NCBI GenBank assembly: GCA_913777325.1
Contig: CAJYSA010000107.1
Location: 58,064 to 122,063 of the forward strand
Reading direction: 5' to 3'
DNA length: 64,000 nt
Source of the DNA: an uncultured Sphingomonas sp.
GTDB taxonomy: Bacteria; Pseudomonadota; Alphaproteobacteria; Sphingomonadales; Sphingomonadaceae
The notes beneath the pieces are model-generated. The model was given only the letters and a program-made list of their open reading frames with translations, was not told where the DNA came from and searched no databases. Position numbers and translations under genes: made by a program. This document shows, piece by piece, positions 1-64,000 of this stretch (its first letter is position 1; every line of letters starts with the position of its first letter).

Positions 1-108
1 TCAGCCGTTCATGGCCGTTGTAATCGCCGGAGCTTTCGGGTCGGGTCGGCCACATCAAAAATGAGACTGTGCCGCCACGCGCGCGCCCGGACCGGATGGA
101 GAGCTTTA

Positions 109-1263
109 ATGACCGACTACGCCCTCGCTACCGCACATGATCGGTTGCGTGAGGAGGCTGTTCGTCGCACCGGCCATGATGACTTCGGGGCGGACGATTA
201 TCGCGAGGGCTATGACCGGCTGCTGGGCGAACTGGATGAGATCGGCCTGTCGGATGCTGGCGCGTCGGCAATGCGCGAACAGATCGTCGATTATCTTGTC
301 GGTCGCCTGCGCTCCGTGGCAGGCTTCAAGCAGCAGCGCGAAGCAATGGTACGGCCAATCGTCCGGCCGCTGATCATCACCGGGATCGTTCGATCGGGCA
401 CGACCGCGCTTCACAAGCTGCTGTCGATGGATCCCCAGTTCCAGGGGATCGAGCACTGGATCACTTTCGCACCTCAGCCCCGACCTGCGCGTGAGGAATG
501 GCCAGGGAACCCCGACTTCGAGCGCGCTAGCGCAAAGCTGGCGGCGATGGCCGCCGTAGCGCCCGAGATGATCGAGGATCACGGCATGGCTGTCGATACG
601 GTCGAGGAATCGCTCCACATCCTGCCGCAGAGCTTCTGCTCTAACATGTTCCCGTCGCAAACAAGCATTCCCAAGTATGACGCATGGTATAAATCGACGG
701 ACGACACGTTCAGCTATCGCCACTTCGCCGATAACCTGCGCCTGATCGGAGCAAATGATCCCGAACGCACCTGGCTGCTGAAGAACCCAACGGACGCCTT
801 CTCTTTGCAGCAGGTGCTAAATGTATTTCCTGACGCGATGATCGTTCAGACGCATCGTGATCCGCTTCAGGCGGTGCCGTCCATCGTCAATCTGCTCGCC
901 GGCGCGCATCGCTTTTACGTCGGAGAGCAGGCCGACATGGCGAAGGTCTTTGCGCGCGAGCAGGAAATGTGGGCGCTGGCGGTTGAACGGGCCGACGCTG
1001 TCAAGGCGACCATCCCGGGCCGCGTCGTCGATGTCGATTTTGGGAATTTTGTGCGCGATCAGATGGGCGTTGTGCAGAAGATCTACGATCATTTTGGCCT
1101 GACGCTCAGCGCAGCGGCCGAGACCGCGATGCGCAACTGGCTTGCCGCCCATCCACGAAAATCGACCACGATGCAGCGCTTCACCCCCGAGGACTGGGGC
1201 GGGAGCACGGGCAATCTTGTTGAGCGCTACGCTGCGTACCGCGAACGCTACGGTTTCGCATAA
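109..1263 (+). CDS. Sulfotransferase family protein (PAPS-dependent)
   Basis: Predicted cytosolic sulfotransferase that moves the sulfuryl group of PAPS onto a hydroxyl or amine of an unknown acceptor. A 5'-phosphosulfate-binding loop, GIVRSGTTALHK, lies at about residues 92-103. A 3'-phosphate-binding type segment, HRDPLQAVPS, lies near residue 250, as in the Sulfotransfer_3 family. The frame is open further upstream (ATG at 61), but the ATG at 109 has a GGAG-type ribosome site and gives a normal family length of about 384 residues. DUF1214-like and VOC genes follow on the same strand, and the PAPS-making cysD-cysNC-cysQ genes lie 2.8 kb downstream. This context suggests a dedicated donor supply. 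The acceptor is unknown. Confidence 0.88.
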   Translation: MTDYALATAHDRLREEAVRRTGHDDFGADDYREGYDRLLGELDEIGLSDAGASAMREQIVDYLVGRLRSVAGFKQQREAMVRPIVRPLIITGIVRSGTTALHKLLSMDPQFQGIEHWITFAPQPRPAREEWPGNPDFERASAKLAAMAAVAPEMIEDHGMAVDTVEESLHILPQSFCSNMFPSQTSIPKYDAWYKSTDDTFSYRHFADNLRLIGANDPERTWLLKNPTDAFSLQQVLNVFPDAMIVQTHRDPLQAVPSIVNLLAGAHRFYVGEQADMAKVFAREQEMWALAVERADAVKATIPGRVVDVDFGNFVRDQMGVVQKIYDHFGLTLSAAAETAMRNWLAAHPRKSTTMQRFTPEDWGGSTGNLVERYAAYRERYGFA

Positions 1264-1274
1264 GGAGACGCACG

Positions 1275-2444
1275 ATGACGGTTCTTCCATGGCCTGATCG
1301 GCTCAAGCAGATCGAACATGCCGGCGAACTTTGGGCGCGCACCTGGGCGCCCAACGACGAGCAGGTCCGGGCAGAATTGCACCGACAGATCATGATGAAC
1401 CTGTCGCTGGGATATTTTCTGTACTTTCAATCCAGTCCCGACCATCCCGACTTCGCGCCGTTCCTGAACTCGGTTTACCTGCTTCAGCCGAACCCGGACG
1501 ACGCCTATGTCGTCGCGCACATAAGCGGCGATGGGATCTATCGTATCTCGGGTGATCGCGGCTCGGTCCATCTTCTGACGATCACGATCGGCAAGAACAT
1601 GATGGGTATGGTCGAGGAGATGGGCCAGCAGCATCTTGAGGTTGATGTCGACGATCTGGTCCCCGGCAAGGACGGGAAGGTCGACATCATCCTATCGGTC
1701 GAGAAGCCCGAGGGTCATGAAGGTGCGTGGCTGCAGATCCGACGCGAATCCGAATACGTGCTCATCCGCCAGCGTAGCTATGACTGGGGTAACGAGGCCG
1801 ACGCGCGCCTGTCGATCGAGCGACTTGACAACAATCCCATTAAGCGACGGATGCCAACCGCAGAAATCGAGCAGCGGTTGGATGGAATGCTGGCCTTTGC
1901 CGAGCGGCTCAGCCGGTTCTGGCTGAATTTCGTCAATGGCATCAAGGAGCGACACGCGCCCAACTCCGTGCATGTCGCGCCTTTTCAGGAAATGGGCGGC
2001 GTCAAGGCGCAAGTCTATTGGGAGGCAATCTTCGAAATCGCGCCCGACGAGGCGCTGATCGTCGAAACAGAAGTTCCACGTCAGGTGCGCTACTGGAATG
2101 TGCAACTCAACGACGAGATATGGAACACAATTGAATATGTGAATGCGCAGTCCAGCTTGAACGGGCATCAGGCACAGCTCGACTCCGACGGGCGTTTCCG
2201 CGCCGTCGTTGCCGCTGAGGATCCCGGTGTGCCGAACTGGCTCGACACACTGGGCCATCCGACGGGAACGTTGGTCGGTCGATGGTATCGTTCCAGCGAC
2301 GCGCCGGAGCCGACCCTCCGCCGTGTCAAATTGTCGGAGCTGCGCGATTATCTCCCCCTAGATACGCCGGTCGTCACCCCCGAGGCGCGAGCGGAATCGA
2401 TCCGTGCACGCAGTCGCGGCGCCCAGCAGCGCCGCCGCTGGTAG
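1275..2444 (+). CDS. DUF1214-like domain protein of unknown function
   Basis: A 389-residue protein with no signal peptide or membrane segment visible. The C-terminal part, about residues 270-345, carries a pattern resembling DUF1214: VRYWNVQLNDEIWN, then SLNGHQAQLDSDGRFR and a VPNWLDTLGH-type segment. The biochemical role of this domain is not known to me; it occurs in many sphingomonad and mycobacterial catabolic clusters. The gene starts 11 bases after the sulfotransferase stop, with an AAGGAG site just before the ATG, so the two are very likely co-transcribed. The arginine-rich C-terminal tail (last 15 residues) is low-complexity and may be disordered. The family assignment is by eye. Confidence 0.75.
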   Translation: MTVLPWPDRLKQIEHAGELWARTWAPNDEQVRAELHRQIMMNLSLGYFLYFQSSPDHPDFAPFLNSVYLLQPNPDDAYVVAHISGDGIYRISGDRGSVHLLTITIGKNMMGMVEEMGQQHLEVDVDDLVPGKDGKVDIILSVEKPEGHEGAWLQIRRESEYVLIRQRSYDWGNEADARLSIERLDNNPIKRRMPTAEIEQRLDGMLAFAERLSRFWLNFVNGIKERHAPNSVHVAPFQEMGGVKAQVYWEAIFEIAPDEALIVETEVPRQVRYWNVQLNDEIWNTIEYVNAQSSLNGHQAQLDSDGRFRAVVAAEDPGVPNWLDTLGHPTGTLVGRWYRSSDAPEPTLRRVKLSELRDYLPLDTPVVTPEARAESIRARSRGAQQRRRW

Positions 2445-2529
2445 GCGACGGGGGCCCGGACGCCACCAGAAACCAGTCGGCGGCGGGCGGTGATCGAGCC
2501 GCCGGCGACCAGCACAGGACAAGACGCGT

Positions 2530-3033
2530 ATGTCGTACCCGCTATTGGAAAACGCCTTTCAGCTTGCCTATATCACCAACGACATCGATCGAGCAGTCGA
2601 GACGTTCACGTCGCGCTATGGCGTTGGCGCATTTCACATTATGCGCGACACGCCTGACGGGGACGGAACCGTACATATCGCGCTCGGCTATGCCGGCCGA
2701 ACCAATATCGAGCTGATCGAGCCGGGCACAAATGGCCGCGCGCTGTATGCAGATTGGATCGCCGATGCCACAGGCTTCGTATGTCGTTTCCACCACGTTG
2801 GCCTGTTGATTGAGGACGCTGCGGATTGGGACACCATGCGTCATTCGATTATCCAGAACGGCAGCGCAATCGTCATGGAGGGAGAGGTTCCCGACTTTGC
2901 GGCGTATCTCTACACTGACGCCGTTGCCGAGCTTGGTCATTATCTCGAATATGTCCGGCTTGGCGCGCACGGCCAGGCGATGTTCGCAGGCGTGCCGGGA
3001 TTTCCGGGTTTTCTCTATGCCGCAAAGGGATAG
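2530..3033 (+). CDS. VOC (glyoxalase/bleomycin resistance) superfamily protein
   Basis: A 167-residue protein with the two-module vicinal oxygen chelate pattern. The N-terminal strand QLAYITNDIDRAVETF starts the first beta-alpha-beta-beta-beta unit, and FHHVGLLIEDAADWD near residue 80 starts the second. ELIEPG and YLEYVRLG supply the usual acidic metal-ligand positions. Family members include methylmalonyl-CoA epimerases, dioxygenases and isomerases, so the reaction cannot be assigned. It follows the DUF1214-like gene after 85 bases on the same strand and is probably the last gene of the sulfotransferase operon. It converges on the LuxR-type gene. Confidence 0.8.
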   Translation: MSYPLLENAFQLAYITNDIDRAVETFTSRYGVGAFHIMRDTPDGDGTVHIALGYAGRTNIELIEPGTNGRALYADWIADATGFVCRFHHVGLLIEDAADWDTMRHSIIQNGSAIVMEGEVPDFAAYLYTDAVAELGHYLEYVRLGAHGQAMFAGVPGFPGFLYAAKG

Positions 3034-3067
3034 GCGCATTTCATGAGCCGGCATGAACGGGTCTCCG

Positions 3068-3973
3068 TCAGGCCAACGCCGCCACGCTGCTCCAGACGAG
3101 ACGCACGAGTTCGGCCTGACCGCGCGTCCCCGTCGCAGCATAAAGCCGCTTCGAATAATGCCGGGCGGTCTGTTCGGTAATGCCGAGCATAGCGGCGGCT
3201 TCAACGATCGAAGCCCCCTCCGCCAGCGCCACCGCCATCCGCGCCTCTGCTCCGGTCAGCCCATATGCAGCGGCGAAGGAGGCGGCCCGGTCAATCGGCT
3301 CCACGGGCTTGCGAAACAGCGCGAGAGCCGCACTGCGCCCCCCGGGCGCGAATGGCAGCGCAATCGTCTGTCCCGCGGCCGCGACGCGGGCGCCGGTCCG
3401 CACGCCTTCGACCAGCACGGCCCGCTGCCTGGAGGACGCATCGAGGCTGAGGCCCGCCCCCGCCTCTCCAAGTCGATCCAGAACCGCCCACCCCACGCCC
3501 GCCCTGTCTAAGGCCGCCGATGCAGCGGCAAGCTCGACCTGACCGTCGTGAATGCGCATGAGGTTGGCCACGGCGATCACGACATGGGTCAGCAACGCCG
3601 ACAGCAGCGCTCCGTCGGCGGCATCGAACGCATCGGATACCCCGCCCCGGATACCCAGCCAGACATCGCTCCGGCTGCTTGACGCACGGATCAATTTTCC
3701 GTGTTCCGCTTCACTTAGCGTTTCGAGTTCATACAGCCGTCCGGATCGGACTGACTGGAGCAATTGACGCGACAGCGGTGGGAGCGGCGCGAGGTTGGAG
3801 GCGCAGGAAACATGGGTTTTCCAGCCGCTGCTGCCGCTGCATACGATTAGGGTCGCTTCGCGTGCCTGCGTCCGACGGCGAAGCCGTTCGAGGAATGTCG
3901 CAAATGGCGCCGAATCGTTGATCGCATACAGCGTGGTCAGCAATTCGTCCTGATCGACGCGCGATAAAACCAT
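3068..3973 (-). CDS. LuxR-type transcriptional regulator (C-terminal HTH)
   Basis: DNA-binding regulator of about 301 residues. The last 60 residues hold a LuxR/NarL-type helix-turn-helix ([20 protein letters not shown], then a segment with the invariant-type [14 protein letters not shown]). The N-terminal 230 residues are probably a sensory domain, with no recognisable receiver or autoinducer-binding signature. The frame extends to 3991, but the ATG at 3973 is the more natural start. It is divergent from cysD with about 80 bases between them, and that gap holds two perfect inverted repeats. A role in controlling PAPS synthesis is therefore plausible but inferred. Confidence 0.8.
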
Positions 3974-3986
3974 CGCAGATGCCCTA

Positions 3987-4019
3987 CCCATATGGGAGGT
4001 GCCTATGCAAGCTCATAGG
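3987..4019. promoter_or_regulatory. Tandem palindromes between LuxR-type gene and cysD (candidate operator)
   Basis: The LuxR-cysD gap contains the perfect 10-base palindrome CCCATATGGG at 3987-3996. A second perfect repeat, CCTATG-n6-CATAGG, lies at 4002-4019. The half-sites resemble one another (CCCATA/CCTATG). Dimeric NarL/LuxR-type regulators bind such symmetric sites, so autoregulation plus control of cysD is a reasonable inference. Confidence 0.5.
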
Positions 4020-4052
4020 TCGACGGTGTGCCCACTGCCTAGGAGCGCAACC

Positions 4053-4955
4053 ATGACGAACCTGACCCACCTCCAGCGGCTTGAGGCGGAAAGTATCCAC
4101 ATTCTGCGCGAGGTCGTCGCCGAATGCGAAAGGCCGGTAATGCTCTATTCGGTCGGCAAGGATTCCGCGGTGATGGTACATCTCGCCCGCAAGGCCTTTT
4201 ACCCTTCCCCGCCGCCGTTTCCGCTGCTGCACGTCGATACGACGTGGAAATTCCGCGCGATGTATGAACTCCGTGACCAAATCGCCCGCGAGACTGGGAT
4301 GGAACTCCTTGTCTATCAAAACCCCGAGGCAAAGGAACGAGGCATCAACCCGTTCGACCACGGGCCTCTTCATACCGATATGTGGAAGACCGAGGGACTA
4401 AAGCAAGCGCTTGATCTCCATAACTTCGACGCGGCCTTCGGCGGTGCGCGCCGTGACGAGGAGAAAAGCCGGGCCAAGGAAAGGGTGTTCAGTTTCCGCT
4501 CCGCCAATCATCGCTGGGACCCCAAAAACCAGCGGCCAGAGCTTTGGAATCTTTATAATACGCGCAAGTCAAAGGGAGAATCAATCCGCGTATTCCCGAT
4601 CTCGAATTGGACCGAACTCGACGTTTGGCAATATATTCAACTCGAAGACATCCCGATCGTGCCGCTGTACTTCGCAGCCCCCCGCCCTACCGTCGAGCGT
4701 GACGGGATGTTGCTGATGGTCGACGACGACCGCTTTCGCCTGGCCCCTGGCGAAGTGCCGGTTGAGCGATCGATCCGGTTCCGCACGCTGGGCTGTTACC
4801 CGTTGACGGGTGCTGTGGAGAGCGAAGCGGCCACGCTGAGCGAAGTCATTCAGGAAATGTTGCTGACCACGACGAGCGAGCGGCAGGGGCGTGCAATCGA
4901 CAAGGATGCGGGCTCGGCCAGCATGGAAAAGAAGAAGCAGGAAGGGTATTTCTGA
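4053..4955 (+). CDS. cysD: Sulfate adenylyltransferase small subunit CysD
   Basis: Catalytic subunit of ATP sulfurylase (ATP + sulfate to APS + PPi), working with the CysN GTPase. The PP-loop motif of the N-type ATP pyrophosphatase family, [10 protein letters not shown], lies at about residues 31-40. [16 protein letters not shown] and the C-terminal [10 protein letters not shown] are typical of CysD. The ATG at 4053 follows an AGGAG site and gives 300 residues, matching the E. coli protein length; an upstream in-frame ATG at 3999 would add an unconserved leader. The stop overlaps the cysNC start (TGATG), so the genes are translationally coupled. Confidence 0.97.
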
Positions 4956-6886
4956 TGGCCAGCACCATTCCGGCTGATGCGCCGACAACAGACAGTGCCT
5001 ATCAGGTCGACCGGTTGATCGCCGAGGATATCGATGCCTATTTGGAGCTGCATCGCAACAAAAGTCTCTTGCGCTTCATCACCTGCGGGTCGGTAGATGA
5101 CGGCAAATCGACGCTTATCGGCAGGCTTCTCTACGATTCGAAGATGATTTTTGAGGATCAGCTCGCGACTCTTGAGAGCGATTCGAGACGTGTTGGCACG
5201 CAAGGGCAAGAGATTGACTTTGCACTTCTGGTCGATGGGCTTGCCGCCGAGCGCGAACAGGGTATTACGATCGACGTCGCCTATCGTTTTTTTACAACCG
5301 AAAAACGCAAATTCATCGTCGCCGATACGCCGGGCCACGAGCAATACACCCGTAACATGGTGACAGGCGCCTCAACCGCTGACCTTGCCGTCATTCTGAT
5401 AGACGCGCGCAAAGGCGTCCTGACGCAGACGCGGCGGCACAGCTATCTGGCGCACCTCGTCGGCATCCGCCATCTCGTGTTGGCGGTAAACAAGATGGAT
5501 CTGGTCGGCTACGACCAAAAGACCTTCGACGACATCGTTGCCGAATACCGGACGTTTGCCGAAAGCATCGGCATCGCCGATTTCACGCCGATGCCGATCT
5601 CTGGCTTCAAAGGCGACAATATCACCACACGCTCGCCCAACGTGCCGTGGTATCACGGCCCCTCGTTGATCGAATATCTCGAAGGGGTCGAAATCGACGC
5701 CGAACGGGACCGGGCGAAGCCGTTCCGGCTGCCGGTCCAATGGGTCAATCGGCCCAATCTCGACTTCCGCGGCTTTTCGGGACTGATCGCGACGGGCGAG
5801 ATTCATCCCGGTGACAAGGTGCGAGTCCTGCCGTCGGGCAAGACATCGACGGTCCAGCGGATCGTCAGCTTCAACGGCGATCTTGACGGCGCGGTCGCGG
5901 GGCAGTCGGTGACGTTGACCCTGGCCGACGAGATCGATTGTTCGCGCGGCGACGTGATCGCCGCCGCCGATGCGCCGCCACAAGCCGCCGACCAGTTCGA
6001 GGCGACCCTCGTTTGGCTGGCCGATGAGGAAATGCTGCCCGGACGTGGCTATTGGCTGAAGCTCGGGACGCAGACCGTAAGCGCGACGGTCCAGCCCCCG
6101 AAATTCCAGATCGCCGTCAACACAATGGAGAAACTGGCAGCCAAGACATTCGATCTTAACGCGATCGGTGTCGCCAACTTGGCGACAGACAAGCCCATCG
6201 TGTTCGAACCCTATGGCGAGAATCGCGCACTAGGCGGCTTCATTCTGATCGACAAGCTGACCAACGCAACCGTTGCGGCAGGGATGCTCCACTTCAGCCT
6301 GCGGCGATCGCAGAACGTACACTGGCAGCCCGTTGACCTCAGCCGCGAACATCACGCCGGGCTCAAGAACCAGAAGGCCGCCGTGCTGTGGTTCACCGGT
6401 CTGTCGGGTGCGGGAAAGTCGACGATCGCAAACCTGGTCGAGAAGAAATTGGCGCGGATGAACCGCCACACCTTCCTCCTCGACGGCGACAACGTGCGCC
6501 ATGGCCTCAACAAGGATTTGGGCTTCACCGACGCCGATCGCGTGGAAAACATCCGCCGCGTCGGCGAAGTCGCCAAGCTGATGACGGATGCAGGACTGAT
6601 CGTCGTTACCGCCTTCATCTCGCCATTCCGGGCCGAGCGAGAGATGGTGCGTCAGATGGTCGCACCAGGCGAGTTTTTCGAGGTGCATATCGACACACCG
6701 CTCGCCGAAGCGGAGGCCCGGGATGTTAAGGGGTTGTACGCCAAGGCGCGCGCCGGACAACTGGCCAACTTTACCGGGATCGACAGTCCCTATGAAGCGC
6801 CGGACGATCCAGAAATCCGTATCGACACCACCACCATGACCGCCGAGGAAGCCGCCGACGCCATCGTCGCGAGACTGATCCCATGA
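4955..6886 (+). CDS. cysNC: Bifunctional sulfate adenylyltransferase GTPase subunit / APS kinase CysNC
   Basis: A 643-residue fusion. The N-terminal EF-Tu-like GTPase (CysN) drives ATP sulfurylation: P-loop GSVDDGKST near residue 45, [12 protein letters not shown] near 125, NKMDL near 178. The C-terminal APS kinase (CysC) makes PAPS: P-loop GLSGAGKST near 482 and [10 protein letters not shown] near 554. NodQ of rhizobia has the same architecture and feeds PAPS to the NodH sulfotransferase. No sulfite or PAPS reductase gene is in the window, so the PAPS may serve the sulfotransferase at 109-1263. cysQ overlaps its end by four bases (ATGA). Confidence 0.97.
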
Positions 6887-7644
6887 GCGGGCTCGACGAC
6901 GCCGGCCTTGCGGCGCATCTCGCCGAGGCGGCGGGACGCATCCTCCTTGCTGTACGCGAGAGTGGTGTCTTCTCGCCAAAGGCGCTGGGGAAGGCAGGGG
7001 ACCAGACCGCCAACGCCTTCCTTGTCCACGCGCTTCGCGAGGCGCGGCCCGACGATGGCCTTCTTTCGGAGGAGGCGAAATGCGACGGCGAGCGGCTCGG
7101 CAAATCGCGTGTCTGGATCATTGATCCCGTGGACGGCACGCGCGAATATGGAGAGGCGCGAACGGACTGGGCTGTACATGTCGGACTCGCTATCGATGGA
7201 GTCGCTGCGATCGGTGCCGTGGCACTGCCCGGCGCCGGAATCGTACTGCGTTCCGATCGGCCAGAACCGCTGCCGCCAACCCCAAGTCAACTGCGCATGG
7301 TCGTCAGCCGCACGCGCCCTGCGCATGAGGCGGTCGCTGTGGCCGAACGGCTTGGCGCCAGGCTGATCCCCATGGGCTCGGCCGGCGCCAAAGCGATGGC
7401 TGTGGTCCGCGGCGAGGCCGACATCTACCTGCATTCCGGGGGCCAATACGAGTGGGACTCGATGGCCCCGGCTGCCGTCGCACTGGCACACGGCTTACAC
7501 TGTTCGCGCATCGATGGCACGCCTCTTCGCTACAACATGGAGGACGTCTATCTGCCCGACCTTCTGATCTGTTCAAAAGACTTGGCCCTACACGTTCTTG
7601 CGACGTTGCGCGACATTCCGCGGGAGATACACGCAGCAGAATAA
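6883..7644 (+). CDS. cysQ: 3'(2'),5'-bisphosphate nucleotidase CysQ
   Basis: Inositol-monophosphatase-fold enzyme of 253 residues that hydrolyses PAP, the by-product of sulfotransferases and PAPS reductase, to AMP. Metal-binding motifs are visible: LLSEEAK near residue 60, [13 protein letters not shown] near 78-89 and [12 protein letters not shown] near 190. It is coupled to cysNC by an ATGA overlap, completing an operon that makes PAPS and clears its inhibitory product. Together with the nearby sulfotransferase this is a full sulfonation cycle. Confidence 0.94.
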
Positions 7645-8203
7645 CGGTAGCTGCGGACGCGTGTTGCATCCGTGGGCGATACTCCGATCAGGTATCCGTA
7701 TGCTCCAGCTGACCATCGTCGCAGCGGGCTGATCTTCTGTCCCCGGAAGATTTCGGGGGCCATGACCAGACGGCCCATCTCGATGAGCCTGCGCCTCCGT
7801 TCTCCATTCGCATCAAGACGTGCATCTGGCGATAGATTTACGGCTGAGTCACTGCATGTGGAAGGTGTTTGCCTAAGATCGCGAAGCTCTCCAAAAAAAG
7901 CTACCGCTCAGCGGTCGATCACTATCTTTGCACGATCCACCTAAGCCACAGAACTAATGGGAATATCGCCGATACTTGCCGGTCAAGCGTTATCGTGAGA
8001 AGCGATCGACGTCGTATTGCCGTGTTCGAATTCTAGATGCGCCTTGCGGCGTCTGCGAAGCCGCAATGATCTGACATCGTCAGTACGATAGTTGGATGCC
8101 CAAAGACGATGGTGGATTGCGCCGCGCAATTTCGAAGCGGAAATCACTCCTTGGGACAACGCACCGCGATGCCGGTTCGTGACCGTGATTTTGGGGAGGA
8201 TCC
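7645..8203. other. Intergenic region upstream of the TonB receptor
   Basis: No convincing gene lies in these 559 bases. A 7-bp stem, TTGCGGC-n9-GCCGCAA (8044-8066), and a small repeat, CTGAC-atc-GTCAG (8071-8083), may be regulatory elements for the receptor gene. CCCCG-n8-CGGGG near 7741-7758 could end the cys transcript, but no T-run follows it. The short reading frames here look non-coding. Confidence 0.4.
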
Positions 8204-10678
8204 ATGAGAACCGCGTATCTGATCGCCGCGGTCAGCCAACTTGCGCTGACGACCACCGCTTACGCTCAGACCGCAGCGCCAGCACCCATGGCCGCCGCGC
8301 CGGCACTAACCCGCGACGACTCCAGCCAAGTCGAAGCACAGACGCCTGAACGTACCGCCAGCGGGGATATCGTCGTCACCGCCCGACGTCGCGAGGAGCG
8401 GATCCAAGACGTACCGATCTCGATCACCGCCGTCTCTGGTGAATCGCTCATCGAACGCGGCGTCACTGATGCCTTTGGGTTACAGAGTCAGACGCCGTCG
8501 CTGTCAGTGACGGCGAACGGCGCCAGCCGCACCAGCCTTGCCTATGCGATCCGCGGCCAGCGCACCCAAGAAGCACAGTTGCTCACCGATCAACCGGTCG
8601 GCACGTATTTCGCCGAGGTGGTGATACCCCGTCCCTATGGCTTCGGAAGCAATTTTTACGACATTCAGAGCGTGCAAGTGCTCAAAGGTGTGCAAGGCAC
8701 GTTATTCGGGCGGAACATGACTGGTGGTGCGGTGCTGGTCGAACCGAATCACCCGGATCTTGACGACTATCACGCCGATATCACGGGCCAGTACGGCAAT
8801 TACAATCTCAAGGACGTGACGGGTATGATCAACATTCCCGTGGTCAAGGACGTATTCGCGTTACGCGTGGCTGGTAAATATCGTGATCGAACCGGCTTCA
8901 CTCGCGATGTCAGCACCGGGCGAGATTACGACGATCAGCATTACTACGCTTTCCGCGTCTCCGGCGAGCTTAAACTCGGCAGACTTCGGAGCTACACCGC
9001 ATTCGATTACCTGAAGGAGGATGAGCACGGCACTGGCCTCAAGCTGATCGGGTACAACCTGATCGATCCCCGCAACGGACAGCCCACCGTAATCGCGCAG
9101 CAGGCAGGCGCATCACCCTTCTTTCCGGTGGCAGCGGGTGCCCCGCCGCAGGACATCATCGGAAACTTCAATCGCGCACTCGCACTTGGTCGCTACCGAA
9201 TTGATACGGGCAAAGTCGGAACAAACCCCACACTTGATGGCAGCGCTGGCATACCGTACAATCGAATCAAGAATTACGGCGTTGTCAACAGGACGACCTT
9301 TGAAGCTGGTCCCGTTACGTTCAAGAACATTTTTGGCTACCGTAAAATAGACTACGTCAACCACACGGACTATGATGGCAGCCCTAATTCCCTTATATTC
9401 CCCGTTCAATTTTCGAATACCGAAAATTATAGCGAGGAATTTCAGATGCAGGGGACGCCGTTCGGGGACGCGTTCCAACTGACGACAGGCGGCTACTTTT
9501 TCCTTGAAAAGGGAACCGACGGCGCTTTCGCCAATACGTTTCCACAGCTAACGTCGATCGGTTACGCCTCAGGCCTTCCTGCGTTGGCTGGGGTTTTCCT
9601 GTCACAAAATGCCGATGCCTTCAATCAGAGTCAGGTTGGAAAGGGTCTGGCGCGAAGCTACGCCTTTTACTTGGCTGGTACATACAAACTTAATGACCAC
9701 TTTAAGTTGTCGGGCGGCGTACGCTACAATAACGATCTCCGCCGTGCGACAGTCTCCCCATCTCTTCCCAACCTTGTTATTCCGGGCGTTGGAAAGGGTT
9801 TTTGCCTGTTCAACGGCTTTGGGGTGGTCCCCCTCAACAATTGCTCGTTTACGAGCGACCTCAAGAACGACGCGGTCACGTGGGACGCGACGCTGCAATA
9901 TCAGACGGACGCTGACCTAAATCTCTATTTTTCCGCTCGTCGCGGCTACCGAGCGGGCGGATTCAACCTTCGTGCGCAGTCAGATCTTGCATTTCAGCCC
10001 TTCCAGCCGGAAACGGTCCAGGAATACGAAGCCGGCGTGAAGAACAGCTTCGATATTGGTGCTGCCAAGCTGACCACAAGCCTCGCTGGCTTCTTTCAGA
10101 ACTACAAGAATGTGCAGCGGCAGCAGAACATCCTTGTTGGCACGGCGATCGCAACCATCGTTAGCAACATCGGCGCCCAGCATAACTACGGCGGTGAGCT
10201 CGAAGCAAACCTTAATTTTTACAACGGATTAGCACTTAATCTCTTTTACTCGTACGTCAACATCAAGGTAGTCAAGGGGGACAATGGCACTATCGCGCTA
10301 AACTCGATCCCGAAGCATCAGATCGGTGGCGGAATCACCTATAATCGTGAGTTGGTCGGCGTCGGCGACCTGAGTGCCAATATTAACGCGACGTATCGCA
10401 GCGATACTCCACTAGACGATTTTGATCTAGGCGCGGTTCAGCCAGCTTATACGCTGGCAAACGCTAGAATTGGCATTAGCCGGATCGGCGGCAGCAACTT
10501 TGGCCTGGCGGTGTTTGCTAATAACATATTCAACACATACTATATGCAGGGTGGCCTATACCTCGCCAGCGGAGGCCCGACGGTCGGCGGCGTCACGCCG
10601 GGGGCTGGTCCAGGTTTCTCGGCATCGGCCTTCGGCGAGCCGCGCATGTATGGAATTGAGGTCTCCGCCAAGTTCTAA
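8204..10678 (+). CDS. TonB-dependent outer-membrane receptor
   Basis: An 824-residue outer-membrane active transporter powered by TonB-ExbBD. A Sec signal peptide (residues 1-22, cleavage after AYA) is followed by a TonB-box/plug region starting near DIVVTARRREERIQDVPISI (about residue 50). The plug continues past VQVLKGVQGTLFGRNMTGGAV, and a long beta-barrel ends in the aromatic terminal residue of IEVSAKF. Sphingomonads use many such receptors to take up large hydrophobic substrates. A GGGGAGGA site precedes the ATG. It stands alone with its own terminator. The 3' end has a decayed paralogue at 21848-22060. The ligand is unknown; import of the catabolic substrate is inferred. Confidence 0.93.
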   Translation: MRTAYLIAAVSQLALTTTAYAQTAAPAPMAAAPALTRDDSSQVEAQTPERTASGDIVVTARRREERIQDVPISITAVSGESLIERGVTDAFGLQSQTPSLSVTANGASRTSLAYAIRGQRTQEAQLLTDQPVGTYFAEVVIPRPYGFGSNFYDIQSVQVLKGVQGTLFGRNMTGGAVLVEPNHPDLDDYHADITGQYGNYNLKDVTGMINIPVVKDVFALRVAGKYRDRTGFTRDVSTGRDYDDQHYYAFRVSGELKLGRLRSYTAFDYLKEDEHGTGLKLIGYNLIDPRNGQPTVIAQQAGASPFFPVAAGAPPQDIIGNFNRALALGRYRIDTGKVGTNPTLDGSAGIPYNRIKNYGVVNRTTFEAGPVTFKNIFGYRKIDYVNHTDYDGSPNSLIFPVQFSNTENYSEEFQMQGTPFGDAFQLTTGGYFFLEKGTDGAFANTFPQLTSIGYASGLPALAGVFLSQNADAFNQSQVGKGLARSYAFYLAGTYKLNDHFKLSGGVRYNNDLRRATVSPSLPNLVIPGVGKGFCLFNGFGVVPLNNCSFTSDLKNDAVTWDATLQYQTDADLNLYFSARRGYRAGGFNLRAQSDLAFQPFQPETVQEYEAGVKNSFDIGAAKLTTSLAGFFQNYKNVQRQQNILVGTAIATIVSNIGAQHNYGGELEANLNFYNGLALNLFYSYVNIKVVKGDNGTIALNSIPKHQIGGGITYNRELVGVGDLSANINATYRSDTPLDDFDLGAVQPAYTLANARIGISRIGGSNFGLAVFANNIFNTYYMQGGLYLASGGPTVGGVTPGAGPGFSASAFGEPRMYGIEVSAKF

Positions 10679-10709
10679 TCGGATTGCAAAGGCGATCCAG
10701 TCGAGCGTA

Positions 10710-10742
10710 GAGGGTGCCGGTCCGCAAATCGGCACCCTCTTT
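10710..10742 (+). terminator. Intrinsic terminator of the TonB receptor gene
   Basis: A 10-bp stem GAGGGTGCCG/CGGCACCCTC with a short loop is followed by TTT, 32 bases after the receptor stop codon. A similar hairpin follows the receptor stump at 22093-22118. Confidence 0.75.
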
Positions 10743-10939
10743 GCAGGCTGCAGTGCCGCGAATAAGGATTCGGCAATGCGGCGCCGTCACGCTGCGGGTC
10801 AGTTACAAAGATGCACGATAGGTTATACCGCACGCGGCCTCAGACTAAGTGAGCCCCCGTTTGACGTCCCTCCTGTTTTTGATTCAAGCTGGGTGAGAGT
10901 TTTCCGGCCCCTTGGAGCCTGCGGGCAAGGAGCTGGGAC

Positions 10940-11495
10940 ATGAAGAAGTGAAGGGGCAAGAATGAACAGATCGCCTTCGCGCTGCGGCAGGCGGGCACGC
11001 CGACGGCCGAGGCCATTCGCCGGATGAACGTGTCGGAGCAGACGTTCTACCGCTGGAAGAAGGTGGTGTCTGCGAGCTGCGGCGGGTCAAACAACTCGAG
11101 GACGAGAACCGCAAGTTGAAGCAGCCCGTCGCGGACCTGAGCTTGGACAAGCATATCCTGGCAAAAAGCTTCGATGCCTGGGCGATGGCGGGAGATCGTC
11201 ACGTATGTCTAGGCGTCCATGGCGTTTACGAGCGGCGCAGTTGGCTCGTGCTCGGCTCGAGCGCTCGTCAGTGCGCTACGTTTGGTACAAGCCTGACCAA
11301 ACGCCGTTGCGGCTGCGCATCCATGATCTGGCGGCGGCATGAGTGCGCTATGCCCATTTCAGATCTACATCCTGCCGCGCACGGAGGGCTGGCTGGTGAA
11401 CCACAACCGCGTCTTTCGGCTGCAGCGGGAACATGAACGGAGCCTGTGGCTCAAACGTCTCAGTCGAGGACGTCAGCGCCACCAACCGCCGTCAA
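10940..11495 (+). pseudogene. Decayed IS3-family (IS407-like) transposase, OrfA plus start of OrfB
   Basis: An OrfA-like frame starts at 10940 and reads through an in-frame stop (10949) into EQIAFALRQAGTPTAEAIRR and VSEQTFYRWKK, the helix-turn-helix of IS3-family OrfA. After a frameshift near 11070 it continues as ELRRVKQLEDENRKLKQ and VADLSLDKHIL, the OrfA leucine-zipper end. Further on, REIVTYV and GWLVNHNRVFRLQREHERSL match the N-terminal part of IS407-group OrfB, again broken by stops. The DDE catalytic domain is missing. The element is dead and lies just downstream of the receptor terminator. Confidence 0.8.
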
Positions 11496-11724
11496 CGTAA
11501 CGAGTGCCTGCACAACCACCCGCTCCTGTCATTGACGGACGCGACAACCAAGATCTAAGCTTGACGGCGGGATCATCACGAGAGCAGCCCTCAAACGTCG
11601 CTTAGTTGACGCCAGCCGGGCATGCTGGATCGACCGCTCGATTATAGCACGATTAGGCCAAACTGCACTTCACCTATATAATGTAAGGCGCGCCTGCTCA
11701 TCGTATGACCTGCAAGGCTCTTTT

Positions 11725-11847
11725 CTACAGAACACCTTTGATGTAAAAGCCGACGCAGAGGGCGACCAAGGCTGCCATTGCTCCCACGGCCTTGATACAC
11801 AGTACGCACGCGCGCCGCGCACGATCCTCCAAGCGGGGTGCCTGCAT
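11725..11847 (-). CDS. Possible 40-residue single-pass membrane protein
   Basis: A short frame with ATG at 11847, preceded by a strong GGAGGAG ribosome site 4 bases upstream. It starts MQAPRLEDRARRA (positively charged), continues with a hydrophobic stretch from about residue 14 to 36, and ends KGVL. Charge and hydrophobicity fit a small inner-membrane protein with the N-terminus inside. It sits between two decayed insertion sequences with no obvious partner. No family is recognised. It may be a chance frame; the Shine-Dalgarno and membrane profile are the only support. Confidence 0.35.
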   Translation of the reverse strand: MQAPRLEDRARRACVLCIKAVGAMAALVALCVGFYIKGVL

Positions 11848-12009
11848 CGAACTCCTCCACCGAGACATGATTTTACTTTCTAGATCGCAAGCCAATCATT
11901 TTGACTTTCGTAGGTCAATATTCACCCGATCGACATCGCGTTTGCGATGGAAATCGTCCGCCACCTCGGCCAAGCCGACGCTGGACGCGTCGAGCCGCTT
12001 CAGAAGATG

Positions 12010-12290
12010 ACCGTGCGACGAGGGCGACAGCGATGAAAAGGGCGGTTTGACAGCGATCTTGGATGTTGCGGCGTGTCGTCATTCTTTGAGGCGGCCAAGA
12101 ATGAGCAGCATTGCGGCGACGGCGCTAATAGCGGCGCTCGTCGTACCTTGTGGCTTTGTTGTTAGATTGGCGGCCCTGGCGGGATGCGCGGCTGGTTAGC
12201 GTTTGTCTGGCGAGTTCCTAAATGAGTCGGCGTCGCAACCGCGGTCGCTGTGTCGCCATTGCTCCCTAGGCATGTCGCCACGTGGCCCTA
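12010..12290 (-). pseudogene. Decayed IS5-family transposase C-terminal fragment
   Basis: Read on the minus strand in pieces, this stretch gives DRGCDADSFRN, then KATRYDERRY, then GRLKE-stop-RRAAT, then QDRCQTALFIAVALVA. These match in order the end of IS5-family (IS427-like) transposases: DRGYDAD, KYDKRRYKRRNRIE, FGRLKDWRR and DRCPxxFLSAIALAA. At least two frameshifts and stops separate the pieces, so the gene is dead. The upstream part of the transposase is absent or unrecognisable. This is the second IS remnant within 1.4 kb. Confidence 0.68.
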
Positions 12291-12377
12291 ACGCGCCACT
12301 GTCGGCACTAGACTGCCGTCACGGTGCTAAGGTCACGGTCGCGTCATCCGGCCCCGGCCCCGCTCTGCTGCCCGCCG

Positions 12378-13559
12378 TCAGGCGATCGCCTCGACGACCA
12401 TGGCGATACCCTGTCCGCCGCCGATACACATCGTGACGAGGCCGTAGCGGCCGCCGCTGCGACGCAGTTCGTACACGCATTTCACCAAGTTGATCGCACC
12501 CGTCGCGCCGATCGGGTGGCCGAGCGAGATGCCCGATCCGTTGATGTTCGTTCGGGCGGGATCGAACCCCAGTCGCACCGCGACCGCGCAGGCCTGCGCC
12601 GCGAACGCCTCGTTCGATTCGACGACGTCGATGTCGCCGACCGACACGCCCGCGCGTGCCAGCGCGATGGGGACGGCGGACACCGGCCCCAGCCCCATCA
12701 GCGCGGGCTCCACCCCCGCCAAGCCCCACCCGAGGATGCGCGCCATCGGCCGGCGCCCAGCACGCTCAGCGCCCGCCGCGGACGCGAGCACGACGGCCGC
12801 GGCGCCGTCATTAATCCCCGATGCATTGCCCGCGGTCACGCTGCCGTCCTTGGCAAATACCGGCTTGAGCGCGGCCATCTCGTCGATGCTCGCGTCAGGG
12901 CGGACATGTTCGTCCGTGTCGAAGCTGACCGTGCCACGCCGCGTCTCGACCTCAACGGCCACGATCTGCTCGCGGAAACGCCCGTCTGCGATCGCGGCCG
13001 CAGCCCGGCGGTGGCTTTCCACGGCGGCAGCGTCCTGGGTGTCGCGCTTTACGCCCTCGGCACGGGCGACGTTCTCCGCCGTCACGCCCATATGGTAGTT
13101 CTCGAAAGGATCGCTGAGCGTGCGGGTCAGCGCATCGAGCATCGGCAAGTCACCCATCTTCTGGCCGAAACGGGCCGCGGTCATGTAATGAGGCGCGCGG
13201 CTCATGCTCTCCGCGCCGCCCGCCGCCGCGACGTCGCATTCGCCGATTGCGATCGCCTGCGCGGCGGACACCACCGCCTGAAGGCCGGACCCGCACAGCC
13301 GATTGACCGTAAGCGCCGCAGCGTCGACCGGGATCCCCGCCCGCACTGCGGCTACCCGTGCGATATAGGCGTCGGCGGGCGTCGACGGGATGACATTGCC
13401 CAGCACCACCTGCCGCACATCCTCCGGCGCGACGCCAGCGCGGGCGATCGCCTCGCGGAGAACCAGCGCGCCGAGGTCGGCGGCAGGCACGTCTTTCAAC
13501 GCGCCGCCAAAGCTGCCGATTGCGGTTCGGGCGCCCGACAGGATCAGGATATCTTGCAT
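12378..13559 (-). CDS. Thiolase family protein (acetyl-CoA acyltransferase type)
   Basis: A 393-residue thiolase that cleaves 3-ketoacyl-CoA with CoA, or condenses acyl-CoAs. The nucleophilic Cys89 lies in NRLCGSGL. The C-terminal ISLGHPIGATGA supplies His, and VTMCIGGGQG supplies the second Cys. ATG 13559 is preceded by GAGGAG at good spacing, while the in-frame ATGs upstream lack one. It is transcribed alone, away from the acyl-CoA dehydrogenase operon that starts at 13744, with about 185 bases between them as a shared divergent promoter region. It probably releases acetyl- or propionyl-CoA from the island's acyl-CoA intermediates. Confidence 0.93.
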   Translation of the reverse strand: MQDILILSGARTAIGSFGGALKDVPAADLGALVLREAIARAGVAPEDVRQVVLGNVIPSTPADAYIARVAAVRAGIPVDAAALTVNRLCGSGLQAVVSAAQAIAIGECDVAAAGGAESMSRAPHYMTAARFGQKMGDLPMLDALTRTLSDPFENYHMGVTAENVARAEGVKRDTQDAAAVESHRRAAAAIADGRFREQIVAVEVETRRGTVSFDTDEHVRPDASIDEMAALKPVFAKDGSVTAGNASGINDGAAAVVLASAAGAERAGRRPMARILGWGLAGVEPALMGLGPVSAVPIALARAGVSVGDIDVVESNEAFAAQACAVAVRLGFDPARTNINGSGISLGHPIGATGAINLVKCVYELRRSGGRYGLVTMCIGGGQGIAMVVEAIA

Positions 13560-13743
13560 GGCCATACTCCTCGGCGCGAAAGACGTGGCCTGCCTAAGGA
13601 TGCTGCGGTGCAGCGACAACCGGATCGCACGAACATCACCCACGTGATGCCGCTTTCATCGCGTCTGTGATGAGCTGCTCATCGCTGTTGGTTGCGTTGC
13701 GGCCCTGGAGCAATGGAATGGCGATCTTCCCGGGGGAGTCGCG

Positions 13744-14883
13744 TTGCAGACCTTTGTTGCCGAGCCGATCGAATGGCCTGCCACCGCCCCCGACCTGCGT
13801 GCAGAGGTCCGGGCGTTGGTCGCGTCCCATGTCGATCGCAGCGACCCGCGCCGTCTCGCCAACAGTTGGGCGGTTCCCGATCCCGAGTTCAGCCGCGCGC
13901 TGGGTACGGCTGGACTGATCGGCATGACCTGGCCACGCCGGTATGGCGGGCATGACCGCTCGCCGCTGGAACGCTATGTCGTGCTCGAAGAACTGTTGGC
14001 GGCAGGTGCGCCGGTCGGCGCCCACTGGATCGCCGACCGACAGACCGGCGCGCTCCTCATCCGCTACGGCACCGAGGAGGCGCGCGAACGCTGGGTGCCC
14101 GGCATGGCGCGCGGCGAAATCTTTGCCTGCATTGGCCTGTCCGAACCCAATGCCGGTTCCGACCTCGCCTCGGTCCGCGCGACGGCGCGTCGCGAGGGCG
14201 ACGACTGGATCCTCGATGGGCAGAAGGTCTGGACCACCAACGCCCACCACGCGCACGTCATGATCGCGCTGATGCGCACCGAGGAAGGCTCGGAGCGCAA
14301 CGTCGGCCTCAGCCAGTTCCTCGTGCCGATGGACGCGCCCGGCGTCTCGATCCGTCCGATCATCGACCTGACCGGCGGGCATGACTTCAATGAGGTGTTC
14401 TTCGACCATGTCCGGCTGCCGGCCAGCGCGCTCGTCGGGGTGGAGGGCGATGGCTGGCGACAGGTGACGGCCGAACTCTCGCTGGAGCGGTCCGGCCCCG
14501 AACGGTATCTGTCGTCCACCGCGCTGCTGATCGAGCTGATCCGCGTTGCCGGGCCGCATCCCGATGCGGCGTTGCGCGCGCTCATCGGGCGGCTCGCTGC
14601 GGAAACGTGGACGCTGCGGCTCATGTCGGCTTCGATCGCGGTCAAGATCGCGCGGGGCGAGGATCCCGCGCTTGAGGCGACGATGGTAAAGGATCTGGGC
14701 AATAGCTTCGAACAGGCCATGCCCGAATTGGTGCAGGCCGCGATCGACATCGATCCCGCCGGGCCGGAGCCGATCGGCGTGATGCTGGGCCACCTGCTCC
14801 AGCTTTCCCCGTCCTTCTCGCTGCGGGGCGGCACCCGCGAGATCCTGAAGGGCATCATCGCACGCGGACTGGGCCTACGATGA
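13744..14883 (+). CDS. Acyl-CoA dehydrogenase, larger member of a pair
   Basis: A 379-residue FAD enzyme of the acyl-CoA dehydrogenase fold. The FAD/substrate segment CIGLSEPNAGSDLASVRATA lies near residue 128, DGQKVWTTNAH near 158, and the C-terminal [18 protein letters not shown] is typical. The Glu found in medium-chain enzymes just before the C-terminal glycine is not present (RGGT). Translation appears to start at TTG 13744 behind GGGGGAG, since no ATG fits. It overlaps the next dehydrogenase gene by four bases (ATGA), and such pairs form alpha2beta2 enzymes in steroid side-chain degradation. First gene of a five-gene operon. Confidence 0.9.
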   Translation: MQTFVAEPIEWPATAPDLRAEVRALVASHVDRSDPRRLANSWAVPDPEFSRALGTAGLIGMTWPRRYGGHDRSPLERYVVLEELLAAGAPVGAHWIADRQTGALLIRYGTEEARERWVPGMARGEIFACIGLSEPNAGSDLASVRATARREGDDWILDGQKVWTTNAHHAHVMIALMRTEEGSERNVGLSQFLVPMDAPGVSIRPIIDLTGGHDFNEVFFDHVRLPASALVGVEGDGWRQVTAELSLERSGPERYLSSTALLIELIRVAGPHPDAALRALIGRLAAETWTLRLMSASIAVKIARGEDPALEATMVKDLGNSFEQAMPELVQAAIDIDPAGPEPIGVMLGHLLQLSPSFSLRGGTREILKGIIARGLGLR

Positions 14884-15857
14884 ACGAGCAGCAACAGATG
14901 GTCGCCGACATGGCGAATGACCTGTTCGCCGATCTTGGCGCCAGCGCTGGCGTCGACACCGGCTGGGCCGCGATCGAGGCGGTGGGGCTGCCCTCGCTGA
15001 TGATCGCCGCGGACGACGGCGGCTTCGGTGGGGGGTGGGACGACGCGCTGGTCGTCTTTCGGCTCGCCGGCTATCATGCGCTCGCCCTGCCCGTCGTCGA
15101 GGCGACGGTTGCCGCCGCGCTGACCGGCGGCGCGATCGAGGGACGCGGCACGATCGCGTCCTCGATCGACGGAGCATTCCCCGAAGGCCGCTTCACCGGA
15201 ACGGTATCGGGTGCCGCCTGGGCGGAGGGGGCGTCCTATGTCGTGGCCCCCGCCCCGGCGCTCGTCGGCGGATCGATCCGGCTGAACCTGTCGGATGCCG
15301 ACATCGAACCATCGACCAACATCGCCGGCGAACCGCGCGCGATATTGCGGTTCGATGGCGCGGCAGCGGAGGCACTGCCGACCGACGTCTTCGCCTTAGG
15401 CGCGCTCGCCCGTGCCGCACAGATTGCCGGCGCGCTCGATGCCAGCCTTGCCATGTCGGTCGCCTATGTGAACGAGCGCAAGCAGTTCGGTCGCCCCCTC
15501 GCAAAGTTTCAGGCGGTGCAGCAGAGCCTCGCGACCTTCGCCTGCGAGGCCGCCGCCGCGAATTGCGCGGCGCTCGGCGCGGCGCAGGCGCAGGGTCGCG
15601 CAGGCGGCGACTATGCGATCGCCGCGGCAAAGCTGCGCGCCAATCGCGCGGTGGGCCTGGGCACCGCTCTGGCCCATCAGGTCCATGGCGCGATCGGCTT
15701 CACCCACGAATATCCGCTGCACACGCTCACCCGCCGGCTGTGGGCGTGGCGTTCGGAATTCGGGGGCGACAGCCACTGGTCGGCCGTGCTCGGCGAACGC
15801 ATCAGCGCGCGTGGCCCCGATCGCTTCTGGGCGGACCTGACCGCCGTTACCGACTGA
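14880..15857 (+). CDS. Acyl-CoA dehydrogenase, smaller member of a pair
   Basis: A 325-residue acyl-CoA dehydrogenase-like protein, shorter than the usual 380. The N-terminal and middle domains are reduced, while the C-terminal helical domain is recognisable: [20 protein letters not shown] near residue 196 and [20 protein letters not shown] near 265. The ATGA overlap with the preceding larger dehydrogenase implies a heteromeric complex in which the two chains share the FAD and active site. Stop is 23 bases before the thiolase at 15881. Substrate unknown; a branched or ring-bearing acyl-CoA is typical of such pairs. Confidence 0.87.
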
Positions 15858-15880
15858 CCCCAAGACGAAGGAACCGATCG

Positions 15881-17059
15881 ATGCGCGATGCCGTGATCGT
15901 CGCCACTGCCCGCACGCCGATCGGGCGTGCCGGCCGCGGCGCCCTCAATAATCTCGACGGGGCGGAGCTCGGCGGTATCGTGATCGCGGAGGCGATCCGG
16001 CGTGCCGGCTTGTCAGGAGAGGAGGTCGACGACGTGCTCCTCGGCGCCGCGCGCCTCGAAGGGCCGCAGAGCGGCAATATCGGCCGCACCTGCGCGCTAC
16101 GCGCCGGGCTGCCGGTATCGGTGCCAGGCGCTTCGCTCGACCGGAAGTGCGCTTCGGGCCTCAACACGATCGCGATCGCCGCGCAGAACGTGATGACCGG
16201 TATGGGCGAGGTGTACATCGCCGGCGGCCTCGACAGCTGTTCGCTGGCGCTGCCGGGCACACGCAGCGACCGGGCGGTCAATCCATGGCTCCAGGCGAAC
16301 ATCGCCGGCGCCTATGATACGATGATCCAGACCGCGGAAACGGTGGCCCGCCGCTATGCCATCGACCGGGAGGCGCAGGATCGCTATTCGTTCGAAAGCC
16401 AGCAGCGCACCGCAGTCGGGCAGGCTGCCGGCCGCTTCGATGCAGAGATCGTGCCGGTGACCGCAACGAAACTCCTCAAAGACAAGGCCGGCCAGGTCAC
16501 CGGCGAGGAAACGGTGACGCTCACCCGCGACGAGGGCAACCGGCCCGACACGAGCTACGAAGGTCTCGCCGCGCTGAAACCCGTGGTCGAGGGCGGCTGC
16601 ATCACCGCAGGCAACGCCAGCCAGCTGTCGGACGGTGCGAGCGTGTGTGTGGTCATGAGCGAGGACGAGGCGAGGCGCCGGTCGCTTGCCCCGCTCGGCA
16701 TTTTCCGCGGCTTTGCAGTCGCAGGCTGCGGCCCCGACGAAATGGGGATCGGCCCCGTCTTTGCCGTGCCGCGCCTGCTCGAACGCGCCGGCCTACGGAT
16801 CGACGACATCGGCTTGTGGGAGCTGAACGAAGCGTTTGCCGTGCAGGTCCTCTACTGCCGCGACACGCTCGGCATCGATCCGGCGCGGCTCAACGTCGAT
16901 GGCGGCGCGATCGCGATCGGTCATCCGTTCGGCATGTCGGGATCACGCATGACGGGGCACGCCCTGATCGAGGCGAAGCGACGCGGCGAGAAATATGCCG
17001 TCGTCACCATGTGCGCGGCAGGCGGCATGGGTGCCGCGGGTCTGTTCGAAATCGTATGA
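15881..17059 (+). CDS. Thiolase family protein
   Basis: A 392-residue thiolase. The start [15 protein letters not shown] is canonical, nucleophile Cys90 lies in [22 protein letters not shown] carries the active-site His, and [13 protein letters not shown] the second Cys. The ATG at 15881 follows a GAAGGA site; the reading frame is open upstream but that part is antisense-like noise over the dehydrogenase gene. It is the third gene of the operon starting at 13744 and overlaps the kinase-like gene by four bases. Role: thiolytic cleavage in the same beta-oxidation route. Confidence 0.94.
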
Positions 17060-18120
17060 GCATCGATCATCAACAGGCGTTCGGCGGTACCGGCGCGATC
17101 CGGACGGGGCATGACTTCGACATCCCCGCGCTCGACGTGTGGCTCACCGCCAACGTCCCCGGCTATGCCGGGCCGCTCAGCGTTCAGCAGTTCAACGGTG
17201 GCCAGTCCAATCCGACCTATCGACTCGATACTCCGGGCGCGCATTACGTCCTGCGCCGCAAGCCGCCGGGGCCGATCCTGCCAGGCGCGCATGCGATCGA
17301 GCGCGAACATCGGGTGATCTCGGCGCTTCACACCGCTGCCTTTCCGGTCGCCCGACCCTACGCTCTGTGCGAAGACGATCGCGTGATCGGCACGCCTTTC
17401 TACGTCATGGCGTTCGTGCCGGGTCGGATCTTCTGGAACTCTACGATGCCCGGGCTCGATCCGGCCGAGCGCGCCGCGCATTTCGACGCGATGAACGCGA
17501 CGATTGCCCGACTTCACACGCTGGATATCGATGCACTAGGCCTGTCGAGCTACGGCAAGCCGGGCAATTATTTCGAACGGCAGCTCGCTCGCTGGTCGCG
17601 CCAATACCGCGAGGATGCCGATGCCGGGTGCAACGAGCATCTCGACCGGCTGATCGACTGGCTGGGGGCGAACCTGCCTCCCGGGGACGAAGCGACGCTG
17701 GTGCATGGCGACCTTCGCGGCGACAATTTCATGTTCGACCCGGCCGGGCCGCGCGTCGCCGCCGTGCTCGATTGGGAATTATCGACCCTCGGCCATCCAC
17801 TCGGCGACTTCACCTATCACCTGATGATGTACCGCCTCCCACCCGACGTGCTCGGCGGCTTCGCAGGCGCCGATCTTGTCGCGTTGGGCATCCCGTCAGA
17901 AAGCGATTATATTGCCGCCTATTGCCGGCGAACCGGGCGCGACCACATCGACGCACTCGATTTCTATCTCGCCTTCAACATGTTCCGCTTTGCGGCGATC
18001 CTGCACGGCGTGAAGGGACGGCTGATCCGCGGCAATGCCGCATCCGCGACGGCGCAATCACTGGTCGAGACGCTACCCAAGCTCGCACGGATCGGCTGGG
18101 AACAGACGAGAGGTCGATGA
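17056..18120 (+). CDS. APH/phosphotransferase family protein (ACAD10/11 kinase-domain-like)
   Basis: A 354-residue aminoglycoside-phosphotransferase-fold protein. [12 protein letters not shown] (near residue 50) is the nucleotide-binding strand region. [13 protein letters not shown] near 216 is the catalytic loop with its Asp, and [15 protein letters not shown] near 237 carries the metal-binding Asp. This exact subfamily forms the N-terminal half of human ACAD10/ACAD11, where it phosphorylates the 4-hydroxyl of 4-hydroxyacyl-CoA. Here the gene directly precedes and overlaps an acyl-CoA dehydrogenase gene, in the same order as in the fused human proteins. Antibiotic resistance is unlikely. A hydroxyacyl-CoA kinase role is inferred. 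Confidence 0.88.
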
Positions 18121-19307
18121 TGAGCATGTATGAGAGCCCCGCGGTCACACTGCGCGCTGCCGAGATCGGCGACAGAGTCGAGCGGTTCGTTCGTGACGTC
18201 GTGGCACCGTACGAACGGGATCCGCGGCGCGATGCGCACGGGCCGACCGACGCGCTCGTCAATGAGTTACGCGACCACGCATGCCGAGCCGGCGTCCTCA
18301 CCCCGCATATCCTGCCCGGTGGCGACCATCTGACGCAGCGCGAAACCGCCTTCGTCCTGCGCAAGTCCGGCCTGTCCCCGCTCGGCCCCCTCGCCTGCAA
18401 CACTATGGCTCCCGACGAGGGGAACATGTTCCTTCTCGGCAAGGTCGCAACCGACGCCCAGAAGACGCGATTTCTGGCGCCCCTCGTGAACGGGATGGCA
18501 CGCTCGGCGTTTCTGATGACCGAGCCTGCAGCTGATGGCGGCGCGGGTTCGGACCCGTCGATGATGGCGACGACGGCGACGCCTTCGGGCAACGGCTGGA
18601 CGATCAATGGGCGCAAGGCGTTCATCACCGGCTATGTCGGCGCGAAGATCGGGATCGTCATGGCGCGTACTTCGGCAGAAGGCGAGCCGGTGCGCGCCAC
18701 GATGTTCCTGATCGACCTGCCCCATCCGGCAATCACGATCGAGCGCGTGCTCGACACCATCGACAGTTCGATGCCGGGCGGCCATTCGGTCCTGTCGATC
18801 ACCGACCTTCAGGTCGATGGTGAGGCCGTCCTCGGGGCGCCGGACGAAGGCCTGCGCTACGCACAGATCCGCCTCAGCCCCGCACGCCTGTCGCACTGCA
18901 TGCGCTGGCTGGGCGCGGCGACGCGCGCGAACGAGATCGCGACCGCTTATGCCCTGAAGCGTCACGCATTCGGCAAGCCACTAATCGACCATGAGGGCGT
19001 CGGCTTCATGCTGGCGGACAACCTCATCGATCTGAAACAGGCCGAGCTGATGACCGACTGGGCAGCGGGTATCCTTGATACCGGCGATCTGGGCACGGCG
19101 CAGAGTTCGATCGCGAAGGTTGCCGTGTCGGAGGCGCTGATGCGGGTCGCGGATCGCTGCGTCCAGGTGATGGGCGGCACCGGCGTGACCGGCGACACAA
19201 TCGTGGAACAGGTGTTCCGCGAAATCCGCGCTTTCCGCATCTATGACGGACCGAGCGAAGTGCATCGCTGGAGCCTGGCCAAGAAGATCAAGCGCGACGC
19301 GCGCTAG
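18120..19307 (+). CDS. Acyl-CoA dehydrogenase (ACAD11-like)
   Basis: A 395-residue acyl-CoA dehydrogenase. FLMTEPAADGGAGSDPSMM (near residue 130) is an unusual version of the FAD loop. RLSHCMRWLGAATRANEIA near 258 and the C-terminal YDGPSEVHRWSLAKKIK resemble ACAD10/ACAD11, with DGPxEVH at about 376-382, so Asp replaces the medium-chain-type Glu. ATGs at 18117 and 18120 both overlap the kinase stop; 18120 has the better spacing from GAGAGG. Together with the preceding kinase it may dehydrate a phosphorylated 4-hydroxyacyl-CoA to an enoyl-CoA. Last gene of the operon. Confidence 0.9.
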   Translation: MSMYESPAVTLRAAEIGDRVERFVRDVVAPYERDPRRDAHGPTDALVNELRDHACRAGVLTPHILPGGDHLTQRETAFVLRKSGLSPLGPLACNTMAPDEGNMFLLGKVATDAQKTRFLAPLVNGMARSAFLMTEPAADGGAGSDPSMMATTATPSGNGWTINGRKAFITGYVGAKIGIVMARTSAEGEPVRATMFLIDLPHPAITIERVLDTIDSSMPGGHSVLSITDLQVDGEAVLGAPDEGLRYAQIRLSPARLSHCMRWLGAATRANEIATAYALKRHAFGKPLIDHEGVGFMLADNLIDLKQAELMTDWAAGILDTGDLGTAQSSIAKVAVSEALMRVADRCVQVMGGTGVTGDTIVEQVFREIRAFRIYDGPSEVHRWSLAKKIKRDAR

Positions 19308-19312
19308 GTTGG

Positions 19313-19342
19313 GCGGCGCCCGCTGGCACAGGCGGGCGCCGC
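19313..19342. terminator. Bidirectional hairpin between acyl-CoA dehydrogenase and lipoyl gene
   Basis: An 11-bp perfect stem GCGGCGCCCGC/GCGGGCGCCGC with an 8-base loop lies between the two converging stop codons (19307 and 19348). No clear T-run on either side, but position and symmetry favour a shared terminator. Confidence 0.6.
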
Positions 19343-19347
19343 GCGGG

Positions 19348-19578
19348 TCATTCGATGATGCCGAGGACGGTCCCGACTTCGTAGGTTTCACCTGGCTCCT
19401 TGAGAATCTTCAGCGTTCCGCTGGCCGGGCTTTCGACCTCGTTCGTCGACTTGTCACTCTCCAGCGCGAACAAGGGCTCGCCCTCGACCGCCTGGCCGCC
19501 ATCGGCCACCAGCCATTCGGCAAGCACGCCCTCGTTCATCGAAAAGCCGAGCTTGGGGAGCAATACTTCGGTCGCCAT
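19348..19578 (-). CDS. Free-standing lipoyl-domain protein (E2-type)
   Basis: A 76-residue protein that is nothing but a biotinyl/lipoyl carrier domain: KLGFSMNEGVLAEWLVADG at the start, lipoylatable Lys43 in ESDKSTNEVESP, and the closing TYEVGTVLGIIE. Normal E2 proteins continue with an E1/E3-binding domain and a large acyltransferase core; here the stop codon comes right after the lipoyl domain. The gene begins 2 bases after the E1 beta stop, so it belongs to the E1 alpha-E1 beta operon. It may act as a mobile swinging-arm carrier like glycine-cleavage H protein, with an E2 core and E3 encoded elsewhere. Confidence 0.92.
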   Translation of the reverse strand: MATEVLLPKLGFSMNEGVLAEWLVADGGQAVEGEPLFALESDKSTNEVESPASGTLKILKEPGETYEVGTVLGIIE

Positions 19579-19580
19579 CG

Positions 19581-20609
19581 TCAGTTATCCTGTTTGCAGA
19601 GCGTGATTGCCGCCTCGGCGATCCGTTTCGCGTCTGGCGCGTATGCGGCTTCGAGCGGTTTTGAGAAAGGCACGGGCGCATAGGGAGCGCCCAGTCGCGC
19701 GACTGGGCGCTTGAGGACGCCGAACAATTCCTCGGAAAGGACCGCCGCGATCTCCGCGCCGACGCCGAACTGCGTCACCGCCTCGTGCGTGACGAGGCAC
19801 CGACCGGTCTTCCGCACCGAGGCCAGCACGGTGTCGCGGTCCCATGGCGAGATGGTTCGTAGGTCGATCACCTCGGCCGAAAAGCCGGCTGCCTGGATGG
19901 CGTCGGCCGCAGCGACCGCTTCGTTCAGGACGCGCGAATAGCTGACGATCGTGACGTCCGTGCCCTCGCGCGCGATCCGGGCCTTGCCGAGGGGCACGAT
20001 ATGGCCGGGCCGGGCCGCCTCGCCGCCGCTCCAATAGGCGGGCAGATTCTCGATGTAGAGCACGGGGTCAGGATCATCGATCGCCGCGCGCATCAGGCCA
20101 TAGGCGTCGGCGGGATTGGAGGGCGCCACCACCTTCATTCCCGCCGTGTGCGCGAACCACGCCTCCAGGTAATCGCAATGCTGGCCGCCCGAAGAGAAGC
20201 CCGTACCGGTCATCGTGCGGATGACGATCGGCACATGCGTTTGCCCACCCGACATGAAGCGCAGCTTGGCGGCGTGGTTGACGATCATATCCATCGCCAC
20301 TGTAGTAAAGTTCATCAGCATGATCTCGGCGACGGGCTTATAGCCGACGAGGCTCGCGCCGATCGCAGTGCCGATGATCGCCTGCTCGGCGATCGGTGTC
20401 GAACGGACGCGCTGATCGCCGAACCGGGTCGACAGCCCCTTGGTCACGCCGACGACACCGCCCTCTTCGGGGTCGGCGACGTCCTCGCCCAGAACCACGA
20501 CCTTCTCGTCCGCCTCCATCGCATCGGCAATAGCGGCGTTGATCGCTTGGAGGATGGTGACGGGCTTGGCCTTGGCGGCGGGCTTTTCAGCCAGATCGGT
20601 GGCGCTCAT
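19581..20609 (-). CDS. 2-oxoacid dehydrogenase E1 component, beta subunit
   Basis: A 342-residue transketolase-like beta subunit. The N-terminal linker rich in Ala/Lys is followed by TILQAINAAIADAMEADEKV, VVLGEDVADPEEGGVVGVTKGL and RSTPIAEQAIIGTAIGASL (pyrimidine-binding fold). The C-terminal transketolase domain includes THEAVTQFGVGAEIAAVL near 285. Its start overlaps the E1 alpha stop (ATGA). With E1 alpha it should form an alpha2beta2 ThDP enzyme decarboxylating a 2-oxoacid and reductively acylating the lipoyl protein downstream. It could be of pyruvate, acetoin or branched-chain type; the substrate cannot be decided here. Confidence 0.93.
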   Translation of the reverse strand: MSATDLAEKPAAKAKPVTILQAINAAIADAMEADEKVVVLGEDVADPEEGGVVGVTKGLSTRFGDQRVRSTPIAEQAIIGTAIGASLVGYKPVAEIMLMNFTTVAMDMIVNHAAKLRFMSGGQTHVPIVIRTMTGTGFSSGGQHCDYLEAWFAHTAGMKVVAPSNPADAYGLMRAAIDDPDPVLYIENLPAYWSGGEAARPGHIVPLGKARIAREGTDVTIVSYSRVLNEAVAAADAIQAAGFSAEVIDLRTISPWDRDTVLASVRKTGRCLVTHEAVTQFGVGAEIAAVLSEELFGVLKRPVARLGAPYAPVPFSKPLEAAYAPDAKRIAEAAITLCKQDN

Positions 20610-21586
20610 GCGGCAACTCCGTAGACGTCGCGAGTCAGTTCATCGAGGTCCGGGAAGGCAGAGGCGAGCGCGAACTCGACCGCTTCGTCGATCCGTGTCT
20701 CGATCTCGGCCTCTATCGCGGCCAACGTGTCTTCGGTCGCGATCCCCTCGGCAATCAGTCGGGCGCGGAACCGAGGCACGGGATCGGCCTCGATCGCGGC
20801 GGCCTTTTGCGCCTTGTCCATATAGCCATCGGCATCACCGAAGACGTGACCGTGGAAGCGGAAGGTCATCGCCTCGATCAGCGTCGGTCCCTCCCCTGCG
20901 CGCGCCCTTGCCACGGCCTCCCGCGCGGCGGCATACATCTCGATCGGGTCGTTACCATCGACGCGGATGCCCGGTATGGCGTAGCTGCCCGCCCGGTCGG
21001 CGATGCGCGGTGCCGACGTCGCCTTCTCATATGTCGTGTGTTCCCCGTACAGGTTATTCTGGCACAGGAAAATCACGGGCAGCTTCCACACCGCCGCCAG
21101 ATTCAGGCTCTCGTGGAACGCTCCGATGTTCGAGGCCCCGTCGCCGAACGTTGCGACCGCAACTCGCCCGTCGCCAGACAGCTGCGATCCCCAGCCCAAG
21201 CCGCAGGCGATCGGCATTGACGATCCGACGATGCCGGTCGTCACCATGATCCCCTTGTCGGGGTAGGTAAGGTGCATCGGCCCTCCCTTGCCCTTGCAGG
21301 TGCCATCGACACGGCCAGCGACCTCCGCCCACAGATCCTTGAGCGGCATGCCCTTGGCCAGCATGTCGTGGATGCCGCGATAGATGGTCACCAGATAATC
21401 CGCGTCGTTCAGCGCGGTCATCATCGCAGCGGGGATCACTTCCTGCCCGCGATAGCTGTAATACGGCATGACGAGGCGTCCGGTCTTGATGACCTTGCGG
21501 CTGCGTTCGTCGTTGGCCTTCAGAAGCGCGACCCGGCGATAGATTTCCAACTGCGTTTCGGCGTCGGGTGCATAATTGCTGCTCAT
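20606..21586 (-). CDS. 2-oxoacid dehydrogenase E1 component, alpha subunit (ThDP-dependent)
   Basis: A 326-residue ThDP-binding alpha subunit. The ThDP/Mg motif runs from GDGASNIGAFHESLNLAA to FLCQNN (about residues 140-170). YYSYRGQEVIPAAMMTALND near 42 and IYRGIHDMLAKGMPLKDLWAE near 68 are typical of pyruvate/acetoin-type E1 alpha. The ATG at 21586 follows AAGGGG; a TTG two codons upstream is less likely. First gene of a three-gene operon (E1 alpha, E1 beta, lipoyl protein). It may handle a 2-oxoacid or 2-hydroxy-ketone generated late in catabolism. Confidence 0.93.
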   Translation of the reverse strand: MSSNYAPDAETQLEIYRRVALLKANDERSRKVIKTGRLVMPYYSYRGQEVIPAAMMTALNDADYLVTIYRGIHDMLAKGMPLKDLWAEVAGRVDGTCKGKGGPMHLTYPDKGIMVTTGIVGSSMPIACGLGWGSQLSGDGRVAVATFGDGASNIGAFHESLNLAAVWKLPVIFLCQNNLYGEHTTYEKATSAPRIADRAGSYAIPGIRVDGNDPIEMYAAAREAVARARAGEGPTLIEAMTFRFHGHVFGDADGYMDKAQKAAAIEADPVPRFRARLIAEGIATEDTLAAIEAEIETRIDEAVEFALASAFPDLDELTRDVYGVAA

Positions 21587-21847
21587 AACCAACCCCTTGA
21601 AGTATACGGCACTGCCTCATGCGTCCGTGCGGCACGCCCCGCCATCGTCCTCGAAGGCCGCGTGGGAACGAAGCGCGTCGACACATAGCCAGCGATCGCA
21701 ACGAAACAGAGCGGCATCGACATGATCGCTTCCTGACCGGCTTTCGTCCGCTGCCCAAGGGGAAACCGCTCGACATCGCCAGTGTGATGCTTGCCACCAC
21801 GCGTCCGTCCCGAATTGCCTGCAGGGCGGTCGAGGAAAAAGCTCCAA

Positions 21848-22060
21848 GTCAGGACGCCTACGCGACTTGCGGACGGCGAACGCAGGAATCGCCGCGTTCA
21901 TGAACAACATTACAATCAGATACTATATGCAGAGCGGTTTGTATCTCTCCAGCAGCGGTCCGACCTTTGGCGGGGTCACTCCATTCGGGGGCCGGGCTAT
22001 CAGGCATGCTTTTTCGGCGAGCCCCGCATCTATGGGCTCGACGTGTCGATAAAGTTCTGA
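21848..22060 (+). pseudogene. 3' stump of a second TonB-dependent receptor
   Basis: Two overlapping frames together reproduce the last 50-60 residues of the receptor at 8204-10678. TANAGIAAFMNNIT, YYMQSGLYLSSSGPTFGGVT and, after a frameshift near 21990, FFGEPRIYGLDVSIKF-stop correspond to NNIFNTYYMQGGLYL, GGPTVGGVTP and AFGEPRMYGIEVSAKF. Upstream of about 21848 the match ends, so most of the gene is deleted. The similarity is not identity, so this was a distinct paralogue rather than a recent copy. It lies between the E1 operon promoter and the GMC gene. Confidence 0.78.
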
Positions 22061-22092
22061 TCTTCAACTGACGAATGCCCTTCGAGCATTAC

Positions 22093-22118
22093 GGGTGTCG
22101 GTCTGCGGACCGGCACCC
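22093..22118 (+). terminator. Hairpin downstream of the receptor stump
   Basis: GGGTGTCGGTC-tgcg-GACCGGCACCC forms an 11-bp stem with one G-T pair about 33 bases after the stump's stop codon. It resembles the receptor terminator at 10710-10742 in sequence and position, so it is probably the terminator of the lost gene. No T-run follows. Confidence 0.55.
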
Positions 22119-22180
22119 GCTCTCCAAACTCGACAGACATCGTGGTTGGTTGTGCTGTTGAGCGCGGGTTGCATCGAACA

Positions 22181-22211
22181 GCAAGGGCGCCCCATCGGCA
22201 CGCGCCCTTGC
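22181..22211 (-). terminator. Terminator of the hydrolase-GMC operon
   Basis: GCAAGGGCGC/GCGCCCTTGC, a perfect 10-bp stem with an 11-base loop, starts 9 bases past the GMC gene stop at 22220 when read on the minus strand and is followed by TGTT. Confidence 0.6.
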
Positions 22212-22219
22212 CCCAGGTT

Positions 22220-23779
22220 TTAATTACGGCCCCGCAGGATCAATTCCGCGGCACGCCATCCGACTGCCATGATCGGTCCGTTCGTGTTGGCGGACAGCAT
22301 CGTCGGCATGACCGAACCATCGACGACGCGCAATCCGCTCACCCCGCGCACGCGCAGTTCGGGGTCCAGCGGTGCGTCCTCGCCCCCCATCGCAACGGTG
22401 CCGCAGGCGTGGTATCCGGCCTGCCCGCTCGTCCTGTACAAGTTGATGATATCCGCGTCACTTTCGATGCGGAGGCCGGGGGAGAGCTCTTCGGCGACGA
22501 CATCGGCCAGCGGCGATGTTGCCGCCAGCCGACGGATGAACCTGAACATGGCGACCGTGACCGTCCGGTCGTAAGGGTCGGACAGATAGTTCGGCTTGAT
22601 GATGGCCGGAACGTCCGGGTCGGCACTTGCCAGCCGGATCGTACCCTTGCTGCGGGATCTGAGCGGATAACCGAACATGTGGAAGCTTGGATATTCGGGG
22701 ATCTTGGTCGTGCCGTCGGGCTGAACGAGATAACCGTACGGCGCCATGAGCAGTTCGCAGTCGGGACGGTCCTGCGACGGGTCACTCTTGAAGAACGCAC
22801 CCACGTCGTAGGAGCCCGCCGCCAGAGCGCCCGTGCGCCGCAGCGCGTAACGGATGGCACTTTGCATCAGGCCTAGTCCGCGGAGTTGCGGATTTACGCT
22901 GATCGGCCGGTTCAAGCGATAGTGCATCATCTGGAGCCGGTGCTCGAGCAGGTTGCTCCCGACACCAGGGGCATCGTGGACGACCTGAATGCCAAGCGCC
23001 GACAGGTCCGACGCGGGGCCGATGCCGGAGCGTTGCAGCAACTGGGGGCTGAACAGGCCGCCCGTGCAGATGATCACCTCACGTTTGGCGGCGAACGAAG
23101 CCGGTGCGCCATCCCGGCGCCCCAAGACGCCGGTTGCGCGCTTGCCCTCGAAGGTCACGCGATCGACCGAAACGCCGGTTTCGACCTGTAGGTTGGCGCG
23201 ACGCCTTGCGGGCTTCAGGAACGCCTCCGCTGCGCTTACCCGCCGGCCGTTGCGGATCGTGCGTGGAGCATAGCCGACGCCGAACTGCGCCTCGTGGTTG
23301 AGGTTGTCGACGTGCGGCACGCCCAGCTCACCTGCCGCGGCGATCAGCCGATCGCCCAGCTCGCCATGGTCACCGCACACGGTGGGACGCAACTGCCGCT
23401 CGGTCGCCGTAAAGGCCCGTGACATCACGTCCCAGCCCCAACCAGTCGCTCCGAGCGACACCCATTCCTCGTAATCCTCAGGGTGTCCCCGAAAATACAT
23501 CATACCGTTGACCGAGGACGAGCCACCCAGCATCTTGCCGCGGATCCAAGTTTCGCCTGGGATATCGCCGTCCGGTGCGGTCGGAATGTAATGGACGCGC
23601 TTCGGGTCGGCGAGAAGCTTGCCGAACCCCTTGGGCATCGACACGAGCGGCGTTGCATCGGTCGGCCCCGCTTCCAGCAGCAGCACCTTCGATCGACCAT
23701 CGGCGGTGAGGCGGTCGGCCAGCACGCATCCCGCCGACCCCGCGCCGACGATGATGTAGTCCGCATCGGCGGCGCTCAC
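22220..23779 (-). CDS. GMC family FAD oxidoreductase (choline dehydrogenase-like)
   Basis: A 519-residue flavoprotein of the glucose-methanol-choline family, oxidising an alcohol to an aldehyde or ketone. The ADP-binding motif DYIIVGAGSAGCVLADRL lies at residues 7-24. WIRGKMLGGSSSVNGMMYFR near 80 is the GMC signature 1. The C-terminal half has YHACGTVAMGG and DGSVMPTMLSANTNGPIMA, with the His/Asn catalytic pair. The start is GTG 23779, overlapping the hydrolase stop by four bases; the open frame upstream lies over the hydrolase gene and is not coding. A choline substrate is unlikely in this context; an alicyclic or side-chain alcohol is more plausible. Confidence 0.92.
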   Translation of the reverse strand: MSAADADYIIVGAGSAGCVLADRLTADGRSKVLLLEAGPTDATPLVSMPKGFGKLLADPKRVHYIPTAPDGDIPGETWIRGKMLGGSSSVNGMMYFRGHPEDYEEWVSLGATGWGWDVMSRAFTATERQLRPTVCGDHGELGDRLIAAAGELGVPHVDNLNHEAQFGVGYAPRTIRNGRRVSAAEAFLKPARRRANLQVETGVSVDRVTFEGKRATGVLGRRDGAPASFAAKREVIICTGGLFSPQLLQRSGIGPASDLSALGIQVVHDAPGVGSNLLEHRLQMMHYRLNRPISVNPQLRGLGLMQSAIRYALRRTGALAAGSYDVGAFFKSDPSQDRPDCELLMAPYGYLVQPDGTTKIPEYPSFHMFGYPLRSRSKGTIRLASADPDVPAIIKPNYLSDPYDRTVTVAMFRFIRRLAATSPLADVVAEELSPGLRIESDADIINLYRTSGQAGYHACGTVAMGGEDAPLDPELRVRGVSGLRVVDGSVMPTMLSANTNGPIMAVGWRAAELILRGRN

Positions 23780-24699
23780 TTCAAATGCTCGTCGAAAAAG
23801 GCCACCGCCGCGCCGATCGTCTGTTCGCGTTGGCCGGGCTTGTAGCAGTCGAGCTGGTCCATCCGCAGCGAAACGAGCCGCTTGGGTTCGCCGGCGGCGC
23901 GATACGCGGTCTGGATCGGCTCGTTGGGGTGATAGACGTCGTGGCCGGTCAGCTGGACGATGCAATAAGCCCTCGGTGCAATCTTGCGCGCGGTATAAGT
24001 GGCGTCGAACTCCATCAACCGCTCAAAGCTTTCGATCGTGATCTCCGGCGCCGAATGCATGAGCATGTCGCCGGTCTGCTGGTACCAGCTAGTCACGTCC
24101 TCGATCATCGCCGGATCCGCGGGCATCGGCACGAAGCCATCGAGGGCGGGCGCCATCATCGGAAACATCGGGTCACCGCCCTCTTGCGCGCGCTTGCGAC
24201 GAGCATCGCGCAGATATTTGCGCACCGCCAGATAGTCGCTCTCGCGGTTCAGGGACCGGATCCAAAAATCACCATCCAGGATCGGCGCCTGCGCCACGCA
24301 TGCGCGCACCCGGATGTCGTGCGCGGCGACGTGCGTCACGATACCGCCGCCAAAGCTCGTCCCCCAGATGCCGATATTATCGGGATCGACGCCCGGCTGC
24401 GCTTCCAGCCAGTCGATCGCCGCCTTGAAATCCTCCGTTTCCTGCCGCGGCCAGAGCCGTCCGCGGGGTTCGCCGCCCGATCCGCCGAAATGCCGATAAT
24501 CGATCGCGAGCGTGACATAGCCGGCCTCGGCGAACAGCCGCCCCTCTTCGACAAGGCTGGTGCGGGCGACGGTAAAGCCATGGCCGATTACCAGCGCCGG
24601 CGCCTTGCCTGCCGGATCTAAGCCCTCAGGCAGATACAGATCGCCTTCGCATTGCATCCCTTCGCTGACAAATGTGACGACGCGCTTTTCAACAACCAT
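23776..24699 (-). CDS. Alpha/beta hydrolase (dienelactone hydrolase-like)
   Basis: A 307-residue alpha/beta-hydrolase. VIGHGFTVARTSLVEEG (oxyanion-hole region, residue 38 on) and the nucleophile elbow IGIWGTSFGGG, with Ser115, are clear. DYRHFGGSGGEPRGRLWP near 68-84 and a late HDVYHPNEP supply acidic and other conserved residues. No signal peptide is seen, so it is cytosolic. It probably cleaves an ester, lactone or C-C bond of a pathway intermediate. It is coupled to the GMC oxidoreductase by a GTGA overlap and divergent from the SDR at 24860. Confidence 0.9.
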   Translation of the reverse strand: MVVEKRVVTFVSEGMQCEGDLYLPEGLDPAGKAPALVIGHGFTVARTSLVEEGRLFAEAGYVTLAIDYRHFGGSGGEPRGRLWPRQETEDFKAAIDWLEAQPGVDPDNIGIWGTSFGGGIVTHVAAHDIRVRACVAQAPILDGDFWIRSLNRESDYLAVRKYLRDARRKRAQEGGDPMFPMMAPALDGFVPMPADPAMIEDVTSWYQQTGDMLMHSAPEITIESFERLMEFDATYTARKIAPRAYCIVQLTGHDVYHPNEPIQTAYRAAGEPKRLVSLRMDQLDCYKPGQREQTIGAAVAFFDEHLK

Positions 24700-24718
24700 G
24701 ACGCTTTCCTCAATCGAT

Positions 24719-24733
24719 CGATGCGTCGCATCG
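24719..24733. promoter_or_regulatory. 15-base palindrome in the hydrolase/SDR divergent promoter
   Basis: CGATGCG-t-CGCATCG is a perfect inverted repeat 20 bases upstream of the hydrolase ATG. It lies between two divergent genes, where a dimeric regulator could bind both promoters. No regulator gene is adjacent, so its partner is unknown. Confidence 0.35.
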
Positions 24734-24859
24734 TAGCAGTCCCCGCAGCGAAGAGGCGAAGCGTGTGCGCAGTATCACGGACCCGATATTCGCCGCGAGC
24801 GCTCGACGACGCTTGCCGCGCCCAGCACCCTCCCCCCCGGATTGTAGGGGAGAGGTGCT

Positions 24860-25834
24860 GTGGACATCCGTTTCGACGATCAGATTGCGGTCATTACCGG
24901 TGCGGGCAACGGCCTGGGCCGCGAATATGCGATCGAACTGGCACGACGCGGCGCGCGCGTGGTGGTCAATGATCTGGGCGGGTCGGGATCGGGCGAAGGC
25001 CAGTCGACCAGCGCCGCCGACCGCGTCGTCGAGGAGATCAGGGCGCTCGGCGGCGAAGCGGTCGCGAGCTACGACAGCGTCGCCACGCGTGCCGGGGGAC
25101 AAGCGATCGTTGAGGCGGCGCTGGATACCTGGGGGCGGCTCGACATCTGCATCAACAACGCGGGATTTCTGCGCAACAACCGGTTCGAGGATCTGACCGA
25201 CGAGCAGATCGACGGCATTTTGGCTGTTCATCTGAAGGGGGCCTTCTACGTTGGCCAACCTGCCTATCGCGCGATGCGGCGGGGCGGATATGGGCGGATG
25301 CTGTTCACAAGTTCCGCTTCAGGATTATTCGGGCATGCGTGGCAGGCAAACTACGCGGCCGCCAAAAGCGGATTGGTCGGCCTCAGCAACGTCGTCGCGC
25401 TCGAAGGCTCCGCTTATGGCATCCAGTCGAACGTGCTGCTCCCGACCGCCGATTCACGCCTTTCCGCAGAGATGGACCCGGGTTTCATGGAAATTCCCGC
25501 GTTCGCCGCCGCCGTCCAGAACGCCGACTTCTCAGCGAGTGAAGGGCGCGTCGTTCTGTCCTTTAACGTGCCGCTCGCCCTCTACCTCGTCAGCAAAGGC
25601 TGCGCCGCGACGCACGGCATCTATTCGAGCAACTCCGGCCGATACGCGCGCGTCCGCATCTGTGCGCTAGAGGGCTGGGTCGCCCCTGCCGGCTCGATTC
25701 CTCCGACCGTGGAGGATATCAACGCGCACTTCGAACAGATAGAAAAGATGAACAATTGGTTTGAACCGATGAGTGTCTATGAAGAGTTCGGCGCGGTAGC
25801 GCACGCCGCGCGCGCGCAAGGAGTATACCCCTGA
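24860..25834 (+). CDS. SDR oxidoreductase, (3R)-hydroxyacyl-CoA dehydrogenase-like
   Basis: A 324-residue SDR, longer than the classical 250, resembling the N-terminal dehydrogenase domain of peroxisomal multifunctional enzyme type 2 (HSD17B4). The cofactor motif TGAGNGLG lies at residues 13-20. NDLGGSGSGEGQST near 37 is characteristic of that group. NNAGFLRN (near 97), TSSASG (near 153) and YAAAK (about 164-168) complete the site. The start is GTG 24860 behind GGGGAGAGG. It probably oxidises 3-hydroxyacyl-CoA formed from the island's crotonases. It stands alone, divergent from the hydrolase gene. Confidence 0.9.
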   Translation: MDIRFDDQIAVITGAGNGLGREYAIELARRGARVVVNDLGGSGSGEGQSTSAADRVVEEIRALGGEAVASYDSVATRAGGQAIVEAALDTWGRLDICINNAGFLRNNRFEDLTDEQIDGILAVHLKGAFYVGQPAYRAMRRGGYGRMLFTSSASGLFGHAWQANYAAAKSGLVGLSNVVALEGSAYGIQSNVLLPTADSRLSAEMDPGFMEIPAFAAAVQNADFSASEGRVVLSFNVPLALYLVSKGCAATHGIYSSNSGRYARVRICALEGWVAPAGSIPPTVEDINAHFEQIEKMNNWFEPMSVYEEFGAVAHAARAQGVYP

Positions 25835-26117
25835 CCGCTGGGCCGATGATGCGCGCGGTCGGCTTCTCCGTCTGCGAGGCGACATTCGTCGCCGTCGTCC
25901 GCGATCGTCACCACAGGCTTGCTTTGGCGCAGGGGCGCCGACCAAATCATCGCGCTGCAAGTGATGATGATGGTACGATCGCCCGGATAGATCATGTCGC
26001 CAACACGGCGGGCGGTCGCGACCTTGCCGGCGTTTACCGCGCCGTGGTAACGGGCGGACCGATCAGGACGGCTGCCACGACGCCGATCGATTGTCTCGGC
26101 ATCAATGACGTCCCGAC

Positions 26118-26279
26118 GAAGCATGGATTACAGAGAGAGCGGCAGATATGCCGATCGACTGCGTCCTTCCCCTCGACACGGCGCCATTGGCTCGTCGCGT
26201 GATCCAGCAGGGCGGCCTTGCCGGCAAGATCATCCTGAACCCTGACGATAATCCGCGACGGCAACGCCGCCGCGAATGA
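26118..26279 (+). pseudogene. C-terminal remnant of a zinc-type/quinone-reductase-like alcohol dehydrogenase
   Basis: One frame ends ERARADMPIDCVLPLD, then ARRVIQQGGLAGKIILNPDDN before the stop at 26277-26279. This is the usual C-terminus of medium-chain NAD(P) dehydrogenases (V.PL..A..A...ME.G...GKIVL.P). No Rossmann motif or catalytic domain can be found upstream, and the frame is broken. The surrounding 25835-26288 gap holds no other convincing gene, and is probably the scar of a deleted gene. The match is by eye and short. Confidence 0.42.
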
Positions 26280-26288
26280 CGATCGCGA

Positions 26289-27623
26289 TCACTGTTCGGG
26301 CGAGCCCTCGACCCATTCCTCCAGATGCTGGTGGAAGTTAATGATCTCGACTTCCTGTACCGGATTAGGGCGCGCGTAGCGGAAGGCGCGGCTCTTCATG
26401 CCCTTCTGCACCTTTTCCATATTCGCCACGTCCTGATCGACGATCTGGCCGAAGGTTTGGCCGGTCACGTCTTTGACCACACGCGTTTCGACCCTGGGTT
26501 CCTTGCCCGGACCGTAACGCTTCAGCGACCAAATATTGAAGATGCACTTGTCGGGGTCATCGCCATGCGGACGAGCGCGGTACCAGACGGCGCCGTCGAA
26601 ATAGGGTAGCGTCACGCAATTGGGGAAGATGTGCCAGTCGGTGCCCGCCTTGTACATCGCCTCAGGCGTCAGATTGGGAGGATAGCCGCAGCCGTCCTCT
26701 TCCGCCGCGCGCCGACCTAGTTCGACCGCCGTGCCGAATGCCGTCATCGGATCAGCATCCGCGGGTAATTCGTCCATGATCTTCTTCGCCGCCTCGTAAT
26801 CGCGATCGGTGAAGATGGCACCGAACGTATCCTCCATCTTGCGGAAGAATTCGACGACCCCCGGCCGCACATCCGCCGGTGTCGCCTTCTTGAGACGCGG
26901 AGACGGCGTGCCGAGCATCGCAGTCGAGTTCCAATAGCCGAAATGGCTATGCTTTCCGTGCGCGAAACTCGTCGTATAATCCTCGCCCTGCTCATCGAGC
27001 AGCTGCGTATGGGTCGCCGCGACATGGTAGCCTTCCATGAAGGCCTCCAACGCGGTCTTCCAATTGCACGGCAAATGCAGCTCGAGCGCCCAGCGATAGC
27101 GCATGTTCTCGAATTCGAACGGATCGAGATAATCGGGGATCACGCCCAAATAGTCCTCGAGCGTCTCGCTTTCGGGGTCCATGTTGATCCAGACGAACCC
27201 GCCCCACGTACCCGTCTTAACCTTATGCAGGTCAACCTGCTCGCCATCGAGCGTCCCCGCCCAATCATCGCGATCCTGGACAGCGACATTGCGTCCGTTC
27301 AGGTCGAAGGTCCAATTGTGGTATTGACAGCGGAAGTTCACGGCATGACCGCATCCTTCCATGATCTGCCGCCCACGATGGGGACACACATTGTGGAAGG
27401 CGTTGAAGCCGCCCTCCCGATTACGGACGACGACGATCGTTTCGTCGGCGACATCGTACACGCTGTAGTCGCCAGGCTTGGGAATATCCTCCTCGCGGCA
27501 GGCTACCTGCCAAATTCGTGGCCAAAGGTTATCCTTTTCCTTCTGCAGGAATTCCTTCGACAGGTAATTTCGCTTGGAAACCCGGATAACATCCCGCTGA
27601 CGCGGCTCGACGACGGTCGCCAT
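26289..27623 (-). CDS. Rieske non-heme iron oxygenase, alpha subunit
   Basis: A 444-residue ring-hydroxylating oxygenase large subunit. The Rieske centre is NVCPHRGRQ (Cys80, His82) with FRCQYHNWTF (Cys99, His102). The mononuclear iron ligands lie in NWKTALEAFMEGYHVAATH around residues 190-210. AGGAGT precedes the ATG. No beta subunit, ferredoxin or reductase gene is in the window, so electrons must come from elsewhere. KshA (3-ketosteroid 9-alpha-hydroxylase) and vanillate-type demethylases are also alpha-only; the KstD-like gene upstream favours, but does not prove, a steroid- or terpenoid-like substrate. Confidence 0.92.
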   Translation of the reverse strand: MATVVEPRQRDVIRVSKRNYLSKEFLQKEKDNLWPRIWQVACREEDIPKPGDYSVYDVADETIVVVRNREGGFNAFHNVCPHRGRQIMEGCGHAVNFRCQYHNWTFDLNGRNVAVQDRDDWAGTLDGEQVDLHKVKTGTWGGFVWINMDPESETLEDYLGVIPDYLDPFEFENMRYRWALELHLPCNWKTALEAFMEGYHVAATHTQLLDEQGEDYTTSFAHGKHSHFGYWNSTAMLGTPSPRLKKATPADVRPGVVEFFRKMEDTFGAIFTDRDYEAAKKIMDELPADADPMTAFGTAVELGRRAAEEDGCGYPPNLTPEAMYKAGTDWHIFPNCVTLPYFDGAVWYRARPHGDDPDKCIFNIWSLKRYGPGKEPRVETRVVKDVTGQTFGQIVDQDVANMEKVQKGMKSRAFRYARPNPVQEVEIINFHQHLEEWVEGSPEQ

Positions 27624-27642
27624 ATCCTACTCCTCAGGTCGT

Positions 27643-27664
27643 CATTCGACTGTTGCATCGAATG
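27643..27664. promoter_or_regulatory. Inverted repeat upstream of the Rieske oxygenase gene
   Basis: CATTCG-n10-CGAATG lies 20 bases upstream of the oxygenase start, inside a 162-base gap from the KstD-like gene. The gap and the repeat suggest the oxygenase has its own regulated promoter. No sigma-factor boxes can be assigned with confidence. Confidence 0.3.
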
Positions 27665-27785
27665 TCGGATGATCCACCTGTAATGACAAGCCCCATCTGA
27701 GGTTGTTCGCCGCATGACTGGCGCCATCGCATCTGCGAACGCTGCGGCGCAGCGCTTCGTAGGTTTCCTGCTACTTGCCTGCAAG

Positions 27786-29522
27786 CTACGACAGGATACG
27801 GGAGAGCTCATTAGAGCCGGCACTGTGATGCGCGGCGATGTAACCGAACGTGAAGGACGCGCCGATGCTGGCGCCTGCGCCAGGATAACAGCGGCCAAAC
27901 ACGGATGCCGTGGAGTTGCCGACCGCATACAGGCCCGGAATCGCCGACCCGTCGTCGCGCAACACGCGCGCATACTCGTCCGCAACGACGCCGCCGGCCG
28001 TACCCACATCGCCCGGATAGATCGCGACGGCGTAAAATGGCCCCTGTTCGATCGCACCCATATTGGGGTTAGGCTTGACCGTCGGGTCGCCATGCGCATT
28101 GTCGAAGGCGCGGCTGCCACGTCCGTAATCCTCATCGACTCCGGTCTGGCAGAAGCCATTGTACCGCGCGACTTCCGCCTTCAGCCCTGCAGCGTTGATC
28201 CCACACTGCGCAGCCAGTGCGTCCAGCGTGTCCGCCTTCTTCATGTAGCCGCTTTCAAGCCACGACTTTGGGGTCACGCCAGGCTGGGATGCACCCCAAT
28301 TGTACCGCTCGCGATGCCGCTTGTTGAAGATGACCCAAGCGGGCACCGCACGTCCGGTCTCGCGCTGACGTTGGTAGATGCGCTCGCCGATCTCCATATA
28401 AGCACCTGATTCGTCAGCGATGCGGCGACCGTCCTGATCCACCATGATCGAAAAGGGCTGGCTGAGGTCCAGATGGTGCATGAAGGGAAGAACGGTGCCA
28501 TCGGTCCAGATTGCCCCCTCCGGCCAGCTACCGTCGGTATTGCGCGACGTCACGACCCACCACGCCGTGTCGAGACAGTCGGTTGCCGCACCCAAGTCCA
28601 TCATCGCCTGAATGACTTCGCCCGTGTCGCCCGGATTGGCGTTGGTCCACTCGTTCGAGGTCGGCAGGCCGCCCATCACGCGGTCACGCATCTCCTTGTT
28701 GCGCGAAAAACCGCCGACATTGGCGATCACGCCATCGCGCGCACGGATCTCGACCTCGCGGCCGTTCTGCTCGGCGACCACGCCGATGACACGATCCTTC
28801 TCGACGATGAAGCGCTTGACCGGCGTTGAGCGATGCAGTTCGATGCCCTCGCGCAGCGCTATCTGCAGCATCCGACCCTGGATCGCGGCGCCGTTCGATA
28901 CAGTCTGCCGGCCGGTGATCTTGTCCCGCACCATCAGTGCGGCGAACTTGGCGGCGCGCAGCTTCCCGGCCATGGTCCGCTTAAGGAGGAACAGCACCGG
29001 AAACTCGTCCGATCCCATCGGCATGTGTGCCATCGGACCATACATCGCGAGACGATCCTTCCAGACGCCCAACTCCTTCAGATTGAACTTCGCGGGCATG
29101 ATCGATCGCCCTTCAGCGAGACCGCCAGGTTGCTCGTCGTAATAATCAGGCCAGTTGGGGTCGGGGCGCCGTACCTTAAGTCCCAGTCCGATTAGGAAAT
29201 CGAGCATCCGCGGCGCCCCCTTGAGAAAGGCGTCGCGGCGGGCCGGGGTGATCCCGGGGCCACGATACGTCACGACGCTATCATAATATTGTCGCGCCTT
29301 GTCGTAGCTGTCCTGTATACCCGCCTTGCGCAGCAGCGAACTGTTCGGAATCCACCAGACTCCTCCCGAAAAACTGGTCGAACCGCCGACCTTGTCCATC
29401 TTTTCGAGGATGACGGCCCGCTTCCCCAGCGTCTTGGCCGTCAGCGCAGCCGCCATAGACCCGCCCCCTGACCCGATAACGATCAGATCGTATTCCGACT
29501 GCAGCGGCGGCATCTCTGACAT
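27786..29522 (-). CDS. FAD-dependent oxidoreductase, 3-ketosteroid-delta1-dehydrogenase (KstD)-like
   Basis: A 578-residue flavoprotein of the fumarate reductase/KstD family. The N-terminal FAD motif is DLIVIGSGGGSMAAALTA (about residues 12-29), then GGSTSFSGGVWWIPN. The C-terminal FAD-contact segment is GRCYPGAGASIGASFTFGYI near residue 543. KstDs introduce a 1,2-double bond into 3-ketosteroid ring A; related enzymes act on other cyclic ketones. The ATG at 29522 follows AGGAGAG. It lies between the Rieske oxygenase and CoA-transferase genes on the same strand. KstD specificity is not proven: tyrosines of its active site were not mapped here. Confidence 0.88.
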   Translation of the reverse strand: MSEMPPLQSEYDLIVIGSGGGSMAAALTAKTLGKRAVILEKMDKVGGSTSFSGGVWWIPNSSLLRKAGIQDSYDKARQYYDSVVTYRGPGITPARRDAFLKGAPRMLDFLIGLGLKVRRPDPNWPDYYDEQPGGLAEGRSIMPAKFNLKELGVWKDRLAMYGPMAHMPMGSDEFPVLFLLKRTMAGKLRAAKFAALMVRDKITGRQTVSNGAAIQGRMLQIALREGIELHRSTPVKRFIVEKDRVIGVVAEQNGREVEIRARDGVIANVGGFSRNKEMRDRVMGGLPTSNEWTNANPGDTGEVIQAMMDLGAATDCLDTAWWVVTSRNTDGSWPEGAIWTDGTVLPFMHHLDLSQPFSIMVDQDGRRIADESGAYMEIGERIYQRQRETGRAVPAWVIFNKRHRERYNWGASQPGVTPKSWLESGYMKKADTLDALAAQCGINAAGLKAEVARYNGFCQTGVDEDYGRGSRAFDNAHGDPTVKPNPNMGAIEQGPFYAVAIYPGDVGTAGGVVADEYARVLRDDGSAIPGLYAVGNSTASVFGRCYPGAGASIGASFTFGYIAAHHSAGSNELSRILS

Positions 29523-29626
29523 TTCACTCTCCTGCGACCGTTACCGGCTATGTTGCCGTCTGACTCGCTGCTTGTCGGTAGGCGCTCAAGCGCAAAGCGC
29601 GCTTCATCGCAACCGCGATCCCGCGC

Positions 29627-32045
<2,419 letters not shown>

Positions 32046-32048
32046 CGC

Positions 32049-32070
32049 GGGAGGGCCGATCAGCCCTCCC
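32049..32070. terminator. Bidirectional terminator hairpin
   Basis: GGGAGGGC-cgatca-GCCCTCCC, a perfect 8-bp stem, lies in the 30-base gap between the convergent nitronate monooxygenase-like gene and etfA. It likely serves both strands. Confidence 0.72.
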
Positions 32071-32075
32071 CTCGG

Positions 32076-33017
32076 TCACAGCTTTTTGGTCAGCTCCGGC
32101 ACGACCTTGAAGAGGTCGCCGATGAGGCCGATGTCCGAGACCTGGAAGATCGGGGCGTCTTCATCCTTATTGATCGAGACGATCACCTTCGAGTCCTTCA
32201 TGCCGGCAAGGTGCTGGATTGCGCCCGAGATGCCGACCGCAATATAGACTTCCGGTGCGACGATCTTGCCGGTCTGGCCGACCTGATAGTCGTTGGGCAC
32301 GAAGCCCGCGTCGACCGCCGCACGGCTCGCACCGACGCCCGCGCCCAGCTTGTCGGCGAGCGGTTCGATCAGTGCATGGAAGTTCTCGCCATTCTGCAGC
32401 GCGCGGCCGCCCGACACGATGATCTTGGCCGACGTCAGTTCGGGACGCGCGTTCTGCGCGATCTCGGCGCCGACATAGGACGACACGCCCGTGTCGCCGG
32501 CCGAGGCGACCGCCTCGATCGCGGCCGAGCCACCCTCGGCGGCTGCCTTTTCGAAGGCGGTGCCGCGCACGGTGATGACCTTCTTGGCGTCCGACGTCTG
32601 CACCGTCGCGATCGCATTGCCGGCGTAGATGGGCCGGGTGAACGTGTCCTCGCCCTCGACCGACAGGATGTCGCTGATCTGCATCACGTCGAGCAGTGCG
32701 GCGACGCGCGGGGCGACGTTCTTGCCGGTGGTGGTCGACGGCGCGACGAAGGCATCGTGATGCCCCATCAGCTCGACGACCAGCGGCGCGATATTCTCGG
32801 CGAGCGCATGCGCATAGGCCGCGTCGTCGGCGACATGCACCTTGCCGACGCCGGCGATCTTCGCCGCTGCCTGCGCGACGCCATCGACGCCCTGCCCCGC
32901 GACGAGCAGATGCACCTCGCCCAGCTTCGATGCGGCGGTCACCGCCGACAGCGTGGCATCCTTTACCGTCGAGCCATCATGCTCGACCCATACGAGCGTC
33001 TTCGCGTTACCAGTCAC
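32076..33017 (-). CDS. etfA: Electron transfer flavoprotein, alpha subunit
   Basis: A 313-residue FAD-binding subunit of ETF. The C-terminal domain has [40 protein letters not shown] and [14 protein letters not shown]-like sequence ([14 protein letters not shown]), all contacts to FAD. ETF accepts electrons from acyl-CoA dehydrogenases and hands them to ETF-ubiquinone oxidoreductase. Seven dehydrogenase genes lie in this window, so a local ETF makes sense. The start overlaps the etfB stop by four bases. ETF-QO is not in the window. Confidence 0.97.
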
Positions 33018-33763
33018 TTGGCAATCCCCATGGCATGCAGCTTGGTCACGAGTTCGTCGACATCGGCGACATTGATCCCGGCCTGGCGCTTGCCCGGCTC
33101 GACGACCTTCAGCGTCGTGATACGGGGCGTGACGTCGACGCCGTAATCGGCGGCGGTCTTCTGCGCGAGCGGCTTGGACTTCGCCTTCATGATGTTGGGC
33201 AGCGAGGCATAGCGCGGCTCGTTGAGGCGCAGGTCGGTGGTGACGATCGCGGGGAGCGGGAACTTGTCCGTTTCCAGGCCGCCGTCGACCTCGCGCGTCA
33301 CGGTGACGTCGCTGTCCTTCAGTTCGACCTTCGACGCGAACGTCCCCTGCCCCCAGCCGAGCAAGCCGGCGAGCATCTGGCCGGTCTGGTTGTTGTCGTC
33401 GTCGATCGCCTGCTTGCCCAGGATGACGAGGCTCGGCTGCTCTTCCTCGACGATCTTGGCGAGGATCTTGGCGACGCCAAGCGGCTCGACCTTGGTCTCG
33501 CTGGTCACGAGAATGCCGCGGTCGGCGCCCATCGCGAGCGCGGTGCGGATCGTTTCCTGCGCCTTCGCCTCGCCGATCGAGACGACGACGATCTCGGTTA
33601 CGCCAGCGCGCTCCTTCAGCCGAATCGCCTCTTCGACCGCGATTTCGTCGAAGGGATTCATGCTCATCTTGACGTTCGCCAGATCGACGCCCGAACCGTC
33701 CGCCTTCACGCGAGGCTTCACGTTATAGTCAAGCACGCGCTTGACCGGCACGAGGACTTTCAT
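33014..33763 (-). CDS. etfB: Electron transfer flavoprotein, beta subunit
   Basis: A 249-residue AMP-binding subunit of [23 protein letters not shown], the [18 protein letters not shown] segment and the recognition-loop region [20 protein letters not shown] (which docks onto partner dehydrogenases) are typical, as is [17 protein letters not shown] for AMP binding. GGAAGG precedes the ATG. It is the first gene of the etfBA operon and could be either the housekeeping or an island-specific ETF. Confidence 0.97.
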
Positions 33764-33883
33764 TCGCTGCCTTCCGTAATGGCGCCTGAGCGCAGCTCTT
33801 CAAACCGATCGCGTCCTACTCGGACCCCTTGTCCGGATCGACGCCGTTCGAATCATATCGCAGCCATGATCGGAGCGCCCTAT

Positions 33884-35320
33884 TCAGGCCGAGATCGAGG
33901 CGAGCTTGGTCTGGAGGTAGGCGTCGAGCCCCTCGGATCCCCCTTCCGAACCGAAGCCGCTTTCGCCCACGCCACCGAAGGGCGTCTCTGGAGCGGAAAT
34001 CGCCAGCGTGTTGATGCCGACCAATCCGACACGCAACCGGTGCGTCGCCACCTGGCGATTCTCGACCCCTCGCGTGAACGCATAGCCGGCGAGGCCGGCA
34101 GCGGTTCCGTTCGCCAGTTCGATTGCTTCTTTGACCGTAGAAAACGGCATTACCGGCAGGATCGGGCCAAAACATTCTTCCCGGAACAGGCGGATGTCAG
34201 GAGCATTCGCGGCGATGACGGTCGGCTCGAAGAACATGCCGTTATTCCCCTGCCGCTTGCCACCCGCGACGAGGGTGGCGCCGCCCCGCTCCGCATTGGC
34301 GACGAACGCCTCCATCGCCTCGACCCGCCGCGCATTCGCCAGCGGTCCCATCTGAGTCGCGGGGTCAAGGCCATCGCCCAGTCTCAATCCCCGTGCATGT
34401 GCGGCGACGTCAGAAACGAAGCGATTGTAAAGGCTTTCATGGACAAAAAAGCGCGCCGGGCTGACGCATACCTGACCGGCGTTGCGGAACTTTCCCGCCG
34501 CCAGCGTCGCCAACGCCTTCATGTAATCGGCATCCGAAAAGACGATCACGGGCGCATTGCCGCCCAGTTCCATCGTTGTCCGCTTGGCGCCCCTTGCGGC
34601 GAGCGCCATCAGATGCTCGCCCACCGGCGTCGAGCCTGTAAAGCTGATCTTGCGTACTTCGGGGGCGGCGATCAGCCGCTCGGACACCTCGGACGGAACA
34701 CCGAAGACCAATTGGGCACAACCCGCCGGGAGACCAGCCTCGTGCAGCGCCCGGACGATCTCTACCGCACAGCCCGGCGTCTCCTCCGATGCCTTCAGGA
34801 TGACGGTGCAGCCCGCAGCGAGCGCGGCGCCGAGCTTGCGCACCGGGGTCAGCGCAGGGAAGTTCCACGGGGTGAACGCCGCGCATACCCCCACCGGCTC
34901 GCGCAGGACGAGATGCTCGAGCGTTCCCGGTGACCGCGAGGGTACAACACGCCCGTAGGTACGGCGCCCTTCTTCAGCCAGCCACTCGATGAGCTCGATG
35001 GCATGGATCAGTTCGCCTTTGGATTCGGCGATCGGCTTCCCCTGTTCGAGCGTCATGATCGCAGCCAGCGCGTCGACGCGATCGCGCAGAAGACCGGCCG
35101 CCTGGCGCAGGATCGCACTCCTCTCGAAAGGCGATGTCGCCGCCCAGCCGGGAAAGGCGCGCGCCGCGGCAGCGACGGCTTCGTCGAGTTCGTCGACCGT
35201 CGCATGCGGCAGTTCACCGAGAACCGCGCCCGTTGCCGGGTTCGAGACGGGCTCGCTCAACCGCCCTGAGCCTGCGGACATGAAACGGCCGTCGATGCAC
35301 AGGGACAGTTCGGTATACAT
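33884..35320 (-). CDS. NAD(P)-dependent aldehyde dehydrogenase (succinate-semialdehyde dehydrogenase type)
   Basis: A 478-residue aldehyde dehydrogenase. FTPWNFPALTPVRKLGAALA (cofactor and oxyanion Asn), FTGSTPVGEHLM, the general-base Glu in TMELGGNAPVIVF near 251, and the catalytic Cys near 285 in NAGQVCVSPARF are all present. EECFGPILPV and the C-terminal FGGVGESGFGSEGG are of the GabD-like subgroup. It oxidises an aldehyde to an acid, perhaps the product of the GMC or P450 enzymes. The SDR upstream (35352) ends 31 bases before its start, suggesting one transcript. Confidence 0.92.
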   Translation of the reverse strand: MYTELSLCIDGRFMSAGSGRLSEPVSNPATGAVLGELPHATVDELDEAVAAAARAFPGWAATSPFERSAILRQAAGLLRDRVDALAAIMTLEQGKPIAESKGELIHAIELIEWLAEEGRRTYGRVVPSRSPGTLEHLVLREPVGVCAAFTPWNFPALTPVRKLGAALAAGCTVILKASEETPGCAVEIVRALHEAGLPAGCAQLVFGVPSEVSERLIAAPEVRKISFTGSTPVGEHLMALAARGAKRTTMELGGNAPVIVFSDADYMKALATLAAGKFRNAGQVCVSPARFFVHESLYNRFVSDVAAHARGLRLGDGLDPATQMGPLANARRVEAMEAFVANAERGGATLVAGGKRQGNNGMFFEPTVIAANAPDIRLFREECFGPILPVMPFSTVKEAIELANGTAAGLAGYAFTRGVENRQVATHRLRVGLVGINTLAISAPETPFGGVGESGFGSEGGSEGLDAYLQTKLASISA

Positions 35321-35351
35321 GCGACTGCCTTATATCCGAAAGAGATACGGT

Positions 35352-36137
35352 TCAGCTGACCAGGAAGCCGCCATCGACGGGCAGGCTCGCCCCGGTGATG
35401 TAGGATGCACCGTCCGATGCGAGAAACAGGCAGGCGGTGGCGATTTCGCGGGGTTCGGCAAGGCGGCCGAGCGGCATCCGTCCCGGCCCAGTCATCGGCC
35501 CCCCGAGCACCAATCCGTCTGCCTTCATCTGCTCATTCGCCGCCTTCGCTCCCTCGGTCGCGACTCCGCCGGGCAGCACGGCGTTGATGCGGATGCCGTC
35601 CTCCGCGGTTTCGATCGCCATCGAACGGGTGAGATTGATGACCGCGGCCTTCGATGCACCGTAGTTGGAATTGTTCGTGACGGACGCCCGTTCGCCGCTG
35701 GTCGAGGCGACGTTGACGATCGCGCCGCCGCGCCCGCCCGCCTTCATCGCCCGGATCGCCTCGCGCATTACGAGGAAGGTGCCGCGCGTGTTGACCGCCT
35801 GCAGCGCGTCCCACTGCGCGGCCGTCATGCTGAGGAAGTCGCGCTTGGGGAACACCGCTGCGACATGGACGAGAGCGTCTAGGCGTCCGAAGTCGCGCAT
35901 CACAGAACCGTAGGTTGCGACGACCATCGCCTCTTCCGACACATCGCATGCGTAGGCTGCGGCGCCCGGAAGGCTGGTCGCAACCGCCTCCGCCGCCGCG
36001 CCATCGATGTCACAGACGGCGACGCGCGCGCCTGCTGCGACGAACAGCTTGCACACCGCCCGGCCGATACCCCGTCCACCGCCGGTCACGAGCACGACGC
36101 GGTCCGCGAAACCGAACAACCCGGCTAGGTCCGTCAT
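35352..36137 (-). CDS. SDR family oxidoreductase
   Basis: A classical SDR of about 261 residues. VVLVTGGGRGIGRAVCKL near the start binds NAD(P), DIDGAAAEA suggests NAD(H) preference through its Asp, and NVASTSGERASVTNNSNYGA runs into YGASKAAVINLTRSMA with the catalytic Tyr and Lys. The C-terminal YITGASLPVDGGF is canonical. Three in-frame ATGs occur; 36137 is preceded by GGTGG and gives the usual length. It oxidises or reduces a hydroxy/keto group of an intermediate. Likely co-transcribed with the aldehyde dehydrogenase and divergent from the P450 at 36305. Confidence 0.9.
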   Translation of the reverse strand: MTDLAGLFGFADRVVLVTGGGRGIGRAVCKLFVAAGARVAVCDIDGAAAEAVATSLPGAAAYACDVSEEAMVVATYGSVMRDFGRLDALVHVAAVFPKRDFLSMTAAQWDALQAVNTRGTFLVMREAIRAMKAGGRGGAIVNVASTSGERASVTNNSNYGASKAAVINLTRSMAIETAEDGIRINAVLPGGVATEGAKAANEQMKADGLVLGGPMTGPGRMPLGRLAEPREIATACLFLASDGASYITGASLPVDGGFLVS

Positions 36138-36304
36138 CTCCACCCTCATCACGCGTTGAGACCCCTTCCTGCGACGGTTTCCCGCTCCCCGCCACGATCC
36201 AGGCCACTCATCGCAGTCCCGATGGATTGCCTCATTCAGCCGTTAGCGATTGACGCTGCGCCTTGACGCGCGAAGCTTCGGCGGCGAACACACTGGAGAG
36301 TGTC

Positions 36305-37507
36305 ATGACCGCAGCCGATCGCGCGCCGGTGCCTGCCGACGTCCCGCCCAGCCTGGTCGTCGATTTCGATGGCTACAGGCCTGGAGACAATCAGAACTAT
36401 CACCTTCCCTATGCGCGGCTGCACGAACGAGGCGTGCCGGACATCTTCTGGTCGCCGTATAACGGCGGCCATTGGATCATTACCAAGCGCGCATATCTGG
36501 CCGAAGTATTTGCCGATCCCGCCCGTTTCACGTCGAGCGAGGGGTCTTCGGTCGATCCGATTGAGCCGCCCGATCGCCCCCGCCTCGTCCCGATCGAGGC
36601 GGATCCGCCCCGACAGCAGGTCTTTCGCAAGCTGTTCTCGCCTGCCTTCATGGCGACGGCCCTCAAGGCGCGGGAGGCGGAAGCGAGGGCGCTGGCGATC
36701 GAATTGATTGAAATGCTCAAGCCGCGCGGGCGCTGCGAATTCGTGACGGAGTTCGCACAGCATCTGCCGATCCGCGTATTCATGAACATGGTCGACCTGC
36801 CCGAAGAAGACCGCGAGACGCTGCTCCCGCTGGCCGCAGCGCAGGTGCAAGCGGACGCGCCAAAGGCGGAGAAGCTGGCGCTGCTGTTCGACTATGCCGG
36901 TCGCCGTGTCGCCGAACGTGCGGCCAATCCGGGCGACGACCTGATCAGCAGGATCGCCACCGCCCAGGTCGAGGGACGGCCGATCGCCCTCCACGAAGCG
37001 ATCGGGGTCACGACCCTGCTGCTGATCGGCGGGCTCGACACCGTAGCTTCGATGATGGGACATATCATGCAGTTCCTGGCGCAGCATCGCGAGCACCGTC
37101 GGCAATTGGCGGCCGATCCCGCACTGTCGGCGGCGGCGACAGAGGAGTTCCTGCGCCGCTTTGCGCTCACCAATTCCGGACGCACCGTCGTTACGGACGT
37201 GGACTTTCATGGCGTGAGAATGCGCGCAGGCGACAAGGTTATGCTGGCGACACCGTTCGGCGCGCTCGACCCGAATGACTATCCCGACCCCCTTCGCGTC
37301 GACTTCACGCGGAAATCCAACACGAAAACGACTTTTGGCGGCGGTCCCCACGTCTGCCCAGGATCGATGCTGGCGCGAGTCGAGATCAAGATTCTGCTCG
37401 AGGAGTGGCTCCCGCGTATTCCGGAGTTTCGATTGGATGAGGCGGACCCGCCGCGCATCCGCACCGGCGTGAACGGCAGTGTCGAGCATCTGCCGCTGAT
37501 ATGGTGA
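36305..37507 (+). CDS. Cytochrome P450, P450cam (CYP101)-like
   Basis: A 400-residue soluble bacterial P450. The heme loop FGGGPHVCPGS holds the axial Cys351. Glu281 and Arg284 in EEFLRRF form the ExxR pair, and the I-helix segment LLLIGGLDTVAS carries Asp245-Thr246. Several stretches align by eye with P450cam: NGGHWIITKRAYL, PIRVFMNMVDLPEEDRETLL, GLDTV, and the C-terminal LPLIW. ATG 36305 follows GGAGAG; an in-frame ATG at 36263 lacks one. Class I P450s need a ferredoxin and reductase, which are not in the window. A terpenoid-like or alicyclic substrate is plausible. A SnoaL-like gene follows after 14 bases. Confidence 0.93.
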   Translation: MTAADRAPVPADVPPSLVVDFDGYRPGDNQNYHLPYARLHERGVPDIFWSPYNGGHWIITKRAYLAEVFADPARFTSSEGSSVDPIEPPDRPRLVPIEADPPRQQVFRKLFSPAFMATALKAREAEARALAIELIEMLKPRGRCEFVTEFAQHLPIRVFMNMVDLPEEDRETLLPLAAAQVQADAPKAEKLALLFDYAGRRVAERAANPGDDLISRIATAQVEGRPIALHEAIGVTTLLLIGGLDTVASMMGHIMQFLAQHREHRRQLAADPALSAAATEEFLRRFALTNSGRTVVTDVDFHGVRMRAGDKVMLATPFGALDPNDYPDPLRVDFTRKSNTKTTFGGGPHVCPGSMLARVEIKILLEEWLPRIPEFRLDEADPPRIRTGVNGSVEHLPLIW

Positions 37508-37521
37508 AGGAGCCTGAACCG

Positions 37522-38067
37522 ATGACCGAGCCCTTAGAACAGCTCCTGCGCGACCTTTCCGACCGGCAACAGATCGAAGCCGCGCTGCTACGCTATTGCC
37601 GCGGCATCGACCGTCGGGACAAGGCACTGATGTTATCGGCCTATCACCACGATGCGATCGACGATCACGGCGTCGTTGTGCTGCGGGCAGAGGCGTTCTG
37701 CGACTGGGCGATCGACTATCACCAGACCCACAACGGTGTGACGCACCATGCGATCAGCAATCTGACGATCGATCTTAACGGCAATATAGCCCATTCGGAA
37801 TGTTATTACACCTATCTGGGCACGGTAGCGGACGGCCCGCCCCAATTGTGCTTCGGCCGCTATGTCGACCGGCACGAGCGGAGAGAGGGTCGCTGGGCGA
37901 TCGCGGCGCGTAAATGCTTCAACGAATCGATCAACGAGCTGGTATCAGTCGCGCTTCCCGAGGAGTATCGCCGGTTATTGACGAGCAACGGACCCCAGAC
38001 GCTGGATCGCGACGACGCCTCGTACCAGCGGCCGCTGGTGGTCGATCCCGCGCGGCGGCCCGCCTGA
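37522..38067 (+). CDS. SnoaL-like/NTF2-fold protein
   Basis: A 181-residue NTF2-fold protein: DRQQIEAALLRYCRGIDRRD at the N-terminus, then HHDAIDDHG, TYHQ-like and TIDLNGNIAHSECYY strands, and FGRYVDRHERREGRWAIAAR. Such proteins are small lyases, isomerases or dehydratases, or subunits of ring-cleaving systems; the activity cannot be predicted. AAGGAG at 37507-37512 fits the ATG at 37522 and not the earlier frame start at 37501. It directly follows the P450 gene and may act on its product. A second SnoaL protein lies at 62065. Confidence 0.87.
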   Translation: MTEPLEQLLRDLSDRQQIEAALLRYCRGIDRRDKALMLSAYHHDAIDDHGVVVLRAEAFCDWAIDYHQTHNGVTHHAISNLTIDLNGNIAHSECYYTYLGTVADGPPQLCFGRYVDRHERREGRWAIAARKCFNESINELVSVALPEEYRRLLTSNGPQTLDRDDASYQRPLVVDPARRPA

Positions 38068-38076
38068 CGTCAGGGG

Positions 38077-38862
38077 TCAAGCGGAGGGGAACAGGCCGCC
38101 GTCGAGGAACAGTGTCTGCCCGGTCATGAAGCCCAGGTAGCCAGCGCACAGCGCCACCGCGCCCTCGCCGATGTCGCGACGTGGATCTCCAAGGGTTCCA
38201 AGCGCGAACTTGCGTCTGTAGGCCGCCTCCATCGCGGGGTACTGGCTGAAGAACACCCGCGTCGGTGGCGTCGCCGCGGCGGGCGAGATGGCATTCACCG
38301 TGATCCTGTCAGGGCCCCATTCGCGTGCCAGGGATTTGATGAAGCCCCGTAGCGACGCCTTGGTTGTCGAGTAGATCGCGTTCATCGCCGCGCCGTGATA
38401 GCCGAAATTCGAAGTCATGACGATGAACCGCCCCTGCCCCGACGCCTTGAGGTGAGGGTATCCGGCTTGCGCCAGCACCAGCGTGCCGCCCAGCGTAATG
38501 TCAGCCTGCCGCCGCCAGGCGACCTCGTCCGTGACGTCAGCCGACATGGGATAGGCCGAGTCGGGCGCGGCGGCATTCTGGATGATGATGTCGACAGCGC
38601 CGAATTCGCCTGCGAGTGCCGCGACACCAGCGGCGATCGATGCATGGTCGGTCATGTCCATGCGGATCACCAAGCTGCGCGGCCCGCCCTCTGCCGAGAT
38701 GAGATTTGCCGTTTCCTCGCCCGTTTCGATCCGGCGTACGGCGATACCCACATGCGCCCCCGCCGCACCGAGTGCGCAGGCGAGATCCCGGCCGATCCCA
38801 CCCCCGGCCCCGGTAACGAGCGCGACGCGACCCTCCAGCGGCCTGTTCACGGAAGCATCCAT
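38077..38862 (-). CDS. SDR family oxidoreductase, partner of a pseudo-SDR
   Basis: A 261-residue classical SDR: VALVTGAGGGIGRDLACAL, the VRRIETGEE loop, QNAAAPD, and NFGYHGAAMNAIYSTTKASL with catalytic Tyr and Lys in YSTTK. The end GQTLFLDGGLF is canonical. It overlaps the upstream gene (38847-39524) by 16 bases on the same strand. That gene encodes an SDR-like chain lacking catalytic residues, so the two are tightly co-expressed and may form a heteromer. Substrate unknown; ends 10 bases from the convergent SnoaL gene. Confidence 0.9.
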   Translation of the reverse strand: MDASVNRPLEGRVALVTGAGGGIGRDLACALGAAGAHVGIAVRRIETGEETANLISAEGGPRSLVIRMDMTDHASIAAGVAALAGEFGAVDIIIQNAAAPDSAYPMSADVTDEVAWRRQADITLGGTLVLAQAGYPHLKASGQGRFIVMTSNFGYHGAAMNAIYSTTKASLRGFIKSLAREWGPDRITVNAISPAAATPPTRVFFSQYPAMEAAYRRKFALGTLGDPRRDIGEGAVALCAGYLGFMTGQTLFLDGGLFPSA

Positions 38863-39524
38863 TCGCCACCATCCACGATCAAGGTTTGACCCGTTATCCC
38901 GGCTGCGTTCTTCGCACCCAGCATCAGTGCGATCCCGGCCACGTCAGCCCAACCGGGTCGACGACCCAGAGACGGGGTGTAGTCGCCAAGCTCGCATTGT
39001 TCGGGAATGTCGACATAGTCGATATCGGGACATAGCAGCGGCGTAGTCACCGACACCCAGTTGAGACGCCAGCTATCGCCCCATTGCCGGGCCAGCGTCT
39101 TCATCAGTCCGCGTTGTCCTTCGGTCGCCGTGGCGAGGGCGACATGGCCCGCCGCTCCGGTCATGCCGATGCTGGCACCAAGCAGCACGACCGAGCAGGG
39201 TCGACCCGCCACTGCATCGCGCAGACCCTGCAAAATCTCCAGCAGCCGGAACTGGGGTTCGTCGGCGCAGCGCAGCCATTCGTCCGGCGCCCAGTCCAAC
39301 AAAGGTCGCGCCGCACCGCGATCGTCCGGCAAGTAGGCGATGATCGCCGAGGTTGCGTCGCCGAGGATATCGGCGAAGGCGTGGCGAAGGCTCGCCCGCG
39401 ATATGGTATTGCACGCGGCCGTCCTAACGCCTGCCCCGGCCTGCCGCAGGGCATCGGCCAGCATCTGGGCGCCATCGCCCAGACCATGGGTGTACAGGAT
39501 CACTTCCGTATCGGATCCAGCCAT
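38847..39524 (-). CDS. SDR-fold protein lacking catalytic residues (pseudo-SDR)
   Basis: A 225-residue protein with SDR fold features in the second half: VVLLGASIGMTGAAGHVALA, GLMKTLARQWGDSWRLNWVS and the end GITGQTLIVDGGEWML. The N-terminal TGxxxGIG motif is replaced by YTHGLGDGAQ. By manual alignment the catalytic Tyr and Lys are replaced by Leu and Thr. It is probably non-catalytic and may support the SDR at 38077, whose start it overlaps by 16 bases. Two in-frame ATGs lie at 39530 and 39524; the second has correct spacing from GAGG. Loss of function by decay is unlikely because the frame is intact. Confidence 0.75.
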   Translation of the reverse strand: MAGSDTEVILYTHGLGDGAQMLADALRQAGAGVRTAACNTISRASLRHAFADILGDATSAIIAYLPDDRGAARPLLDWAPDEWLRCADEPQFRLLEILQGLRDAVAGRPCSVVLLGASIGMTGAAGHVALATATEGQRGLMKTLARQWGDSWRLNWVSVTTPLLCPDIDYVDIPEQCELGDYTPSLGRRPGWADVAGIALMLGAKNAAGITGQTLIVDGGEWMLP

Positions 39525-39661
39525 CGTCATCCTCGCCTGCCGTCGGTTATCCGACTAGCGCGGCCATCTGCTATCATTGACATCAGACGGACAATCGCCC
39601 GCTGAAACGATCGCAGGGGCGATGGACCCGTGTAGCCGGTGGCTGGTCTTCGATTGCTGTC

Positions 39662-40444
39662 CTAATCCGCTAATGCAGCAAACGCGGGCACGAGCAGCGC
39701 CCGTGTCTCAATCAGCACCTCGGCCGCGCGGTCCAAATCCTTCGAAGTCCAACTCGACGTCAACCCACCGCAAGTAAGCGCCCATTGCTGCTTCGGTTCG
39801 GTATCCTTCTCGAACAACGGAACGGCGACGGCGGTGTACCTCCCGTCGAGGATCTGTCCCAGCCGTACCGTCCCGTCGCGCGCTAAATCTTTCACCGCCG
39901 TATAGACGCGCGTCAGGTGCCGCTCGCGCCGTGCCGCGTCGGGATTGTCGATCGCCGCAATGGCCGTCTCACGCGCGGTCGCAGGCAGGGCGGCAAGGAC
40001 CGCAAGCCCGGCCGAGACCGTGTCGAGTGGCGCGCGCCAGCCGATTGGCTGATCACGGACGACGAAATCGCCGTTCAGCTGCTCGACGGCAACCATCTCG
40101 GCGCCCTGCCGCACGCTCAACGTCGTGCTGCCGCCAGTTCGATCAAGGATACGCTTCATATAAGGCAACGCGAGTGCCGGCGCATCGAGCCCCCTCGCCG
40201 CGGCGTAGCCCAGCGTCAGCGCCGGCGCACCGATCCGCAGACCCGCCCCCGCCGGCGCCCGTACCAGGTAACCGCTTTCGATCAGCGTATAACAGAGCCG
40301 CCACACCGTGGGCTGACTGAGCCCCGTGCGCCGCGCGATCTCGGCGGTGGTCAGCTCGATCCTCGGCCTGTCGAAACAGCGTAGCACCGCCAAGCCCCGG
40401 GCAAGCGCGGTTACGAACGTGCGATCATCCTTATTGCTGGCCAT
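39662..40444 (-). CDS. IclR-family transcriptional regulator
   Basis: A 260-residue regulator with the IclR winged helix at residues 8-65: FVTALARGLAVLRCFDRPRI, LTTAEIARRTGLSQPTVWRL. The effector domain follows: LALPYMKRILDRTGGSTTLS, VRDQPIGWRAPLDTVSAGLA. PcaR- and PobR-like IclR proteins respond to aromatic or CoA-type metabolites. ATG 40444 fits GGGAGGG at 9 bases; in-frame ATGs upstream do not. It is divergent from the amidohydrolase at 40539, and the 94-base gap has strong palindromes. It probably controls that gene and its own synthesis. Confidence 0.9.
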   Translation of the reverse strand: MASNKDDRTFVTALARGLAVLRCFDRPRIELTTAEIARRTGLSQPTVWRLCYTLIESGYLVRAPAGAGLRIGAPALTLGYAAARGLDAPALALPYMKRILDRTGGSTTLSVRQGAEMVAVEQLNGDFVVRDQPIGWRAPLDTVSAGLAVLAALPATARETAIAAIDNPDAARRERHLTRVYTAVKDLARDGTVRLGQILDGRYTAVAVPLFEKDTEPKQQWALTCGGLTSSWTSKDLDRAAEVLIETRALLVPAFAALAD

Positions 40445-40498
40445 CGAGCACATCCCTCCCTTTGACACCCATAGCGCCACTTGGTATATCAACTCGCA

Positions 40499-40528
40499 TA
40501 GCAGTTTTGCTATTCACTTAGCGAATAG
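40499..40528. promoter_or_regulatory. Overlapping palindromes between IclR regulator and amidohydrolase (candidate operator)
   Basis: TAGCA-gttt-TGCTA (40499-40512) overlaps a 19-base near-palindrome, CTATTCACTTAGCGAATAG (40510-40528), in which 16 of 18 arms match. The repeats lie just before the amidohydrolase GTG start (40539) and behind the IclR gene, where an IclR tetramer would be expected to bind. Confidence 0.6.
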
Positions 40529-40538
40529 AGAGGTTGCC

Positions 40539-41678
40539 GTGGACTTTCAAGATGCTTGTGACGAAGTTTCCTCGGTCGATGCGATCGATTGGCCGATGCA
40601 CCGAGTCTCGCGTGACGATGGCTGGCGGCCGCCAGCGGGCACGCGGATCATCTCTGTCGACGACCATGGGATGGAGGAGATGCACCTCTGGGAGAATCGG
40701 CTGAAGGGCGCAGACAAGGATCGCGCGCCGAAGTTGTGGCGCAGCGACGACGGCAAGTTCCACATGGAAGTCGATGGGATGGACTACGATGTCCCCGGCC
40801 TTGATTCGGACATCGGCGAAGGCCGGCCGGGCATGTGGGATCGCGACGAGCGGCTGAAGGATATGGACGCGGAGGGCATCGACACCTCGCTCTTCTTTCA
40901 CTCGCGCGCGATGTCGCTGGTGCGCATGGAGGACAAGGCGTTCTTCTCGCGCTGTATGGACGCCTATAACGAATGGCTCGGCGAATATTGCGCGATCGCG
41001 CCCGACCGTCTTGTCGGCGTCGGCATACTGCCGACGATCTACGAGCCGGAGGCCACGCGCGACTATATCGCCAAGATGAAGGACTGGGGCATCAAGGCGC
41101 TTGAAATCCCCTCGGCGCCGAAGAACGTGCCCTATAATTCGTCTAAGATGGACCCCATGTGGGAAGCGATCGCCGAAAGCGGCATTCCGGTCATGTTCCA
41201 TATCGGCGCGTATATGGAATTCCGCGGCAAGGGCGCGACGGGCGCGAACTTGACCAAGAATCTCGGGCCGTACCGCCCGCTCTGGTCGCTTCTCGCCTTC
41301 TCGGGCATTCTCGAGCGTAATCCGGAGCTCAAGGTCGTATTCTGCGAAGGCGGCTTCGGCTGGGTGCCGTGGACGCTCCAGGATGCCGATCGCGTCTATC
41401 GCACCTATGGCACCGAACTGAAGCCGAAGCTCGCCAATCTGCCGAGCTATTACTTCCGCCGTCAGTGCTACGCCGCGATCATGCAGGACGATGTCGGGCT
41501 CAAGGCCGCAAAGGACTATGATCTGACCGATAACCTGCTGTGGTCGTGTGACTATCCGCACGGGGAAAGCGTCTTCGGCGAATCGCGTGGCGAAATCCGC
41601 AAGATTTTCGAGACGCTGGGCGATGAGAAAGCCAAGAAGGTCGTCGGCGGCACTGCCGCCAAGCTCTGGAATCTTTAA
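40539..41678 (+). CDS. Amidohydrolase family protein (amidohydrolase_2 type)
   Basis: A 379-residue TIM-barrel hydrolase/decarboxylase. TRIISVDDHGMEE near residue 31 is the N-terminal metal motif in the DDH form common in this subgroup. DMDAEGIDTSLFFHSRAMSL, IPVMFHIGAYMEF (metal His), VFCEGGFGWVPW and WSCDYPHGES (catalytic Asp) follow. Relatives include ACMSD-like and resorcylate decarboxylases and hydrolases of cyclic diketones. The start is GTG 40539 with GAGAGG upstream; the frame is open further, over the IclR gene, without support. It is transcribed alone, regulated by the adjacent IclR protein by inference. It may open a ring or remove a carboxyl group. Confidence 0.9.
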   Translation: MDFQDACDEVSSVDAIDWPMHRVSRDDGWRPPAGTRIISVDDHGMEEMHLWENRLKGADKDRAPKLWRSDDGKFHMEVDGMDYDVPGLDSDIGEGRPGMWDRDERLKDMDAEGIDTSLFFHSRAMSLVRMEDKAFFSRCMDAYNEWLGEYCAIAPDRLVGVGILPTIYEPEATRDYIAKMKDWGIKALEIPSAPKNVPYNSSKMDPMWEAIAESGIPVMFHIGAYMEFRGKGATGANLTKNLGPYRPLWSLLAFSGILERNPELKVVFCEGGFGWVPWTLQDADRVYRTYGTELKPKLANLPSYYFRRQCYAAIMQDDVGLKAAKDYDLTDNLLWSCDYPHGESVFGESRGEIRKIFETLGDEKAKKVVGGTAAKLWNL

Positions 41679-41690
41679 CACGAACGACTA

Positions 41691-41716
41691 CGGCCTCCGG
41701 CACCTGCCGGAGGCCG
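41691..41716. terminator. Bidirectional terminator hairpin
   Basis: CGGCCTCCGGC-acct-GCCGGAGGCCG, a perfect 11-bp stem with a 4-base loop, lies in the 45-base gap between the convergent amidohydrolase and crotonase genes. Confidence 0.78.
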
Positions 41717-41723
41717 CATCCGT

Positions 41724-42554
41724 TCAGTAAAAATCCTCGCTCGCCGGCGGGAAGACCGGGGCTTCCTTAGCCTGCAGCGCGCGCAAGGCCTCCTTGGCCT
41801 CGCTGCTCCCGAAATTTACCATCTCGAACGCCGCCGATAGGTCGAATACCGTCTGATTTTGACGCAGGAAGTGATTGAGCACATATTTGCTCATGCGCAG
41901 CGCGTTCGGCGCCGTCGCGGCCAGCTTGCTGGCAACCTCTACCGCCTTGTTCTGCAGTTGCTCGGCGTCGACCGACAGTGCGATCAGATTCATCGCCTCG
42001 GCTTGCTCGCCCGTTACCGGCTCGTTGGTCAACAGATGATATTTGGCCTTGGCCAAGCCGCAAAGAAGCGGCCAGATCATCGCAGCATGATCTCCGGGCG
42101 CGACCCCGATCCGCAGATGTCCGTCGAACAGTTTGGCGGTCTTCGCAGCGATCGGGATATCCGCCAGCAACGCGATCGCCAGCCCCGCTCCAACGGCGGG
42201 GCCGTTGATCGCCGATACCAGCGGCTTGCGCATCGTGGTCAACGCGTGAACCAGCCGACGGGCGTTGCCGAAATCGTGGCAGAACTGCTCCAGGTGATCG
42301 CGGTCCACATCGTTGGGCATGTCATCGAACGACCCGCCCGCCGAGAAGGCGCGACCCGCGCCGGTCACGATCGCCGCGCGGGTTTCGGGATCTGCATCGA
42401 CGATGGACCATACCTCCTCGATCTCGTGCCCCAGCTTCCCGCCGATCGCATTCATCTTGGCGGCATTGTCGATCGTGACGCGCAGAACATACGGCGCCGG
42501 TCGATCGAAACGGAGATGTTCGAACGCGGCGTAACGGCTGAGGTCTTTGGACAT
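41724..42554 (-). CDS. Crotonase-fold (enoyl-CoA hydratase/isomerase family) protein
   Basis: A 276-residue crotonase. VLRVTIDNAAKMNAI, AIVTGAGRAFSAGGSFDDMP (CoA and oxyanion) and AINGPAVGAGLAIALLADIP (the second oxyanion strand) are clear. The two Glu residues of classical hydratases are not apparent: HLRIGVAPGDHAAMIWP lacks the first, and KAKYHLLTNEP the second. It may therefore be an isomerase, hydrolase or dehalogenase-like member. ATG 42554 is preceded by GGAG; upstream in-frame ATG at 42608 lacks one. It follows the NmrA-like gene on the same strand after 93 bases. Confidence 0.88.
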   Translation of the reverse strand: MSKDLSRYAAFEHLRFDRPAPYVLRVTIDNAAKMNAIGGKLGHEIEEVWSIVDADPETRAAIVTGAGRAFSAGGSFDDMPNDVDRDHLEQFCHDFGNARRLVHALTTMRKPLVSAINGPAVGAGLAIALLADIPIAAKTAKLFDGHLRIGVAPGDHAAMIWPLLCGLAKAKYHLLTNEPVTGEQAEAMNLIALSVDAEQLQNKAVEVASKLAATAPNALRMSKYVLNHFLRQNQTVFDLSAAFEMVNFGSSEAKEALRALQAKEAPVFPPASEDFY

Positions 42555-42647
42555 GCCATGCTCCAGGACTATTTGGTCAACGGTGCCGCGCGCGTCCTTA
42601 CCGGGCAAGCCGCAGAGCCCGGCATCGCCGGGACGATACCCGGCGGG

Positions 42648-43568
42648 TCAGCCGGTGCCGATCCGGAGCCGGTCGCGATGACGCGCCGCCCAGTCGCAGA
42701 AACGCTCGAGGGCGATGCCATGGCCGTGCGCCCGGTCGATGTCCACCTTGTAGCCTTCGACGTTCGCCCATTGCTGGCTTTCGACCAGACCGGGCATCAC
42801 CCCTGCGGCGCGCGCGTCCGCGCCTTTCATCGAGCGCGCAACCACCACCGTGCCACTGATCTCTGACAGGATTTCGGCCACTTGCGCCATCGTCAGCGAT
42901 TCGGCGGCAAGGTCAATCTCCTGCCGATCGAAACGCGCCGGATCGGCAAAGGCGGCGGCGGCGAACCGACCGATATCGGCTGCGGCAATCAGGTCGAGGC
43001 GCGTGTCCGGCTTCAGTGCCGTCTCGATCGCACCGCGCGCCAGGCCGGGGAACAGATAAGCCGCCTTGGGCGGCATGAAGTTGTCCATCATGAATGCGGG
43101 CTTCAGGATGACCCGCCGGGGAAAGCCCGCTTGGCGAACCGCATCGTTCACGCCCGACTTGGCGTTCCAGTAATCCGGCCACCAACGTTCGGACTCCCAG
43201 TCGACAAACCGCGTCTGGTCACCCGCGCGCGCCACTGAGGTGTGGACGAACACCTCTACGCAGGCCTCCCGCGCGGCCTCGATCAAATGGCAGCCCGCGC
43301 GAATTTCGCGGTCTGGGTCGCTGGGCGTCGGCGGCAACTGCACCGAAAACACACCCCAAGCCCCATTCGCTGCTGCGATGACGCTGGCGCGATCATCGAA
43401 ATCGCCCTCACACAATTCGACGCCCCGCTCCGCCAGCGCCCTGGGGCTCGGCGCCAACCGATCGCGTACCAAGGCGCGCACGCGAAAACCCGTGCCCAAC
43501 AGCGCGTCGACGGTGGCGCCCCCCTGCGCGCCTGTTGCGCCGGTGACGAGGATGATGCGCTCGGTCAT
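42648..43568 (-). CDS. NmrA/NAD(P)-binding atypical SDR
   Basis: A 306-residue NmrA-type protein. TERIILVTGATGAQGGATVD carries the TGxTGxxG motif of atypical SDRs. VRALVRDRLAPSPRALAERG suggests an NADP phosphate-binding Arg. GDFDDRASVIAAANGAWGVF and ADIGRFAAAAFADPARFDRQ are typical of NmrA and quinone/phenylcoumaran-benzylic-ether reductase families. ATG 43568 gives the normal start; in-frame ATG at 43643 precedes a non-homologous, low-quality leader. Function may be redox sensing or reduction of an enone. It precedes the crotonase on the same strand, perhaps in one transcript. Confidence 0.88.
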   Translation of the reverse strand: MTERIILVTGATGAQGGATVDALLGTGFRVRALVRDRLAPSPRALAERGVELCEGDFDDRASVIAAANGAWGVFSVQLPPTPSDPDREIRAGCHLIEAAREACVEVFVHTSVARAGDQTRFVDWESERWWPDYWNAKSGVNDAVRQAGFPRRVILKPAFMMDNFMPPKAAYLFPGLARGAIETALKPDTRLDLIAAADIGRFAAAAFADPARFDRQEIDLAAESLTMAQVAEILSEISGTVVVARSMKGADARAAGVMPGLVESQQWANVEGYKVDIDRAHGHGIALERFCDWAARHRDRLRIGTG

Positions 43569-44063
43569 TCGATGAATCCTTTGGTGGTTCGCTGATGATC
43601 GTCTGGCTCCAGGCGATGCCGGGCATCGGCCTGCACGCCGCATGCGAGTGAGGACGACGACCGGGGAAGACCCGACGCCGCACGTTCGTCACGACCGCGA
43701 TCTCCTTCGTGAACGTCAGGCGCGTCCCCTAACGTCTCGACCATCGGTCGCGACGCGCCGCGGTGTGAAAGAGTGGCGCAGACCCTTTAGACTGACCAGT
43801 CGCTCAGCCCCATCGATCGCGCTTTTGATATCTGGCGCTCCGGCTAGCTGGCCGTAGCCCTGCCATCATAGGATGGGGAAGAGAGGAGCCGCAATGCACG
43901 GCACGCTAGATGGCCTGGACGTCGATACCGATCCGTTGATCCGCGTGCTTACCTTATTGGGGTCGATATCGACGCGCACGCCGTGGTTCCTGTCTCGGAT
44001 GTGCGCCTCCCGCGATGAGCGCGCCCCAGAAGCGATAGCCGGCAGACAGCAGGAGAACCCGCG
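43569..44063. other. Intergenic region between NmrA-like and SDR genes
   Basis: This 495-base divergent gap has no well-supported gene. A 57-codon frame starts at ATG 43894 behind GAGAGGAG but its translation matches nothing I recognise and it runs into the SDR start in a different frame. It might be a tiny gene, a leader or noise. No IS ends or strong hairpins are seen. Confidence 0.35.
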
Positions 44064-44855
44064 ATGAACGGCCGCTTCGCCGGCACATTGTTTGATCTGT
44101 CGGGTCGGACCGCGCTCGTCACCGGATCAAGCCGCGGCATCGGTCGCGCTATCGCGGAGCGCCTGGCGCAGCACGGTGCGAACGTCATCGTCTCCGGCCG
44201 CAAGCTGGGGCCGGCTGAGGTTGTTGCGACCGCGATCGACGCCAAATCCGATGACGGCCGCGCGATCGCGTTTGCGGCGAACGTGACTCGCCCGGATGAT
44301 CTCAACGCTTTGGTCGATGCGGGAGAAGCTGCTTTCGGCGCGATCGACATCCTTGTCACCAATGCCGGTTTGCACATCCATGTCGGCCCAAGCGCCGAGA
44401 TGACCGACGAAATCCTCGTGAAGACGATGGCAGGCAATTTCGGACAATTGCACGCGCTGTCCCAACGCCTGCTGCCATCGATGGCCAGCCGCGGCTGGGG
44501 GCGGATCATCAACATTGGCACGATCGCCGCGCATTTCGGCAGCGGCATCTATCACAGCTACACGCTGAGCAAGTCGCTCGCGATGCAATATGTGCGCAAT
44601 ATCGCCGTCGAGCATGGCGCGGCGGGTGTCCGCGCCAACACCGTCTCGCCCGGCCTGACCCGAACGGACATGGCCGCCGGACTAATCGACAATCCCGACA
44701 AGCTGGCGCGGGAGCTTTCACGCTCCACGGTCGGCCGTGTCGGCGAGCCGGACGAAATCGCAGGAGTCGTCGTGATGCTGGCGAGCGAGGCCGGCGGCTA
44801 CGTCAACGGCCAGACCATTGCCGCCGATGGCGGCATGACCATCCGATATGAGTGA
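44064..44855 (+). CDS. SDR family oxidoreductase
   Basis: A 263-residue classical SDR: TALVTGSSRGIGRAIAERLA, VIVSGRKLGPAEVVAT, VTNAGLHIHVG, then IINIGTIAAHFGSGIYHSYT and catalytic Tyr/Lys in YTLSKSLAMQYV. The end YVNGQTIAADGG is canonical. AGGAG precedes the ATG. The stop overlaps the P450 start by 8 bases, so the pair is translationally coupled and the SDR may oxidise the alcohol made by the P450. Cofactor choice is unclear (Arg after strand 2 hints at NADP). Confidence 0.91.
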   Translation: MNGRFAGTLFDLSGRTALVTGSSRGIGRAIAERLAQHGANVIVSGRKLGPAEVVATAIDAKSDDGRAIAFAANVTRPDDLNALVDAGEAAFGAIDILVTNAGLHIHVGPSAEMTDEILVKTMAGNFGQLHALSQRLLPSMASRGWGRIINIGTIAAHFGSGIYHSYTLSKSLAMQYVRNIAVEHGAAGVRANTVSPGLTRTDMAAGLIDNPDKLARELSRSTVGRVGEPDEIAGVVVMLASEAGGYVNGQTIAADGGMTIRYE

Positions 44856-46101
44856 ACCCATGACCGATCTTCCCGCCGGCGTACATCCCTATGACCCTAC
44901 GGCCAAGGACGTCCTCGAAAGCCCCTTTGCCGAATATCGGCGCCGGCATAGCGGATGCCCGGTCGGACGTAGCGACGCGCTGGAGATGCCGTTCTGGGCA
45001 TTGTTCGGCTATGACGATGTCCGCTCGGCGCTGCTCGATCCCAAGACATTCTCGAGCCGGTACGGCACGACGCCCGTGTTCCAGAAGTCGATCGGCTTCT
45101 TTTCCGATGGAAAGGAGCACACGCATTTCCGCGCGATCTTCCGCAAGCGATTGAGCCCGGAAGGCATCGCCGCGTTGCTACCGCGGGTAGCGGACATGGC
45201 CCGGCGGTTACTCGACGACATGATCGCCAAAGGCCCCGTAGTCGACCTGCACGACGATTTCGCGCTGCCACTGCCCGTGCATGTCGTTTCGTGGCTGCTC
45301 GGCATCCAGGGAGACGAGTTCGTCACGCTGAAACATTGGTCGGACGAGCTGATGGACAATGCGTTTGGCAAGAGCAACGCCCGCTTCCTGGAAGTTTATG
45401 CGGGCGTCTGCGCGTTCTTCGACCAGCATCTCGACGCCCGATACGCCATGCTGACGGCGGCCGGGATTGAAGAGGCACGTCCCGAACATGTCGGTACGGT
45501 GTTGCCGGACGACTGGATTTCGGATGCGATATGCGCCGATTATCTTGGCCGAAAGCTCAACCGTGACGAGCAGCGCATCGCGCTGATGGGGCTGCTCGTC
45601 GGCGGCAATGAGACGACCACCTCGCTGATCACTAACCTGATGTGGCGCCTGCTAGAGGAGCCGTCGCGCTGGGAGCTGGTCAGGAGCGATCCCGATCGCT
45701 TCATACCCGTCGCCATCGAAGAAAGCCTGCGATTCGATTCGCCGTCGCAGGGGATGTTTCGCACGACGTTGTGTCCCGTCGAGGTCGCTGGTATCGAGAT
45801 CGGCGCCAAGCAGAAGCTGATGCTGAACTTCGGCGCCGCCAATCGCGATCCGGCGGCATTCGACGATCCCGATAGCTTTCGTCTGGATCGCGACGCCCGC
45901 GATCTGTCGCGCCGGCACCTGGCTTTCGGCGGCGGCGTACACGGCTGTCCGGGCGCACCGCTGTCGCGCATGGAAGTCGGCGTCGTGATGCGCCTGTTCG
46001 TAGAACAATTGCCCAACGCAACGCTCACGACCCCTTCCCAGCGCAGCGTCGGCTACAATCTGTGGGGCCGGCGCAAGCTGCCGATCAACCTCGGCCGTTA
46101 G
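44848..46101 (+). CDS. Cytochrome P450
   Basis: A 417-residue soluble P450. The heme loop is FGGGVHGCPGAPLSRME with axial Cys near 367. The I-helix GLLVGGNETTTSLI carries the acid-alcohol pair Glu-Thr, and EESLRFDSPSQG holds ExxR. It starts at ATG 44848 inside the preceding SDR gene; an internal ATG at 44860 is also possible. It differs clearly from the CYP101-like protein at 36305. No redox partner gene is next to it. The stop overlaps the convergent epoxide hydrolase stop by three bases. P450 epoxidation followed by hydrolase action is one possible combination. Confidence 0.93.
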   Translation: MSEPMTDLPAGVHPYDPTAKDVLESPFAEYRRRHSGCPVGRSDALEMPFWALFGYDDVRSALLDPKTFSSRYGTTPVFQKSIGFFSDGKEHTHFRAIFRKRLSPEGIAALLPRVADMARRLLDDMIAKGPVVDLHDDFALPLPVHVVSWLLGIQGDEFVTLKHWSDELMDNAFGKSNARFLEVYAGVCAFFDQHLDARYAMLTAAGIEEARPEHVGTVLPDDWISDAICADYLGRKLNRDEQRIALMGLLVGGNETTTSLITNLMWRLLEEPSRWELVRSDPDRFIPVAIEESLRFDSPSQGMFRTTLCPVEVAGIEIGAKQKLMLNFGAANRDPAAFDDPDSFRLDRDARDLSRRHLAFGGGVHGCPGAPLSRMEVGVVMRLFVEQLPNATLTTPSQRSVGYNLWGRRKLPINLGR

Positions 46102-47228
46102 ATGTAGGCGCGCAAGAACGCGCGGACGTCGTCGCTGAACAGGGCGGGTTCCTCCAGTGCGCCAAAGTGCCCGCCGCTCGGCATCTCGGTCCAATGCCGA
46201 ATGTCGTAGACGCACTCGGCATTGGCACGATTGGGCATCGGATAGAATTCGCGGGGAAACAGCGCCGCGCCCGTCGGCACCGTGATACGCCCTTCGAACG
46301 GCCGCTCCCGCATGATCGAGCGATAGGCCCAGAATGACGACAGCATGGCGTCGTTGACCAGATAGCTCATCACGTTCGTCAGCAGCACGTCTTTGCTGAA
46401 GCGGCTCTCGATATCCCCGTTCGTATCGCCCCAGCCGTGGAACTTCTCGATGACCCAGGCGGCGGTCCCGACGGGATTGTCGAACAGTGCGAGGCCGATC
46501 GTCTGCGGCTTCGTCGCCTGCTCGTTCATGTACGCGCCCTCGGTCGCCTGCACGTGCTGGTACGCGACCCAGTATGCCTGGTTCGCGTCAGCGTCCGCCG
46601 CATCCGTTCGCGGGCCGACGAGAAAATTGAGGTGAATGGCGGCGACGACGTCGCTGTGCTCGCCGCCGAGCCGCGCCGTCACCACCGATCCCCAGTCGCC
46701 GCCCTGGGCAGCAAAGCGAGGATAGCCTAACTCTTCGGTCATCAGCCGGCGCCATAGCGTCGCGACACCCTTGGGCCCGATCGGCTTTTGTGGACGTCCG
46801 GACCAACCGAAACCGGGCAAGGACGGGATGACGAGATCGAACCCGTCATCCGCCCTGCCCCCGAAGCGTTCCGGAAAGGCCAAGCGCTCGATCACGCCCT
46901 GGAACTCGACGATCGAGCCAGGCCAGCCGTGGGTCAGCATCAGCGGACGCCCCCCACCCGAACCCCGTATGTGCTGAAAATGGATGTCGACGCCGTCGAT
47001 CTCGGCCTTGAAGTGCGGCCAGCGGTTGAGCGCCCGCTCCTGCGCACGCCAGTCGTAGTGATCGCGCCAATAGGCGACCAGATCGGCCAGATAGCGGGCA
47101 TCGGTGCCGTAATCCCAACTCCCGTCGTCGTCGGCAGGGCCGTAGCCGATTCGCGCATCGGCGACCTGTCGCTGGATTCGATCGAGCACGGCATCGGGCA
47201 CGGCGATCTCGAACGCACGGACGGTCAT
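46098..47228 (-). CDS. Epoxide hydrolase (EHN-domain alpha/beta hydrolase)
   Basis: A 376-residue epoxide hydrolase of the microsomal type. The N-terminal EHN domain (residues 1-105: FEIAVPDAVLDRIQRQVADA, then DYGTDARYLADLVAYWRDHY) precedes the alpha/beta core. HGWPGSIVEFQGVIE is the oxyanion-hole region, and AAQGGDWGSVVTARLG carries nucleophile Asp178. A late GGHFGALEEP gives the His. ATG 47228 fits AAGGAG; the ATG two codons upstream is too close to it. It should convert an epoxide to a diol. It lies between a P450 and an SDR. Confidence 0.92.
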   Translation of the reverse strand: MTVRAFEIAVPDAVLDRIQRQVADARIGYGPADDDGSWDYGTDARYLADLVAYWRDHYDWRAQERALNRWPHFKAEIDGVDIHFQHIRGSGGGRPLMLTHGWPGSIVEFQGVIERLAFPERFGGRADDGFDLVIPSLPGFGWSGRPQKPIGPKGVATLWRRLMTEELGYPRFAAQGGDWGSVVTARLGGEHSDVVAAIHLNFLVGPRTDAADADANQAYWVAYQHVQATEGAYMNEQATKPQTIGLALFDNPVGTAAWVIEKFHGWGDTNGDIESRFSKDVLLTNVMSYLVNDAMLSSFWAYRSIMRERPFEGRITVPTGAALFPREFYPMPNRANAECVYDIRHWTEMPSGGHFGALEEPALFSDDVRAFLRAYI

Positions 47229-47343
47229 CCACATTCTCCTTCGCCGCCGTCATGGCAGACGATGGCGCCCCGGCAAGCAGCGCGCACGCGATATCGCAAG
47301 GCGGATACTCGCGCAGGCCCGCGCATCCGATAGACGTTGCAAC

Positions 47344-48126
47344 ATGACCGAAACCGCTTCAGCGCTCGCCGACCTTCGCGGTCGTACCCTGCTCATTACC
47401 GGCGCCTCTTCGGGCCTTGGCGCGCATTTCGCGCGGGCCGCCGTAACAGCGGGCGCTGCGGTTGCGCTTGCCGCGCGGCGGGCCGACCGACTGGCCGACC
47501 TGGTCGCCGATCTGGAGCGCAACGGCGGCCGGGCCGCGGCCATCTCGATGGACGTCACCGACGAGAAATCGATCGCGGCGGGCTATGACGCGGCGGAGGC
47601 CGCGCTCGGGCCAATCGATTCGGTGCTGGCCAATGCCGGGCTCAATGTGCCGAGCAGCGCGATCGACCTCAGCGCCGACGATTTCGATCGCATCATGTCC
47701 GTGAACCTGCGCGGCGTGTTCCTGACCGCGCGAGAGGGCGCACGACGGATGATCGCGAATGGCTCCAAGGAAAAGGGTAACGGTCGCATCGTCCTGGTCG
47801 GCTCGGTCGGCTCGCACCGCGTACTGCCCGGCCTGACCGCCTATTCGACATCGAAGGCGGGCGTGTTGATGATGGGCAAGAGCCTGGCGCGCGAATGGTC
47901 GACTCGCGGCATCAACGTCAACACGATCATGCCCGGCTGGATCAAGACCGAACTCAACACCGAATGGCTTGAAAGCCCCGGCGGTGAAAAGCTGATCGCC
48001 AGCTTCCCGCGCCGCCGGGTGATGGTGCCCGCCGACCTCGACGGGATCGCGCTCTATCTGTTGTCCGACGCCTCGCCGGCGATCACCGGCGGCGGGTTCG
48101 AGCTCGATGACGGCCAGTCGCTCTAG
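47344..48126 (+). CDS. SDR family oxidoreductase
   Basis: A 260-residue classical SDR: TLLITGASSGLGAHFARAAV, ARRADRLADL, LANAGLNVPS, then VGSVGSHRVLPGLTAYSTSK (Tyr-Lys), and the closing ITGGGFELDDGQS. It is monocistronic and divergent from the epoxide hydrolase at 47228, and its stop overlaps the stop of the convergent acyl-CoA dehydrogenase (48123) by four bases. It probably acts on a secondary alcohol or ketone, possibly the diol from the hydrolase or a 3-hydroxyacyl-CoA. Confidence 0.9.
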   Translation: MTETASALADLRGRTLLITGASSGLGAHFARAAVTAGAAVALAARRADRLADLVADLERNGGRAAAISMDVTDEKSIAAGYDAAEAALGPIDSVLANAGLNVPSSAIDLSADDFDRIMSVNLRGVFLTAREGARRMIANGSKEKGNGRIVLVGSVGSHRVLPGLTAYSTSKAGVLMMGKSLAREWSTRGINVNTIMPGWIKTELNTEWLESPGGEKLIASFPRRRVMVPADLDGIALYLLSDASPAITGGGFELDDGQSL

Positions 48127-49205
48127 GCAGCCGCTTCCCAATAGGGGGCGGCGGAAACGAACCCACCCAGTCCCGCCAGGGTGTGCGTGGCGGTGGTCCC
48201 GTCGAGCAGAAGCGCGATCGCGGTCAGGCGCAGGAACCAGTGACCAACGGCGTGCTCCTCGGTCACGCCGATCCCGCCATGCAGTTGGACCGCCTGCTGC
48301 GCGACGAACTTCGTCGCCTTCGCAGCCACGATCGAAACCGCAGCCATGATCCGCGCCCGCTCGTCACCATCGGGTTCGTCCAGCGAACATGCGGCAAGGA
48401 TCGTCGCCGACCGCAATTGCTCGATCTCTACCAGCATTTCGGCCGCACGATGCTGCAGCGACTGGTTCGTCGCCAGCGGCTGGCCGAACTGGACGCGCGT
48501 CTTGATATAGTCAGTAGTAGCCTGGAAGGCACCCTCCGCGGCGCCCAGCGCTTCGGCAGCGAGAAATGTCGTCCGCCGGTCATGGGCCTGCCCGAGCAGG
48601 CGGGCGGCATCGTCGCCAGCTGCGATCCGTTCACCGTGGACCGCGTCTAGCCGCACATCGGCTGCCGATCCGCCACCGTGCAGCGGATATCTTTCTCGCG
48701 TCACACCGGGGGCATCGCCATCGATCAGGTACAGCGCATCGTTCGCCGCGACGATCAGCCGGTCCGCGCCGCCCCCGCCGCCAACGCCGTGCGCGATGCC
48801 GGTCAGCACGCCGTCGTCCGCCGTGATCCCGCAGTCGACCAGCGCAACTTCGCTCGTCCCGTCGAGCAGCCCCGGCAACGCCCGATCCCGCACCGCAGAC
48901 GGTGCTCCGGCCAGGATCGTACCGCCGCAAATCACAGTGTCGAGATAGGGGACGGACAGCAGGGTGCGCCCGATCGCCTCGCCGACGATCATCAATTCGG
49001 TGCCACCGCCACCCAATCCACCTGCCGCCTCGTCGATCAGGATCGCCGTCAGCCCCAGTTCGGCGAGGCCGCGCCATGCGTCCTCGCTCCAGCCGCCGGT
49101 GCTGCGGATCGCCGCGCGATGGGCGTCGAGGCCGCCCACATCGGCCGCAAAGCGATCGACCATGTCCTTCAACAAGCGCTGGTCATCGGTCAGTTCGAGG
49201 TTCAT
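48123..49205 (-). CDS. Acyl-CoA dehydrogenase, smaller member of a pair
   Basis: A 360-residue acyl-CoA dehydrogenase-like protein. MNLELTDDQRLLKDMVDRFA and LAELGLTAILIDEAAGGLGG are the N-terminal domain. The middle domain is reduced (no clear SEPxAGSD loop). The C-terminal domain has TDYIKTRVQFGQPLATNQSL and LHGGIGVTEEHAVGHWFLRL. It lies 3 bases after the larger dehydrogenase (49209-50357), and both are probably subunits of one alpha2beta2 enzyme. Operon order is crotonase, larger subunit, smaller subunit. Confidence 0.9.
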   Translation of the reverse strand: MNLELTDDQRLLKDMVDRFAADVGGLDAHRAAIRSTGGWSEDAWRGLAELGLTAILIDEAAGGLGGGGTELMIVGEAIGRTLLSVPYLDTVICGGTILAGAPSAVRDRALPGLLDGTSEVALVDCGITADDGVLTGIAHGVGGGGGADRLIVAANDALYLIDGDAPGVTRERYPLHGGGSAADVRLDAVHGERIAAGDDAARLLGQAHDRRTTFLAAEALGAAEGAFQATTDYIKTRVQFGQPLATNQSLQHRAAEMLVEIEQLRSATILAACSLDEPDGDERARIMAAVSIVAAKATKFVAQQAVQLHGGIGVTEEHAVGHWFLRLTAIALLLDGTTATHTLAGLGGFVSAAPYWEAAA

Positions 49206-49208
49206 CGG

Positions 49209-50357
49209 TCAGAGCCCCAGCATCGTCTTGGCAACGATGGTCTTCTGCACTTCGCTGGCCCCGCCATAGATGGAGGCCGCGCGCAGGATCGCATAGTTGG
49301 GCAGCGCCGTTCCTACGGGATCGACGGCCGCCTCGGGCCCGGCGGCCTCGGCGCGCAGTGCCGCTGGGCCGATCGTCTGTACCAGCAATTCGGACGCCGC
49401 CTGTCGCAGTTCGACGCCTTTCAGCTTCAGCACCGACGATCGCGGATCAGGGCCCTCGGAACGGCGCTGCGCGTCGAGAATACGAAGCTGCGTCACTTCA
49501 AGCATCCGCAACTCCGCCTCGATTCCGGCCGCCCGGGCCAGTACGCCAGCATCGCTTCCAGCCTGCGCCTTGATCCGTCGCAGAATATGCTTGGTCATCC
49601 CGATCCGCGCGATATTGGTCCGCTCGCTCGACAACAGCGCCTTGGTGACGCTCCATCCGTCGTTCTCCGCGCCGACCAGACAATCGGCCGGCACCCGCAC
49701 TTCGTCCAGGAAGACCTCGTTCACCTCGTGCCGGCCGTCGATGGTGATGATCGGACGGATCGTCACGCCCGGCAGGCGCAGGTCGATCAACAGAAACGAC
49801 AGGCCCGCCTGCTTCTTGGGCGCCGCGGGATCGGTGCGAACCAGCGTGAACATCCAGTCCGCATGGTGCGCCATCCCCTGCCAGATCTTGTGGCCCGTCA
49901 CAATATAATCGTCGCCATCCCGAACCGCGCGGGTGCGGACGGCAGCCAGGTCGGATCCCGCGCCCGGTTCCGAAAAGCCCTGGCACCACCAGATGTCGAG
50001 ATTGGCGGTCGCCGGCAGGAACCGGGCCTTCTGGGCGGGCGTACCGTAGGCGATCAGCACCGGCCCCAGCATCGCGACATTGAAGGACACCGGCTCGGGT
50101 GCCGGCGCCTGATGCAGCTCGTCGAGGAAGATCGCGCGCTCGACCGGTCCCCAGCCCGGCCCGCCATGTTCGCGCGGCCAGGCGGGCGTCGCCCAGCCGC
50201 GTGCGTTGAGCGCGCGCTGCCACGCAACCACCTCGTCACGGTTCGGCAAACGCCCGTCCAACATCTTGCGATGCGTCGCGGGATCGAGCTCGGCCCGGAT
50301 GAAGTCACGTACCTCGCGGCGGAACGCGACCTCCTCGACCGTCGGGCGCAGATCCAT
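49209..50357 (-). CDS. Acyl-CoA dehydrogenase, larger member of a pair
   Basis: A 382-residue acyl-CoA dehydrogenase with a full set of FAD features: WWCQGFSEPGAGSDLAAVRT near residue 128, GHKIWQGMAHHADWMF near 160, DGRHEVNEVFLDEVRVPADC near 205 and the C-terminal YGGASEVQKTIVAKTMLGL. The Glu used by medium-chain enzymes at the C-terminal loop is absent (YGGA). It starts 3 bases after the crotonase stop and is followed by the smaller dehydrogenase after 3 bases. It probably dehydrogenates a bulky acyl-CoA with electrons passed to EtfAB. Confidence 0.92.
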   Translation of the reverse strand: MDLRPTVEEVAFRREVRDFIRAELDPATHRKMLDGRLPNRDEVVAWQRALNARGWATPAWPREHGGPGWGPVERAIFLDELHQAPAPEPVSFNVAMLGPVLIAYGTPAQKARFLPATANLDIWWCQGFSEPGAGSDLAAVRTRAVRDGDDYIVTGHKIWQGMAHHADWMFTLVRTDPAAPKKQAGLSFLLIDLRLPGVTIRPIITIDGRHEVNEVFLDEVRVPADCLVGAENDGWSVTKALLSSERTNIARIGMTKHILRRIKAQAGSDAGVLARAAGIEAELRMLEVTQLRILDAQRRSEGPDPRSSVLKLKGVELRQAASELLVQTIGPAALRAEAAGPEAAVDPVGTALPNYAILRAASIYGGASEVQKTIVAKTMLGL

Positions 50358-50360
50358 CGG

Positions 50361-51146
50361 TCAACGGCCGGTAAAGACCGGCTTGCGCTTCTCGGCGAAG
50401 GCCGCGATGCCTTCCTTGTAATCGTCCGAGGCGTAGCAGATCTGGAACAATTCCTCGCACCGAGCGAGGTCGCGCTTCGTTTCGTCCTGCGCGTAGGTCC
50501 AGAGCGTGTACTTGATGTCCTCGGCCGTCAGCGGCGCACCGATTGCGATGTTGCCGACGATCTTTTCGATCCAGCCCTGGAATTCCTCGTCGGACACGAC
50601 TCGGCCGACCAGTCCCTTCGTAAACGCCTCCTGCGCATCGAAACGCAGGCCGCCGAGCAGCATGTCCTTGGCCGCGCCATAGCCGATGATGTCGACCATG
50701 CGGCGGAGCGAGGAATAGCGATAGCCGATGCCGATATTCATCGCGGGCTGTCCGAACGACGACTTGGCCGAACAATAGCGAAGATCGCAGACCAGCGCGA
50801 CCGATACGCCGCCGCCGATACAATAGCCGTCGATTGCCGCAACGGTGACCTTCTTCGACCGGTAGATTGCCTGAAGCGCATCCTCGCCGGTCTTGGCGTA
50901 ATGTTCCTGCGCGTCGGCGGCGCCGCGCTCCTCGGCATATTTCGAGACGTCGGCGCCTGCGACGAACGCCTTACCGCCCTGGCCCGAGAATACGACGACG
51001 CGCACCTCGTCGTCCGCCTCGAACGCCTTCATCGCCTTGCCCATGCCCTCCCACATCGCGAGCGACATGGCGTTCATCTTGCGGGGATTGTTGAAGATGA
51101 TGCGCCCGATCGCACCGTCCTTTTGCGTCAGAATCTGGTCAGTCAC
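50361..51146 (-). CDS. Enoyl-CoA hydratase/isomerase family protein
   Basis: A 261-residue crotonase: GRIIFNNPRKMNAMSLAMWE, VVVFSGQGGKAFVAGADVSK, and AIDGYCIGGGVSVALVCDLR form the CoA and oxyanion site. FGQPAMNIGIGYRYSSLRRM has Ala where hydratases have the first Glu, and AAKDMLLGG has Asp near the second, so hydratase activity is not certain. First gene of an operon with the two dehydrogenases at 49209 and 48123. The IclR regulator at 51219 lies upstream, 72 bases from its start, on the same strand. Confidence 0.91.
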   Translation of the reverse strand: MTDQILTQKDGAIGRIIFNNPRKMNAMSLAMWEGMGKAMKAFEADDEVRVVVFSGQGGKAFVAGADVSKYAEERGAADAQEHYAKTGEDALQAIYRSKKVTVAAIDGYCIGGGVSVALVCDLRYCSAKSSFGQPAMNIGIGYRYSSLRRMVDIIGYGAAKDMLLGGLRFDAQEAFTKGLVGRVVSDEEFQGWIEKIVGNIAIGAPLTAEDIKYTLWTYAQDETKRDLARCEELFQICYASDDYKEGIAAFAEKRKPVFTGR

Positions 51147-51218
51147 AAAATTCCCCCAAAGAGCAGGTAATGCCGCCGAGCATCATCGCATCCGAAAAAT
51201 TGCGGTAAGCGGCAGCGC

Positions 51219-52025
51219 TCAGCCGGCGCGTGCCAGCAGCGTCCCCCGCCCCGGGAGCATGGCGCCCGGCTGCATCGTCATCGGCGAGGGCGAGGTGAGC
51301 GCCGAGACGGTTTCGCGCAGCGCCCGCAGGAAGAAACCGCAGCCCCGCATGTCGCCCTCGCCGACAATGATCGCCAACGACAGGTTTTCGTTGGTGACCG
51401 CCTGCGGCAGGCGCACCGCGACCAAGCCGCCCGCGCCTTCGTTCAAGCCGGGGCTGACGGCGAAGCCCTGGGTACGAATGTCGTCGACCTGGACGAGGAA
51501 ATCCTCGCAGCGGACACGGTCTTCGTCCGCGACCTCGCTGTTCATGCGATGCACCAGCTTGCGGATCGCGATCCGATCGTGAACCGACAGCAGGAGCCGC
51601 CCGAGTTGGCCGCGGCTGAGTGGGCCCGGCTGTTCGATCGCCGGCATGTCCGTACCGCCGCGAACGATCTCGAGATGCTCCGTTCTGAGGTTCACGCAGC
51701 CGGTCAGCACGATCGAACATTCGAGTTCGGCGGCCAGATCGTCCATCAGCGTCAGCAAATGACCACGGCGGAACAGGCGGGGATGCGTCCACGCCCCCAG
51801 CATCGCCACCTTCGCGGTCGGACGATAGGTCCGGCGCGAGCGGTCCCGCGTAAGAAAGCCCAGCTCGACCAGGCAACCGAGCAATTCCGAGGTGCTCGAC
51901 TGCGGATAGCCATATTCCCGAGCGATCTCCATCACCGTGGCCTCCGTGCGCTCCGAATTAAAGAATTCGAAGATCTCAAGCACGCGCTTTGCGGACTTGA
52001 TTTTCTTGACGTCCAGAACAGCCAT
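51219..52025 (-). CDS. IclR-family transcriptional regulator
   Basis: A 268-residue IclR protein. KSAKRVLEIFEFFNSERTEA and VMEIAREYGYPQSSTSELLG make the winged helix, and TYRPTAKVAMLGAW starts the effector domain. LFRRGHLLTLMDDLAAELEC and GLNEGAGGLVAVRLPQA follow. It is upstream of and in line with the crotonase-dehydrogenase operon and divergent from the acyl-CoA ligase at 52273, so it may control both. The 247-base divergent gap holds the palindrome TGTCATGACA. The GC-poor stretch of that gap suits a promoter. Confidence 0.9.
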   Translation of the reverse strand: MAVLDVKKIKSAKRVLEIFEFFNSERTEATVMEIAREYGYPQSSTSELLGCLVELGFLTRDRSRRTYRPTAKVAMLGAWTHPRLFRRGHLLTLMDDLAAELECSIVLTGCVNLRTEHLEIVRGGTDMPAIEQPGPLSRGQLGRLLLSVHDRIAIRKLVHRMNSEVADEDRVRCEDFLVQVDDIRTQGFAVSPGLNEGAGGLVAVRLPQAVTNENLSLAIIVGEGDMRGCGFFLRALRETVSALTSPSPMTMQPGAMLPGRGTLLARAG

Positions 52026-52102
52026 TCGTCCTCTCCAAAGCGCCGGTGTACCGATCTGGTGCTATCGTCTGCCGATATGTCATCCGCGTCAAGTGGGCAT
52101 GT

Positions 52103-52112
52103 TGTCATGACA
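52103..52112. promoter_or_regulatory. Palindrome in the IclR/acyl-CoA ligase gap
   Basis: TGTCATGACA is a perfect 10-base palindrome in the 247-base region between the IclR start (52025) and the ligase start (52273). It differs from the repeat at 40499-40528, as expected for a different IclR protein. Support is positional only. Confidence 0.3.
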
Positions 52113-52272
52113 GGTCAAAGGCTATGAAACGGAGCCAAGCCGAGATGCAGATGGCCCGTTATCGATCGCGGATCGGCCATTCGGTGCCGCTCGTTCGGAG
52201 CGCCCCGCATCGGCTATCCGATGCCCAGCCCGCGCGATTGCCAAGGCGCTGCCTGGCGGGTGACAAACGCGC

Positions 52273-54153
52273 ATGACCCACGATTCGGCAGTCGCCTCGC
52301 CAGCCATCGACAGCAGCGCATATCCGACCCGACCGGTCAGGATGGGCGCCAAGGCTGCGACGATCGAACGACGTCCCGACGGATCGGTGCTGGTTCGTCA
52401 TGACACCGAGCCAGTCGCGGTGACCCAGACCTGGAACCAGCGACTCGAGATGTGGGGGACGGCCGACCCCGAGCGCGTATTCCTGACCGAGGCTTATGGA
52501 GACACGCGCCGAGCTTGGACGTTCGGCGAGGCGCTCGCGGACGCACGCGCCATTGCGGCTGCCCTCACGCACCTGCCGCTTTCGGCCGAGCGACCGCTGG
52601 CGATCCTTGCCGAAAACAGCGTGGATTGTGCCCGCGTGACGCTGGGCGCAATGTTCGCGGGCGTGCCGGCGGCGACGATTTCGCCATCTTACGCGCTTCT
52701 GGCCAGCGACTTCGCGAAGCTCTCGGCGGTCATCGCCTCGCTGAACCCCGGTGCCGTCTACGTCGCCAACGGCGACCGCTACGCCGCCGCCGTGGCCGCT
52801 GCCGTACCGAACGACATTCCCGTCATTTTAGGTGGGGGCGCCGTGTCCGGGCGCGATACGCGCTTCCTGGCAGACATGCTCGCCGTCGAGCCAAGTCCGT
52901 TATCCCGCCAGCGGGAAGCCGTCGTCGCCATGGACGACATCGCCAAGATCCTCTTCACGTCCGGATCGAGCGGCACGCCCAAGCCGGTGACGATCTCGCA
53001 CCGCATGCTCGCCGACAACCGCGCGCAGAACATGCTCGTCTTTGCCTTCCTGCAGGACGAGCCGCCGGTTATGCTCGACTGGCTGCCGTGGCATCACACT
53101 TTTGGCGGCAACAACAATTTCGGCTTCGCGCTCTGGGCCGGCGGCACCCTCCACATCGACGAGGGGCGGCCGACGCCGGGTGGCGTCGCGGCGACAATTG
53201 CCAATCTGAAGCGCTATCCGATCAACCTCTACATGAGCTCGCCCAGCGGGTTCGAGGTGTTGATCCCCCACTTACGCGCCGATCCAGCACTGCGCAGGGC
53301 ATTCTTTTCAAAGCTCAAGGTCATGCAATATGGCGGCGCGTCACTCGCAACATACCTATGGGCGGAGATCGACGACCTCGCCGTCGCCGAAACGGGTCAT
53401 CGCATCCTCATGGTCTCGGGCATCGGCTCGACTGAGTGCGGGCCGACGCCAATGCAGTCGAGTTGGGAACAGCACCGCAAGCCCGAGGCCGGATTGCCCG
53501 TCCCCGGCGTCACCGTCAAACTGATCCCGTTCGAGGACGCTTTCGAATTGCGGTTCGCCGGTGACTGCGTGACCCGCGGCTATTGGAAGCGACCAGACCT
53601 CACCGCAGCCGCGTTCGATGACGAGGGCTTCTTCCTGACCGGCGACCTCGTCAAGGCGATCGATCCCGACCGGCTGGAAGACGGCTTCTTGTTCCACGGG
53701 CGCACGTCGGACAATTTCAAGCTGACGTCGGGCACCTGGGTCACTGTATTACCGCTTCGACTGAGGCTGCTGTCCGCTCTGGCGCCCGTCCTGCAAGACG
53801 CGGTGATCGCCGGTGATCAACGCGATCGCGTCACGGCGATCGGCTTTCCCGACCTTGTCGCTGCACGTCGGATCGCTGGACTGTCTGAGGACGCCGAAGC
53901 CGAATCCGTACTGGGCCATCCGGTGCTGCGGGCCTGGATCGCCGAACGCCTCCGCACGCTGGCCGCCGGGGCGGGCGGCAGCTCGCAACGCATCGTCCGC
54001 GTGGTGCTCGAGGCGGAATCTCCAAGTCTGGCGAATGGCGAACTGACCGACAAGGCGGCGGCATCCGCGCGAGCGGTGCTGACGCGGCGCGCCAGCGTGG
54101 TAGATGAACTCTACGCATCGCCGCCCTCGCCCCGTACGATCGGCATCGATTGA
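52273..54153 (+). CDS. AMP-dependent acyl-CoA ligase, feruloyl-CoA synthase-like
   Basis: A 626-residue ANL-family ligase. The P-loop ILFTSGSSGTPKPVTISH lies near residue 232, with Pro in place of the usual Gly. LPWHHTFGGNNNFGFALWAG near 270, GSTECGP near 385 and FLTGDLVKAIDPDRLEDGFL near 453 follow. The C-terminal NGELTDKAAASARAVLTRRA resembles feruloyl-CoA synthases, as does the overall length. It activates a carboxylic acid (via acyl-AMP) to its CoA thioester. Aromatic acids are the known substrates of the subgroup, though the real one may be a terpenoid acid. It is alone on its strand and probably under the divergent IclR regulator. Confidence 0.9.
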   Translation: MTHDSAVASPAIDSSAYPTRPVRMGAKAATIERRPDGSVLVRHDTEPVAVTQTWNQRLEMWGTADPERVFLTEAYGDTRRAWTFGEALADARAIAAALTHLPLSAERPLAILAENSVDCARVTLGAMFAGVPAATISPSYALLASDFAKLSAVIASLNPGAVYVANGDRYAAAVAAAVPNDIPVILGGGAVSGRDTRFLADMLAVEPSPLSRQREAVVAMDDIAKILFTSGSSGTPKPVTISHRMLADNRAQNMLVFAFLQDEPPVMLDWLPWHHTFGGNNNFGFALWAGGTLHIDEGRPTPGGVAATIANLKRYPINLYMSSPSGFEVLIPHLRADPALRRAFFSKLKVMQYGGASLATYLWAEIDDLAVAETGHRILMVSGIGSTECGPTPMQSSWEQHRKPEAGLPVPGVTVKLIPFEDAFELRFAGDCVTRGYWKRPDLTAAAFDDEGFFLTGDLVKAIDPDRLEDGFLFHGRTSDNFKLTSGTWVTVLPLRLRLLSALAPVLQDAVIAGDQRDRVTAIGFPDLVAARRIAGLSEDAEAESVLGHPVLRAWIAERLRTLAAGAGGSSQRIVRVVLEAESPSLANGELTDKAAASARAVLTRRASVVDELYASPPSPRTIGID

Positions 54154-54168
54154 CGAACGACACCGATT

Positions 54169-54196
54169 GACGCCCGACGTCGATACGCCGGGCGTC
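54169..54196. terminator. Bidirectional terminator hairpin
   Basis: GACGCCCG/CGGGCGTC, an 8-bp stem with a 12-base loop, lies between the converging ligase (stop 54153) and FadJ-like (stop 54203) genes. Confidence 0.6.
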
Positions 54197-54202
54197 GTCG
54201 TC

Positions 54203-56323
54203 TCAGCCGCGCGCGAGCGGCTTGCCGTCCCAATCCTGCCCCGCGGCAACACGGTCCTCCAGCAGCTTTGCAGGCTTCCATCGGTCGCCGAACTTGGCGT
54301 GATTGGCGCGCACGATCTCCAGTAGCGCATCAAGCCCCTTGCGCTGCGCCCAGAACATCGGCCCGCCCTCATGCTTGGGGAAGCCATAGCCATGGACATA
54401 GGTCACATCGATGTCGCTGGAGCGCTGGGCGATCCCCTCGCCTAGGATCTTGGCGCCTTCGTTCGCCATGGCGGACAGAATCTGTTCGACGATTTCGTCA
54501 TCCGTGAAACTGCGCTGCGGAATGTTCTTCGCGGCGGCGACATTCTTCAGCATGTCGAGCACCGCCGGGTCGGGAGATGCGTCGCGGCCCTCATATTTGT
54601 AGTAGCCCGCGCCCGTCTTCTGGCCGTGACGGCCAGCCTCGACGATACGGTCGGCGAGCGGCGCATATTCGGGGCTCGACGTATCGAGCGTGCCGGCTTC
54701 GATCCGGCCCTGCCGCATACGATAGCCGACGTCGAGGCCCGACATGTCGCGCATGAGGTAGAGTCCCATAGGGAAGCCGAAGCCCTTGAGCGCCCGATCG
54801 ACGTCCCACGGCGCTGCGCCCTGTTCCAGGATCAGGTCGGCCTCCTGCCCGTAGATCTTGAGGATGCGGTTGCCGATGAACCCCTCGCAATTGCCAGCGA
54901 GCACCGGCACCTTGCCGATCTGCTTGGCGAACGCCATGACGGTGGCGATCGTCTCGTCTGACGATTTCGCGCCTCGGACGTTCTCGCACAGCTTCATGAC
55001 GTTGGCGGGCGAGAAGAAGTGCATGCCGATCACATCTTCCGGTCGGCTGGTGGCTGCGGCGATTTCGTCGATGTCGAGTGCCGACGTGTTCGAAGCGAGA
55101 ATGGCGCCCGGCTTCGCCACGCGATCGAGCGTGCCGAAAATCTCCTTCTTGATCGCCATATTCTCGAACACCGCCTCGATCACGAGGTCGCAGTCGGCAA
55201 GATCCGCATAGTCGAGGGTGGGCGTCAGCAGGCCGAGCGCCTTGTCGACCTGCGCCTCGCTGCGCGAGCCGCGCTTGACCGAAATGTCGTAATTGCCGCG
55301 CACCTTGGCGAGACCGGCGTCCAGCGCTTCCTGCTTCACCTCGAGCAGGACGCAGGCTATCCCGGCATTGACGACCGACATCGCGATGCCGCCGCCCATC
55401 GTGCCAGCCCCGATGACGCCGACCTTGGCGATCTGTCGCGGCTGTGTCGCCGGGTCGAGGCCGTCGACCTTGGCCGCCTGCCTCTCGGCGAAGAACAGGT
55501 GGACCTGCGCGGCCCGGCTGGGTGCCTCAAGGCATTCCTTGAAGGCGTCACGCTCGAAGACGAGTCCGTCCTGCGGAGCCTTGGTGCATGCCGCCTCGAT
55601 GCAATCGACGATCCGGAACGGCGCGATCGTGCCGGCCCACTTCTTGGCATTGGCGGCGCGGGTCTTCTCGAACAGAGCGGGGTCCACGTTCGCGACCTTG
55701 TCAGTACGCTCGATCGCACGCGGCCACGGCCCGCCTTCCGTTACCTTGCGCCGGGCGAAATCGACGGCCGCCGCCAACAGGTCGCCGTCAGTCACCTCGT
55801 CGATCAGGCCCAGCTCCTTCGCCTTGGGCGCGCCGATGTGCTTGCCGCTGAGGATCAGGTCGAGCGCGACCTCGGGTCCGGCGATCCGCGTCAGGCGCTG
55901 GGTGCCGCCACCTCCGGGCAGGAGGCCCAGATTGACCTCCGGCAGCCCCAGCTTGGCGCGCGCCGCGGCAACGCGGAACGGCGCGGCGAGCGCAAGCTCA
56001 AGGCCACCGCCCAGCGCATGGCCATCGATCGCGCAGACGACGGGCTTGTCGCTGAATTCGAGCCGATCCTGTACCTCGAGCAGCGTCGGCCCGCGCGGCG
56101 GTTTGCCGAATTCGCGGATATCGGCCCCCGCGACGAACCGGTCGTTGTCGCCAATGACGACGATTGCCTTGATGCCCGGGTCTTCGGTGGCCTGCTGCAT
56201 GCGACGCACCATCCCTTCTTTCATCGCCGCGCCGAGCGCGTTGACCGGCGGGAAGTCGATCGTGAGCACGGCGACGTCGCCGTTCACGTCGTAGCGGACG
56301 GCGGTGTCGGGATCCTGCGACAT
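54203..56323 (-). CDS. Enoyl-CoA hydratase/3-hydroxyacyl-CoA dehydrogenase fusion (FadJ/FadB-like)
   Basis: A 706-residue multifunctional beta-oxidation enzyme. The N-terminal crotonase has the oxyanion strand AIDGHALGGGLELALAAPFR, Glu in KLGLPEVNLGLLPGGGGTQR and GPEVALDLILSG. The dehydrogenase begins with IAKVGVIGAGTMGGGIAMSV near residue 300, and IEAVFENMAIKKEIFGTLDR, ASNTSALDIDEIAA, MHFFSPANVMKLCE and NCEGFIGNRILKIYG follow. The C-terminal helical domain ends WDGKPLAR. It hydrates enoyl-CoA and oxidises the (3S)-hydroxyacyl-CoA. AGGAT precedes the ATG. It is transcribed alone, divergent from the thioesterase gene. Confidence 0.95.
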   Translation of the reverse strand: MSQDPDTAVRYDVNGDVAVLTIDFPPVNALGAAMKEGMVRRMQQATEDPGIKAIVVIGDNDRFVAGADIREFGKPPRGPTLLEVQDRLEFSDKPVVCAIDGHALGGGLELALAAPFRVAAARAKLGLPEVNLGLLPGGGGTQRLTRIAGPEVALDLILSGKHIGAPKAKELGLIDEVTDGDLLAAAVDFARRKVTEGGPWPRAIERTDKVANVDPALFEKTRAANAKKWAGTIAPFRIVDCIEAACTKAPQDGLVFERDAFKECLEAPSRAAQVHLFFAERQAAKVDGLDPATQPRQIAKVGVIGAGTMGGGIAMSVVNAGIACVLLEVKQEALDAGLAKVRGNYDISVKRGSRSEAQVDKALGLLTPTLDYADLADCDLVIEAVFENMAIKKEIFGTLDRVAKPGAILASNTSALDIDEIAAATSRPEDVIGMHFFSPANVMKLCENVRGAKSSDETIATVMAFAKQIGKVPVLAGNCEGFIGNRILKIYGQEADLILEQGAAPWDVDRALKGFGFPMGLYLMRDMSGLDVGYRMRQGRIEAGTLDTSSPEYAPLADRIVEAGRHGQKTGAGYYKYEGRDASPDPAVLDMLKNVAAAKNIPQRSFTDDEIVEQILSAMANEGAKILGEGIAQRSSDIDVTYVHGYGFPKHEGGPMFWAQRKGLDALLEIVRANHAKFGDRWKPAKLLEDRVAAGQDWDGKPLARG

Positions 56324-56486
56324 GCGAATATCCTTCGAAGGGGAAAGGCTGGCATCGGCGATTAGCGCCCGTGTCAGGTTAAGAAAGCCGCTCCCTTCGG
56401 GTATCGCCGTTCCGATATCGCCGCACCGCCCCTCGCCGCCCGCCGGCAGATGCGCGAAGATACGACCGAACCAGGGATGAGGACTG

Positions 56487-56930
56487 ATGCAGGCACGCGA
56501 CGAACGGCGCGAACATTATGGCTGGGGCATGCCGATCGCCAGCCGCTGGGCCGATTGCGATGCCTACGGCCACGTCAACAACGCCATCTATTACAACTGG
56601 TTCGACACCGCACTGACCACGATGGCGATCGAGCGCGGCGTCCTGCGCAGGCCCGGGGGATCGATCGGCCTGTGCATCGCCAGCGGCTGCGAATTCCTCG
56701 CGCCGATCGAATTTCCCGAAACAATCGAGGCGCGCGTCCGTATCGGGCGCATCGGTGACAAGAGTCTGCGATACGAAATCGCGCTGTTCAGGGACGGCGG
56801 GGAGGCTCCGGCGGCGGTCGGCCACTTCACCCACGTCTTCGTCGCGCCCGACACCCGACGCCCCGTCGCCCTCACCTCCGAACAGAAGCAGGCCGTGGCG
56901 GACCTCGTACCGCCATCGTCCACCGACTGA
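56487..56930 (+). CDS. Hotdog-fold acyl-CoA thioesterase (4HBT-like)
   Basis: A 147-residue thioesterase of the 4-hydroxybenzoyl-CoA thioesterase family. SRWADCDAYGHVNNAIYYNW carries the catalytic-type Asp25 and the GHVNN motif at residues 20-39. FLAPIEFPETIEARVRIGRI and VGHFTHVFVAP are the later strands. It hydrolyses an acyl-CoA, either as a final step or to rescue CoA. An ATG with GATGAGGA upstream starts the gene, and the stop is 20 bases before the acyl-CoA dehydrogenase at 56950. It may be the first gene of a seven-gene operon that runs to 63544. Confidence 0.92.
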   Translation: MQARDERREHYGWGMPIASRWADCDAYGHVNNAIYYNWFDTALTTMAIERGVLRRPGGSIGLCIASGCEFLAPIEFPETIEARVRIGRIGDKSLRYEIALFRDGGEAPAAVGHFTHVFVAPDTRRPVALTSEQKQAVADLVPPSSTD

Positions 56931-56949
56931 ACCACTGGACCCGCGCGCA

Positions 56950-58035
56950 ATGGACGATCTTTCCGATATCGACGCCCTCAAGACGAGCTTCCGCGAGGTG
57001 CTGGACACCGAGGCCGGGACCGACTGGGCCTTGCGGCATTTCGATCACGTCCACGGGATGTCCCGGCCCCTGTGGGACACGATCGTCGGGCTTGGGTGGA
57101 CCGCTCTGGCGGTGCCGGAGGCGCACGGGGGCCTCGGCCTGGGCATCGATGCGCTGGTCGCCCTGTACGAGGAAGCGGGCCGCGTCGTCGCGCCCTTGCC
57201 GCTCCTGTCCACGATGCTGGCGGCCGATGCGATCGCCCGCGGCGCCGGCGCTGTGCAGCAGGCCGACTGGCTGCCGATGATCGCCGGCGGCACGGTCGTC
57301 GCGGTCGAGCCCCCCGCCCCGCTTCACTCGCCCACTCTGACGATCGCGCGAACCGGCGATGGCTGGCGCCTGACCGGAACGACGCGCATCCTCGATGCGG
57401 CGGATGCCGATCGCCTGCTCCATCTGGCGATCGCGACCGACGGCACCCTGCACCGCCTGCTGCTGGTGGCGGACGGCGCGGAGCGACAGCCTCTCTGGGA
57501 TCACGGCCACACGCTGTCCGACATACACTATCACGATCGGCTCGTCCCGGATGACGCCGTCTTCCCGAGCTCTCCCGAACTCGAGGACGCGCTCGCCGTC
57601 CATGCCGCCCTCGCGCTTGCGGCCGAGGCGGTGGGCGGGTGCGAGGGTCTACTGCCGCTGACGATCGAGTATCTCAAGACACGGCACCAGTTCGGCAAGC
57701 CGATCGGATCGTTCCAGGCGCTGAAACACCGGATCGCCGACCACCGCACGCGGCTGGAGGGGGACCGGCTGCTGCTCGCCGCAGCTACCGCGCTCGCCGT
57801 CGCAGGCGATCCCCGTGGGCCCAGCGAAGCCTCCGCCGCGAAGGCGCTGGCCTGCGCCAATTACGCCGAGCTAGCACGCGATGCGATCCAGCTGCACGGT
57901 GGCATCGGCTTCACCGCCGAGCACGCCTGCCACCTGTTCCTTAAGCGCGCACGGCTGATCGAAACGCTGTTCGGCGATGCGCCGGTGCATCTCGCCCGTG
58001 CTGTCCGCGCCCTCGACTTGGAGATTGCGGCATGA
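56950..58035 (+). CDS. Acyl-CoA dehydrogenase, smaller member of a pair
   Basis: A 361-residue acyl-CoA dehydrogenase-like protein with a reduced middle domain. IVGLGWTALAVPEAHGGLGL starts the N-terminal helices, TIEYLKTRHQFGKPIGSFQA (near 240) and IQLHGGIGFTAEHACHLFLK are the C-terminal part. It overlaps the larger dehydrogenase gene at 58032 by four bases (ATGA), here with the smaller chain first. No SEPxAGSD loop is present, so the FAD is likely held mostly by the partner. ATG 56950 gives the natural start; the open frame upstream covers the thioesterase gene and is not coding. Confidence 0.9.
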   Translation: MDDLSDIDALKTSFREVLDTEAGTDWALRHFDHVHGMSRPLWDTIVGLGWTALAVPEAHGGLGLGIDALVALYEEAGRVVAPLPLLSTMLAADAIARGAGAVQQADWLPMIAGGTVVAVEPPAPLHSPTLTIARTGDGWRLTGTTRILDAADADRLLHLAIATDGTLHRLLLVADGAERQPLWDHGHTLSDIHYHDRLVPDDAVFPSSPELEDALAVHAALALAAEAVGGCEGLLPLTIEYLKTRHQFGKPIGSFQALKHRIADHRTRLEGDRLLLAAATALAVAGDPRGPSEASAAKALACANYAELARDAIQLHGGIGFTAEHACHLFLKRARLIETLFGDAPVHLARAVRALDLEIAA

Positions 58036-59219
58036 CCAGCCCGCTAGCCGCCGCCCACGATCTCGACTCGTTCCGCGCCGCCATTCGCGATTGGCTTCCC
58101 GGCGCCATTCCCGCCGACTGGAAAGGGCGGATCCGCCGCGAGTCCGAGGAAGGCTATCTTGCCGTGCAACGCGAATGGTATCGGGCACAGACTGAGGCCG
58201 GGCTTGCCACGGCGCACTGGCCGAGAGACTGGGGCGGTGCCGACCTGTCGTTGGCGGCGCAGGTCGTCCTCTACGAAGAAATGGCACGCGCCGACGCGCC
58301 CAATACCGATCTGTTCACTGTATCGCTCTATCATATGCCCGCGACGCTGTTTGCCTATGGCACTCCGGAGCAGCGGGCGCGGTATCTGGAGGGCGTCCGG
58401 ACCGGCGGCGACATCTGGTGCCAGGGATTTTCAGAGCCAGGTGCAGGCTCAGACCTCGCCTCGCTGCGCACTCGCGCGGATCGTCGGGGCGACGTCTATG
58501 TCGTCAACGGACAGAAGATCTGGTCGTCTTATGGCGTCTTTGCCAATTATTGCCTGCTTCTGGCGCGGACGAATCAGGAGGCTGCGCGCAAACATGACGG
58601 CATTTCCTATTTCATTCTCGACATGAAATCGCCGGGGCTAACGGTCAAGCCGATACGCCAAATTACGGGCGAGGCCGAATTCGCCGAGATATTCTTCGAC
58701 GATGTCGAGATTCCGGTCGAGAACCTGATCGGTGCCGAGAACGAGGGTTGGCGCATCGCGCAGTCGACCCTGACGGCAGAGCGCGGGCTGCTGATCTTCG
58801 AGAACAGCGAACGCCTGGTCCACGCCGTCCGACGCGACGCTGCCCGCTATCGCGATCTTTTCGCGCGCGACCCTGCCAAAGCCGCGGCCTTCGCGGGCTT
58901 CTATCCTCGCGTGCGCGCGCTCAAGCACATGGTCGGCGAATTGCTGGCCCAGCTCGAGCGGGATCCCCATGCGGGGGGCGAGATCGCCACCTATATCAAA
59001 TTGTACTGGGCGACCCTGCTCCAAGACTATAACGGCTTCACCGCCCGCCTCGACGGGCTCGACGCGCTGATCGAAGCCGAGCCACTGCGCTGCGCCGGCC
59101 AGACACCCGACGATACCATGTACGCCTTTCTCAAGAGCTACAGCTGGACGGTCGCCGGGGGCAGCAACGAGATCATGCGGAACGTGATCGCCGAACGACT
59201 TCTGGGCCTGCCAAGATGA
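58032..59219 (+). CDS. Acyl-CoA dehydrogenase, larger member of a pair
   Basis: A 395-residue acyl-CoA dehydrogenase. WCQGFSEPGAGSDLASLRTR (near residue 130), NGQKIWSSYGVFANYCLLLA (near 158), FAEIFFDDVEIPVENLIGAE (near 217) and the C-terminal GGSNEIMRNVIAERLLGL are diagnostic. The C-terminal Glu of medium-chain enzymes is lacking (AGGS). It pairs with the gene at 56950. This arrangement matches the FadE26-27/28-29 type alpha2beta2 dehydrogenases of steroid side-chain or ring degradation, though the substrate may differ. Confidence 0.92.
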   Translation: MTSPLAAAHDLDSFRAAIRDWLPGAIPADWKGRIRRESEEGYLAVQREWYRAQTEAGLATAHWPRDWGGADLSLAAQVVLYEEMARADAPNTDLFTVSLYHMPATLFAYGTPEQRARYLEGVRTGGDIWCQGFSEPGAGSDLASLRTRADRRGDVYVVNGQKIWSSYGVFANYCLLLARTNQEAARKHDGISYFILDMKSPGLTVKPIRQITGEAEFAEIFFDDVEIPVENLIGAENEGWRIAQSTLTAERGLLIFENSERLVHAVRRDAARYRDLFARDPAKAAAFAGFYPRVRALKHMVGELLAQLERDPHAGGEIATYIKLYWATLLQDYNGFTARLDGLDALIEAEPLRCAGQTPDDTMYAFLKSYSWTVAGGSNEIMRNVIAERLLGLPR

Positions 59220-59280
59220 CATCCCTTCCCGGCCGTTCGCGCTGGCATCGCAAAGGCGATCAGCAGCCCGCGAGATTTGC

Positions 59281-60912
59281 ATGACCGTGGGTGTCCGGTC
59301 ATCACTTACCCACCCCTCTTCGGTACCAGACACCATGCACGACCACGCGCTGCCATATTCTTCCCCGTTTCACGCGTTCGCCGCCATCGTCGCGCGGCAG
59401 CCGCAGTCGACCGCGATCCGCGAACGCGATCGCTCGATCCGCTATGACGAACTGATGGCGGCCGGTCGACAGGCAGGCCGCGCGCTGATCGCAGCAGACG
59501 TCGGGGCCGGCGAACGCATCGCGATCTGGGCGGTCAATCATTCCGATTGGGTCATTGCTGCACTTGGTATACAGACAGCGGGCGGCACGTTGATCCCGGC
59601 AAGTACGCGACTGAAGGCACGCGAGGTTGCCATGTCGCTGCGTCGCGCACGTACGACGACTCTGTTCTGCGATCCCGGCTTCGGCTCGGAGGATTTCGTC
59701 GCCGGCATCCTCGCGCAGGATCTACCCGATCTGCGCCGCATAGTTGTTTTCGGCGACATATCCGCCAGTGAACGCGTCACCAGCTGGGCGACATTCCTAT
59801 CAACCGGCATCGACAGCCTCGACACCGCGCTCGATGCACGCATCGCCGCGCTCAAGCCCGAGGGGCTTGCCGATATCATCTTCACCTCCGGCACCACGGG
59901 CCAGCCCAAGGGCGTCCCGATGACCAATGGGCAGAGCCTGATCGCCTGCGAACAGCAGCAGCGCTGTGTCGCACGCTTCGTCGCAGGCGACATATTCGCC
60001 ATCACCTATCCCTTTGCGCACAACGCCGGCTACCGGGCGGGTTGGCAAGCAGCCATCGTCTTCGGCGTGACGATCGTGATCCTGCACACGCTCGAAGCAC
60101 AATCGGTGCTGGAGACAATCGCTCGCGAGCGCGTGACGGTGCTGCCCGCGGTGCCCACGGTCTATCAGGCGATGCTAGACCACCCTGACTTTGCCCGGTT
60201 CGACACCAGTTCGATCCGGTTTGCGTCCACCGGCGCGACCACGATCCCCGTTCCGCTGATCGAAGCGATGCAGGACGCATTCGGCCTGTCAGCGGTCGTT
60301 GCGGGCTATGGCCTGACCGAAGCGGCAGGCTCGGTGAGCAGTACGCAGCCTGGCGACAGCGCTATCGTTATTGCCACTACCACCGGTCAGCCGCTCGACA
60401 ATCTCGAGGTCAAGCTGATCGACAGCAAAGGACTGGCCACCCCCACCGGTACCCCCGGCGAAATCGTCGTTCGCGGCCCACAGATCATGCGCGGCTATTT
60501 CGAGGACGAGGCAGCGACCGCCGCCGCCTTCACCGAAGACGGATTCTTGCGGACTGGCGACGTGGGGGTCTTCGATGCGGCCGGCAACCTCGCGATCACC
60601 GATCGGTTGAAGGACATGTACATCGTCGGCGGCTTCAACACTTATCCGGCAGAGATCGAACAGCAGCTCTGCCGGATTGAAGGGGTTGTCGAGGCCGCCG
60701 TGATCGGCATAGACGACCCGCGCCTGGGGCAGGTCGGCCGCGCCTTCGTCGTCACGCGCGCCGGCGCTCCGATCGACGAGGCCAGCGTCATCGCTTGGTG
60801 CCGGGCTGAAATGGCGAATTACAAGGTGCCGCGCGTTGTCACCTTCGTCGAGACATTGCCCCGCAACCCCACAGGCAAGGTTTCTAAGGTGGCACTCAGG
60901 GACATGGCCTAA
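59281..60912 (+). CDS. Acyl-CoA synthetase (FadD-family, FadD3-like)
   Basis: A 543-residue ANL-family ligase. IIFTSGTTGQPKGVPMTNGQ (near residue 200) is the P-loop, GYGLTEAAGSVSSTQPGD near 343 and GEIVVRGPQIMRGYFEDEAA near 393 follow. RTGDVGVFDAAGNLAITDRL, DMYIVGGFNTYPAEIEQQLC and PRNPTGKVSKVALRD carry the hinge and catalytic Lys. FadD3 activates the CD-ring propionate in steroid degradation; the resemblance is in general features only. The first ATG lies at 59281, with a second at 59335 that would drop 18 residues. OYE, SnoaL and crotonase genes follow at once. Confidence 0.92.
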   Translation: MTVGVRSSLTHPSSVPDTMHDHALPYSSPFHAFAAIVARQPQSTAIRERDRSIRYDELMAAGRQAGRALIAADVGAGERIAIWAVNHSDWVIAALGIQTAGGTLIPASTRLKAREVAMSLRRARTTTLFCDPGFGSEDFVAGILAQDLPDLRRIVVFGDISASERVTSWATFLSTGIDSLDTALDARIAALKPEGLADIIFTSGTTGQPKGVPMTNGQSLIACEQQQRCVARFVAGDIFAITYPFAHNAGYRAGWQAAIVFGVTIVILHTLEAQSVLETIARERVTVLPAVPTVYQAMLDHPDFARFDTSSIRFASTGATTIPVPLIEAMQDAFGLSAVVAGYGLTEAAGSVSSTQPGDSAIVIATTTGQPLDNLEVKLIDSKGLATPTGTPGEIVVRGPQIMRGYFEDEAATAAAFTEDGFLRTGDVGVFDAAGNLAITDRLKDMYIVGGFNTYPAEIEQQLCRIEGVVEAAVIGIDDPRLGQVGRAFVVTRAGAPIDEASVIAWCRAEMANYKVPRVVTFVETLPRNPTGKVSKVALRDMA

Positions 60913-60913
60913 C

Positions 60914-62068
60914 ATGCCCGAAGCTGTCGACCGCCACCGCCTTGCCCCGATGCTCGCGTCGCTGAGTGTCCGCGACCTCACCGTGTCCAACCGTTTCGTG
61001 ATGGCGCCGATGACGCGCGAACGTTCGCCGGCGCGCATACCCGGCGACGACGTTGGCGCATATTATCGCCGCCGGGCCGAGGGCGGAGTCGGCCTGATCG
61101 TGACCGAGGGCGTGGCGATCGACGATCCCGCCGCCGTGGACATGCCTGCCGTGCCGGCGATGCATGGCGAGGCGGCGCTGGCCGGCTGGCGTAGCGTGGT
61201 CGACGGCGTCCACGCGAGCGGTGGGCGGATCATGCCCCAGCTGTGGCATCAGGGTGCGATGCGCGACGCTGCAAACAGCCCGGATCCGAATATCGGCCCG
61301 CGTCGGCCGAGCGGCATTCTTGGCCCGCTGGGCAAGGTTAGCCTGACCGACGATCATCTCGCCCGGCTGAACGTGGAGACGTCCCCGATGACCGAGGAGG
61401 ACATCGCCGACGTGGTCGCCGCCTACGCACGCAGCGCCGCGGCCGCCGCGGCCGTGGGTTTCGATGGTATCGCGATCCACGGGGGTCACGGATACCTGCT
61501 CGATAATTTTCTGTGGGCAGGTACGAACCGTCGGACCGATCGATGGGGCGGCGACCATGTCGGACGCACTAGGTTCGTCGTGGCGGTGATCCGCGCGATC
61601 CGGGCCGCCGTCGGTGACGGCCTTCCCATCCTGCTGCGCTTCTCGCAGTTCAAGATGCAGGACTATACGGCAACGTTGGCGGACAGCCCCGCAAAGCTGG
61701 AGGCGATCTTGGGGCCGATCGCCGATGCGGGTGTCGACATCTTCGACGGCAGCCAACGCTATTTCGACACGCCGGTTTTCGAAGGCTCGCCGCTCAATCT
61801 CGGCGGCTGGGCGAAGAAGCTGACCGGCAAGCTGGGAATGGTCGTCGGCGGCGTCGGCCTCGACCAGGGCAAGCGCGACCACCATATCGACAGCGGTTCG
61901 GGAGCGTCCGACAATCTCGACCGCCTGATCGATCGGTTCGAGCGCGGGGAATTCGACCTCGTCGGCGTCGGTCGCTCGCTGCTCAACGATCCCGACTGGC
62001 TGGGCAAGGCGATCAGGGAAGAGCCCTTCCTCGCGTTCGACAGCGACAATCTGAAGAGGCTGACATGA
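60914..62068 (+). CDS. Old Yellow Enzyme family NADH:flavin oxidoreductase
   Basis: A 384-residue FMN TIM-barrel protein. NRFVMAPMTRERSPARIPGD is the FMN N-terminal contact. GGVGLIVTEGVAI, PQLWHQGAMRDA, IAIHGGHGYLLDNFLWAG (near 190, substrate His and active-site region) and FDLVGVGRSLLNDPDWLGK are typical of OYE. It reduces an activated C=C bond, e.g. an enone or dienoyl-CoA, using NAD(P)H. ATG 60914 lies 1 base after the ligase stop; the open frame upstream is within the ligase. It overlaps the SnoaL gene by four bases. Confidence 0.92.
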   Translation: MPEAVDRHRLAPMLASLSVRDLTVSNRFVMAPMTRERSPARIPGDDVGAYYRRRAEGGVGLIVTEGVAIDDPAAVDMPAVPAMHGEAALAGWRSVVDGVHASGGRIMPQLWHQGAMRDAANSPDPNIGPRRPSGILGPLGKVSLTDDHLARLNVETSPMTEEDIADVVAAYARSAAAAAAVGFDGIAIHGGHGYLLDNFLWAGTNRRTDRWGGDHVGRTRFVVAVIRAIRAAVGDGLPILLRFSQFKMQDYTATLADSPAKLEAILGPIADAGVDIFDGSQRYFDTPVFEGSPLNLGGWAKKLTGKLGMVVGGVGLDQGKRDHHIDSGSGASDNLDRLIDRFERGEFDLVGVGRSLLNDPDWLGKAIREEPFLAFDSDNLKRLT

Positions 62069-62637
62069 GCGGGACCGCAGATTTCGCGGCGCGCCTCGAC
62101 CGCATCGAATCGCGACAGGCGATCGCCGAACTTCCCGCCCGCTACGCACGTGCCGTGGATGCGCGCGATATCGACACCTGGATCGGCCTGTTCGTCGAAG
62201 ATGTCGACTGCGGCCGGCACGGCAGGGGACGCGAAGCGCTCCGCAGTTTCATCGATCCGGGCGTGCGGACCTTCTATCGCTCGGTTCATTTCATCTGTGG
62301 CCACGTCGTCGATTTCGAGGATCCCGACAGCGCCGTCGGCACCGTATATTGCCGGGCGGAGCATGAGGACGGCGACAAATGGGTGGCGATGGCGATCATC
62401 TATTTCGATCGCTACAGCCGGCGGAACGGCCAATGGTATTTCGTCAGCCGCCGCGAGAAACACTGGTATTCGACCGACGTACTCGAACGACCGGCGCCGC
62501 CCTTCCAGCAATGGGATCGCTGGGCACAGCGCCTGCCCGAGTTGCCTGGGGCCTTTGCAACCTGGGCGCCATTCTGGGCGCAATCGGATGATGAAGACGT
62601 CACAACACTGACGAAACAGCCGGTCAAGGAGTGCTGA
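62065..62637 (+). CDS. SnoaL-like/NTF2-fold protein
   Basis: A 190-residue NTF2-fold protein. RIESRQAIAELPARYARAVD and DTWIGLFVEDVDCGRHGRG, then TFYRSVHFICGHVVDFEDPD and YIDRYSRRNGQWYFVSRREK-type strands. The ATGA overlap with the OYE gene and a 1-base gap to the crotonase suggest tight co-expression. Like the relative at 37522 it may be a small dehydratase or isomerase; no catalytic residue can be assigned. The resemblance between the two SnoaL proteins is only moderate by eye. Confidence 0.87.
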   Translation: MSGTADFAARLDRIESRQAIAELPARYARAVDARDIDTWIGLFVEDVDCGRHGRGREALRSFIDPGVRTFYRSVHFICGHVVDFEDPDSAVGTVYCRAEHEDGDKWVAMAIIYFDRYSRRNGQWYFVSRREKHWYSTDVLERPAPPFQQWDRWAQRLPELPGAFATWAPFWAQSDDEDVTTLTKQPVKEC

Positions 62638-62638
62638 C

Positions 62639-63544
62639 GTGAAGGACTATCGCGGCAAGTGGCTGTACGAGCCTCAATCCATCCTGTTCGAAGTCGACGG
62701 CGCGGTGGCGACTATCACCTTCAATCAGCCTGAAAAGCGCAACGCGCTCGGGCCCCAAATGCTGCAGGAAATGCGCGATGCGATGCTCGAGGCCGACGAT
62801 CGCCTCGACATCAACGTCATTGTGCTGGCGGGCGCGGGCAAGGACTTTTGCGCCGGCTACGACCTGGCCGGCGCCTATGCTGGCCGGGGCGAAACGGTCG
62901 AGATCGGCGATCACAAGTATCGGGAGGCGGGCAAACGTTTCGACGATGATCTGTGGTCGATGACGCGAACGCAAGAATTCTCGCTGATCGTCGGCCAGTT
63001 GCACAAGCCCGTGATCGCCAAGGTTCATGGCAATTGTCTGGCCGGCGGAACCGACATCGCCTTGTCCTGCGACTTGGTCGTCATCGCCGACGATGCGAAG
63101 ATCGGCTTTCCCGCGACGCGCGCCAACGGGACGCCGCCGGCGCACATGTGGTTGTATCACTGCGGCCCGCAATGGGCGAAGCGAATGCTGTTTACCGGCG
63201 ACAAGATGACCGGCTTGGACGCCGTGAAGATCGGTCTCGCGATCGAATCTTGGCCGGCTGCGGATCTCGACACGAAGGTCAAGGCGCTTGCCGAGCGTAT
63301 CGCCGCGACCGATCCTGAACTGCTCGCCTGCCACAAGCGAGTGGTGGATTTCGCGCTGGAGCAGATGGGTGCTCGTACGATCCAGCGCTATGCAGCCGAG
63401 CTCGACGCGCGTGGCCATCTGGCGACCGGACCGCGCCGCACGCAGTTCAAGGCGGACATGAAGGAACATGGGCTGAAGGTCGCGCTCCAGAATCGTGATG
63501 CCCCGTACGGTGACGGTATCGTCGAGGTACGCGGGCGGGGTTGA
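62639..63544 (+). CDS. Crotonase/enoyl-CoA hydratase family protein
   Basis: A 301-residue crotonase: ATITFNQPEKRNALGPQMLQ, VIVLAGAGKDFCAGYDLAGA, KVHGNCLAGGTDIALSCDLV and IGFPATRANGTPPAHMWLYH. It is longer than the usual 260, with an extra C-terminal extension (HLATGPRRTQF to the end). Like the island's other small crotonases it lacks the usual PE motif after the oxyanion strand (FPATR). It starts at GTG 62639 one base after the SnoaL stop, with GGAG upstream. It is the last gene of the operon; the convergent regulator gene ends at 63563. Confidence 0.9.
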   Translation: MKDYRGKWLYEPQSILFEVDGAVATITFNQPEKRNALGPQMLQEMRDAMLEADDRLDINVIVLAGAGKDFCAGYDLAGAYAGRGETVEIGDHKYREAGKRFDDDLWSMTRTQEFSLIVGQLHKPVIAKVHGNCLAGGTDIALSCDLVVIADDAKIGFPATRANGTPPAHMWLYHCGPQWAKRMLFTGDKMTGLDAVKIGLAIESWPAADLDTKVKALAERIAATDPELLACHKRVVDFALEQMGARTIQRYAAELDARGHLATGPRRTQFKADMKEHGLKVALQNRDAPYGDGIVEVRGRG

Positions 63545-63562
63545 TCCCCGTCGCGCCCATTT

Positions 63563-64000
63563 TCAGATCGCGAAGGGAGCCGAGCGCAGCTCGACCTCGT
63601 AGCGATACCGTTCCGGGTGATAGAGAAGTTGTGCGACTTCGATTAGTTCGCCGAGCGCGGTGTAATAGCGCCTGGTGGTCTTGAGGAGCGGCCGATTGAT
63701 GTCGAGTCCCAGAAGGCCTGCCGTCTCCTTCTCCGCTGCCGCCGCCTCGATCACCTGCGATGCGCGCGCGATCCGTACGCCCAATTTGCGCTCTACCGTG
63801 CGAATGACCGGCTCGTCATTGCCGATATCCTCGACGGTAAGCACCGCGTCGACTTCCTGCCGAAAATAGAAGCAGGCGTGCGCCAGCGGACCGTCCGCGC
63901 CATAGCTCAGCAATTCGAGACGCAGGACCTGCCCGCGCGCCGACAAACCGAAATCCTCCGCGATTTCGGGTGGGGCACGACAGATCTGCAGCGAGAGCAC
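63563..64000 (-). CDS. GntR-family regulator, C-terminal UTRA domain (runs off the window)
   Basis: The last 145 or so residues of a regulator. It has the UTRA ligand-binding pattern: AHACFYFRQEVDAVLTVEDI, PVIRTVERKLGVRIARASQV, IEAAAAEKETAGLLGLDINR, PLLKTTRRYYTALGELIEVA and the end YHPERYRYEVELRSAPFAI. The N-terminal winged helix would lie beyond position 64000. HutC/FarR-type regulators bind small metabolites or acyl groups. Its convergent position next to the acyl-CoA operon hints at control of that operon, but its target is unknown. Confidence 0.75.
   Translation of the reverse strand: MLSLQICRAPPEIAEDFGLSARGQVLRLELLSYGADGPLAHACFYFRQEVDAVLTVEDIGNDEPVIRTVERKLGVRIARASQVIEAAAAEKETAGLLGLDINRPLLKTTRRYYTALGELIEVAQLLYHPERYRYEVELRSAPFAI

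Follow-up and report, generated by a model that had tools for sequence, protein, structure and literature searches.

The window, the whole 64,000-nucleotide stretch analysed here from an uncultured Sphingomonas sp., carries on its plus strand a run of five genes that is closed by a kinase gene and an acyl-CoA dehydrogenase (ACAD) gene. The run begins with subunit 1 of a likely two-subunit acyl-CoA dehydrogenase (13744..14883), recognised by Pfam through its N-terminal and middle domains, and continues with subunit 2 (14880..15857), which holds the C-terminal domain; orthologues in genomes G038 and G013 are 92% identical for subunit 1 and 79% and 77% for subunit 2. A thiolase (acetyl-CoA C-acyltransferase; 15881..17059) follows, resembling PRK07108 with a score under that model's own cut-off. 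The fourth gene (17056..18120; 354 aa) encodes an APH-fold kinase of the ACAD10/11 kind, a predicted hydroxyacyl-CoA kinase by Pfam, PDB sequence relatives, alignment and tree, and the fifth (18117..19307) an ACAD of the HCMR/Asp kind, predicted from homology, conserved residues and tree to eliminate phosphate. The kinase stop and the ACAD start overlap in an ATGA, with the ACAD starting at an ATG at 18117 or 18120, and the same ATGA overlap is found at the thiolase/kinase junction (17056/17059) and between the two upstream subunit genes (14880/14883). The overlapping kinase and dehydrogenase genes of a preliminary description are thus confirmed with exact coordinates (17056-19307), and its placement of the thiolase and the dehydrogenase pair in the same operon is borne out as one operon-like run. 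All five genes are kept in two other genomes at 77-94% identity (an OYE row is left out of the identity ranges). Since the orthologues of the kinase (89%) and the ACAD (93-94%) keep their order and strand in both, the arrangement is not due to chance.

Pfam APH matches the kinase at E 2.7e-53, and among PDB sequences the kinase domain of mouse ACAD11 (E 2.4e-75; 41% identity) is second to 3dxp, a Ralstonia eutropha protein of 52% identity (51% by Foldseek) that is the nearest solved kinase and was named only putative by its depositors. In the alignment with mouse ACAD11, the catalytic loop from D219 (mouse D220) to N224 (mouse N225) lies at 17710..17727 on the plus strand, while R83 (mouse R86; 17302..17304, plus) and R175 (mouse R176; 17578..17580, plus) fall on two modelled CoA contacts. 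All four residues are kept in 23/23 aligned kinases, and the kinase active site, an alignment check proposed in the preliminary description, is therefore intact. An aminoglycoside resistance phosphotransferase was considered and rejected, with the APH(3') model scoring 25.7 bits against a curated cut-off of 205. The 25-hydroxysteroid kinase (25-HSK; 9fsg) was likewise ruled out as closest sequence relative, at 35 bits versus 257 bits to the ACAD11 kinase.

A predicted kinase model (pLDDT 89.1) gave 3dxp as the best Foldseek match, 25-HSK entries at ranks 3-5 and mouse ACAD11 at rank six. This ranking, together with the occurrence of alcohol phosphorylation before elimination in sterol breakdown (described in PMC8449060), would fit a kinase whose substrate, as for the Sterolibacterium enzyme, is a free alcohol of steroid or terpenoid type, with the ACAD unconnected. 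Such a role is highly improbable: 25-HSK shares the APH-like fold, but its substrate is a free sterol without CoA according to PMC8449060, whereas the window kinase keeps both arginines modelled as CoA contacts, scores far better against ACAD11 and overlaps the gene of an HCMR ACAD.

The dehydrogenase is matched by Pfam Acyl-CoA_dh_1 at E 8.9e-38, and its PDB sequence relatives include the ACAD domain of mouse ACAD11 (E 5.1e-47), second to 4hr3. The segment RLSPARLSHCMR (18870..18905, plus strand) contains R251, R256, H259 and R262, aligned with mouse R626, R631, H634 and R637, so that the phosphate pocket of the HCMR set is matched by R251, H259 and R262, plus R256. The ACAD11-type DGPxEVH motif noticed earlier is present as DGPSEVH (19245..19265, plus strand), and its catalytic Asp D376 (mouse D753; codon 19245-19247) stands where Glu is usual. 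These residues correspond to those linked to ACAD11 activity or to modelled substrate contact in PMC12440821. The HCMR pattern occurs in 80/80 named loci, a count partly built in because the loci were found with patterns including HCMR, and DGxxEVH in 79/80, the exception (L145) being an incomplete sequence. The fairer motif count comes from an alignment of 38 kin dehydrogenases (37 window-like and one of the kind found on contig C92, described below) beside seven ordinary ACADs: R251, R256, H259, R262 and D376 are kept in all 38, and the HCMR/Asp set is missing from 7/7 ordinary enzymes. Comparison of predicted structures with ACAD11, also proposed in the preliminary description, favoured the relationship for the ACAD, whose model (pLDDT 89.7) had 4hr3, human ACAD11 and mouse ACAD11 filling its first four Foldseek places, although ordinary ACADs fit equally well by TM-score; for the kinase, mouse ACAD11 came only in sixth place, after the 25-HSK entries.

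Taken together, homology and the intact active-site residues make it quite probable that the kinase and the ACAD form a cognate pair, in which a hydroxyacyl-CoA is phosphorylated and the phosphate then eliminated, and the earlier proposal of a kinase with a phosphate-eliminating ACAD holds as a predicted function. The kinase would phosphorylate a hydroxyl on the acyl-CoA at the expense of ATP, most likely at C4 (gamma). In the ACAD-fold enzyme, R251, H259 and R262 would hold the phosphate, D376 would take a proton, and FAD would act transiently while the phosphate is eliminated, giving a 2-enoyl-CoA that could re-enter beta-oxidation. The thiolase and the two-subunit ACAD encoded upstream may be functional partners of the pair, responsible for other beta-oxidation reactions of the same bulky compound. 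If right, the pair opens a way to study how sphingomonads dispose of hydroxylated acids that obstruct beta-oxidation, and it suggests that genes annotated as aminoglycoside phosphotransferase beside such ACADs are catabolic rather than for resistance.

This chemistry is already known, and the separate part is the branch of the window ACAD. The mammalian ACAD10/ACAD11 enzymes, explained only in 2024-2025 (PMC11342911, PMC12440821), have a kinase and an ACAD homologous in sequence and fold to those of the window, with the reported active-site residues kept; they are one fused chain, whereas the window has two genes whose products are 31% (ACAD) and 41% (kinase) identical to mouse ACAD11. In a tree of 38 sequences, with five ordinary ACADs as contrast and with ACAD10 and LvaC absent, the window and ACAD11-type enzymes group apart from the ordinary ACADs (ingroup support 85) and are divided by a deep split into sister branches, with support of 100 on both sides. 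The fifteen sampled kinases paired with the window-type ACAD branch form a clade of their own (support 100); the deep nodes of this kinase tree, on which the placement of the window kinase relative to the ACAD11 and C92 kinases depends, are supported at 75-86 only. The same genome has a second kinase-ACAD pair (L006), on contig C92; its two genes are likewise adjacent and its motifs are the same, but the ACAD precedes the kinase, lies within the ACAD11 branch (support 99) and shares 55% identity with mouse ACAD11. The idea that the window holds ACAD10/ACAD11 itself split in two therefore fails, the window ACAD being a member of the sister branch. This branch occurs widely among Alpha- and Betaproteobacteria; searches found no characterised member, none is known to have been assayed, and the branch is apparently so far without study. 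If this is right, at least two branches of the ACAD10/11-type enzyme pair exist side by side in bacteria; the C92 pair may be a general-purpose set and the window branch an accessory set, here within a catabolic island, and the two would provide a comparative system for the determinants of substrate range in ACAD10/11.

Gene order does not carry the relationship to ACAD11. The kinase-then-dehydrogenase order of the ACAD11 domains, pointed out earlier, is present at the window and is not a conserved feature. Of the 38 named loci where BLAST finds both genes, 3 (L073, L088, L095) have the kinase first and 35 the ACAD, with L076 and L090, where the genes overlap, counted from coordinates as kinase downstream; by profile search, where L148 and L152 with their distant kinases join the kinase-first loci, the numbers are 5/41 and 36/41. 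In a smaller set of 23 loci that have both genes, the kinase is first in the window, L044 and L045, and the ACAD in the remaining 20. Some genomes recur between the sets, L073 coming from the genome of L045, and L079 and L127 repeating two others. The order was thus counted and rejected as support.

By profile search a kinase lies on the same strand within 5 kb of the ACAD in 41/80 named loci and on the opposite strand in none. A kinase homologue is absent from the examined stretch at the other 39 (42 by BLAST), 12 of which end less than 3 kb away on one side, and since these loci have a window-type ACAD without a nearby kinase, the linkage is not obligatory. Among the 23 genomes behind 24 kinase-less or nearly kinase-less loci, 22 have a kinase homologue somewhere; the remaining one shows none at E <= 1e-60. 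Close kinases, by a threshold of at least 435 bits picked after the list was seen, occur in 16/24 same-genus genomes with a window-type ACAD (own genome included) and 0/37 without (Fisher p 3.6e-9); some kinase homologue, counting both kinds, is present in 77/100 relatives. The commonness of both folds and the 39 loci without a kinase alongside could be read as an ordinary acyl-CoA dehydrogenase lying next to an unrelated APH-fold kinase. The catalytic Asp and phosphate-pocket residues that ordinary ACADs lack, the cognate kinase clade and the uniform strand of the nearby kinases leave this reading very little probability.

The pair sits in an island that looks catabolic from its family matches, in agreement with the preliminary description. 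Its proteins matched NCBIfam (10) and Pfam (10 + 10, some repeated) as family names only, and the genes include KstD-like, Rieske, P450 and paired ACAD genes. A related species has 44/48 checked island genes on a contig that ends before the remainder, and a literature search found no described cluster fitting the island. Steroid- or terpene-like compounds are probably candidate growth substrates of the host. It is a tentative proposal that the window ACAD represents a second phosphate-eliminating branch which, with its own kinase clade, removes hydroxyls from bulky (terpenoid, steroid, polycyclic) hydroxyacyl-CoAs; if true, it would bring ring compounds, beside chain fatty acids, within the reach of ATP-driven acyl-CoA dehydration. 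The deep split between the ACAD branches and the content of the island also speak for a possible, though not favoured, variant in which the same chemistry acts on a hydroxyl off the chain C4 (in a terpenoid or steroid acyl-CoA, for example, a ring or tertiary hydroxyl or a 5-hydroxy group) and the sister branch serves a different substrate class. Against it, the phosphate pocket has the same residues as that of ACAD11, an argument for a similar geometry near C4, and the beta-oxidation genes that some relatives adjoin are not accompanied by any visible gene for ring degradation. This variant overlaps with the cognate-pair explanation, where C4 is named only as the likeliest position.

A split bacterial pair, LvaA/LvaC of the Pseudomonas putida lva operon, has been described before (PMC12440821, PMC11342911; LvaA is given as Q88G01 in the latter), and the two-gene form is not new. 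According to these papers the kinase makes a 4-phosphoacyl-CoA from which the ACAD eliminates phosphate, and as in the window the two are separate genes. This shared two-enzyme logic would allow the window pair to be a variant of the lva-type levulinate/4-hydroxyvalerate system, with short 4-hydroxy acids as substrates. Such an identity is unlikely: LvaC is reported in PMC11342911 as 62%/56% identical to the ACAD10/11 ACAD domains and by these published identities, rather than by direct sequence comparison, groups with them, whereas the window ACAD (31% to mouse ACAD11) is in the sister branch with other neighbours, namely a two-subunit ACAD and a thiolase. No lva operon was recognised in the Pseudomonas stretches examined, and no kinase homologue was found in six Pseudomonas ACAD11-type dehydrogenase stretches checked by profile. 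An ACAD11-type dehydrogenase occurs in 57/59 Pseudomonas genomes and kinase homologues in 146/149, with another kinase-ACAD set at loci L220 and L221.

The kinase gene of APH fold (17056-18120) and the acyl-CoA dehydrogenase (ACAD) gene (18117-19307) lie on the plus strand with an ATGA overlap, and the coordinates and the ACAD motif of the preliminary description were found to be correct. They close a five-gene run on that strand, which begins with two genes for ACAD subunits (13744-14883 and 14880-15857) sharing an ATGA-type overlap and continues with a thiolase gene (15881-17059) that overlaps the kinase gene in the same way. A second thiolase gene (12378-13643, minus strand) is divergent to the run. 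Among the loci compared, the complete run was seen only in the window and in two other genomes, G038 and G013.

The kinase matches the Pfam APH family at E 2.7e-53. By sequence search of the PDB, it scored 391 bits with 3dxp, a kinase structure from Ralstonia eutropha, and 257 bits with mouse ACAD11; the window ACAD scored 181 bits with 4hr3 and 164 bits with mouse ACAD11. Confident models were predicted for both proteins (pLDDT 89.1 for the kinase, 89.7 for the ACAD). The top four Foldseek matches of the ACAD model were 4hr3, human ACAD11 twice and mouse ACAD11, with ordinary ACADs close behind at equal TM-scores; the kinase model matched 3dxp best, and mouse ACAD11 came sixth, below three chains of 25-hydroxysteroid kinase. 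Fold alone is therefore weak evidence, and sequence and residues are the stronger evidence for assignment of the pair. Kinase genes of the window kind are labelled "aminoglycoside phosphotransferase" in public records (L039, L040); as an APH resistance enzyme, the window kinase scored far under the resistance-model cut-offs.

According to a study of mouse ACAD11 (PMC12440821), the kinase uses D220 and N225, and R86 and R176 touch CoA in modelling. The ACAD domain relies on D753; R626, H634 and R637 of the HCMR motif face the phosphate, and R631 is conserved across ACADs. The worst damage in that study came from nonconservative changes at R626, H634 and R637, and R637K impaired turnover only in part. 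Every one of these residues has an aligned counterpart in the window pair. The possibility that kinase active-site residues might be missing, raised in the preliminary description, is set aside by the presence of all four counterparts of D220, N225, R86 and R176. In loci collected on similarity of the whole protein, with no filtering for motifs, the R, R, H, R, D set was kept in 38/38 ACADs (37 window-like and one on contig C92 of the own genome) and was absent from 7/7 ordinary ACADs of the same alignment; the four kinase residues were kept in 23/23 kinases aligned.

In a tree of 38 ACADs, the enzymes with the HCMR motif and catalytic Asp, together with two Pseudomonas HAMR enzymes, formed two branches with support of 100 each. 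One holds mouse ACAD11, the C92 ACAD and the sampled Pseudomonas enzymes; its sister holds the window ACAD, an own-genome ACAD on contig C106 (76% identical to it) and 23 other sampled relatives. The window ACAD is only 31% identical to mouse ACAD11 (164 bits by phmmer), against 55% (435 bits) for the C92 ACAD. The kinase gap is smaller, at 41% (257 bits) for the window and 38% (230 bits) for C92, and the 15 sampled kinases accompanying the window ACAD branch form one clade with support of 100. The proposal that the pair is ACAD10/ACAD11 split in two thus does not hold, as the window ACAD differs from ACAD11 and falls outside its narrow branch. The pair belongs to the broad family of ACAD10/11 and of LvaA/LvaC, the separate kinase and ACAD of the Pseudomonas putida lva operon, and is predicted to work as they do. 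PMC11342911 reports that Burkholderia orthologues of LvaA and LvaC stand in for ACAD10 domains in vitro. In a literature search, outside which most subscription journals lay, the only papers that title and abstract marked as relevant were the mammalian and lva ones; the kinase/ACAD chemistry is known, and what is new is a pair from a branch for which this search found no study.

The window ACAD was matched in 27/100 relatives, own genome counted (E <= 1e-60), 25 of them with an ACAD of at least 70% identity, and in 622 plasmid records (E <= 1e-30), 90 at 60-80% identity. The best 80 named-genome loci, to which the counts of that scan refer, are mostly from Alpha- and Betaproteobacteria with a few others. 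By profile search, 41 of these 80 carry a same-strand kinase homologue within 5 kb (36 downstream, five upstream) and 39 have none in the stretch searched, which in 12 cases ends within 3 kb on one side; BLAST gave a kinase in 38. Among the 42 loci kinase-less by BLAST, 24 were followed up by genome search, and 22 of the 23 genomes behind them encode a kinase homologue somewhere. Within the genus, close kinases (at least 435 bits, a threshold picked after the score list was seen) occur in 16/24 genomes with the ACAD and 0/37 without; lower-scoring kinases are nearly universal there and presumably represent a general set. Other families of the order also have kinases of similar score, without a window-type ACAD.

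The case shown directly consists of homology, residues, clade and synteny. The kinase would phosphorylate a hydroxyacyl-CoA with ATP, and the ACAD would eliminate the phosphate to give the enoyl-CoA, the hydroxyl probably being at C4; the most serious rival is the same chemistry at another hydroxyl position or on a ring. The surrounding island encodes a Rieske oxygenase and two P450s, a KstD-like flavoprotein that scored 740.8 bits against a cut-off of 789, and CoA ligases, and it also has ETF genes and additional paired ACAD genes. This content fits a steroid- or terpenoid-like substrate, with no gene fixing it. Two more adjacent ACAD gene pairs lie at 48123-50357 and 56950-59219; such pairs are typical of enzymes for bulky substrates.

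G038 has 44 of the 48 island genes listed, at 72-96% identity (one gene left out of the range), and only the TonB-receptor gene departs from the gene order of the window; the remaining four would fall past the end of its contig. The G013 contig covers the sulfotransferase-to-ETF part of the island, and an orthologue of the divergent thiolase was not found in it. In the window, the TonB-receptor gene (8204-10678) stands between CysQ and the divergent thiolase; both G038 and G013 have it between the E1 and GMC genes, a change of place in an island that is collinear in other respects. Genes for 2-oxoacid dehydrogenase E1 alpha and beta (19581-21592), which come right behind the operon on the opposite strand, are 95-96% identical in both genomes and among the most conserved of the island. 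At 61-7644 follow one another genes for a sulfotransferase (PF13469), a DUF1214 protein, a regulator, CysD, CysNC and an inositol-phosphatase/CysQ-like protein, the Cys names being assigned by reading of the sequences; all six are present in G013 (71-97% identity), and next to the catabolic genes they may amount to a complete set for PAPS synthesis and sulfation.

The own genome has two other pairs. In a second sister-branch pair, on C106 (4198-7180), the ACAD and kinase genes are separated by an enoyl-CoA-hydratase-like gene; on C92 (7896-10108), an ACAD11-type pair, perhaps the general-purpose one, has the ACAD first. In the Pseudomonas set, 57/59 sampled genomes have an ACAD11-type dehydrogenase and 146/149 a kinase homologue; the six stretches of 9-19 kb checked around such dehydrogenases contained no kinase homologue, and the two genes thus need not be linked. 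Sphingobium sp. 15-1 has eight kinase homologues, the highest number among the genomes searched. In Afipia massiliensis (L148, 8940-9914) and an Acetobacteraceae MAG (L152), kinases that are more distant (profile scores of about 160 bits) immediately precede ACADs that are likewise more distant members of the window branch.
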